Below are positions 1-38,128 of a stretch of DNA of 38,128 nucleotides, piece by piece. Location of the stretch: the NCBI GenBank assembly GCA_947174305.1, contig CAMWIH010000007.1, positions 1 through 38,128 of the forward strand. The letters are read 5' to 3'. Every line of letters starts with the position of its first letter. Position 1 is the first letter of the stretch. The stretch comes from an uncultured Porphyromonadaceae bacterium. GTDB taxonomy: Bacteria; Bacteroidota; Bacteroidia; Bacteroidales; Muribaculaceae. The notes under the pieces are model-generated. The model did not search any database and was not told where the DNA came from. It saw only the letters and a list, made by a program, of their open reading frames with translations. The translations under genes and the position numbers were made by a program.

Positions 1-35
1 CCTTTTTTTTATTTTTAAATTTCAATTTAAATAGC

Positions 36-43
36 TAATTTTG
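36..43 (+). promoter_or_regulatory. Candidate -7 promoter box (TAATTTTG)
   Basis: TAATTTTG fits the Bacteroidota sigma-ABfr -7 consensus TAnnTTTG and lies 31 bp before the ATG of the DUF2723 gene. The upstream stretch is T-rich but has no clear TTTG at the -33 position. This is a sequence match only. Confidence 0.55.
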
Positions 44-74
44 CAGATTATTATGGCATTAGAATCTGATTGAA

Positions 75-3000
75 ATGCTTACAAAGAAATATAACCTCAT
101 CAACAATGTGACGGGCTGGATAATTTTCGCTATTGCTCTTGTCACTTATTGGCTCACTCTCGAGCCTACCGCTTCTTATTGGGATTGCGGTGAGTTTATC
201 ATCCAGGCTGACAAGCTTGAGGTGGGTCACCCGCCGGGCAACCCTATCTTTATGCTTACCGCCCGTTTTTTCGCTAACTTTGCTCCTGATGCTACGAAGG
301 TTTCCGTCATGGTGAATGCCATGAGCGGATTGCTCAGTGCGCTCACTATCCTTCTTCTTTTCTGGACAATCACACATCTTGTGCGCCGCCTTGTGGTGAA
401 GGATGATGTGAAGCATGAGATTTCCCTTACAGAATATCTTGTGATAATGGGAAGCGGCGTTGTCGGTGCCTTGGCTTATTGTTGGAGCGATACGTTCTGG
501 TTCTCGGCTGTTGAAGGTGAGGTGTATGCATTCTCCTCCTTCTGCACGGCATTGGTGTTCTGGTTAATCCTGAAATGGGAGAATAGGGCCGATATGCCTC
601 ATTCCGACAGATACCTGATCCTCATAGCCTACGTGATTGGAGTCAGCATAGCAGTTCACTTGCTCAACCTACTCTGCATCCCTGCCATAGTGCTTGTGTT
701 TGCCTACAGGAAATGGAAGGATATGAATCTCACGAAATCTATCGTGGCACTCCTCATATCATTTGTCATTGTAGCGTTGGTTCTGTTCGGTCTTGTACCG
801 GGCTTCATCAAGATGGCGCAGCGTTTTGAGCTTTTCTTCGTGAATGTGCTTCACTGCCCCTTCAACACGGGTGCCTTGGTATATGCTTTTGTTGCCGCTG
901 CACTCTTTGTGTGGGGCATTGCATCGCTCAGGTCGTGCAAGTCGGCCATGATGATCAAGGTGAGTTTCTTTGTTGCCGTGTTCATCTCCGGAATGCTCTT
1001 CATCGGTTCCGGCTGGGTGTGGGGTTGGATCTTCATGGGTGCCCTCGCCGCATGGCTCTTCTTCTATAAGCGTCCGTTGCCTGTTCGCACGCTAAATATC
1101 ATAGTGTGGAGCATAGCCGTTATATTCGTCGGATATTCGAGCTATGCGCTCATTCTCATCCGTTCGAGCGCAGACACTCCGATGAATCAGAATTCTCCCG
1201 ACAACGTGTTCGACCTGGCTTCATATCTGAGCCGTGAGCAGTATGGCGAAACACCGTTGCTTTATGGTGAGACAATCAACTCGGGGGTTCAGAAGAAATT
1301 CGTAGGGAATCAGACCATCGAGACCGGAGAACTGAACGACGACGGCACTCCCTTCACCTACAGTGTGCCTACCTACAGTCAGATCATCGACAAAGGTGTT
1401 GTGGAATATGCCAAGGGAGTAAGGAACGCTGAGCCCAAAAGCAGCGAGTTCATGAGCGGCAGGGACGTGAAAAACAACGCTTCGCTCGCTCAGCGCGGCG
1501 GCGACTATTACGTTAAGAAGGGATATAGGGATAATCCTAAGCTCAATCCGGAGCTTAACATGGTTTTCCCCCGAATTTACAGCCGTATGCACCGGGATGC
1601 CTACCGCACGTGGGTGACGCTCGACACAACTCCGGCCAACATCAAGGAGCTCTATGCCGTCGATGCCACCAACGGCGACAAGGTGCCCGAATATGACCTT
1701 AACGGCCAGCCCACCCTGAATCCTATCACCAATCAGGTAGTGTTCCCGCAGAAGATGGCTTACCGGCCCACCTACCTGCAGAACTTCTCCTACTTCTATA
1801 ATTACCAGCTCATCCACATGTATATGCGCTATTTCATGTGGAACTTTGCCGGTAGGCAGAACGACCTTCTGAACCAGCAGGGTGAACTCGACGCCGGCAA
1901 CTGGATTTCAGGAATACCATTGATCGACAATGCACGTCTCGGCGACCAGAGCCTCCTTCCCGACGATTTAGGGAAGGATAACCAGGGACACAACGTTTAC
2001 TATATGCTCCCGCTCATCCTCGGAATCATCGGGCTCGTATGGCAGTCGTTTGCCGGCAATAGGGGTATCGAGCAGTTCTGGGTTGTATTCTTCCTCTTCT
2101 TCATGACCGGTATCGCCATAGTGCTCTATCTCAACCAGCCGCCCATGCAGCCGCGCGAGCGTGACTATGCGTTTGCGGGATCGTTCTATGCCTATGCCAT
2201 CTGGATAGGTATGGGAGTGGCCGGACTCTGGACCTTGATCCGCCTGATTATGGGTGGCAAGGATGCCAAGCATACACTCTATGCGGCCGCCGTGGCCTGC
2301 CTACTCGGATTGATCATCCCGATCCAGATGGTGAGCCAGACATGGGATGACCATGACCGTTCGGGACGTTACGCGGCACGCGACTATGCCGTGAACTATC
2401 TTGAAAGCCTGGAGCCGAATGCCATAGTGTTCTGCAACGGCGATAACGACACCTTCCCTCTCTGGTATGCACAGGAGGTGGAGGGGGTAAGGCCCGACGT
2501 GAAGATAATAAACCTCAGCTACCTCGCTTCCGACTGGTATGCCAACCAGCAGATGAAGCAGAGCTATGAGGCCGCCCCCGTGAAATTCACGGCAAAACCG
2601 GAAGATATAGCCTATGGCAAGGCCGACGTGACACTTGTGGGTCAGGAGAGGGCTCCGATCGACCTGCTCACGGCAATCAAGGCTGTCTATTCGGGAAAGA
2701 CATATAACAAAGATTATGGATATCCCGAAATCCCGAGCGGCGTCGTGACGATCCCTGTGGATAAAAAGAAGGTGATAGAGCGCGGCTTAGTGGCTCCCCG
2801 GGATTCCGACAAGATTGTGAATGAGATTGTGATTGACCTTGCCAACGCGCCTTCGATCAGAAGCAAAGGATATGTCAGCCTGAGCGAACTGCTGATGTTC
2901 GACATCATAGCCACGAATGCCGCCGAGGGTTGGCCACGTCCCATCTACTGGTGTTCGTCGGTTGGTTCGGAATATCATACCGGCCTCACCAACTATCTTG

Positions 3001-3941
3001 TGTCAACCGGCATGACCCATCAGCTTGTGCCGACACTGCAGGAGGGATTGCCGGCGCGCACCGACAGGGCATTCGATGTGGTGACAAAGAAATACCGTTG
3101 GGGTGGAGCCGACAAGGCCACGGCCGACAACCGTCCCTATTTCGACGAAACAGCAAGAAGGATGCTTATGGCCACCCGGAACTCAATCCTCGATGTGGCG
3201 CAGCAACTGATTGTAGAGGGTGACGAGCTTACTGAAAAAGGAGACACCAAGGGCGCCAACAAGAAATATCAGCAGGCACTGCAGGCGCTCAACCTCATAG
3301 AGAAGAACCTCGGTGAGGCCGTGACGCGCTACGGCATAACGGTGGCTCTTTCGCTACCCGAATATTATGGACTGATAGCCGAATCGACCAATAATCCGGC
3401 ACTCCGCAAGAAAGCGGCCACAATGCTTTATGCCCAGATGGAACGCCTCATGCAATATGTGGCTTACAACAATTCGATAGCACAACAGTTTGGACCCGGC
3501 ATGAACATGAGCACCGAATCGCGTTGGGTGCCATACCAGATGCAGAGCTTCATAGATGCCTACGAACGTTATGGCGGCGACCCGAAGAAGGTTGATGCGC
3601 TTCTGAAACGTTTCGGATTCAAACGCGAATATTTCAGCAAGCTCAATTCCGCGGCCTACTCCTCTTCCGATGAAGGGGGCGTGACTGTGGAGGCCGTGCT
3701 TCAGGAGCTTGAGACCTGGGCACAGCTTGTGAACGATATGGCCGCCATGAATCAGGAGGAATATGCGGCGGCACCGCTCGACCAGAAATATATCGACTCC
3801 GTGTTCTATGGATATGTGGAGCAGGTGAAGAGTGCCGGTGTGACAGACGAGGAGATGAACAAGGTGCTTCAATCCACCAAGGTCGATATGCAGCGTTCTC
3901 GCCGTATATATGAGGAGTATGAACGTAATCATCCCGAGTGA
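75..3941 (+). CDS. DUF2723 family multi-pass membrane protein (GT-C-like, TMEM260-related)
   Basis: This 1288-residue protein starts with a transmembrane helix (about 14-30) followed by the DUF2723 hallmark: WDCGEF with D37 and E40, then GHPPG at 51-55. The N-terminal half holds many hydrophobic segments, and more membrane spans lie around 645-780. The C-terminal 450 or so residues are soluble and helical, probably extracytoplasmic. An acidic D-x-x-E pair in the first outer loop resembles GT-C glycosyltransferases. The family includes mammalian TMEM260, a protein O-mannosyltransferase, so lipid-linked sugar transfer to proteins or glycans at the inner membrane is plausible; that role is inferred. 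The stop codon overlaps the start of the deacetylase gene by one base (TGATG), indicating translational coupling. The ATG at 75 is preceded by a good -7 box. Family assignment is confident, reaction is not. Confidence 0.88.
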   Translation: MLTKKYNLINNVTGWIIFAIALVTYWLTLEPTASYWDCGEFIIQADKLEVGHPPGNPIFMLTARFFANFAPDATKVSVMVNAMSGLLSALTILLLFWTITHLVRRLVVKDDVKHEISLTEYLVIMGSGVVGALAYCWSDTFWFSAVEGEVYAFSSFCTALVFWLILKWENRADMPHSDRYLILIAYVIGVSIAVHLLNLLCIPAIVLVFAYRKWKDMNLTKSIVALLISFVIVALVLFGLVPGFIKMAQRFELFFVNVLHCPFNTGALVYAFVAAALFVWGIASLRSCKSAMMIKVSFFVAVFISGMLFIGSGWVWGWIFMGALAAWLFFYKRPLPVRTLNIIVWSIAVIFVGYSSYALILIRSSADTPMNQNSPDNVFDLASYLSREQYGETPLLYGETINSGVQKKFVGNQTIETGELNDDGTPFTYSVPTYSQIIDKGVVEYAKGVRNAEPKSSEFMSGRDVKNNASLAQRGGDYYVKKGYRDNPKLNPELNMVFPRIYSRMHRDAYRTWVTLDTTPANIKELYAVDATNGDKVPEYDLNGQPTLNPITNQVVFPQKMAYRPTYLQNFSYFYNYQLIHMYMRYFMWNFAGRQNDLLNQQGELDAGNWISGIPLIDNARLGDQSLLPDDLGKDNQGHNVYYMLPLILGIIGLVWQSFAGNRGIEQFWVVFFLFFMTGIAIVLYLNQPPMQPRERDYAFAGSFYAYAIWIGMGVAGLWTLIRLIMGGKDAKHTLYAAAVACLLGLIIPIQMVSQTWDDHDRSGRYAARDYAVNYLESLEPNAIVFCNGDNDTFPLWYAQEVEGVRPDVKIINLSYLASDWYANQQMKQSYEAAPVKFTAKPEDIAYGKADVTLVGQERAPIDLLTAIKAVYSGKTYNKDYGYPEIPSGVVTIPVDKKKVIERGLVAPRDSDKIVNEIVIDLANAPSIRSKGYVSLSELLMFDIIATNAAEGWPRPIYWCSSVGSEYHTGLTNYLVSTGMTHQLVPTLQEGLPARTDRAFDVVTKKYRWGGADKATADNRPYFDETARRMLMATRNSILDVAQQLIVEGDELTEKGDTKGANKKYQQALQALNLIEKNLGEAVTRYGITVALSLPEYYGLIAESTNNPALRKKAATMLYAQMERLMQYVAYNNSIAQQFGPGMNMSTESRWVPYQMQSFIDAYERYGGDPKKVDALLKRFGFKREYFSKLNSAAYSSSDEGGVTVEAVLQELETWAQLVNDMAAMNQEEYAAAPLDQKYIDSVFYGYVEQVKSAGVTDEEMNKVLQSTKVDMQRSRRIYEEYERNHPE

Positions 3942-4552
3942 TGCTTATTGAACAGCCTCCAAGAATTTTCCGCATGCTCAATCCCGGCGGCATCTTCAGG
4001 ATTCCGTCGGGAGGGAAGCGTGAGGTGTATCTCACCTTTGATGACGGGCCTATTCCTGAAGTCACGCCGTGGGTGCTCGATGTGCTGGACAGGTATGGCG
4101 TGAAGGCCACCTTCTTCATGGTGGGCGACAACGTGAGGAAATATCCCGGGGTGTTTGAGGAGGTGAAGCGGCGCGGACACAGGGTGGGTAATCATACGAT
4201 GCACCATCTGCAGGGGGCACATACCACCACGCGGGGCTATCTGCGCGATGTGGAGGAGGCCAACCGGCTGATAGGGTCAGACCTTTTCCGTCCGCCTCAC
4301 GGATGGCTCAGGCCGAGGCAGGCCAGGGCGCTTGCTTCGCGCTACAGGATCATTATGTATGACCTCGTGACTCGCGATTACAGCAAAAGGATTGATGCCG
4401 CCGGGGTGGTGAAGAATGTGAAGAGATATGCTCGCCCGGGGTCGATAATAGTGTTTCACGATTCGCTGAAGAGCCGTGATAAGCTTGAAATCGCCTTGAG
4501 GGAATCGATAGAATGGCTCCTGGGGGAGGGGTATTCATTCGGATTGCTTTAG
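3941..4552 (+). CDS. NodB-type polysaccharide deacetylase
   Basis: This 203-residue protein is a compact single NodB domain (carbohydrate esterase 4). All five motifs are visible: TFDDGP with D34 and D35, the metal-binding HTMHH, RPPHG, the DLVTRD segment, and VFHDS near the C terminus. It should be a metal-dependent hydrolase removing N- or O-acetyl groups from a glycan such as peptidoglycan or a surface polysaccharide. No signal peptide or membrane segment is visible, so it is either cytoplasmic or exported unconventionally. ATG at 3941 is preferred: it overlaps the preceding stop as TGATG. A GTG at 3938 would add one residue. Coupling to a GT-C-like membrane protein suggests a shared glycan substrate, which is inference. 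Confidence 0.9.
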   Translation: MLIEQPPRIFRMLNPGGIFRIPSGGKREVYLTFDDGPIPEVTPWVLDVLDRYGVKATFFMVGDNVRKYPGVFEEVKRRGHRVGNHTMHHLQGAHTTTRGYLRDVEEANRLIGSDLFRPPHGWLRPRQARALASRYRIIMYDLVTRDYSKRIDAAGVVKNVKRYARPGSIIVFHDSLKSRDKLEIALRESIEWLLGEGYSFGLL

Positions 4553-4794
4553 CTTCTGGCCGGAGCAGGAGCCGGGAGCAATGGCCGGAGCCGAGCTCCG
4601 GAACAGAACAGCTTCGCGAAAAGGAGGGGTGGAAACAGCTTAGCGATTGGGGAGGGGGCGACTTTTACGGGGCACAGCCCCGGGCGGAAACAGCTTCGCG
4701 ATTGGGATCCGACTGATAAAAGAGGAGAAGGGAGAAGGAAGAGCAGGGAGAAGGAAGGGGGAGATTGATAGAGAATTTTAATTAAGAAAAGAAA
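4553..4794. repeat. Intergenic region with a near-identical 21-bp repeat, a GC hairpin and a polypurine tract
   Basis: No convincing gene is seen here. A 21-bp sequence at 4631-4651 recurs at 4686-4706 with one mismatch and a 55-bp offset. Its core AACAGCTTCGCGA also appears at 4607-4619. A GC hairpin (CCGGAGC, loop CGA, GCTCCGG) spans 4585-4601. Most of 4716-4773 is purine on the + strand. A 67-codon open frame crossing the region is low-complexity and was not accepted. Confidence 0.6.
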
Positions 4795-5802
4795 GTGAAG
4801 AGAGTTCTTGTGGTTGGAGCCGGAGGATTTGCCGGAGGGTTTATGGTGTCGGAGGGCTTGAGGCGCGGATATGAGGTCTGGGCCGGAGTCAGGGCCACGA
4901 CTTCGCGCAAATGGCTCGACGATGAGCGTATCCGCTTCTTGGAGCTTGATTTTGATAAGCCCCACGGCTGGGCCGAGTGCCTGCGCGCGGCGCTCCCTGA
5001 GGGGGAGAAGTGGGATTATATCGTGTATAATTTGGGCGCAACAAAGGTGGTGCGTTATCTCGATTTCAACCGTATCAATTATGAATATCTCCGCGATTTC
5101 ATCAATGCCCTGAAGCTTGCCGGAATGGTGCCGGAGAAATTCCTTTACATGAGTTCCCTTTCTGCCATGGGCCCGGGCGACGAACGGAATTACACCCCAT
5201 TCACCGAGGAGATGATCCCTTCGCCCAACACCCGCTACGGGTCTTCAAAACTGAAGGCAGAGGTGTGCCTCCTCTCTTCGGGAATCCCCTATATAATTTT
5301 TAGGGCGACAGGAATCTATGGCCCACGCGACCACGACTATTTCCTGATGTTCGAGTCTGTGAAGAAAGGGTTCGATTTCTCAGTAGGCTTCCGCAAACAG
5401 ATGCTCACGTTCATCTATGTGGAAGACCTGGCACGTGCGGTGTATGATGCGCTCGAGAAGGCACCCACGGGAGAGGTGTATAATATATCCGAGCCGAGGA
5501 GCTACACTCAGAAAGAGTTCCGCAGGATAAGCGCGCGAGAGGTCGGGAAGAGATTCGTGATACCTGTCAGGGTGCCGGTGTGGGGGCTCAAGGTGGTGTC
5601 GTGGGTGGCCGAAAAGATCGGGATGCTCAGGATGAAACCCTCCACCCTCAACAGCGATAAATATCATATAATGAAACAGCGCAACTGGAATGTGGATGTG
5701 ACTAAGGCTAAGCGCGATTTCGGTTTCAATCCGGAAGTTACCCTTGCTGAAGGTGTGGGAAAGAGCGTGGCGTGGTATAAAACGGAAGGCTGGCTGAAAT
5801 GA
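4795..5802 (+). CDS. NAD(P)-dependent epimerase/dehydratase (extended SDR)
   Basis: This 335-residue protein begins directly with the Rossmann fingerprint VGAGGFAGG (about 7-15) and carries the SDR catalytic motif YGSSK after an MSSLSAMG strand, so Ser, Tyr and Lys are all present. It is a cytoplasmic oxidoreductase or epimerase acting on a nucleotide sugar or similar substrate; the exact substrate cannot be read. GTG at 4795 is the likely start because an in-frame TAA lies at 4783-4785 and the glycine-rich loop begins seven residues in. The end overlaps the next gene by 4 bp (ATGA), so the two are translationally coupled. Sugar-modifying roles would fit the deacetylase and GT-C-like genes upstream, but they are separated by a 242-bp repeat-rich gap. 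Confidence 0.88.
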   Translation: MKRVLVVGAGGFAGGFMVSEGLRRGYEVWAGVRATTSRKWLDDERIRFLELDFDKPHGWAECLRAALPEGEKWDYIVYNLGATKVVRYLDFNRINYEYLRDFINALKLAGMVPEKFLYMSSLSAMGPGDERNYTPFTEEMIPSPNTRYGSSKLKAEVCLLSSGIPYIIFRATGIYGPRDHDYFLMFESVKKGFDFSVGFRKQMLTFIYVEDLARAVYDALEKAPTGEVYNISEPRSYTQKEFRRISAREVGKRFVIPVRVPVWGLKVVSWVAEKIGMLRMKPSTLNSDKYHIMKQRNWNVDVTKAKRDFGFNPEVTLAEGVGKSVAWYKTEGWLK

Positions 5803-6647
5803 AGCAGATGACTACCGACAGTGTAACAGCCCCCCTGTTTAACTCGGCAGGGTTGCCCATCCCGCCCGCGTTGCCCGACTCCTTGCTGACAGACTCTGTG
5901 GCGGAGCCGGTATATGGCCTTATTGTCGAGAACCCGGTGATAAGGGAGCAGGAACCGGCACGCGACCCCGAATCGTTGGGGATGTCGATAGTGTGGACGG
6001 TGCTGGTGTTCCTCTTCTGTGCCGTTGCGTTGAAATTCAAGAACAATGTGAAATATCTGAAGGCCGTGATGAGCGACCTCACCGAAGTGCGTGTGCGCCA
6101 GAACGCCTTCGACGACACAGTGAAGGAGACCTCCTTCCTTGTGTTGCTGAATGTGCTCTGGGTATGTGCCTGCGGCATACTGCTCTGGCAGACGGTGATG
6201 CTTGATGTGGGGGATGTGGCTGTCGGAGCAAGTTTCTCGATTCCTGACCGTCCTTCGCTCGGGATCGCGATATGCGTGGGGATGATGGGGGTTTATGCGC
6301 TGCTGATATGCATAGCCTACTGGGTGATAGGATATGTGTTCACCGACCGTGAACGCGCCAAGATGTGGCTTAAGGGAGCCGGGGCATCGCAAGGGCTTGA
6401 AGTAGTGTTCCTGCTGCCACTTGCCGCGCTTTCAATTTGCTACGAGCCATGGGTGCCCATTCTGCTCGAAATAGCGGCGGGAGTGTTCATTTTGGGCAAA
6501 ATTATATTTATTTATAAAGGTTTTCGCATTTTTTTCACTCAAATTTCGTCGTGGATGCTATTTTTGTACTACCTTTGCAGTGTAGAAATAGTTCCATTGA
6601 TACTTACATACCTTGCTACCTTGCAGATGTGCTCGGTCTTGTTGTAA
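5799..6647 (+). CDS. DUF4271 family membrane protein
   Basis: This 282-residue protein has a polar proline-rich N terminus (about 1-60) followed by six or so hydrophobic helices, with the last one at the extreme C terminus. The length, layout and position immediately upstream of hemD match the Bacteroidota DUF4271 family, whose function is not established. The gene starts inside the epimerase stop codon (ATGA overlap). Its 3' end contains a good promoter-like box that probably serves hemD. Family assignment rests on architecture and neighbourhood rather than a sharp motif. Confidence 0.78.
   Translation: MKQMTTDSVTAPLFNSAGLPIPPALPDSLLTDSVAEPVYGLIVENPVIREQEPARDPESLGMSIVWTVLVFLFCAVALKFKNNVKYLKAVMSDLTEVRVRQNAFDDTVKETSFLVLLNVLWVCACGILLWQTVMLDVGDVAVGASFSIPDRPSLGIAICVGMMGVYALLICIAYWVIGYVFTDRERAKMWLKGAGASQGLEVVFLLPLAALSICYEPWVPILLEIAAGVFILGKIIFIYKGFRIFFTQISSWMLFLYYLCSVEIVPLILTYLATLQMCSVLL
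6544..6577 (+). promoter_or_regulatory. Candidate internal promoter for hemD (TACCTTTG box)
   Basis: TACCTTTG at 6570-6577, followed by CA, is a very good match to the Bacteroidota -7 element. TTTCG at 6544-6548 could act as a weak -33 box at about 22 bp spacing. It lies inside the DUF4271 coding sequence and 126 bp before the hemD ATG, which would give hemD its own transcript. Confidence 0.45.
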
Positions 6648-6703
6648 AAACGGATGGAATCAAGCCGAAAACGGCGATCTGCAAGGTCAGAAAATATTAG
6701 CTC

Positions 6704-7462
6704 ATGAAAGTCAAGAAGATATTAGTATCCCAGCCCCAACCCTCCTCAGAAAAGTCGCCCTACTATGACATCTGCGCCAAATATGACGTGGAGATGGTGT
6801 TCCGGCCATTCATAAAGGTGGAGGGCCTGACGGCCAAGGAATTTCGCCAGGCAAAGATCAATCTGGCCGATTACACTGCAGTGATATTCACGAGCCGTAC
6901 GGCCGTTGACCATTTCTTCCGTCTGTGCGAGGAGATGAGGGTCAAGGTGCCCGACACCATGCGTTACTTCTGCACCACAGAATCGATTGCCCTCTATCTG
7001 CAGAAATATATAGTTTATCGCAAGCGCAAGATCTCCTTCGGAAAGACCGGCAAGCTTGACGACGAACAGCTCACGGCGGCCTTGGTGAAGAACGATAAGG
7101 AGAAATTCCTTTTCCCCATTTCGGATGTTCACAAGGACGACATACGGAGCCTGAGCGAGAAGGGACTTGATGTGACGAAGGCCGTGATGTATCGCACGGT
7201 CAGCAATGATTTCCAGCCCGGGGAAAGCCTGGACTACGACATGCTCGTATTCTTCAGCCCGGCCGGGATTGCAAGCCTGAAAAAGAACTTCCCCGAATTT
7301 GACCAGGATAAGGAGGGGATTTTCATCGCCACGTTCGGCTCGACCACGGCCAAAGCGGTTGAGGATGCCGGATTGCGTCTCGATGTGCAGGCTCCCACAG
7401 CCAAGCATCGGTCAATGCCCGATGCCATAGAGGCATTCCTGGCGGAGAATAATAAAGATTGA
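6704..7462 (+). CDS. hemD: Uroporphyrinogen-III synthase
   Basis: This 252-residue cytoplasmic protein has the two-lobed HemD pattern. It includes the opening ILVSQPQP strand, VIFTSRTAVDHF in lobe one (about 60-72), the crossover segment FCTTESIALYL, MLVFFSPAGIASL near residue 180, and the closing IATFGSTTAKAVEDAGL plus the PTAKHRSMPDAIEAF helix. The enzyme cyclises hydroxymethylbilane with inversion of ring D, making uroporphyrinogen III for haem and other tetrapyrroles. Primary sequence conservation in this family is low, so assignment relies on these segments and on the DUF4271 neighbour. A strong hairpin terminator follows within 10 bp. Confidence 0.85.
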   Translation: MKVKKILVSQPQPSSEKSPYYDICAKYDVEMVFRPFIKVEGLTAKEFRQAKINLADYTAVIFTSRTAVDHFFRLCEEMRVKVPDTMRYFCTTESIALYLQKYIVYRKRKISFGKTGKLDDEQLTAALVKNDKEKFLFPISDVHKDDIRSLSEKGLDVTKAVMYRTVSNDFQPGESLDYDMLVFFSPAGIASLKKNFPEFDQDKEGIFIATFGSTTAKAVEDAGLRLDVQAPTAKHRSMPDAIEAFLAENNKD

Positions 7463-7470
7463 AACATCAA

Positions 7471-7511
7471 TATCAAGGAAGCCCGCCCATATAGGACGGG
7501 CTTTCTTGATA
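7471..7511 (+). terminator. Hairpin terminator after hemD
   Basis: Arms 7471-7485 and 7497-7511 form a 15-bp stem with one G-T wobble and an 11-nt loop. The right arm contains CTTTCTT rather than a clean trailing U-run. It sits 8 bp after the hemD stop, so transcription termination is the simplest reading. Confidence 0.7.
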
Positions 7512-7567
7512 TATGGCATTATGCCGATAGAGTAAAAGCAAAACAGAGAGAATATATACCGAGAGAC

Positions 7568-10546
7568 ATGAAAAACTTCGATGAGAACATGCTTAGCCGT
7601 CTCTACCTTAAGGACACGGCATTCAAGGACCTGATGCAACGCCGCATCTTCAATGTATTGCTAATCGCCACCCCCTACGATGCCTTCATGCTTGAGGAGG
7701 ATGGACGCGTGGATGAGCAGGTGTATTTCGAATATGTAGGCTTGAATCTGTCGTCGCCGCCGCGCTTCACCATGGTCGCCAATTATGAGGAGGCGCGCGA
7801 GGTGCTTGCCTCCAAGCCTTTCGACCTGATCATCGCGATGCCGGGTGTGGATATAAGCGAGACCTTCCGCGAGGCGGTGGAGATTGACCGACTCTATCCG
7901 GACACTCCTTTCGTGGTGCTGACGCCCTTCTCCAAGGAGGTGAGACGCAAGATAGCCAACGAGGATATGCGCGGAGTGGATTACGTGTTCTCCTGGCTCG
8001 GTAACGTTGACCTTATCCTGGCCATAATAAAGCTCATCGAAGACAGGATGAATGCCGAGAACGACATAAATGAAGTCGGCGTGCAGGCAATAATCCTTGT
8101 GGAAGACTCCATCCGGTTCTATTCCTCCATTCTCCCGAACCTTTTCAAGTTTCTCCTCAAGCAATCGAAGCGTTTCGCCACTGAAGCCCTCAACGAGCAT
8201 GAGCAGATGATGCGAATGCGCGGACGCTCAAAGGTGCTCCTGGCGCGCGACTATGAGGAGGCCATGGCACTGGTGGATAAATATGGCGACAACCTGTTGG
8301 GAGTGATCACCGACTCGCGCTTCCCCAAGGATGGGGAGAAAGACCCGCACGCCGGGATGAAGCTCTGCGAGGAGATACACAAACGCTATCCCTATATGCC
8401 TGTCATCATGGAGAGCCAGGAGAGCGCTAACCGCTTTCCGGCCGAAGCGAGGGGATATACCTTCATTGACAAGAATTCAAAGACCCTTGCCCTCGATCTG
8501 CGTGAGGCAGTGTCGAAGAAATTCGGATTCGGAGATTTCATCGTGCGCGACCCGGAGAGCGGAAATGAGCTTATGCGTATCCGCAACCTGAAAGATCTGC
8601 AGAAGAACATCGACCGTATCCCGCCCGGTGCGCTCTATTATTATTGCGGAAACAACAGCATCTCGCGCTGGCTCTATTCGCGTGCGCTCTTCCCGATTGC
8701 CAACCTACTGAAGAATTTCAAGTTTAACGATCTGGAGGAGGCCACCAGGGTGAGGAAGCTCATTTTTGAGTCGATCGTGAAATACCGGCGGATGAAGAAC
8801 CGCGGTGTGGTGGCCATCTTCGACAAAGACCTCTACGACAACTACAGCAACTTCGCCCGCATCGGCGAGGGGTCGTTAGGAGGGAAGGGACGTGGCCTGG
8901 CCTTCATCGACTCGATAATAAAGCGTCATCCGGTATGCGACGACTTCGACGGCGTGCAGATAACGATTCCCCACACGGTGGTGGTCTGCACCGACATATT
9001 CGATGAGTTCATGGATAGCAACGGCCTTTATCCCATGGCGCTTTCCGATGCACCTGACGAGGAGATATTGAAGCATTTCCTTGAGGCCAAGCTTCCTGAC
9101 GAGGTGGTGTCTGACCTCATGGCTTTTTTTGAGGTGGTGAAGCGTCCGTTGGCCGTCAGAAGCAGTTCGTTGCTTGAAGATTCGCACTATCAGCCTTTTG
9201 CCGGTATATATTCCACGTATATGATTCCTTACGTGGAGGATGAGAAGAAACGCCGGAAAATCATCTGCGATGCTGTGAAGAGTGTGTATGCCTCTGTTTT
9301 CTTCAAAGACTCGAAGGCCTATATGAACGCCACGAGCAACGTGATTGACCAGGAGAAGATGGCTGTGATACTCCAGGAGGTGGCCGGCGAATATCACGAC
9401 GGGTTCTATTACCCGAGTTTCTCGGGCGTGGGGCGTTCGCTGAACTATTATCCCGTGAATGATGAGAAATCGGAAGAGGGTGTAGTGGAAGTTGCCGTAG
9501 GTTTGGGAAAATATATAGTTGACGGCGGCCTGGCGCTCCGTTTCTCACCGAAGCATCCAACCCAGATAATACAGACCTCAACCGTGGAGACAGCACTCCG
9601 CGACACGCAGCGCAATCTATTCGCACTCCCCTCCACCGTGGGAGATGATTATGAATTCAAGGTTGACGACAGTTTCAACATTGTCAAGATTCCTGTGGCT
9701 GATGCCGCGAAGACAGGAGCCTTGAAATACCTTGTATCCACCTTCGACCTCTATGACGGCCTTATCCGCGACAGTGATTTGGGGAAGGGACGGAAACTTG
9801 TTACATTTGCCAATGTGCTCAAGCATGGGGTGTTCCCGTTGGCTGAGATTCTCGATTTCATGCTCTCCACGGGTCAATATGAGATGGGACGCCCTGTGGA
9901 GATAGAATTTGCGGGCAACATCAATCCAACCAAGGGGAAGAATGGCGAGAAAGGCACGGTATATTGGCTGCAGATACGTCCGATTGTGGATAAGAAGGAG
10001 ATGCTCGACGACAAGATACTTGATGTGCCCGACGATAAGCTGATCCTGCGTTCCGATACTGCCTTAGGACACGGCATTATGGATAATGTGCATTACCTGG
10101 TCTATGTCAAGCCCGAGAATTTCAATTCCTCCTACAATCCGGAGGTGGCTCAGGAGATTGAGAAGATAAATTCGGAGATGGTGGCCGCCGGGGAACCGTA
10201 CGTATTGATTGGGCCCGGACGTTGGGGTTCTTCCGATTCTGCGTTGGGAGTTCCTGTGAAGTGGCCTCAGATTTCGGGAGCTCGGCTCATTGTTGAAACG
10301 GCATTGCCGGGCTATCGCATAGAGCCGTCGCAGGGCACTCACTTCTTCCAGAACCTCACCAGTTTCGGTGTGGGTTATTTCACGGTTGATCCGGCCGGAG
10401 GGAACGGATACATAGACACGGAATATCTCGCGTCGCTTCCCGCGGAGAGGGAAACCGAGAGGGTGAAGGTGGTTAAATTCGACCGACCCCTGATGATAGC
10501 CATAAACGGCCGCAAATCAAAAGGGATTGTGGAGAAGCCGGAATAA
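7568..10546 (+). CDS. Tandem receiver / PEP-synthase-type ATP-grasp protein (no phosphohistidine domain)
   Basis: This 992-residue cytoplasmic protein opens with two receiver-like folds. The first (about 27-165) is degenerate: strand three reads DLIIAMPGVD, with no Asp at the phosphoacceptor place. The second (about 170-330) looks complete, with acidic pair E179/D180, candidate phosphoacceptor D249 in GVITDSRFP and K302. Then comes a pyruvate phosphate dikinase PEP/pyruvate-binding (ATP-grasp) domain, with GEGSLGGKGRG at 433-443 and AVRSSS at 529-534. The swivelling phosphohistidine domain and the PEP-binding barrel of true PEP synthases are absent; the C-terminal part has a conserved-looking GPGRWGSSDS segment. 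It is often labelled PEP synthase, but full catalysis is unlikely. A signal-controlled nucleotide-binding or phosphotransfer role is inference. Confidence 0.85.
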   Translation: MKNFDENMLSRLYLKDTAFKDLMQRRIFNVLLIATPYDAFMLEEDGRVDEQVYFEYVGLNLSSPPRFTMVANYEEAREVLASKPFDLIIAMPGVDISETFREAVEIDRLYPDTPFVVLTPFSKEVRRKIANEDMRGVDYVFSWLGNVDLILAIIKLIEDRMNAENDINEVGVQAIILVEDSIRFYSSILPNLFKFLLKQSKRFATEALNEHEQMMRMRGRSKVLLARDYEEAMALVDKYGDNLLGVITDSRFPKDGEKDPHAGMKLCEEIHKRYPYMPVIMESQESANRFPAEARGYTFIDKNSKTLALDLREAVSKKFGFGDFIVRDPESGNELMRIRNLKDLQKNIDRIPPGALYYYCGNNSISRWLYSRALFPIANLLKNFKFNDLEEATRVRKLIFESIVKYRRMKNRGVVAIFDKDLYDNYSNFARIGEGSLGGKGRGLAFIDSIIKRHPVCDDFDGVQITIPHTVVVCTDIFDEFMDSNGLYPMALSDAPDEEILKHFLEAKLPDEVVSDLMAFFEVVKRPLAVRSSSLLEDSHYQPFAGIYSTYMIPYVEDEKKRRKIICDAVKSVYASVFFKDSKAYMNATSNVIDQEKMAVILQEVAGEYHDGFYYPSFSGVGRSLNYYPVNDEKSEEGVVEVAVGLGKYIVDGGLALRFSPKHPTQIIQTSTVETALRDTQRNLFALPSTVGDDYEFKVDDSFNIVKIPVADAAKTGALKYLVSTFDLYDGLIRDSDLGKGRKLVTFANVLKHGVFPLAEILDFMLSTGQYEMGRPVEIEFAGNINPTKGKNGEKGTVYWLQIRPIVDKKEMLDDKILDVPDDKLILRSDTALGHGIMDNVHYLVYVKPENFNSSYNPEVAQEIEKINSEMVAAGEPYVLIGPGRWGSSDSALGVPVKWPQISGARLIVETALPGYRIEPSQGTHFFQNLTSFGVGYFTVDPAGGNGYIDTEYLASLPAERETERVKVVKFDRPLMIAINGRKSKGIVEKPE

Positions 10547-10624
10547 CCTGACAACTACAACTTATTGTGAAAATACACTCAAAACCAACAATATTAATAT
10601 ACTCTAAACCAACTGTAATATATT

Positions 10625-13123
10625 ATGAGAAAAAAGATTACTGTTACTCTATTGCTTTCGGTGCTATTGGCTGCGAATGCCAGAGAGATCACACCGCAGG
10701 AAGCAGAAAGCGTCGCCTCTGATTTCTTCAGATCAAAAGGCGTTGCCTACAAGCCCTCATTGCGTGAGGCCAAGATGAATCAGAAAAGGGCGGGTTCATC
10801 CACTGCCACAAACCCTTATTATGTGTATAATGCCGGTGATAAACAGGGATTTGTAATTATATCAGGTGATGACCGAAGCGACAAGGTGCTGGGATATTCC
10901 GACACCGGGGCATTCGATGCAACTAACCTTCCTCCTCAGCTCTCCCGGCTGCTTGATTGCTATGCAGAGAATCTCGATAAAAACCTTTCAGGGAAAGGCA
11001 CCCATTCCTCATGGAAAGTGGGGTCTGCACGGGTTGAAGGGAAACAGGTGTTGCTCGAAACAGCCAACTGGGGGCAGGGTTATCCCTACAACGCAGACTG
11101 TCCCACGATAGGGGATGTGCAGGCTCCCACCGGCTGTGTGGCTACTGCCATGGCAATCATGATGAAATTCCATAACTGGCCCGGAAACTATGAATGGGCG
11201 TCGATGCCTAAGAACACGGAGTCCGACCCGATTGACTATGAGAAGCAGTATGCTTCATTGGCAAAACTGATGAGGGATGCCGGCGAGGCTGTCTATATGA
11301 GCTACGGACCCGACGAGAGCGGGGCTCAGATGCCTTGGGTGGGTCATGCACTCCAGACACCGTTCCAGTATTCTTCCGATTGCCAGTTCATATATACAAG
11401 GAAACATTCCGAAGAGGAGAACCTTTCATTGTTGAGAGGCAATCTTGACAAGGGATTCCCCGTGATTTACAGCGGTTCGGGAAGTGGCAGCCATGCGTTC
11501 ATTATCGACGGATATGATGAGGATAACTATCATGTCAACTGGGGATGGGATGGCTCATGCAACGGCTATTTCAATCTTAATGCCCTTAAGCCGACCGAGG
11601 AATCCGATTTCTCAAACGATACCGGCATGGTCATCAACATAATCCCCGACAAGGTGGGTAACAATCTTTCCGAATGCTGCATCGACTTTAACCTCTGGGC
11701 AGGCGGAGATGTGGCCGAACCCATGAACATAAGTGTGGAGGATGTAAAGAAAGGGGAGCCTTTCCATATCCTGCCTGGAAGTGTCCTGATTCCGGCGCAT
11801 TATTCCGGCGAGGTCGGAATTGCCCTTGTGGGTGCTGACGATAAAATCAAAGAGGTATTAAAATCAGAGCCTGTTACAGGATATGATGAGTATTACGGAA
11901 GAAGTTTCAGATTCCTTTCCGTTGTGGCTAATTCTGATATCGATCCCACCGACAGATTGCAGGTTGTGGCTAAAAATGATAAGGATGGCTACTTCAAGTT
12001 GGTCGGTGGCACAATTGAGAGTCCTTCATACATCGGAGTGACCGGAAATAAACCGCGTCGTGGGAAAATCAAGTTTAATATAGGTGACGGCGTTGAATTC
12101 AAATGCGACACCGATTGGAACATGAATGGCAGTGACGGTCTCGGAACGATTCCCAAGGGAGAAAAAGAGGTGGAGGTGTTGCGTGGGTTGACACTCTATT
12201 TTGATTTTTCCACTTCAAATTATGATCCGAAGCAGTATGCCATATTTCAGGTTAACGGACCGTTGATTTATGGCGACATAATAATGGCTACTAATGAGAG
12301 AGAGAGGTATGAGTTTGACATTGCCGGAGATCATGAGGTGAAGGTGTCGCTTGCAACCCTTCATGATGAGAGATTTGATCTTGCACAAGCCGGTACACTG
12401 AGAGATAAGATTTCTCCTTCAGATGCCAATGGCGTAAGGGATCTTGTATTGAGCGGGAAGATGAATATGGACGACTTCATGTATATCCGAGACAATATGC
12501 CGTGTGTGCGTGTGCTTGATATGAAGAATGTGACTATTGAGGGATGCACGACAACTGATGAATCTTACGTCAAGTCTCCTCAGGAGTATGCTGCCGATGA
12601 GATGCCGAATTTCGGCCTTGTAAATCTGCATCATTCGTATATTGAGAATTTAATCCTTCCGGAAAATCTGAAAAGCATAGGGAATAATTCCATGGTGCAT
12701 TTCAAGATAGAGGGATTATCGATACCTGTTGGTGTCACTTCAATCGGTATGAATGCATTTTATGCCAACCGCAACCTTAAGTCCGTTGAGCTGCTTAATC
12801 CTAAGCCGGTGGCCATTCAAGACTGTGTATTTGTCGAGACACCCTGTCCGGAAGGGGGCACACTCTATGTTCCGAAGGGATCAGCGTCCAAATTCCGTGT
12901 CGCAGACGTATGGAAAGACTTTGGAAACATTGTGGAAGGCGCGATGCCGGAATGGTCTTCAGTAGCGGAGATTTCCGGGGATGGAATGGAGATAATTAAT
13001 GTATATTCAATTGACGGCACCTCTGTCATAAGAGGTGGTTCGAAGGCCGACCTTCAAAATCTCGATGCCGGAATTTACATCGTAAAAGATGGCAAGACAA
13101 CATTTAAGGTGTCGGTTAAGTAA
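10625..13123 (+). CDS. Secreted C10 family cysteine protease with BspA-like LRR and C-terminal sorting-like tail
   Basis: This 832-residue protein has a signal peptide (about 1-19, cleavage after ANA), a Spi-type inhibitory prodomain (about 20-110), and a streptopain-like C10 domain. The catalytic Cys is C171 in PTGCVATAMA and the catalytic His is H290 in SHAFIIDGYD, followed by the NWGWDG segment at 305-310. The middle looks beta-rich. Residues around 675-780 carry repeats of the BspA leucine-rich type (LPENLKSIG, IPVGVTSIGMNAF). The final 40 residues end with DAGIYIVKDGK, resembling a type A type-IX-secretion tail. It should be a zymogen endopeptidase acting outside the cell. It lies 78 bp after the receiver/ATP-grasp gene, without a clear promoter match, and is followed by two hairpins. 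Confidence 0.9.
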   Translation: MRKKITVTLLLSVLLAANAREITPQEAESVASDFFRSKGVAYKPSLREAKMNQKRAGSSTATNPYYVYNAGDKQGFVIISGDDRSDKVLGYSDTGAFDATNLPPQLSRLLDCYAENLDKNLSGKGTHSSWKVGSARVEGKQVLLETANWGQGYPYNADCPTIGDVQAPTGCVATAMAIMMKFHNWPGNYEWASMPKNTESDPIDYEKQYASLAKLMRDAGEAVYMSYGPDESGAQMPWVGHALQTPFQYSSDCQFIYTRKHSEEENLSLLRGNLDKGFPVIYSGSGSGSHAFIIDGYDEDNYHVNWGWDGSCNGYFNLNALKPTEESDFSNDTGMVINIIPDKVGNNLSECCIDFNLWAGGDVAEPMNISVEDVKKGEPFHILPGSVLIPAHYSGEVGIALVGADDKIKEVLKSEPVTGYDEYYGRSFRFLSVVANSDIDPTDRLQVVAKNDKDGYFKLVGGTIESPSYIGVTGNKPRRGKIKFNIGDGVEFKCDTDWNMNGSDGLGTIPKGEKEVEVLRGLTLYFDFSTSNYDPKQYAIFQVNGPLIYGDIIMATNERERYEFDIAGDHEVKVSLATLHDERFDLAQAGTLRDKISPSDANGVRDLVLSGKMNMDDFMYIRDNMPCVRVLDMKNVTIEGCTTTDESYVKSPQEYAADEMPNFGLVNLHHSYIENLILPENLKSIGNNSMVHFKIEGLSIPVGVTSIGMNAFYANRNLKSVELLNPKPVAIQDCVFVETPCPEGGTLYVPKGSASKFRVADVWKDFGNIVEGAMPEWSSVAEISGDGMEIINVYSIDGTSVIRGGSKADLQNLDAGIYIVKDGKTTFKVSVK

Positions 13124-13148
13124 CCGCATCTCCAATCTGCAAGTCTTG

Positions 13149-13169
13149 ATGTAGCGAAAGCTACATTTT
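13149..13169 (+). terminator. Short hairpin with GAAA loop after the C10 protease
   Basis: ATGTAGC at 13149-13155 pairs with GCTACAT at 13160-13166 around a GAAA tetraloop, followed by a short T-run. It begins 25 bp after the stop codon and is probably a first, weak terminator. Confidence 0.55.
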
Positions 13170-13181
13170 CAAAGATAATGG

Positions 13182-13228
13182 AAAACCTTGCAATTATAAA
13201 GTTCAACTTTATAATTGCAAGGTTTTTT
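13182..13228. terminator. Strong bidirectional terminator hairpin
   Basis: CCTTGCAATTATAAAG at 13186-13201 pairs perfectly with 13207-13222 around a 5-nt loop. Six Ts follow on the + strand and AAAA precedes it, so it can work in both directions. It separates the C10 protease from the convergent fructan-utilisation arm. Confidence 0.85.
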
Positions 13229-13283
13229 ATCAAGCCATAGAGGATAATTAACCTCAAGTAAGAGGAGGGAGGCATTAAGAAAT

Positions 13284-13345
13284 AATAAATCTTTCCGTGA
13301 AAAACGGAAAGATTTATTGAAAAGTTTCCGATTTTTACGGAAACT
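13284..13345 (-). terminator. Twin hairpins sharing TTTCCG/CGGAAA arms, terminating the kinase transcript
   Basis: A perfect 15-bp stem lies at 13284-13298 and 13304-13318. A smaller stem, GTTTCCG at 13325-13331 with CGGAAAC at 13339-13345, lies next to it. Read on the minus strand, the small hairpin begins about 17 nt after the kinase stop and is followed by TTTTC. The TTTCCG/CGGAAA arms of the two hairpins are interchangeable, so alternative pairings are possible. Confidence 0.7.
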
Positions 13346-13361
13346 ATGGTCATGATGATTC

Positions 13362-14249
13362 TTATGCCCCTACAATTTCAGGGGGAAGGATGGGCATTGC
13401 GCCTTTCTGGGTGCAGACGTATGCGGAAGTGCGCACGGCTTTGTCGTGAGCCTCTTTCACGCTCTTGCCCTGAAGGATGGAGGCGATGAAGGCGGCGGTG
13501 AAGGAATCGCCGGCACCTACAGTATCGGCAACCTCAACCTTGGGAGTGGGAAGGAAGCTTACGTTTCCGGGTGTAAACACGTAGCTGCCGTTCACACCGC
13601 AGGTGAGAATGAGCATCTTGAGGTTATATTTGCCGAGAAGGATCCAGCATTTATCCTGAAGATCAATTCCGGGATAACCAAACATACGACTCACTGTCAC
13701 AAGCTCCTCGTCGTTTATCTTGAGGATATTGCAACGCTCCATAGAGTTTTCAAGAATCTCCTTTGTGTAGAAGCCCTGGCGGAGGTTGACATCAAAAACG
13801 ATCAGCGGATCGTTCTCCTCAGGAATGGCATCAAGAAACTTGTTGATAGTCTCTCTTGAGACAACATTACGCTGTGCAAGCGAACCGAAACAGAATGCGG
13901 AGGTCTCCTTTGCAAGATCCTCAAGTTCGGGAGTGAAGTTGATGTTGTCCCAAGCTACGTTCTCCTTAATATCATATACAGGCACGCCATTGGGGTCGAG
14001 CTCCACCTGCACGGTGCCTGTGGGGTAAGGAACGGTCTGGAGGATATACTTCACATTCTGACGGTCAAAATTCTCTTTAAGTTCGTGGCCGAGCGGGTCA
14101 TCTCCGATTGCACTGCAGGCACGGCTGTCAAGACCGAACTGAGAAACGTGATAAGCGAAGTTGGCGGGTGCGCCACCGATTTTCTTGCCTTCGGGGAGGA
14201 CATCCCAAAGAGCCTCGCCCATTCCTACTACTTTCATATTATTTTTCAT
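13362..14249 (-). CDS. PfkB-family fructokinase
   Basis: This 295-residue cytoplasmic kinase shows both PfkB signatures: the substrate-side GGAPANFAYH near residues 25-34 and the ATP-side DTVGAGDSFTAAF with catalytic base D248. The length is normal for sugar kinases of this family. The ribokinase-type N-terminal sequence and its position after a GH32 fructanase and an MFS sugar importer on the same strand point to phosphorylation of imported fructose, comparable to the fructokinase of the B. thetaiotaomicron fructan locus. The sugar specificity is inferred from context. Translation may begin at M1 or M5. The 208 bp before it hold a palindromic repeat array that the operon transcript would cross. 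Confidence 0.92.
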   Translation of the reverse strand: MKNNMKVVGMGEALWDVLPEGKKIGGAPANFAYHVSQFGLDSRACSAIGDDPLGHELKENFDRQNVKYILQTVPYPTGTVQVELDPNGVPVYDIKENVAWDNINFTPELEDLAKETSAFCFGSLAQRNVVSRETINKFLDAIPEENDPLIVFDVNLRQGFYTKEILENSMERCNILKINDEELVTVSRMFGYPGIDLQDKCWILLGKYNLKMLILTCGVNGSYVFTPGNVSFLPTPKVEVADTVGAGDSFTAAFIASILQGKSVKEAHDKAVRTSAYVCTQKGAMPILPPEIVGA

Positions 14250-14274
14250 TTAAAGTTACGCAATTGATTTTAGT

Positions 14275-14446
14275 CGGACGCACCGTGGTGCGTCCCTACG
14301 GTTTTGGTTTTGCAATCGAATGCCGGACGCACCGTGGTGCGTCCCTACGGTTTAGGTTTTGCAATCGAATGCCGGACGCACCGTGGTGCGTCCCTACGGT
14401 TTAGGTTTTGCAATCGAATGTAGGGACGCACCATGGTGCGTCCGCA
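14275..14446. repeat. 49-bp tandem array carrying a GGACGCACC/GGTGCGTCC palindrome, closed by an inverted copy
   Basis: Units start at 14275, 14324 and 14373, exactly 49 bp apart. Each has the palindrome GGACGCACC-GT-GGTGCGTCC, then CTACGG and a spacer containing TTTTGCAATCGAATG. Copies differ by only about one base in the spacer. A fourth palindrome (about 14421-14446) has an AT centre, and its flanks (GTAGGG on the left, CCGCAC on the right) are those of the opposite orientation, so the array is bounded by outward-symmetric ends. It lies between the MFS and kinase genes. It resembles a REP/MITE-type element; no transposase is nearby. Confidence 0.9.
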
Positions 14447-14457
14447 CATTCAGATAT

Positions 14458-15654
14458 TTATTTTGATTCTACGGGATTCTTGATCTTGAGAGTATAGAAC
14501 GCGAGATACAGCACACCGAGAGTCATCACTGCCACGGCCCCGGCCACACCTACTGCATCCTGAGCGAAGCCCATGCAGAGAGGGAACACCGTGCCTCCGA
14601 AAAGACCCATGATCATAAGGCCTGACACCTCATTCTTCTCGTTGGGCTGGCGGTTGAGAGCCTGTGCGAACACCACAGAGAAGATGTTGGAGTTGCCGAA
14701 ACCGATGCAGGCGATTGCGCAGAGCACCAGTGTCTGCGAAGTGGCCACGAAGAGTCCGACCATACCGAGAAGCATGCAGAACACGCTGAAAGCGAAGAAG
14801 CTCTTTGCCGACATCTTGGCGAGGATAACGGAACCGAGGAGACAGCCGCCGGTGCGGAAGTAGAAATATATCTGGGTTCCGAGCACGGCCTCTTCAACGC
14901 TGAGACCGAAACGTTCGCTGAGAATCTGAGGGGCGAAAGTGTTGGTTCCCACATCGATGCCTACGTGACACATGATTCCGAGGAAGCAGAGCAACACGAA
15001 AGGTATGCGGAGCAACACGATACATTCCTTCACGCCGGTCACCTTGTCGGGACGCTCCTCTTCAATTGGTGTGGCACCGAGAGCCGCAATAGAGAGGAGA
15101 CAGATTGCACCGAAAATCGGGAAGAGTATTCTCCAGGTGAGACCGAGCGTAGGCATCAATGCGGCCGCGCCCCAAGCCATGAGGTAAGGTGCGAGCAGGG
15201 AAGCGAGCGCCTTCACGAACTGACCGAAGGTAAGGGTCGAAGCCAGGCGAGCAGGATTGATAAGACCCGAAACGAGCGGGTTGAGGGAGGTCTGCATCAC
15301 GGCATTTCCGATTCCGAGGAGGGAGAATGCTATGAGCATAGTGTAGTAGCCATCGTTGAAGATGGGGATTATCAGCGACACGAGAGTGAGGATGAGCGAG
15401 AACATCACGGTTTTCTTACGGCCAATCTTATTCATCAGCATTCCGGTGGGAACGGAGAAGATGAGGAACCAGAAGAATACCAGAGAGGGGATGAAACCCG
15501 CCTGAGCACTCGAAAGGTTGTGGTCGGCCTTGACGAAGTTGGTTGCCGAACCCACAAGGTCAACAAAGCCCATGGAGAAGAAGCAGAGCATCACGGGGAT
15601 AAACTGCATCACCATATTCTTGGGCGCTGAAGGTGTGTTAACAGTTGTTGCCAT
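14458..15654 (-). CDS. MFS sugar importer of the FucP/GluP type (fructose importer by context)
   Basis: This 398-residue inner-membrane protein has about twelve hydrophobic helices. It carries the MFS loop NKIGRKKT between helices 2 and 3 and the segment GIGNAVMQTSLNPL, typical of the fucose/glucose-galactose:proton symporter branch. It sits 33 bp downstream of the GH32 stop on the same strand and is followed by the fructokinase. Import of fructose released in the periplasm is therefore the likely job, as for the MFS importer in the B. thetaiotaomicron fructan locus. The substrate is inferred, not read from binding residues. Translation starts with MATTVNTPSAPKNM, a short polar tail before helix 1. 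Confidence 0.9.
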   Translation of the reverse strand: MATTVNTPSAPKNMVMQFIPVMLCFFSMGFVDLVGSATNFVKADHNLSSAQAGFIPSLVFFWFLIFSVPTGMLMNKIGRKKTVMFSLILTLVSLIIPIFNDGYYTMLIAFSLLGIGNAVMQTSLNPLVSGLINPARLASTLTFGQFVKALASLLAPYLMAWGAAALMPTLGLTWRILFPIFGAICLLSIAALGATPIEEERPDKVTGVKECIVLLRIPFVLLCFLGIMCHVGIDVGTNTFAPQILSERFGLSVEEAVLGTQIYFYFRTGGCLLGSVILAKMSAKSFFAFSVFCMLLGMVGLFVATSQTLVLCAIACIGFGNSNIFSVVFAQALNRQPNEKNEVSGLMIMGLFGGTVFPLCMGFAQDAVGVAGAVAVMTLGVLYLAFYTLKIKNPVESK

Positions 15655-15687
15655 TATTATCGTTTCAATGTTGGATTAAACCTGTTA

Positions 15688-17514
15688 TTAATTTGCTTTA
15701 AGAGAATAAATTTCGAGATTGGTGATCTTGGCGTTCCCTTCAGAGCTGAAAGAGAGGGTTGAATAAGGCTCGTTGGGGAAGACAAGATTGGTCATGGCAT
15801 ACTTGCCATCTTTAGCAAACATCTCAATTGATGAATGGTCGATAAACATGCGCACGCTTGTCTTGCCATCTTTTGTGAAGGTGGGACTCACGGTCACCGC
15901 GGGGAAATCCTGGCTGAAATCCGATATTCCGGCCTGAGTGCGGTCGAAGGCGATGGTGTTGTCGGCAGGATTATAAGTGATCACCACTTTCTCATTCTTG
16001 GAATTTGAAAGAGTCACAAACACCTTTGCATTGTTCTTCGACTCTATATCGAAAGCCACCTCGCAGATACCGTTATTTGCGGCGGGTAGTTTGACGGAAG
16101 AGGCCTTCTTGGAGGCATTGATGTTTTTCCCTTTCACCAGGGTCATGTCGCGGAGTTTGAGGGTTTCGGGAGAGGGTGTAGAGGCGAGGTAGATCTGACC
16201 GTCGATTCCTTCAAAGAGTGACAGTTCGCGTGGAAGTGTGTTGGCGCTGCGATATTGCATCGTCGGCACATCGGCCGCATACTGCCAGTTGCTCATCCAG
16301 CCAATGGCGGTGCGACGGTTGTCGGGGGCATCACTCCAGGTTACGGTTGCATAGTTATCCTTGCCGAAGTCCATCCATTTGGTTGGGATCTTCCCGTTGG
16401 CATCGGTGTCGGCGGTGAAAGTCTTGCCGTCGAAATCACCCACGAAATATTGTGTCGCGCTACCTCCGAAAGGACCGCCGGGGTTGAGGTTGACCAGAAG
16501 CACCCATTTCTTCTTTCCGTTAATGTTGAGAGGGAAGAGGTCGGGACATTCCCATACACCATCCTGCGCGCCCTCGCCCTTTCCGAAAGAAGACTGTAGT
16601 GTCCAAGTTTTGAGATCGGGGGAGGTAAGGAAAAGAATCTCCTTATCAAGGGCGTGGGCGAGCATTATGTTCCATTGGTTGGTGTCGGCATTCCAGAACA
16701 TATTCGGATCGCGGGCCTCTGTTTCGAGAGTGAATACCGGATTGCCGGGATATTTAGTGAAAGATTCGCCATTGTTTTCGCTGTGAGCAAGGCTCTGCAT
16801 CTGGCTTGTGTTTGCAGAGGTGTAGAGTGCAATCACAGCATCTTTGCCAAAGCCTGCTGTGTTTTCAGTGTCGATCGCGCAGGAGCCGGAGAAGATAGTT
16901 CCGATTCCATCGGGTTCGATGGCGGTCGGTTCATGTTTCCAGTTTATCAGATCGGTTGAAGAGGAGTGTCCCCATGTCATGTTCTGCCATTTGGATCCGT
17001 AAGGGTTCCATTGGTAATAGAGATGCCACACGCCATCCTTATAGAACATACCGTTGGGGTCGTTCATCCAGCCATAGAGAGGGGTGTGGTGAAATGCAGG
17101 ACGATATTTCTCAGTATTTGTTGTGTCGAAAGAATCGGTGAGGGTGAATGAATTCCAGCATGCGCCCTCTTTAGCCTCGCGCACTGAAGAGCGGTCGTGG
17201 TTGGCGCTTATTTCGAGCACCACGTTATGACCCTTGTAAGGTTCGAGGTCGAGAGGCACTGAATAATCTACTTTAGATTTTGCGAGACGCACATAGAAAG
17301 TGCGGTCGAGTTTTCCATCCACAAGGAGATTGACCTTAGCATCGGCTGTGGATTCCTGTACGGGCATCATCAGATAACGTCCGTCGCCATCGATGCGCAC
17401 AAGAGTGTTGTTGGCACCTAAATGCTCAACTTTCACTCCTTCGCCAGCCGATACGCCAAGAGAGGTGGCGAGAAGCGCGGGGGCTATAAGCATATATTTC
17501 CTTAGGTTCATCAT
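15688..17514 (-). CDS. GH32 fructanase (levanase/inulinase/exo-fructosidase type)
   Basis: This 608-residue protein has a signal peptide (about 1-23, ending GVSA) without a lipobox, an N-terminal beta domain of about 100 residues, a five-bladed GH32 domain and a C-terminal beta-sandwich (about 460-608). All catalytic residues are present: nucleophile D152 in WMNDPNG, transition-state stabiliser D269 in EARDPN and acid/base E322 in WECPDL. It should be a retaining beta-fructosidase in the periplasm, freeing fructose from oligosaccharides imported by SusCD. Exo versus endo action and beta-2,1 versus beta-2,6 preference cannot be decided here. It heads the minus-strand operon with the MFS importer and fructokinase. 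Its leader is about 180 nt long and contains a GC-rich hairpin. Confidence 0.94.
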   Translation of the reverse strand: MMNLRKYMLIAPALLATSLGVSAGEGVKVEHLGANNTLVRIDGDGRYLMMPVQESTADAKVNLLVDGKLDRTFYVRLAKSKVDYSVPLDLEPYKGHNVVLEISANHDRSSVREAKEGACWNSFTLTDSFDTTNTEKYRPAFHHTPLYGWMNDPNGMFYKDGVWHLYYQWNPYGSKWQNMTWGHSSSTDLINWKHEPTAIEPDGIGTIFSGSCAIDTENTAGFGKDAVIALYTSANTSQMQSLAHSENNGESFTKYPGNPVFTLETEARDPNMFWNADTNQWNIMLAHALDKEILFLTSPDLKTWTLQSSFGKGEGAQDGVWECPDLFPLNINGKKKWVLLVNLNPGGPFGGSATQYFVGDFDGKTFTADTDANGKIPTKWMDFGKDNYATVTWSDAPDNRRTAIGWMSNWQYAADVPTMQYRSANTLPRELSLFEGIDGQIYLASTPSPETLKLRDMTLVKGKNINASKKASSVKLPAANNGICEVAFDIESKNNAKVFVTLSNSKNEKVVITYNPADNTIAFDRTQAGISDFSQDFPAVTVSPTFTKDGKTSVRMFIDHSSIEMFAKDGKYAMTNLVFPNEPYSTLSFSSEGNAKITNLEIYSLKAN

Positions 17515-17602
17515 ATCAGATTTTATATTGTTGTTCTTTTTGTCGGATTAAATGGATTAACAAAGGCCGGAGTCCGGTTTGAAAGTCGGTTTTTTTAAGA
17601 AA

Positions 17603-17633
17603 CCCCTCCCTCCCTGTCACAGGGGGAGAGGGG
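17603..17633 (-). promoter_or_regulatory. GC-rich hairpin in the GH32 leader
   Basis: Arms 17603-17617 and 17619-17633 are 15 nt each and nearly complementary (one mismatch and one wobble on the minus-strand RNA), with a single base between them. If transcription starts near 17697 on the minus strand, the hairpin is inside the 5' leader. The minus-strand RNA continues with TTTCTT after the stem, so attenuation is possible. It could also be a dispersed repeat. Confidence 0.55.
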
Positions 17634-17703
17634 AAAATCTACTAACAAACCTAACTTTATTAACCTATGCTAATTTTTTACTCATTCTTGCTGAAATGCA
17701 TCG

Positions 17704-17711
17704 CAAAGATA
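17704..17711 (-). promoter_or_regulatory. -7 promoter box of the GH32-MFS-kinase operon (TATCTTTG)
   Basis: On the minus strand this reads TATCTTTGC, a near-ideal Bacteroidota -7 element. No TTTG is seen at the -33 position, consistent with a promoter that depends on an activator. A TGCAAC half-site lies exactly 31 bp upstream of it. Confidence 0.7.
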
Positions 17712-17742
17712 TATAATCAGGGGAAAAAACGATATAACAGAA

Positions 17743-17769
17743 GTTGCAGAGACTATAAAAAATGTTGCA
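17743..17769. promoter_or_regulatory. Candidate HTCS operator copy 1: GTTGCA-N15-GTTGCA
   Basis: GTTGCA at 17743-17748 and 17764-17769 are 21 bp apart, two helical turns. The stretch TATAAAAAAT at 17754-17763 before the second half-site matches copy 2 upstream of susC at nine of ten positions. It lies between the divergent GH32 and sensor genes. Confidence 0.72.
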
Positions 17770-17819
17770 AAGCATCAAAATTTAAACTCAACGAATGTTT
17801 TTTAATACTGATTTTTTAT

Positions 17820-17827
17820 TAATTTTG
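17820..17827 (+). promoter_or_regulatory. Candidate -7 box for the hybrid sensor gene (TAATTTTG)
   Basis: TAATTTTG lies 44 bp before the ATG at 17872 and is identical to the -7 box upstream of susC. A T-rich run around 17798-17802 is in the -33 area but is not a clean TTTG. Confidence 0.55.
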
Positions 17828-17871
17828 TTGAAAATCAAAATCTAACCACGGAATTTACTCCAAACCTACAG

Positions 17872-20604
17872 ATGAAACGAATAAAAAAAGGTCTTGAAAC
17901 AATAATAATCCTGTGTATATCCCTCATAATTTTTAGCGGATGCAATGGTGGAGGTAAAAAATATAAGATAGGCATCTCCCAGTGCAGTGACGACGACTGG
18001 CGCAAAAAGATGAACGAAGAGATTGAGCGTGAAGTTATGATGCACCCTGAGGTGGAGGTGGAGATCCGTTCAGCCGACGACAGCAGCGAGAAGCAGATTC
18101 AGGATATCCGCTATTTTGTTGAGAACGACTTCGACATACTGGTGGTTGCTCCCAATGAAGCCGATTCCATCACTCCTATAATAAAGGAGGTGTATGATGG
18201 TGGCATGCCGGTGCTGTTGTTCGACCGGAGCATCCATGGCGAGAGCTTCACGGCGTGGCAAGGAGCGGATAATGCCGAGATAGGACGGTCCGCGGCGCGT
18301 TATGCAGCACGCCTGGAGCGGGAACGCAGGGGAAGCGGTAAGGTTATTGAACTCAGGGGGCGCCCCGGATCCACTCCGGCTAATGAACGCAACCGCGGAT
18401 TTGTGGAGGAGGCCCGGCAGATTCCGGAGATAGAGATTGTGGCCTCTGCCATAGGCAACTGGACTTATGAGGATGCAGAAAAGGCAGTCGATTCCCTTTA
18501 CAGTGCGCACCCCGATGTAGATATAGTCTATGCACATAACGACCGGATGGCAATCGCGGCCTCCGACGTGGCGCGCCGGCGCGGGCTCCATCCCCGCATA
18601 ATCGGAGTTGACGCGGCGCCCGCGATAGGAATAAAAGCCGTGAGGGATTCCGTGATAGATGCCACCTTCATTTATCCCACTGAAGGTCATCAGCTTATCC
18701 GCACCGCATTGGCCATTCTTGAAGAGAAGCCTTTTGAGAGGATAGCGAAGCTGCGGTCGGCCTCGGCGGTTGACAGCACTAATGCCGATATCCTCACACT
18801 TGAAAATGATGCCCTTCGGGAGGAGACCTCGAAACTTCGCGTGCTCAAGGAGGAGATAGATGAATACTGGCAGAAACATTCGGCACAGACCACCCTTTTC
18901 TATGCCTGCATCACAATCCTCCTCCTCTTCGCCTTCCTTCTCTTCTTCATACTGAGGCTCTACTGGTTCAACAAGCGCAATCAGCGTCAGCTCGAGGAAC
19001 ACAACAGGATTGTGGAGGAGGAGCGCGACAAGCAGGAATTCCTGAACAAGGAGCTGGAGAAGGCCACGCAGTCGAAACTGATGTTCTTCACCAATGTTTC
19101 GCACGACTTGCGCACGCCTCTCACTCTCATCTCAGAGCCTGTGGAATATGTGAGGAAGGCTTCAAATCTCACTCCCGACCAAAAGGAGCTGATGAAAATC
19201 GCGTCCAAAAACATCAGGATTCTCCAAAGATTGATAAACCAGATACTTGATTTCCGTAAATATGAGGATGGCAAACTTGACCTCAAACTTGCGGAGGTTG
19301 ACTTCTCCTATCTCCTGAAAGAGTGGGCTGACTCCTTCCGTTTGCTGGCGCGCCAGCAGGATATTCATTTCAGCGTGGAGACGGAGGAGGGAGATGATTT
19401 CCATCTTGCCATAGATGCCGAGAAGATGGAGAGAATCTTCTTCAACCTTGTTTCAAATGCCTTTAAACACACTCCGGCCAATGGCCATATAGACGTGAAA
19501 TGCAGTTGCGACGGCAAGGAACTCCGTTTGAGCGTCGCCGACACCGGGGAGGGTATCCCCGAAAAGGATATCGACAAGATATTCGAGCAATTCTTTCAGG
19601 TGGAGAATGTCCGTCCGAAGGGTTCGGGCATAGGGCTTGCGCTCACCAAGGCATTCGTAGAGCTTCACGGAGGGAGCATAGAGGTGAAAAGCAAGGAGGG
19701 GAAAGGATCTGAATTTGTGGTGACCCTCCCCGTCACGCACGTTGAAAACAAGGGAGATAACAAGACGATATATACCGAGAAAGATGTGTTGGCGGAAGTG
19801 GCTGCGGTGGAGTGTCACGCCCCGGAATATGACTCCGATAAACCGATGGTGCTCTTCATAGAGGATGATGAGGATATGCGGAAGATGATGGCCCAGTTGC
19901 TTGGAGATGATTATAACGTGGCTTTGGCTCCTAACGGCAAGGAGGGGTTGAGGATGGCGGCCAAATATGTCCCCGACCTTATAATCTCCGACGTTATGAT
20001 GCCGGTGATGGATGGCCTGGAATGTTGCCGGCGCATAAAGGAGGAGGTGAGCACGTCGCATATCCCGGTGCTCTTGCTCACTGCCTGCTCGATGGATGAA
20101 CAGAAGGCCGAGGGTTATAACAGCGGAGCTGACGGCTATCTGCCCAAACCCTTCAGCACAGAGGTGCTGAAAGCCCGTTGCCGGAGCCTTATTGATAACC
20201 GCAAGAGGATTTTGAACCTCTGGTCGGCAACCCCACGATCCAAGACGGCTGAGCGAAAGAAAGAGGCTGACCCGATTGATAATGAGTTTTACAATCGGTT
20301 CCTCACCAAGGTGAATGAAGAGATGGGGAATTGCGACCTTAATGTTGACCAGCTTGCCTCCGAATTAGGTTTGGGACGCTCGCAGTTCTACAGGAAGATA
20401 AAGGCCCTGACCAATTATTCGCCCGTGGAGCTACTGAGGCGGTTGCGCCTGCAGAAAGGCAGGGAATATCTCACCACCACCGACAAGAGCATATCGGAGA
20501 TTGCATACGAAGTGGGCTTCTCCACTCCCGCCTATTTCACCAAATGCTTCCGCGATGCCTTCGGAAAGACCCCTACCGAGCTGCGTGAAGACTTGGGAAG
20601 GTGA
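17872..20604 (+). CDS. Hybrid two-component sensor/regulator with periplasmic fructose-binding-type domain (BT1754-like)
   Basis: This 910-residue single-chain regulator has an N-terminal hydrophobic segment with a possible lipobox Cys (C24), then a periplasmic sugar-binding-protein domain of the ribose/LacI type (about 30-325) in place of the usual beta-propeller sensor. A transmembrane helix follows at about 343-365 and a HisKA domain with H411 in NVSHDLRTPL. The HATPase domain includes NLVSNAFKHTP, DTGEGIP and GSGIGLAL. A receiver with D707 in ISDVMMP precedes a C-terminal AraC-type helix-turn-helix (about 820-905). The architecture matches B. thetaiotaomicron BT1754, which binds fructose and activates the fructan locus. 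Direct monosaccharide sensing is therefore expected. It probably controls both flanking operons through the GTTGCA sites. Confidence 0.95.
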   Translation: MKRIKKGLETIIILCISLIIFSGCNGGGKKYKIGISQCSDDDWRKKMNEEIEREVMMHPEVEVEIRSADDSSEKQIQDIRYFVENDFDILVVAPNEADSITPIIKEVYDGGMPVLLFDRSIHGESFTAWQGADNAEIGRSAARYAARLERERRGSGKVIELRGRPGSTPANERNRGFVEEARQIPEIEIVASAIGNWTYEDAEKAVDSLYSAHPDVDIVYAHNDRMAIAASDVARRRGLHPRIIGVDAAPAIGIKAVRDSVIDATFIYPTEGHQLIRTALAILEEKPFERIAKLRSASAVDSTNADILTLENDALREETSKLRVLKEEIDEYWQKHSAQTTLFYACITILLLFAFLLFFILRLYWFNKRNQRQLEEHNRIVEEERDKQEFLNKELEKATQSKLMFFTNVSHDLRTPLTLISEPVEYVRKASNLTPDQKELMKIASKNIRILQRLINQILDFRKYEDGKLDLKLAEVDFSYLLKEWADSFRLLARQQDIHFSVETEEGDDFHLAIDAEKMERIFFNLVSNAFKHTPANGHIDVKCSCDGKELRLSVADTGEGIPEKDIDKIFEQFFQVENVRPKGSGIGLALTKAFVELHGGSIEVKSKEGKGSEFVVTLPVTHVENKGDNKTIYTEKDVLAEVAAVECHAPEYDSDKPMVLFIEDDEDMRKMMAQLLGDDYNVALAPNGKEGLRMAAKYVPDLIISDVMMPVMDGLECCRRIKEEVSTSHIPVLLLTACSMDEQKAEGYNSGADGYLPKPFSTEVLKARCRSLIDNRKRILNLWSATPRSKTAERKKEADPIDNEFYNRFLTKVNEEMGNCDLNVDQLASELGLGRSQFYRKIKALTNYSPVELLRRLRLQKGREYLTTTDKSISEIAYEVGFSTPAYFTKCFRDAFGKTPTELREDLGR

Positions 20605-20676
20605 TAAAAAGACAAAATGACTGAAAATTGATAAGAAAGTACGGAATATTTAAAATTGGTTGAAACATTTTAGAGG

Positions 20677-20705
20677 ATGTTGCAAACCATATAATAAATG
20701 TTGCA
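20677..20705. promoter_or_regulatory. Candidate HTCS operator copy 2: ATGTTGCA direct repeat upstream of susC
   Basis: ATGTTGCA at 20677-20684 and 20698-20705 are 21 bp apart, and the intervening TATAATAAAT at 20690-20699 matches copy 1 at nine of ten positions. Spacing and sequence agree with the divergent-promoter site at 17743-17769. Confidence 0.72.
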
Positions 20706-20727
20706 TACGGCTAATAATGATAGCTGA

Positions 20728-20735
20728 TGCAACAT
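20728..20735. promoter_or_regulatory. Inverted half-site TGCAACAT close to the susC promoter
   Basis: TGCAACAT is the reverse complement of the ATGTTGCA units upstream. Its TGCAAC core ends 31 bp before the susC -7 box, the same distance and orientation seen at the GH32 promoter. Confidence 0.65.
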
Positions 20736-20764
20736 TTTTTATATTCCTATCTATCTCTCCTATA

Positions 20765-20772
20765 TAATTTTG
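20765..20772 (+). promoter_or_regulatory. -7 promoter box of the susC operon (TAATTTTG)
   Basis: TAATTTTG followed by C fits the -7 consensus and lies 35 bp before the susC ATG. The -33 area (about 20735-20742) is a T-run without G, as expected for an activated promoter. Confidence 0.68.
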
Positions 20773-20807
20773 CGCCAGAATAACTTTTAAAACCAAAATT
20801 TCAGATC

Positions 20808-23800
20808 ATGAAAAAAACGATGCTTACCGCTTTTCTGATGTTCTTCGCCGCAGTGGTTGCGCAGGCTCAGAATCTGACAGTGCATGGAACAGTGATCTCT
20901 CGCGCCGACGGGGAGCCCCTGATCGGTGCCACCGTGCTTTCGGATGCCACAAAGAATGGCGTGGCCACCGACCTCGACGGAAACTTCACTCTTACCGTGC
21001 CGGAAAATTCTACGTTAACCTTCTCTTATATCGGCTATCAGTCCACCACGCTGAAGGCCGAACCCAAGATGACAGTCTATCTTGATGAACTGTCCGATCT
21101 TCTCGACGAAGTGGTCGTGACCGGTTACACGGTTCAGCGTAAGGCCGACCTTACCGGTGCCGTGTCGGTGATGAACATGAAGGAGCCTCTGAGCGAAAAT
21201 TCAGGAAACATCATGAACTCAATGGCCGGTAAACTCCCCGGTGTGAACGTTGTTCCGGATGCGGCTCCGGGCGGAACAGGCTCGATTCGCGTGCGCGGTA
21301 TGTCAACCGCCAATTCAAGCAACGATCCCCTTTATATCATCGATGGTGTGCCTACCGACAACATCAACATGATCAACCCCTCCGATATTGAGTCGATGCA
21401 GGTGTTGAAGGATGCGGCTTCCGCCTCTATTTACGGTTCGCGTGCAGCCAACGGTGTTGTGATCATCACTACCAAACATGGCAAGGGCGACCGCCTCACG
21501 GTCAATGTCAACTATGCTATTTCTGCGCAGACCATCGCAAAGCGTTACAAAGTGATGGACGCTCAGCAGTGGGGTCAGGCTTACTGGCAGGCGGCCGCCA
21601 ACTCAGGCATTCCCGCAAACAATGCACTCTATGGTAGCGGCAGCCAGCCTCAGCTTGTGGAATTCATTGACGGAAACCCCAACTATCCTTCCACAAACAC
21701 AGACTGGCAGGATGTGGTATATCACACTGCATGGACCAACAACCTCACAGCATCAGTGGCCAACAATACAGAAAAAAGCTCAGTGCTTTTCTCCGCCAAC
21801 TATATCAACCAGAACGGTAACATCAAGGATACATTCTATGAGCGTTACTCAGCGCGTGTAAACTCACGCTTCGACATCAACAAATATGTTGCTGTAGGAG
21901 AAAACCTCGTTGTGGCTCGCTGGAGCAATCGCGGTGTCGATGTAGCCGGCGACCGAGGCATTCCTTTCACCGCTCTTTCACAGATGCCCTGTATCCCCGT
22001 TAAAGGTCTTGACGGCACATGGACAAATCCTATGGCCCTCTTCAAGTCTGACCTTGCCAACCCTGCTCAGCTTATTGCCAATGCGGCCGATAACTCTTCA
22101 ACAAGCTGGCGTATCTTGGGCAATGCCTTCATTGAGGTCAAGCCTATCGAAGCCCTTACCCTTAAGTCGAACATCGGTATCGAGCATTCGCAATATCTCA
22201 ACCAGAATCTCACTCGCCGTGTAGCTGAAACAGATGTTAACTCAGTATCAGAGAGCTATGGTCAGGGCGATACCTGGACCTGGACAAACACCGCCTTCTA
22301 TAACAACACCTTCAACGATATCCATCATTTCTCAGCCCTTATCGGTACTGAAGCCATCGGATATACATTCAAGGATTTAGGCGCATCGCGCACAGGTTAT
22401 GCTTTTGAAGATGCTGACTATATGCAGATCGGAGCCGGCAGCGGCGACCGTAACAACTGGGGTGGCAAATCTCAGTGGAGCGTGTTCTCCCTCTTCGCAA
22501 AATTGGATTACAACTTTGCCGACCGCTACCTTGCGTCTTTCACAATCCGCCGCGATGAGAACTCCCGCTTTGCAAAGGGACACCGTGCAGGTGTGTTCCC
22601 CGCATTCTCCCTTGCATGGCGTCCGTCGGCAGAGCCCTTCTGGAAAGAGAACGATATCCTTACAGATCTCAAGATCCGCTACTCTTGGGGTCAGAACGGT
22701 AACGCCAACATTCCTCCTCTCTATCCCGCTTACTCCACCTACATCTTCAATACCGGTAACGGTGCATACGATGTCAGCGGCACGAACTCTTCCACTACTC
22801 CGGGTATCACGCTTGCCGCTTCCGGTAACCCCGACTTGACCTGGGAGACAACTGTTCAGAACAATATCGGTATCGATATGCAGTTCTTCAATGGCGCGCT
22901 CGCCCTTTCTGCCGACTACTATATCAAGAAAACTTACGATATGCTTACCATTCCGCCGGCATTGGCAGTGGCAGGTGAGAATGCGGCAAAATGGCTCAAC
23001 ACAGGTTCGATGCGCAACAACGGTTGGGAAATCACCCTTGCCTACAACTCTCCTACATACGGTGACTTCTCATGGAACGGATCTATCAATATCTCTCAGT
23101 ATAAGAACAAGCTCCTTAAGCTCAATAATCAGGAAGACCATATCGGCGGGGATGCACGTCTTGTTCCCGGCAAGCCGATGGGCATCTATTACGGCTACGT
23201 ATGCGACGGCATCTTCCAGAGCATGGAGCAGGTTGCAAACCACGCAAATCAGGTGGGCGCAGCTCCGGGCCGTCTGATGTATCGCGACCTTAACGGCGAT
23301 GGTGTGATTTCTGATGCCGACCGTTGCTATATCGGCGATCCGAACCCGGATGTATCCCTCGGTCTTAACCTGGCATTCAAATACAAGGCCTTCACTCTCG
23401 ACATGTTCTTCGCCGGTGACTTCGGTCAGGATATCATCAACAGCATGAAGGGACAGCTCTACAGCTTCGGCCGTGCCAACCTCTGGACCAACCACGCCGC
23501 CGACATCCTCAATGCCTGGACTCCCCAGAACACCGGTTCGGATATTCCGGCCCTCTCCCTTACGGATGCCAACAACGAGGCTCGCTTCTCTACCTACTAT
23601 GTGGAAAACGGCTCTTATATGAAGATGAAATACCTCAAGCTTTCATATCAGCTCCCCCGCCACATCACAGAGAAATTCGCTTGCGAAAACCTCAACGTAT
23701 ATTTCCAGGTTGAGAACGTGTTCACAATGACCAAGTATAAAGGTCTTGATCCTGAACTTCTCCCCGGCGAATATGGCGGTCTTTGGGATAATGGCGCTTA

Positions 23801-23846
23801 TCCGCGTCCCCGTACATTCACTTTAGGTGTTAACTTCCAATTCTAA
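20808..23846 (+). CDS. SusC-family TonB-dependent outer-membrane transporter (fructan)
   Basis: This 1012-residue protein has a signal peptide (about 1-20, cleavage at AQA), a carboxypeptidase-regulatory-like domain (about 22-100) and the SusC signature DEVVVTGYTVQRKADLTGAV. A plug domain follows, with IRVRGMSTANSSNDPLYIIDGVP and VLKDAASASIYGSRAANGVV, then a beta-barrel ending in FTLGVNFQF with the terminal Phe. It imports oligosaccharides across the outer membrane using TonB energy. It pairs with the SusD gene 9 bp downstream, and the flanking GH32 genes identify the cargo as fructan oligosaccharides. No extra N-terminal STN signalling domain is visible, which fits control by the hybrid sensor rather than an anti-sigma system. 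Confidence 0.96.
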   Translation: MKKTMLTAFLMFFAAVVAQAQNLTVHGTVISRADGEPLIGATVLSDATKNGVATDLDGNFTLTVPENSTLTFSYIGYQSTTLKAEPKMTVYLDELSDLLDEVVVTGYTVQRKADLTGAVSVMNMKEPLSENSGNIMNSMAGKLPGVNVVPDAAPGGTGSIRVRGMSTANSSNDPLYIIDGVPTDNINMINPSDIESMQVLKDAASASIYGSRAANGVVIITTKHGKGDRLTVNVNYAISAQTIAKRYKVMDAQQWGQAYWQAAANSGIPANNALYGSGSQPQLVEFIDGNPNYPSTNTDWQDVVYHTAWTNNLTASVANNTEKSSVLFSANYINQNGNIKDTFYERYSARVNSRFDINKYVAVGENLVVARWSNRGVDVAGDRGIPFTALSQMPCIPVKGLDGTWTNPMALFKSDLANPAQLIANAADNSSTSWRILGNAFIEVKPIEALTLKSNIGIEHSQYLNQNLTRRVAETDVNSVSESYGQGDTWTWTNTAFYNNTFNDIHHFSALIGTEAIGYTFKDLGASRTGYAFEDADYMQIGAGSGDRNNWGGKSQWSVFSLFAKLDYNFADRYLASFTIRRDENSRFAKGHRAGVFPAFSLAWRPSAEPFWKENDILTDLKIRYSWGQNGNANIPPLYPAYSTYIFNTGNGAYDVSGTNSSTTPGITLAASGNPDLTWETTVQNNIGIDMQFFNGALALSADYYIKKTYDMLTIPPALAVAGENAAKWLNTGSMRNNGWEITLAYNSPTYGDFSWNGSINISQYKNKLLKLNNQEDHIGGDARLVPGKPMGIYYGYVCDGIFQSMEQVANHANQVGAAPGRLMYRDLNGDGVISDADRCYIGDPNPDVSLGLNLAFKYKAFTLDMFFAGDFGQDIINSMKGQLYSFGRANLWTNHAADILNAWTPQNTGSDIPALSLTDANNEARFSTYYVENGSYMKMKYLKLSYQLPRHITEKFACENLNVYFQVENVFTMTKYKGLDPELLPGEYGGLWDNGAYPRPRTFTLGVNFQF

Positions 23847-23854
23847 ACTACACA

Positions 23855-25537
23855 ATGAAGACATCATTCAAAAATATCATAAAAGGGTCAGCTTTCGCTA
23901 TGGCGATAGCGGTGAGCGGTATGGGATTCACCTCATGTAATGACCTTCTCGACACTAAGCCACAGGGTTCTTTCACTGAAGCCCAGATAGGCGACGATGA
24001 GGCGGAAGCCCTGATGACGGCCGCATATGCCACCCTCCTTTGCCATTACTTCGGCAATAACGAATCTTTTGCCGGCCCGATCAACAACTGGGTATTCGAT
24101 ATCCGTTCCGACGATGCTCAGAAAGGTGGCGGCGAGCTTGGCTTTGAAAGCTACATGCACGAGTTCTCTATCGGTAACGTTCAGAGCAATAACCCTATCC
24201 TCGACTACAAATGGCGCAATGACTTTTTCTCGATTTCGCGTTGCAACACGGCTATCCGCGGTCTGAAGAACGCCGGGAATCTCTCTGAAGACAAACGCAA
24301 GGCATACGTGGCCGAAATGAAGACACTGCGTGCCTACTACTATTTCGATCTCTACCGTATCTTCCGTGAGTTCCCTTACTTTACCGACGAGACGGCCGAT
24401 CCTTCCACCTGCAGCCCGCGTGAGTTCTCGAAAGAGCAGATCATGGGATTCATCTATGCCGACCTTGAGGAGGCCTATAAGGACAATGTGGAGAAACAGA
24501 GTGAACCGGGACGTTTTAATAAGTATGTAGCTGCGGCTATCCTCGCACGTGTGGCGCTCTTCAACCATGATTATGCCAATGCGGAGAAATATGCCGACGC
24601 TGTGATCAAGAGCGGCCAGTATGAGCTCTATCCCAACTTCCTTGACATTTCCAAGCCTGAGATGAACAATCAGTATGAATCTGTGATGGCCGTGCAGTTC
24701 TCTTCTGCCAATACCCCCGATCAGTATAATTTCAACAACTGTCTTAACTGTACTCTCTCGGAGGGTAACCTCTACGGTAACGGCGATGACTTCTATGTAG
24801 GCTCTCAGAACCTCGTGAATGCATTCCGCACCGATGAGTCGGGCCTCCCTTATCTTGACGAGGCAAACGCACCTTCAGGCAACCTTGACCGTGCCGACTA
24901 TCCCGGCAATGTTGACCCTCGCGTTGACTTCACATTCGGTCGTCTCGGAATGCCTTGGAGAGGCTACACATACAATGAGCAGTGGTGCCGTAACCTCCAG
25001 AACTATACTCAGTTCTCCGGCAAGAAGCCTTATCCTTCGCCCGATAGCCCTTACGTAGAGGTAGGTATCGTGCCTTGGGGCGCAAGTTCCTTGAACTACA
25101 TCATCATCCGTTATGCAGATGTTCTCCTGATGAAAGCAGAGGCGCTTATCGAGCAGAACAAAGGTCTGGACGAGGCTCGCGGCCTTATCAACCAGGTCCG
25201 CGCTAAAGCGGCCCGTTCTGTAAGCTCCTCCTACACTCCGGTTGACGTGAACCCGATGATTGCCACATATCTTGTCCGCGAATATGGCGCGCAGGGCTGG
25301 ACTCAGGATTACGCACGCAAGGCAGTCCGCATGGAACGCCGTCTTGAACTCGCGCTTGAGGGTCATCGCTGGTTTGACCTCCTGCGTTGGGGCAATGCAG
25401 TGGAAACTGTTAATGCTTATTATGTGAAAGAGGCTAAACTTTATCCTCAGTATAGCAATGCTCATCTCAACGAAGCTGATCTCTACAGCCCGATACCTCT
25501 CGGTCAGGTGGATGATGCAGGCGATCTCTATAAATAA
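23855..25537 (+). CDS. SusD-family surface glycan-binding lipoprotein (fructan)
   Basis: This 560-residue protein has a lipoprotein signal peptide ending GFTSC (C28) followed by NDLLDTKPQGSFTE, a typical SusD opening. Helical TPR-like segments follow, including AEMKTLRAYYYFDLYRIF (about 149-166). The C-terminal RagB/SusD domain holds YIIIRYADVLLMKAEAL, MERRLELALEGHRWFDLLRWG and the closing LYSPIPLGQV. It is the lid partner of the SusC barrel on the cell surface and should bind fructan oligosaccharides. The gap to susC is only 8 bp, so co-translation is likely. Confidence 0.96.
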   Translation: MKTSFKNIIKGSAFAMAIAVSGMGFTSCNDLLDTKPQGSFTEAQIGDDEAEALMTAAYATLLCHYFGNNESFAGPINNWVFDIRSDDAQKGGGELGFESYMHEFSIGNVQSNNPILDYKWRNDFFSISRCNTAIRGLKNAGNLSEDKRKAYVAEMKTLRAYYYFDLYRIFREFPYFTDETADPSTCSPREFSKEQIMGFIYADLEEAYKDNVEKQSEPGRFNKYVAAAILARVALFNHDYANAEKYADAVIKSGQYELYPNFLDISKPEMNNQYESVMAVQFSSANTPDQYNFNNCLNCTLSEGNLYGNGDDFYVGSQNLVNAFRTDESGLPYLDEANAPSGNLDRADYPGNVDPRVDFTFGRLGMPWRGYTYNEQWCRNLQNYTQFSGKKPYPSPDSPYVEVGIVPWGASSLNYIIIRYADVLLMKAEALIEQNKGLDEARGLINQVRAKAARSVSSSYTPVDVNPMIATYLVREYGAQGWTQDYARKAVRMERRLELALEGHRWFDLLRWGNAVETVNAYYVKEAKLYPQYSNAHLNEADLYSPIPLGQVDDAGDLYK

Positions 25538-25572
25538 TTGGTAAAAGGTTTTAACACAAAACATCAAAAGCA

Positions 25573-27045
25573 ATGAAAAAACTATTATATATGGCAGCCG
25601 GTCTCTGCCTAATGGCAACGAGCTGTTCGGAATATACTCCGGAGGGTTACACCGAGGAACCGAGCCTTCCCGTGGTTACTTCGATGGAATATACCGTGGG
25701 CGGTGATGCCAACCATGACATTAACATTACATGGACACTCCCCGCCGACAAGGAGGTGACGGGATGTATCCTCTACCGCAACGCCACAGAGATAGAAGCG
25801 TTTGATCTTAACGCAACTCGTTCTTACTCTTACACTGTGCTTGGTACTCCGCTTGGCGAAGAGGTTGTCTATACCGTAAAGGTTACCTACGAAAACGGTT
25901 ATATCTCAACCGGAAAGTCGGTTATCATCAATCTTCCTGAGGAAACATTTGCCGGTGTGAGCAACCTTACAAGCGAGGTGAACGGCCGTGCCGTCACACT
26001 GAGCTGGACTCTTCCGACACAGGCCCACCGTACAGGCGTGCGCATCGTTACCAACGGTGAGACCGACAAGGCTATTCTTCTCGATGCCGATGCTACATCT
26101 TATGTGCTCAAAGCTCAGCCTATGGAGACTCCGCTCACCTACTCGGTTGAGGCTGTGTATGACACTTATTACTACTCTCCTGCAGTAAGCGTGGAGAAGA
26201 CAATCCCCTACGTGGAGCCGAAGATGCTCTTCCTCCTTCCGTCGGATGCCGCCACCTTCAATGACCTCAGCGATGACGACGAGCTTGCAGCCGCCAAGTG
26301 GTTTGCAGCTCAGCCAAATGCCGAGTTCCTGCATCCTGCGGATATAGCCAACTATGATCCGGCCATCTATTCGGTGATATGGATTATGGTTGACAGAATC
26401 GGCCTGCAGGCAGGATGGGAGAACCTTCCCGGCGATCTTGCCGCTCCTGCCACAATCGATGCCCTCAAGGCTTATTCTGCCGATGGAGGTTCACTCTACC
26501 TCTCAAATATGGCCACCCAGCTTACTGTTCCTTTGGAAATCGTTCCTTCCGATATGGGACCCTCGATATTTGCCAGCGGAGAAGGTGGTTCTGGGGATGA
26601 TGTATGGGTGATCAATCCTTACCTCGGCTGGGACTTCAAGGATGGTGCAGACCAGGGTTTCTACGACCGCACGGAACATGCAATTTTCCAGGGTATCACT
26701 CTCGAAGACCCCAACGGGTATGGTTATCCCAACATCCCTCTCATAGGCCCCGGTCAGCGTGAAGACCATAACTGCATGTGGGATTGCAACATCTATGGCA
26801 GAGGGTCGGAGCGCGATGTGATCCGCAACTTTGAGGTGACAACCAACTCTCTCGTTCTCGCCACCTGGGGACACGTTCGCGACCACTGCGTGGCAGGTTT
26901 GGTTGACTTCTACAGCAATCCTCAACACGGTCGTTGCGTGGCCAACGGTTTCGCCGCCTACGAGTGGAACCAGAACTCAGGCCATAATCCCTATCAGGGT
27001 AATGTGGAGAAGCTCACTGAGAATATTCTTAATTATCTGAAATAA
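25573..27045 (+). CDS. DUF4960 surface glycan-binding lipoprotein
   Basis: This 490-residue protein has a lipobox MATSC (C18) and two fibronectin-III-like modules (about 30-120 and 120-212). A C-terminal domain (about 214-490) begins MLFLLPSDAATFNDL and includes IYSVIWIMVDRIG, LYLSNMATQ and VLATWGHVRDHC. This layout matches the DUF4960 proteins found beside SusCD in fructan loci, equivalent to BT1761. The domain resembles a catalytically inert glutamine-amidotransferase-like fold, but no enzymatic triad is claimed. It should be anchored outside the outer membrane and help capture fructan. It is 35 bp after susD and followed by a hairpin terminator. Confidence 0.85.
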   Translation: MKKLLYMAAGLCLMATSCSEYTPEGYTEEPSLPVVTSMEYTVGGDANHDINITWTLPADKEVTGCILYRNATEIEAFDLNATRSYSYTVLGTPLGEEVVYTVKVTYENGYISTGKSVIINLPEETFAGVSNLTSEVNGRAVTLSWTLPTQAHRTGVRIVTNGETDKAILLDADATSYVLKAQPMETPLTYSVEAVYDTYYYSPAVSVEKTIPYVEPKMLFLLPSDAATFNDLSDDDELAAAKWFAAQPNAEFLHPADIANYDPAIYSVIWIMVDRIGLQAGWENLPGDLAAPATIDALKAYSADGGSLYLSNMATQLTVPLEIVPSDMGPSIFASGEGGSGDDVWVINPYLGWDFKDGADQGFYDRTEHAIFQGITLEDPNGYGYPNIPLIGPGQREDHNCMWDCNIYGRGSERDVIRNFEVTTNSLVLATWGHVRDHCVAGLVDFYSNPQHGRCVANGFAAYEWNQNSGHNPYQGNVEKLTENILNYLK

Positions 27046-27105
27046 GGATTTTCTATGAGAATCGGACATTAAGACTGAAATAAGCATTCAAAATCATGAT
27101 CAGAC

Positions 27106-27146
27106 TCCGCGGGAGGATGCCCGATAGGGTGCCTTCCGCGGATTTT
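27106..27146 (+). terminator. Hairpin terminator after the susC-susD-DUF4960 operon
   Basis: A GC-rich stem begins TCCGCGG at 27106-27112 and closes CCGCGGA at 27136-27142, extended inward by AGG/CCT with a wobble and a bulge. TTTT follows. It may be partial, allowing some read-through into the LamG-GH32 gene. Confidence 0.72.
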
Positions 27147-27161
27147 AACATCTGATAACTA

Positions 27162-27169
27162 TAATTTTA
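27162..27169 (+). promoter_or_regulatory. Weak candidate -7 box for the LamG-GH32 gene (TAATTTTA)
   Basis: TAATTTTA differs from TAnnTTTG only at the last base and lies downstream of the terminator. If used, transcription would start near 27176 and the ATG-decamer array would be in the leader. Confidence 0.3.
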
Positions 27170-27200
27170 AGGGATGGATTGCGTTGAATCAAGAGAAATC

Positions 27201-27320
27201 ATGATAAAACATGATGCTAAATGTTGAATCATGATAAAACATGATGAAACATGATTCAACATGATGCCCAATGCCGCATCATGATAAAACATGATTCAAC
27301 ATGATGCATCATGATAAAAC
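27201..27320. repeat. Twelve consecutive 10-bp units, each starting ATG, in the LamG-GH32 leader
   Basis: From 27201 to 27320 every tenth base starts an ATG. Unit types include ATGATAAAAC (four times: 27201, 27231, 27281, 27311) and ATGATTCAAC (27251, 27291), with variants such as ATGATGAAAC and ATGTTGAATC. The element ATCATGATAAAAC occurs at 27198, 27228, 27278 and 27308. GTTGAATCATG at 27223-27233 is complementary to CATGATTCAAC at both 27250-27260 and 27290-27300, so mutually exclusive hairpins can form. The array ends 9 bp before the LamG-GH32 ATG. Confidence 0.9.
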
Positions 27321-27329
27321 TAAACTAAA

Positions 27330-29699
27330 ATGAAAAATTACTATATAAGAACCCTTACCCTTTCATTAGCCCTTGCCGGAGCATTGCCCTCGGTAGCCGA
27401 TGTCGTGGCTCATTTCCCTATGGAGGTGAAAGCCGGGCAGATCTCGGAGGCTTTGACAGGTAAAAAATTCGATGTGAAAGGTAATTTCAGTGCCGAGTCG
27501 GTGGCCGGTGCTGTCGGAAAAGGCCTGATGTTTGATGGCTACAGCACATACGTTGACGCGACGCTCGACAATCTCTTCAACGGAGGCTCGCAGTCAATGA
27601 CTGCTTCCGTGTGGATGGCCGTGCCATGCTATCCGATAGTGCAGGTTGATGTCAACACTAAGGAGAAAGCCACTATCGTCTCTTGCCTTGACGACGATGC
27701 AAAGAAAGGCTTCGGATTCTATCTCGGAATCGATGGGAAAGTGGAGTTCAAGCTCTACACGGGCGGTTGGCCTATAAGCGTGGAGAGCACAAAGGCAGTT
27801 CCTGCTTACCAATGGAATAATCTTACTGCCGTGCTCGACGGGGCCTCTCATACTTTGAAGTTGTATTGCAATGGTGAGGAGATCGGTTCAACAAGATGTA
27901 ACGGTGGTGCAGATGCCTTCAGTGGCACGCTTCGTTTCGGTCATGGCACTTCCGACCGAAAGGCGGGTATGTTCAACCTCATGGCCTTCAACGGCATCAT
28001 TGATGAGTTGAAGATATGGAATCAAGCCCTCACACCTGCCGAACTTGGTTCGATGAAGGCGGAGAATGAATGCGACCTCACCATCCCCGCCTCGCGTTTC
28101 GCAGAGCAGAAACTTCGTCCCCGTTTCCACGGTATGCCGGGTGCCGGATGGACCAACGAAAGCCATGGAATGACTAAGTCTGACGGACGCTATCACGTAT
28201 TCTTCCAGAAGAATGCCAATGGCCCTTACATGGCACGCCTGCATTGGGGACATATCTCAAGCGAGAACCTTTACGACTGGCGCGAAGAGAAGATAGCCTT
28301 TGCTCCCGAAGCCGATTATGACTTTAAGGGATGCTGGAGCGGATGTGTGTTTAGCGATGATCAGCTCACCGGAGGTAAGCCCTCGGCCATCTACACTGCC
28401 GTTGACTATGTCAAGGCTACGATTGCGCAGGCCAATCCGGTGGATGATTCTCTTATCGAATGGAAAAAGAATACGGCCAATCCCCTTATCAATGGTAGGC
28501 CGGCCGGTCTTTCCGATGATTTCCGTGACCCATATTTCTTCCGCAATGGCGACAAGGCTTATATAATTGTAGGAAGTTCGAAAGACAACAAGGGTGTGGC
28601 CACGCTCCACCGTTATGACAACGGTCGCTGGACCAATGACGGTTCCACCTTCTTCTCGGCTCCCAACGCCACTACAGCGGGACGCTTCTGGGAGATGCCC
28701 AACGTGACCAAGATGGCCGATGGGAAATGGCTATTCACCGCTACCCCTCTCGACATGATGGGTGGTGTGAAAACAATCTATTGGACAGGTGACATAAACG
28801 CTGACGGCACCTTCGCGCCCGATGCAAAATCAGCCTTCCCTCGTGCTGTGGAGCTTATAAGCAAGGAGGGTTATGGCCTCCTTTCACCCACTATCTATCA
28901 GGAGAATGGCAAGACAATCGCTTTGGGTATAGTGCCTGACAAGCTCCCCGGAGCCATAAATCATCAGTTAGGATGGGCGCATTGCTATTCCTTGCCCCGC
29001 GAATGGAGCATAGACAGTGAGGGCAACCTTTCCCAGAAGCCCTACGAAGGACTCAAAGGGATGCGTGCCGCAAATGGTTATTCCAAGCAAGATTTCACAT
29101 TGAATGGCTTTAAGAATCTCTCGCCGGTAGAGGGCCGTCAGGCTGAACTGATGATGGTTGCAGTGGCCGATTCCTCCGAGTTTGGCTTCAAATTCTTCAA
29201 GGGTGCAACAGGAGAAGGTAAGATAGGGATTGATGCCTCCACCTCAATGCTGACGGTTGACCTGAGTGGACTCGAGCGTCACCATAACGATGACAGGGCA
29301 TATTCCGGAGTCTATACCTGTTCACTCCCTGCCTTATTGAAAAAAGGGGAGGAGGTGACGCTAAACGTATTCATCGACGGCTCAATTCTTGATATCTTCA
29401 TCAACAATCGTTGGGCTACGAGCATCCGCGTGTTCCCGACGGCGGAAGATGCCGATGGCATAGAGGCCTTTGCCACGGCTCCCACCGCTGTCAAGAGTCT
29501 TGACGCGTGGACCCTCAAGGGGGGAGCATCGGGGATAACTGATATCTTTGCACCCGGAAACGCATCATCCTCGTTGTCGTCAACCGACGTGTTTACCACC
29601 GACGGAATCCTTGTCCATCAGAATGCCGATCCGGCCAATCCCCTTGCCGACCTCCCGAAGGGAGTGTATATTGTAGGAGGAAAAACAATAATGAAATAA
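27330..29699 (+). CDS. LamG-GH32 secreted protein with atypical nucleophile site and sorting-like tail
   Basis: This 789-residue protein has a signal peptide (about 1-23, PSVA) without a lipobox. A LamG/concanavalin-like domain follows (about 24-250), then a GH32-type propeller (about 255-570), a beta-sandwich and a tail ending LPKGVYIVGGK. The GH32 nucleophile motif WMNDPNG is replaced by WTNESHG, with E277 at the catalytic Asp position. The stabiliser D400 in FRDPYF and the acid/base candidate E455 in FWEMPN are kept. It may be an endo-fructanase, a specialised GH32 subgroup enzyme or a fructan-binding protein; catalytic competence is uncertain. It is the last gene of the locus, 284 bp after the DUF4960 gene, with a terminator and a repeat-rich leader between, suggesting separate control. 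Confidence 0.88.
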   Translation: MKNYYIRTLTLSLALAGALPSVADVVAHFPMEVKAGQISEALTGKKFDVKGNFSAESVAGAVGKGLMFDGYSTYVDATLDNLFNGGSQSMTASVWMAVPCYPIVQVDVNTKEKATIVSCLDDDAKKGFGFYLGIDGKVEFKLYTGGWPISVESTKAVPAYQWNNLTAVLDGASHTLKLYCNGEEIGSTRCNGGADAFSGTLRFGHGTSDRKAGMFNLMAFNGIIDELKIWNQALTPAELGSMKAENECDLTIPASRFAEQKLRPRFHGMPGAGWTNESHGMTKSDGRYHVFFQKNANGPYMARLHWGHISSENLYDWREEKIAFAPEADYDFKGCWSGCVFSDDQLTGGKPSAIYTAVDYVKATIAQANPVDDSLIEWKKNTANPLINGRPAGLSDDFRDPYFFRNGDKAYIIVGSSKDNKGVATLHRYDNGRWTNDGSTFFSAPNATTAGRFWEMPNVTKMADGKWLFTATPLDMMGGVKTIYWTGDINADGTFAPDAKSAFPRAVELISKEGYGLLSPTIYQENGKTIALGIVPDKLPGAINHQLGWAHCYSLPREWSIDSEGNLSQKPYEGLKGMRAANGYSKQDFTLNGFKNLSPVEGRQAELMMVAVADSSEFGFKFFKGATGEGKIGIDASTSMLTVDLSGLERHHNDDRAYSGVYTCSLPALLKKGEEVTLNVFIDGSILDIFINNRWATSIRVFPTAEDADGIEAFATAPTAVKSLDAWTLKGGASGITDIFAPGNASSSLSSTDVFTTDGILVHQNADPANPLADLPKGVYIVGGKTIMK

Positions 29700-29741
29700 A
29701 AAAGACGGTGTGCCAAATTTTACATTTTGACACACCGTCTT
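29697..29741. terminator. Bidirectional terminator between convergent genes
   Basis: AAGACGGTGTG at 29702-29712 pairs with CACACCGTCTT at 29731-29741 and the stem continues inward with one mismatch. The A-run at 29697-29703 supplies a U-run for minus-strand transcripts from the gene ending at 29765; on the + strand the stem is followed by a poorer T tract. Confidence 0.82.
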
Positions 29742-29764
29742 GCTATTTATGGGGGTTAATTAGA

Positions 29765-32164
29765 TTACTTCACCAATATCAGTTTGCCATTGATAACGTA
29801 AATGCCTTTGGAAGGATTGGTTACCTTATATCCGTTTAGGTCGTAAATTTCGTTGGCTTTTTCTTCATCAATGCTGATGGTCTCGACACCGGTCTCGATG
29901 TTCTTGCCGTTGAGCATTACTGCCACTCCACTCTTTCCGGGCTTCAATGCGAAATATCCGCTATAGGCCGGGAGGATGGTTCCCTCTTCGCTGAGAGCCT
30001 GAACTTTCGCCTCTTCCGGTCCCTGATTCTCCTCCTCTTTGATGAGGGATGCATCCATAGCCACCATACCTTCGGTAAGTTCTACCGGTGCGGAGGTTGA
30101 TTCAAGATCGAGGTGCGTACCCATCACGGATGAAAGAGATTCGGCAGCTTCGCGTGAACGCCAAGACATCTCTTTGGTTTCACTCTCAACATAGATAAGG
30201 TAGGGGTGACCGGCTTCCAAAACGCCTTCATAATCCTTGAAGTTGACCAAAACTTCACCGTCTCTCTCAACATCCTTGTCGAAATCGAACACCTTGGCCT
30301 CAGCACCGAAGATTTCAGCAACTTCATCAGCTGTTAGAGTCAAGGGAAGGGTGATCATGTTGTAACCTGGGGCAAGTTTCTTGTCGAAATATACGATAGC
30401 ATTCTCTGCACCGCCGATGTGAGAACCGTTGTCGGAGATTCTTACTTCTCTTCTCAGATCGATATTCTTCACGAGAGATGCTTCTGCGAAATCAAGGTTT
30501 TCATCAAATTCACCGAATCCGTTGCCGTGGATCTCCATGTCATAAACACGCTCAGACTGGATAACGTCGATAGAATAGTAACCTTCGGCATCAGATACAC
30601 CTTCATACTGAATATTCTCGCCATCGTTGCTTATCAACGTAACAACTGCGTTTTCTACAGCTTCACCGTTGAAATTAACGTTTCCGCTCACGGAACGGGG
30701 AGTCACATCAAGAACGATGTGGATAGGAGGGATTTCAACCGCACTCCAGTCGCCCTTATATCCGGTAGGAGCTGAGGAATTATAATCGGCATATTGTTTC
30801 CAGGCAAGCTTGGGATTAGAGCTTGAATACTCAAAATTGAATCCCGATTTATAGGAAGGGCGTGAAAGGTGGAAAAATAGAATAAGGGATTTACCCTCCT
30901 CATATATTAACGGAGTATCAAAATTCAGTTCCAAGATAGGAACTAATTCGCTGGACGAACCCTTTGCTTCCCATTGGATTGTCTCATCTATTATTATATT
31001 CAGTGCGGAATAATCGTATGGATCAGTGCCGGTAACCGGTTTCTCCAAAGATTTCTCATCTGTCCATGCGTAGCATACGCGCATTTCACTTTCGGTGCCT
31101 ACCACACTGCCGGAAACATACCCGTTAAGATAAATGGACTTTATCTTGTCCCCTGCTTTAAGACCTAATAATTCTGGTGTATAAATTGCAAGAGTTTCAG
31201 TGTTGGCATACAATCCTGCAAATGGGATCCCACTTGAAGCGGAAGAACCTACTTCTCCAACCATTTTCTCAGCATCGAGGGTCTCTTTTACCACTTCAAC
31301 CTCTACGGGCTCGGAGGTGACTGAGTAGCCATCCTCTGCGGTTACCACTGCTTTCACGGTTACAGTCCCGACCTTTGGAGAGCGGAAAGTGAAAGGAACT
31401 TCCACACCTTCCACATCATCACCCAAACGATGCTCAGACTTGATGTCAACCGTACCGGGGTTTTCGGTTGCTACTCCATCAACGTATGTGGTGATGGTGT
31501 AAGTTCCGGCTTTCTCATCCTGCTGGCCATAGTTGAGAATCTTGAATGAGCCGGTGGCATTCCGGTTCTGGGTTGCAGTGGCCGGCATATTGCCGGGAGC
31601 GATTGTCCAGTCGTGAGGAACCTCAACCAATTCGAGACCGTAAATGCCCGCAATTATGCCGCGATCATACATCGAAAAACCGATATAAAATTCTCCCTCT
31701 TCGGGAATCGTGAAGGAAAACTGTTCTATTGAGTTGGAGAGTTTTGTGTCTTCATCAGTGGAGGCGTAAGCGTAGCTAATGATATGAGTTCTGGTAGCCT
31801 CAGAAGCGAGACCATCGCGGGTGGCCGAAAGATAGATGTCGATGCCTCCATTTTGATTATCATTATTATTTCTTGCATCGATATACATCTTTTCACCGGC
31901 ATTCCCCTTAAGAAGAGGAGTGATGAAGAAACCGGTAAATTCATTCCGGTCGGTATTTGCCACTATCACTTTGCGACCATCGCGTTCATTAGTCTGAACC
32001 TTGCTTCCGTAGGTGGAGCCGGCGGGCCATTCAAATTCGTTTGCTTCGTTAGTGAAAGTCGTGTACCACTTCGTGGCGGTATCAAATCCTTCGGGAATCT
32101 CAGCCATCATTGAAGATGACATACCCATAAGGGCGACTAAAAAGATTGCGTCTCTTTTTTTCAT
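29765..32164 (-). CDS. Secreted multi-domain protein with carboxypeptidase-regulatory-like domain and sorting-like tail
   Basis: I do not recognise a specific function for this 799-residue protein. It has a signal peptide (about 1-21, MMA), a beta-rich N-terminal module with the choice-of-anchor feel (about 22-185), a CARDB/Ig-like segment (about 190-300) and a further beta domain (about 315-520). Next comes a carboxypeptidase-regulatory-like module beginning RSVSGNVNFNGEAVENAV. A C-terminal region has YNMITLPLTL and ends NPSKGIYVINGK, a short type A sorting-like tail. No catalytic motif is visible. The motif PHDWT, found where its first module ends, also occurs in the upstream adhesin-domain protein, pointing to related surface modules. 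It probably belongs to the cell surface or secreted fraction. Confidence 0.8.
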   Translation of the reverse strand: MKKRDAIFLVALMGMSSSMMAEIPEGFDTATKWYTTFTNEANEFEWPAGSTYGSKVQTNERDGRKVIVANTDRNEFTGFFITPLLKGNAGEKMYIDARNNNDNQNGGIDIYLSATRDGLASEATRTHIISYAYASTDEDTKLSNSIEQFSFTIPEEGEFYIGFSMYDRGIIAGIYGLELVEVPHDWTIAPGNMPATATQNRNATGSFKILNYGQQDEKAGTYTITTYVDGVATENPGTVDIKSEHRLGDDVEGVEVPFTFRSPKVGTVTVKAVVTAEDGYSVTSEPVEVEVVKETLDAEKMVGEVGSSASSGIPFAGLYANTETLAIYTPELLGLKAGDKIKSIYLNGYVSGSVVGTESEMRVCYAWTDEKSLEKPVTGTDPYDYSALNIIIDETIQWEAKGSSSELVPILELNFDTPLIYEEGKSLILFFHLSRPSYKSGFNFEYSSSNPKLAWKQYADYNSSAPTGYKGDWSAVEIPPIHIVLDVTPRSVSGNVNFNGEAVENAVVTLISNDGENIQYEGVSDAEGYYSIDVIQSERVYDMEIHGNGFGEFDENLDFAEASLVKNIDLRREVRISDNGSHIGGAENAIVYFDKKLAPGYNMITLPLTLTADEVAEIFGAEAKVFDFDKDVERDGEVLVNFKDYEGVLEAGHPYLIYVESETKEMSWRSREAAESLSSVMGTHLDLESTSAPVELTEGMVAMDASLIKEEENQGPEEAKVQALSEEGTILPAYSGYFALKPGKSGVAVMLNGKNIETGVETISIDEEKANEIYDLNGYKVTNPSKGIYVINGKLILVK

Positions 32165-32181
32165 ATAGTTAGTTATTTAAT

Positions 32182-32312
32182 TTTCGCAGGAGTTAGTTAG
32201 AGTTAAAAGGTTATAGGGTTATAAGGTTATTGGAGAATTGTCACCATACACTGAATAGTCCTCTCACTCATAACCTTATCTCCCTATAAACTTTAACTTT
32301 AAGCTTGCGAAA
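32182..32312. repeat. MITE-like imperfect inverted repeat with internal GGTTATA tandem units
   Basis: Outer ends TTTCGCA (32182-32188) and TGCGAAA (32306-32312) are reverse complements. Inner arms also pair: AGTTAAA near 32201 with TTTAACT near 32293, and ATAAGGTTAT at 32221-32230 with ATAACCTTAT at 32270-32279. The loop is about 39 bp. The left arm holds three 8-bp units (GGTTATAG, GGTTATAA, GGTTATTG) at 32209-32232. It fills the gap between two minus-strand genes and encodes nothing. Confidence 0.75.
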
Positions 32313-32322
32313 GGTTAGTTTC

Positions 32323-35247
32323 TTACTTAAAGACCTCTTTTGTGGCCTTGCCGTTGCGCACCACGATATAAACCTGTCCGGCCTCGGGGTTGTCAACGCG
32401 GATACCGCTCAGGTCATAATATATAGTTTCGGCATTGTCGTTAGCGTCGATAGAAGCTATGCCCGATCCCTCGATGGAGAGCTTGACATTTGCACCAAGG
32501 CGTGATTCTCCCTGCATGTAAACCGCAGTGACAGCGTAGGTGTGTTCACCGGCCGGTGCATCCTTATCGGTAAATTCAGGTTCCTCAAGAGGCTCAGCGT
32601 TGATACGCTTGTTGTCGCGATATACATTATAGCCAACGAGTGCGAGTTCATCCATAAGGTCGCGGGCCGAAGCCGGAACGAAGCGGAAGTCATCTACCAT
32701 GAACACAAAGCCGTCGCCTGAGATATAGCGCACTGCAAAGTATTTTGCCCCTTCGGGAAGTTCATAGCTGAACTGTGTCCAGTCGTGAGGAGCCTCAACC
32801 TCTTCGCCAACCTGAATGAAATCGTCGCGATCTTTGCCGGTGGTGGAATAATAGAACTCGAAGCTGTCGGGATATACCGACGACATCGACTTGGCATAGA
32901 AGGAAACCTCCTGCTCATCGCCGATAAGTTCGGGAGAAATCATCCAGTCGTCGTTGGGACCATTGACAGCACTGAAGGATGCGAGCAACTTCCCGCCACT
33001 GTGAGCCTCGAAGTTTCTCCAGCCCGAGAAGTAGGAAGAGGGGAGTACGATTGCGGCCATCTCCTTACCCTGGTTGGGGAATTCGAAATCTTCAAGATAA
33101 TAAGACTTGCTACCGTCGCCATCAATAAAGCTCCAGTCACCACAGTTGTCAATGCCGAAGTCTGCGTATGATTCGAACGACTCGGTGATAGGCTCGAATA
33201 CCATTGTCTCGAGGTCGGGTTCATCCCAAGTGAGGAGGGCATTGCCATCTTTCGCTTCTCCCGCTAAGGAGGTTACGTAAGGATAGATGGGCTGAGTGGT
33301 TGTCACACTCTTCTCTTCCGATTTATTGTCTGCCTCGTTATCATCACCCTCAGTCTTGACCATCACTGAATAGTTATTTGTTTCAGCGGAGGTGACGTCA
33401 AGATTATCTGTAAAGCCGAAGGTTACCTTGTCGCCCGGTTTCAAACCGTTCTCCGCGCTCTTCTCATCCACAAGTGTGCCGTTGCGATATAGAGCCACGC
33501 TGTAGGAGGCATTTTCCTTTCCACCCTTATTTTCAACCGTCGCGCTGAATACCCCGGGCTCTCCAACCTTGATTGACTCGGGAGCAGAGAAGGAAGCAAG
33601 GGCGAGGTCGGTTGCGGGGCGGTCGCTCACACGGAAATTGTCGAGGGCAATAGAGATATGAGAAACAACGGTGGTTTCAAAAGCCAACTCAACCCATTTC
33701 CCCTTATATTCGGAGAGGTCAACGTATGCAGTGACCCATTCTGAATCGGTGCCATCAATCACAATCTTCTTCAGAGCTTTCCAGCCCTCGCCGTCGGAAG
33801 CAAACACCTCGACCGTATTGGTAGTGGCCGGAATGCTGTAATAGGAGAAGGTAAGGGTGGGATATTGAGTGTCGGCAAGCGAGATCTTGCCGGTGTAGAG
33901 CCGGCATTTCTCATTGGGATCGTAGGCACGGCCAATGAGGTAGTAACCACTGCCGTCGGCATCCTCCAGTTCGGTCTCCTCACTGCTGTAAATTCCGAAA
34001 CGCATATAGCCGTCGAAATCGTCATAACGGATAATGGAGGAGAAATTTCCTCCGGCCATCGTCTCGCTCCACGGAAGCTTGTAGGGTTCGCCAACGGCGA
34101 TAATGTCAGACAAGGCAAACTCCTCGCCTTCACCCTTGGAGGTGATGGTGGTCACTCCATAGTTGGCAAAGATCTGATCCTTTTTGGTGGCGGTTGCGGT
34201 GTACTGCGTATCCTTAAGTTTAGAAACCACTGTCACGCCGCCGGGGCCATAAAGCTTGTATGTCACCTCATCGGCAGGGAGGATCTTGCCGTTGACATCC
34301 TCCGTCACGGCATCCCAGCTCACGAGCACCTTTCCGGGAGTCTCGGTTTCCTTCACGGTCACGCTTGCCGGAGCTTTCGGGAGATCGAAGCCGAAGAAAG
34401 CTTCTGCCTCCGAAGATATTCCCTCGCCACTGCCATTCTTGGCCACGGCAGTATATTTGTGCAGACCTGCGGTGGCTGTCTCGGTGAAGCTTATCTTTGC
34501 TCCCGGTTCCACATCCTTTTCGGTGCGGTAAGGCTCTCCATCGCGCATAATGTCGATTTCGAGTTTGCCGGTGAGCGGGTTACCCTCGACGCTCTCCGAC
34601 GGAGCTGTCATTTCCACTATGCCTTCGAGGGCACCATTAATGTCGGGAGTGACTTTGAAATCCTTAACCGCGGAGGGGGTGCTCATGGCGCGGTCAACGG
34701 TCAATTCGAGATTTAGCACAAATATGCCGTAGCGTTTGTAGGCGCTGCTGGCATGGATGCCTATATAATATGTGCCATCCTGGTCAACGGAGAAAGTGCC
34801 GGAGGTGGTGAGGGGATCTTTACGGTAATTGAACATATCGATCACCTCAATCACCTTCTTCTTCATTGCCTCGGCAGAGGGTTCCTCGCCTATGTAAAAC
34901 TCGGCGCACTCATTGAAGTTGAAGGAAACGCCGTGAAGGGTGGAGGTGAGTTTGTAGAGGTTCCCCTTTTCGAGAGCAATGGCAGGGAGAATCAGCCAGT
35001 CGTCGGTTGAGACACCCTGAGTGTCGATATAGGCCGCGTCGATATCATCAAAATTACGCTTGAATTGCCATACGCAACCGTCGTTGTTACTGTCGATTAC
35101 GGTGAAATTAGCAAAGTTTTCTTTCGCGAAATTCTCCGTGTAAGGCACGGAAAGCGGTTCGGAAGCGAAGCCTTGCATGCCCGCGGCGGCAAAAACCGCA
35201 AGCAGTCCGGCGGATAACCGCCGGAATAGCTGGTCTTTTTTTCTCAT
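32323..35247 (-). CDS. Secreted protein with two cleaved-adhesin (choice-of-anchor J) domains and FN3 repeats
   Basis: This 974-residue protein has a signal peptide (about 1-28). An N-terminal choice-of-anchor J module (about 30-185) opens PYTENFAKENF and contains WLILPAIAL. Fibronectin-III-like modules follow (about 190-390), then a second beta module around 395-560 and a CARDB-like segment (about 570-660). A second clear cleaved-adhesin domain opens FESYADFGIDNCGDWSFIDGD and includes NDDWMISPEL and VDDFRF. The tail reads YDLSGIRVDNPEAGQVYIVVRNGK, a sorting-like end. Such domains occur in gingipain-type and M6 protease adhesin regions. Its start is 12 bp from the stop of the M6 protease gene on the same strand, so the two are probably one operon and may act together on host or dietary protein. 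Function is inferred. Confidence 0.85.
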   Translation of the reverse strand: MRKKDQLFRRLSAGLLAVFAAAGMQGFASEPLSVPYTENFAKENFANFTVIDSNNDGCVWQFKRNFDDIDAAYIDTQGVSTDDWLILPAIALEKGNLYKLTSTLHGVSFNFNECAEFYIGEEPSAEAMKKKVIEVIDMFNYRKDPLTTSGTFSVDQDGTYYIGIHASSAYKRYGIFVLNLELTVDRAMSTPSAVKDFKVTPDINGALEGIVEMTAPSESVEGNPLTGKLEIDIMRDGEPYRTEKDVEPGAKISFTETATAGLHKYTAVAKNGSGEGISSEAEAFFGFDLPKAPASVTVKETETPGKVLVSWDAVTEDVNGKILPADEVTYKLYGPGGVTVVSKLKDTQYTATATKKDQIFANYGVTTITSKGEGEEFALSDIIAVGEPYKLPWSETMAGGNFSSIIRYDDFDGYMRFGIYSSEETELEDADGSGYYLIGRAYDPNEKCRLYTGKISLADTQYPTLTFSYYSIPATTNTVEVFASDGEGWKALKKIVIDGTDSEWVTAYVDLSEYKGKWVELAFETTVVSHISIALDNFRVSDRPATDLALASFSAPESIKVGEPGVFSATVENKGGKENASYSVALYRNGTLVDEKSAENGLKPGDKVTFGFTDNLDVTSAETNNYSVMVKTEGDDNEADNKSEEKSVTTTQPIYPYVTSLAGEAKDGNALLTWDEPDLETMVFEPITESFESYADFGIDNCGDWSFIDGDGSKSYYLEDFEFPNQGKEMAAIVLPSSYFSGWRNFEAHSGGKLLASFSAVNGPNDDWMISPELIGDEQEVSFYAKSMSSVYPDSFEFYYSTTGKDRDDFIQVGEEVEAPHDWTQFSYELPEGAKYFAVRYISGDGFVFMVDDFRFVPASARDLMDELALVGYNVYRDNKRINAEPLEEPEFTDKDAPAGEHTYAVTAVYMQGESRLGANVKLSIEGSGIASIDANDNAETIYYDLSGIRVDNPEAGQVYIVVRNGKATKEVFK

Positions 35248-35259
35248 ATAGCTATGATG

Positions 35260-38025
35260 TTAGTGATTAAGACTTGACGGCAGATACTTTTGGGTTGTGC
35301 CGTCTGATTTGATTTCAATTGTTATTTGTCGTGAACGGTCGGTATCCTTTGTAGGAAGGCCGTTGAGGTTATATCTCCTTATATATCCTCCTTCGTTATC
35401 AATCTCGGTTACTGATGATGCCTTTCCCGTCTTTACCATAACCTGGTCGGAGGGAGAGGAGAAGAGTTCACCATCTGTTGCTTTTACGCTGACCATATAT
35501 TCAGTGTCGGCTTCGAGCGAGTCAACCTTAAAGGATATGCAGTTACCCACGGAGCGATCAGCCCACCCGGGGATGGATTCGCTGATTCGGTCGCCACCCC
35601 ATTCAAAGTTGATGTCGTCAATCGCCACAGACCCCTTTTCAGATTTTTTATGGAAGATGATTCGCACTTTATCCCCTTCGTAAGCGGAGAGGTCGAGATT
35701 TTTTACCTCACCCCCTGATGCATTGGATACGGGATAGCTTGCCACCTCATTCCAGAGGTCGCCATTCAGCACCTCCACAGCCACGGCATCCTCCTCACCG
35801 GCCGATGAACCGCGCATCCAGAAAGAGATGGAATAGAGCGGGCCGTCAAGTTTGCCGGAAGAGATGTTATCGCTGTCGGTGCTTAAACGGAGCGAAAGGG
35901 GAGATTCACCCGAGTAGGCATTGCTGGCGTATGTGAGGCGGGAGGTAGTGACCCAACCCTCGGGTAGATCCTGAATGCCGTCGGTGAAATCGATATTAAG
36001 TGAATAAGGCTCCGAACGGTTGATGCGCATAACGTTGAGCAGGTAATCTTCCGCTTTGGGCACGGGGAGCCATTCAACTGTGAAACCATCTGCGGTGATC
36101 TCGGCGATTCCGGTTATCTCGCATCTGTAATAGTCGATTTCGGGGGAAGGGGTGGAGAATTTAATTGTAGCCGGGTTTGCACTCTCCTCCTTGCCATCGT
36201 AAGCCCATACTTTGACGGAATATTCCGACAGGGGCAAGAGGTTTTCCGCTGTGAATATAGATTCGCTTATTTCAGATTCATTCACCTTAGCCCCCTTGCC
36301 GTCGGTTATTTCAATAAGATAGCGTTCAATTCTAGGAACAGCCTGCCATTTGAGTATGGCTGAGGTGGCGGTTATCTCGGAGGTCTCGATTCGGGCAATG
36401 TCGGTCGGAATTTCGCTCCCTTCCCCGACACGGAAAGTTACTTCCCCTCCGGGCCGTTCCTTTATAGATGAAATGGAAAGTCCGGGAGAAGTGCGGTCGT
36501 TATATGCAAAGGCCGGAGTGGTGAGCGGACTGAAATCTGCTTTCATCGAAGTGCCGGGGAAACAGTCGCCATCTCGCGTCATGGTGCTTTTAATGTTATC
36601 AGCTTCAATGAGATCGACACGCTGATGATTCTCATCATTATTGACGGCACGCTTATCCCACACATCGGCATTAAAGTCAACGCGCCAAACGAGCATGCCG
36701 TGGCCGGGAAGATATTTGTCCCATCCTCTGTTCTGACGGTTTTCAAAAAGGAAGAACTCGGTGCCGTTGTCGCGGGTGACAGAGTAAGCCTTATTGGCAG
36801 CCAATTCGGGGAGCGCGAACGATTTATCATCGGTCAGCTCCTCGGGGGTGAGCCATCCAAGAGCGAGTCGTTCGAAGGAGGAATAGAGCGGTGGAGTGTG
36901 GCTATTGTTGAGGTAGGGGCCATAATCCATCACGCTCCAGCTGCCGGGAGTGTAGGCCATGCTTCCCAAAGCTGTGTGATAGAGGTCGGGAAGGCCCATC
37001 ACGTGCGAAAACTCGTGACAGAAAGTGCCTATGCCGTCGGGCACACCTTCAAGCCATTCATTGGTGCAGGCATAGCGGTCGAGGATCACCCCATCATAAA
37101 CGTGGTTTGGAAATTCCAGTTCCGTCACCCATGAGGTGTGGGGCCACACAGCATCCGGATCGCCTGTACGGTTCTCGCCCGTGCCGGCATAGAAGATGAA
37201 CACATTGTCGATATATCCGTCACCGTCGGTGTCATAAACGGAGAAATCAACATCCTTGTCGAGCACGTTGCAAGCCTCTACCGCCATCTTCTGCGGCGCG
37301 AGGTCGTTACCGTAGTTATTGTTGCCACCGTAATATGAGCGTTTGGCACTCAACGTGACGGGGCCGTAAACATCAAATTCCGGTTTGAATTTCCCGGCTG
37401 AATTATCGGCGAACCATTCAGCGGCGCATCCGGTGGCTCCATATTCTGAAAAACCTTCCTCGTTGAGCAGGCCGGAGAAATAGGCGTGAGGGTCGGGAAG
37501 ATTAAACTTCACGTCGGCATATTCCACCAAGATTACAAGAGCCTTCGGGTTCCCTTCCGTAGGATAGGAGGATCCGGGGAAGAGACCGATCTTGCCCGGG
37601 GCTTTATGGGAGATATTCGGTGTCTTTTCTTGACTGTTATGTTTTTTAAAGGAAGATAAGCGTAGCGAGGAGGCTTTGGTCAGTTTCGCGACGGCCATGT
37701 CCTTTACCCTCTCCTTATCTATCTTTGTTAGCTGACGGAGGGTGGCTGAATTTCTTTCATCGGGGTTGCGGGCCGGTAATTTGCTCGGTACAATTTCACC
37801 GGAGTCGTTGATGGTGGCAAAAGAGAAATTCCCGTCCATCTGAGGGAGGAGGAGGTAACCATCTTCAGATAAGATAAGATGTGAATGTTCGTCACCTTGG
37901 ATGCGTATATTTATGCTTGATCCGTCGGCTTGACGAAATTGGATTAATTCTCTGTAGGCCGGCACCCCCAAAGCAGTGGCGGAAAACAGTAGAAGAGCAA
38001 GAGAAGGAGTTAATAAATGTCTCAT
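35260..38025 (-). CDS. Secreted M6-type metalloprotease with FN3 and adhesin-like domains
   Basis: The chosen start at 38025 gives 921 residues, opening MRHLLTPSLALLLFSATALG, a clean signal peptide. A TTG at 38058 would add 11 residues before it and spoil the signal. A propeptide-like region (about 25-160) precedes the M6 domain (about 165-460). The zinc site is GTFCHEFSHVMGLPD, with H337, E338, H341 and the likely third ligand D347. Also visible are a calcium-binding-like segment YDTDGDGYIDNVFIFYAGT and PHTSWV. Downstream are two FN3-like modules, a cleaved-adhesin/MAM-like domain opening IDFTDGIQDLPEGW, and a third FN3-like module. The C-terminal tail (YNLNGLPTKDTDRS) is only a weak match to the sorting tails of its neighbours. 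It should be an extracellular endopeptidase. Confidence 0.9.
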   Translation of the reverse strand: MRHLLTPSLALLLFSATALGVPAYRELIQFRQADGSSINIRIQGDEHSHLILSEDGYLLLPQMDGNFSFATINDSGEIVPSKLPARNPDERNSATLRQLTKIDKERVKDMAVAKLTKASSLRLSSFKKHNSQEKTPNISHKAPGKIGLFPGSSYPTEGNPKALVILVEYADVKFNLPDPHAYFSGLLNEEGFSEYGATGCAAEWFADNSAGKFKPEFDVYGPVTLSAKRSYYGGNNNYGNDLAPQKMAVEACNVLDKDVDFSVYDTDGDGYIDNVFIFYAGTGENRTGDPDAVWPHTSWVTELEFPNHVYDGVILDRYACTNEWLEGVPDGIGTFCHEFSHVMGLPDLYHTALGSMAYTPGSWSVMDYGPYLNNSHTPPLYSSFERLALGWLTPEELTDDKSFALPELAANKAYSVTRDNGTEFFLFENRQNRGWDKYLPGHGMLVWRVDFNADVWDKRAVNNDENHQRVDLIEADNIKSTMTRDGDCFPGTSMKADFSPLTTPAFAYNDRTSPGLSISSIKERPGGEVTFRVGEGSEIPTDIARIETSEITATSAILKWQAVPRIERYLIEITDGKGAKVNESEISESIFTAENLLPLSEYSVKVWAYDGKEESANPATIKFSTPSPEIDYYRCEITGIAEITADGFTVEWLPVPKAEDYLLNVMRINRSEPYSLNIDFTDGIQDLPEGWVTTSRLTYASNAYSGESPLSLRLSTDSDNISSGKLDGPLYSISFWMRGSSAGEEDAVAVEVLNGDLWNEVASYPVSNASGGEVKNLDLSAYEGDKVRIIFHKKSEKGSVAIDDINFEWGGDRISESIPGWADRSVGNCISFKVDSLEADTEYMVSVKATDGELFSSPSDQVMVKTGKASSVTEIDNEGGYIRRYNLNGLPTKDTDRSRQITIEIKSDGTTQKYLPSSLNH

Positions 38026-38079
38026 AGCCAGGTTTGTTAGATAATCGCGGACACGCAAAAATGCTGTCCCAAGTTAATT

Positions 38080-38096
38080 ATCTCTTGGCAAGAGAT
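38080..38096. repeat. 17-bp palindrome upstream of the M6 protease gene
   Basis: ATCTCTTG and CAAGAGAT flank a single G, forming a perfect interrupted palindrome 55 bp before the M6 ATG. It could be an operator or part of an upstream terminator; the window ends too soon to tell. Confidence 0.5.
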
Positions 38097-38128
38097 TGTG
38101 ATGACATGTAACTCCCTTAAAGGCAAAT

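Follow-up and report, generated by a model that had tools for sequence, protein, structure and literature searches.

Two promoters of a fructan locus, facing away from each other on either side of a regulator gene, share repeats of the hexamer GTTGCA, which raises the question of which protein reads these repeats and how it is placed to act on the neighboring genes. The locus lies in a window of 38,128 nucleotides (the whole stretch of DNA analyzed here) from an uncultured bacterium. Among the regulators by which Bacteroides control polysaccharide use, hybrid two-component systems (HTCS) form a major class (PMC11253607), and how these membrane-held proteins find and use DNA has been named as a topic for future study (PMC3404733). 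For 16 Bacteroides HTCS, including HTCS_Fru/BT1754, the operators are described as direct repeats with on average 21 bp between sites, and for HTCS_Man as 16-bp sites with a 5-bp spacer, so that the 21-bp direct repeat has been published since 2013 (Ravcheev et al., 2013; PMC3878776). Here, we argue that both intergenic regions very probably carry an operator for a BT1754-type HTCS encoded between them, which would work in the manner proposed below.

Repeats and promoter boxes in the window

The features of the locus are listed by position, with half-sites scored out of 16.

13362..14249, minus strand: PfkB-family kinase (domain match; best NCBIfam match fructokinase, below cut-off)
14458..15654, minus strand: MFS transporter (domain match), from its context a likely fructose importer
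15688..17514, minus strand: GH32 enzyme (domain match), encoded by the leading gene of the leftward operon
17704..17711, minus strand: -7 box TATCTTTG of the GH32-MFS-PfkB operon, a conserved anchor in relatives
17733..17748, minus strand: GH32 operator, forward half-site F2, TGCAACTTCTGTTATA, 13 of 16; the core ends 31 bp before the -7 box
17754..17769, minus strand: GH32 operator, forward half-site F1, TGCAACATTTTTTATA, 16 of 16; 21 bp upstream of F2
17771..17786, plus strand: GH32 operator, reversed half-site R1, 10 of 16 (alignment profile)
17792..17807, plus strand: GH32 operator, reversed half-site R2, 10 of 16 (alignment profile); directly upstream of the HTCS gene's promoter
17820..17827, plus strand: TAATTTTG, putative -7 box for the HTCS gene, 22 bp past the R2 core
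17872..20604, plus strand: HTCS regulator, 910 aa, with Peripla_BP_4, HisKA, HATPase_c, Response_reg and HTH_18
20669..20684, minus strand: susC operator, reversed half-site R2, 12 of 16 (alignment profile)
20690..20705, minus strand: susC operator, reversed half-site R1, 15 of 16 (alignment profile)
20707..20722, plus strand: susC operator, forward half-site F1, degenerate, 6 of 16 (alignment profile)
20728..20743, plus strand: susC operator, forward half-site F2, 16 of 16; the core ends 31 bp before the -7 box
20689..20744, plus strand: hairpin spanning R1 to F2 (-24.3 kcal/mol, z -6.6), with a 3' arm rich in T; a candidate for where the HTCS transcript ends
20765..20772, plus strand: -7 box TAATTTTG of the susC operon, a conserved anchor in relatives
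20808..23846, plus strand: SusC/RagA outer-membrane transporter (family match)
23855..25537, plus strand: SusD-family lipoprotein (domain match)
27330..29699, plus strand: second GH32 enzyme, with a laminin-G-like domain (domain match)

GTTGCA stands at 17743 and 17764 and again at 20679 and 20700, and in each pair TATAA[A/T]AAAT precedes the second copy, as an earlier note on this DNA had reported. The note's distances are equally correct: TGCAAC ends exactly 31 bp before TATCTTTG at the GH32 promoter (box 17711-17704 on the minus strand, spacer 17712-17742) and exactly 31 bp before TAATTTTG at the susC promoter (box 20765-20772, spacer 20734-20764). The measurement at susC uses a separate third copy, TGCAAC at 20728-20733, which lies outside the GTTGCA pair. 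Half-site and spacing are thus common to the two promoters, as had been claimed, but the orientation of the pairs is not, since the susC pair faces away from its promoter. GTTGCA-N15-GTTGCA had further been taken as one operator shared by both promoters. An operator is indeed shared, but it comprises four half-sites at each promoter, and the 27-bp pair as its unit is rejected: the pair noted at GH32 is the promoter-facing one, and that at susC is the opposite arm.

The exact 27-bp pattern occurs in the window at these two places only and three times in the 2.8-Mb genome, a scan that had been proposed before, with the third copy inside an open reading frame; when up to two mismatches are allowed, the window has 6 matches compared with a shuffle mean of 2.56. 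TGCAAC-N31/32-TAnnTTTG is found five times in the genome, twice at the window operators, and once when the pattern is read backwards. The remaining three matches sit on other contigs, the one on C17 inside an open frame of L134. A profile made from the operators of 73 relatives, with the window's sequences left out and close relatives kept, ranks the window's two sites first and second in their own genome (E 7.3e-14 and 6.2e-12). Weaker profile matches in this genome lie on C125 (E 1.3e-4) and C100 (E 3.9e-4).

Operator layout across relatives

Alignment of the upstream regions of homologous loci, also suggested earlier, finds both operator and spacing conserved. Around the 143 outward TAnnTTTG of 58 orthologous loci (the window included, the half-site unselected), TGCAAC lies at distances of 31 (26 times), 32 (14 times), 52 (17 times) and 53 bp (7 times), that is 40 times at 31/32 bp and 24 times 21 bp further upstream, compared with a mean of 0.107 per other distance (background of distances 0 to 89, with 30 and 51 also omitted). 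In the same histogram the reverse core GTTGCA peaks at 59/60 (8 times) and 80/81 (12 times). An alignment of 89 promoters gives the order of two reversed half-sites (R2, R1), 1 bp, two forward half-sites (F1, F2), 31-32 bp and the -7 box, in which each half-site has 16 bp with the consensus TGCAACATTTTTTATA and 5-bp gaps separate the half-sites within each arm. All four half-sites emerge in the profile although F2 and the -7 box were the sole selection criteria (11 of 100 candidate sides fell under the F2 threshold). The near-copies L013/L054 and L087/L091 count twice among the 89, 82 being left without identical forward pairs and the window, and two family matches (G045:C80 and G048:C283) are absent from the locus set. 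Upstream of F2, the best reversed half-site is at -59 or -38 in 74 of the 89 promoters and the best forward match at -21 in only 56. The spacing, previously described as fixed, is conserved but not strictly so, with 31 bp in 51 promoters and 32 bp in 38.

F1 and F2 form a direct repeat with a period of about 21 bp that in several species precedes genes of the polysaccharide locus to which the regulator itself belongs, and in this they are the same as the operators of Bacteroides HTCS (PMC3878776). The passages on those operators describe two tandem sites and mention neither an inverted arm nor a fixed distance to the -7 box; an inverted arm and a near-fixed distance are present here, where the site is more than two tandem half-sites, as two further reversed ones are conserved. 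Because the definition of HTCS operators in PMC3878776 does not demand that further sites be lacking, the mirrored operator of four half-sites is, judged by its layout, a variant of the published one. The downstream gene is also conserved, the best match among six window proteins being GH32 for 46 and MFS for 2 of the 48 GH32-side operators, and SusC for 40 of the 41 susC-side operators (none for the other one). The proposal that both promoters belong to one fructan regulon is supported.

The inverted GTTGCA...TGCAAC from 20700 to 20733 might instead be chiefly the intrinsic terminator of the HTCS gene, with the match to the operator secondary, which we consider rather unlikely. The hairpin is strong (z -6.6), two-sided changes are found in 6 of 26 pairs, with one pair in four types (five related sequences), and z is below -3 in 12 of 41 susC-side and 3 of 48 GH32-side operators. 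However, the 29 susC-side operators that miss z -3 keep the half-site and the 31-32 bp, which were their selection criteria, and the reverse strand folds about equally (z below -3 in 9 of 41). The pair counts come from only five sequences, the covariation term is not favorable (+0.68), and a consensus terminator scan does not include this hairpin, in which the T-run is part of the 3' arm of the stem. The susC element, read as an operator of the HTCS, doubles by its predicted fold as a hairpin in the window's clade.

The reversed arm, in turn, could serve the divergent promoter of the HTCS gene (autoregulation) rather than belong to the activator site, the susC copy being a duplicated remnant. 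In 43 of 48 GH32-side operators a reverse-facing TAnnTTTG, the promoter of the HTCS gene, indeed lies at a near-fixed 18-22 bp from the R2 core. Such a box is found within 120 bp in 45 of 48 GH32-side but only 1 of 41 susC-side operators, and yet the arm matches slightly better at susC, where a remnant should have decayed (R1 10.73 and R2 10.34 of 16, compared with 4.04 and 3.77 at nearby offsets) than at GH32 (9.77 and 9.62). With the arm conserved at susC too, we judge it unlikely that the divergent promoter is its sole explanation, and retain the operator with two arms, of which the susC-side F1 reaches 9 of 16 in 30 of 41 cases.

The regulator and its probable pairing with the sites

The gene between the promoters does encode a regulator, as the earlier note held, but not a plain AraC-type protein. 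A periplasmic sensor of the sugar-binding-protein type (COG1879 type; Peripla_BP_4, residues 39-286, 7e-39) is joined in a single chain to HisKA (402-467), HATPase_c (515-622), Response_reg (660-769) and HTH_18 (828-906), and by these domain matches the protein is an HTCS of the BT1754 type; BT1754 has the same domain plan with a sugar-binding-protein-like sensor (PMC3404733). The SHIP part of the S/CHIP-DK motif (PMC11253607) can be read by eye at 20056-20067 (tcg cat atc ccg). It is the adjoining GH32, MFS and PfkB genes that suggest fructose as the ligand, and the HTCS_Fru regulon likewise has an inner-membrane transporter and a kinase (PMC3878776).

The assignment of the sites to this regulator, which had been offered as an inference, gains from their position at the same two genes in relatives, from the co-variation of site and HTH in one clade and from ChIP-seq of BT1754. 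In B. thetaiotaomicron the top enriched region of BT1754 is the 3' region of the BT1754 gene itself, which corresponds to the position of the susC operator here; the half-sites are left undefined in the text of that study (PMC3404733). In the HTH motif GLG[R/H]SQFYRK, His replaces Arg in 4 of 58 loci, and these have G at half-site position 5 in 17 of 25 core-bearing half-sites compared with 2 of 186; their susC-side F2 retains TGCAAC in 2 of 3. The four His-bearing rows are placed together as one clade, and only this placement was used from the tree. Each locus entered the tree with its longest open frame, and for L004, L007, L008, L013 and L015, which have long branches, this frame probably belongs to another gene than the one intended.

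It is very improbable that a different regulator owns the sites, such as the Crp-like BT4338/Cur, which has ChIP-seq sites within the fructan locus of B. thetaiotaomicron (PMC11501099). The consensus of BT4338, wwwTATGTTnTAnAACATAwww, is a 22-bp palindrome unlike the half-sites, which have the 21-bp period reported for HTCS (PMC3878776) and co-vary with the HTH of the HTCS in the His-bearing clade. Chance repeats, for which the AT-richness of the region and profile matches at E up to 0.1 in 39 of 41 genomes (weak ones only in other families) could be cited, are refuted by conservation in 23 of 24 genus-level groups (a grouping that wrongly separates L102 from its genus, g23), together with the distance histogram and the scans without the window's sequences, in agreement with the earlier view that chance was hardly an explanation.

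A proposed working of the operator

For an operator bound by its HTCS, we propose that periplasmic binding of fructose leads to phosphorylation of the receiver, upon which the dimeric, membrane-held HTCS would set its two HTH domains on F1 and F2. F2, which lies 31-32 bp before the -7 box, would bring an HTH beside RNA polymerase and so activate transcription, much as AraC does on its direct repeat. The araI1-I2 site of AraC is a direct repeat of half-sites of about 17 bp with a 21-bp period and the proximal one beside the promoter, and the window operator is like it in repeat, period and promoter-proximal half-site. AraC is a soluble one-component protein, whereas the window has a membrane-held HTCS, a mirrored second pair and a Bacteroidota promoter of the TAnnTTTG type. 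A second dimer on R1-R2 could add cooperativity, and in the GH32 region this dimer would also reach the HTCS gene's own promoter, probably damping its activity.

For the family, which we take to be the Muribaculaceae, we see an even chance that two tethered dimers sit back to back on a 75-bp mirror-symmetric element, one activating the fructan genes while the other stabilizes the complex and, in the divergent region, sets expression of the sensor, and that in some species the susC operator is also the terminator of the sensor gene. In the window itself, F1 at susC is degenerate (6 of 16) and the reversed arm at GH32 is weak (10 and 10 of 16). The conserved operator, its near-fixed promoter distance and the mirrored arm give exact positions for experiments, and the layout predicts two-dimer stoichiometry, helical phasing and autoregulation. 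The profile may also serve to search the family's uncultured members for fructose regulons.

Beyond the family, 54 distant HTCS loci with less than 51% identity were screened. Self-similar pairs at 21 bp show only a small excess in this set, with 6 at 31 and 5 at 32 bp, while no other distance between 8 and 69 has more than 4; these counts pool both promoter directions and are too high, as one pair can be counted again in shifted copies. A tail-based screen for the tandem layout is passed by 11 of at most 108 sides, with a spacing of 31 bp in 8 of them, 30 in 2 and 32 in 1. Two loci of the family of G280 (L130 and L131, about 38% identity) carry TGCAACATTTTTATA and TGCAACATTTTTTAT 21 bp apart and 31 bp from TATGTTTG, a tandem pair without the reversed arm, which is therefore not required by every HTCS.

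A fructan locus around a hybrid two-component regulator

By gene content (Pfam, NCBIfam), the window holds a fructan locus with two outward-facing gene sets on either side of a regulator gene:

Leftward genes: GH32, MFS transporter, PfkB kinase
17872..20604 (plus strand): regulator of 910 residues, with sugar-binding-protein sensor, HisKA, HATPase, receiver and AraC-type HTH
Rightward genes: SusC, SusD, DUF4960 protein, second GH32

The earlier note called the regulator AraC-type. An AraC-type HTH is indeed present, but by its domains the whole protein is a hybrid two-component system (HTCS) like BT1754, the fructose HTCS of B. thetaiotaomicron, since all five are joined in one protein. AraC itself is the comparison system for a direct-repeat operator. 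In the parts of the HTCS literature covered here, BT1754 alone among the HTCS of B. thetaiotaomicron has a sensor of this kind, and the HTCS_Fru regulon takes in an inner-membrane transporter and a kinase (PMC3878776). The same source gives the predicted motifs of 16 HTCS as direct repeats at a mean distance of 21 bp, so that a 21-bp repeat is expected here (PMC3878776).

The DUF4960 protein after SusD (25573-27045) might be a surface fructan binder, and the GH32 with an N-terminal laminin-G-like domain (27330-29699) an extracellular enzyme; both are guesses. Adjoining the locus at 10625-13123 is a C10-family peptidase with Spi-type inhibitor prodomain and BspA-like repeats. Further genes encode a TMEM260-like protein O-mannosyltransferase (75-3941), a protein with CARDB and cleaved-adhesin domains (32323-35247) and, next to it, a Peptidase M6 (immune inhibitor A type) with an fn3 domain (35260-38058, minus strand).

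Operator layout and distance to the promoter

The GTTGCA copies at 17743, 17764, 20679 and 20700 are present as the earlier note described them, with the A/T block ahead of the second copy of each pair, and the distances to TATCTTTG (minus strand) and TAATTTTG (plus strand) are 31 bp each. The window has the exact 27-bp pattern twice; its genome (2.8 Mb) has three copies in all, the third of which falls within an open reading frame. The two pairs had been regarded as one shared element, but they are different parts of a larger operator made of 16-bp half-sites, two reversed (R2, R1) and two forward (F1, F2), with F2 nearest the -7 box (TAnnTTTG, quoted as the -7 consensus in the part of PMC7366714 covered). 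The pair at 17743/17764 is F2/F1 of the GH32 operator, while 20679/20700 is R2/R1 of the susC operator, where the 31 bp is real but runs from F2.

GH32 operator (minus-strand reading): R2 17792-17807, 10/16 matches; R1 17771-17786, 10/16; F1 17754-17769, 16/16; F2 17733-17748, 13/16
susC operator: R2 20669-20684, 12/16 matches; R1 20690-20705, 15/16; F1 20707-20722, 6/16; F2 20728-20743, 16/16

Relatives were collected from a genome-contig search for the regulator (23 loci, 8 with >50% identity kept), 149 genomes of its own family (63 matching at E 1e-150, of which the listed matches were taken in except two), 247 genomes of the order (24 with a match) and 81 genomes of the family of another genome, G280 (16 of them positive at E 1e-190). 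With loci oriented by tblastn, the best segment had 51% identity or more in 58 and less in 54; the 58 include the window's own copy and leave out one duplicate. Across 143 outward-facing boxes of these 58 loci, counted without selection on the half-site, TGCAAC lies 31 bp from TAnnTTTG in 26 cases and 32 bp in 14, with a second peak at 52 (17) and 53 (7), while the mean over other distances, 30 and 51 excluded, is 0.107. The proposed 31-bp spacing is therefore a conserved rule, widened to 31 or 32. For GTTGCA, the core in reverse, the peaks are at 59-60 (8) and 80-81 (12), which gives two further, reversed positions.

On each side of a locus the best TAnnTTTG box lying 31 or 32 bp from a half-site was chosen, which gave candidates on 100 sides, of which 89 (48 GH32-side, 41 susC-side) passed a threshold of at least 10/16 matches in F2 and 11 were dropped; the distance is 31 bp in 51 and 32 bp in 38 of the 89. 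R1, R2 and F1 played no part in this selection, and the information profile contains four blocks.

Blocks of the information profile of 89 promoters, counted from the start of F2
R2: -59 to -44
R1: -38 to -23
F1: -21 to -6
F2: 0 to 15

The gaps are 5 bp inside each pair and 1 bp between R1 and F1. R1 and R2 carry the half-site in reverse complement, which makes the 75-bp element mirror-symmetric. Upstream of F2, the best reversed match sits at -59 or -38 in 74/89 promoters. Of 24 genus-level groups (the window and every single named locus being a group by itself, and L102, a locus discussed below, not joined with its genus), 23 show this in half or more of their rows. Among forward matches upstream of F2, the best is at -21 in 56/89. 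All four half-sites reach at least 9/16 in 51/89; the rate at which a single reversed site scores 9 in shuffled upstream DNA is 0.039. Some species may have a third reversed half-site, as hinted by a weak A-run at -76 to -73, which lies 21 bp further up than the A-run of R2.

In the text passages searched, from mainly open-access literature, neither an inverted arm nor a fixed -7 distance of HTCS operators was found. By its legend, Fig. S3 of PMC5061871 marks BT0366 sites and -7 boxes.

The reversed arm and the susC-side hairpin

On the GH32 side, a reverse-facing TAnnTTTG occurs within 120 bp in 45/48 operators, and 18-22 bp past the R2 core in 43/48, where it is the putative promoter of the HTCS gene; on the susC side it occurs in 1/41. 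R1 and R2 nevertheless match as well or better at susC (means 10.73 vs 9.77 and 10.34 vs 9.62; control offsets nearby score 3.8-4.6), so the reversed arm probably belongs to the operator itself. Its placement near the HTCS -7 box suggests that on the GH32 side it also touches the HTCS promoter. The BT1754 promoter is described, in the part of the source covered, as having low constitutive expression and no response to fructose (PMC3404733).

The RNA of the window's susC operator folds at -24.3 kcal/mol (z -6.6), and the hairpin is common to five related sequences; both sides of 6/26 pairs are altered in one or more of them, though the covariation term is unfavourable (+0.68). Values of z below -3 were found in 12/41 susC-side and 3/48 GH32-side operators (reverse strands 9/41 and 6/48), and the mean F1 match is lower at the susC side (9.85 vs 12.15). 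The list from a terminator scan did not include the hairpin. We read the susC-side operator as doubling, in a limited clade, as the transcript end of the HTCS gene; the hairpin is dispensable for the operator.

Predicted regulator and distribution

Three lines point to the HTCS as the regulator acting at these operators. First, they flank its gene; of six window proteins, the one best matched downstream is GH32 in 46/48 and MFS in 2/48 on the GH32 side, and SusC in 40/41 (none in 1/41) on the other. Second, BT1754 ChIP-seq, as far as the source was covered, is most strongly enriched at the 3' region of the BT1754 gene itself, the place of the susC operator here (PMC3404733). Third, His replaces Arg in GLG[R/H]SQFYRK of 4/58 regulators, and half-site position 5 is G in 17/25 core-bearing half-sites of these His-type regulators vs 2/186 in others. 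This is a possible natural change of specificity, and a single event, since the His-type regulators form one clade (support 99); susC-side F2 remains TGCAAC in 2/3 clade members having that operator. At the His-type loci (L084, L086, L096, L102), G stands for A mainly as TGCAGA and TGCCGA.

Weight matrices were trained on 82 promoters of relatives, window left out, and gave six matches in the 38 kb. Two are the GH32 and susC operators, each with its -7 box; three are these operators again, read on the reverse strand or with a shift; the sixth, at 10605, is weak and lacks a box. Nine of ten window shuffles had no match and one had a weak one. With a sequence profile from 73 relatives' operators, the window's close relatives included, the two operators took the top two ranks in the window's own genome (E 7.3e-14 and 6.2e-12). 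The next three ranks go to their reverse strands (3.5e-7 and 5.0e-6), as predicted from the mirror symmetry, and to a promoter on contig C14 that adjoins the gene of a paralogous HTCS (1.5e-6). This paralogue (L079, C14:1817-4609, 48% identical) has a similarly laid-out operator on its 3' side, with a different core (TGAACG/TGTCAC) 32 bp from TAATTTTG, R1 being clear and R2 poor.

Among 41 genomes, E <1e-7 was reached in the window's own and 17/24 others of its genus, these partly overlapping the training set (G472 has the coordinates of training locus L006; others may too), and in 0/16 genomes of other families (best 2.0e-4). Nine of the genomes of the genus carry divergent pairs ~3 to 5 kb apart (G472, G474, G476, G483, G484, G486, G487, G488, G489). 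Matches near 0.01-0.1 are background: a match of E 0.1 or lower exists in 39/41 genomes.

In two distant loci outside the family (L130, L131), half-sites of the TGCAACATTTTTATA and TGCAACATTTTTTAT types are spaced by 21 bp and stand 31 bp from TATGTTTG, with no reversed arm. Three others (L073, L075, L077) have ATTTGTTATA-type tails in tandem, at 31 bp, and a general test of the layout beyond the family was weakly positive.
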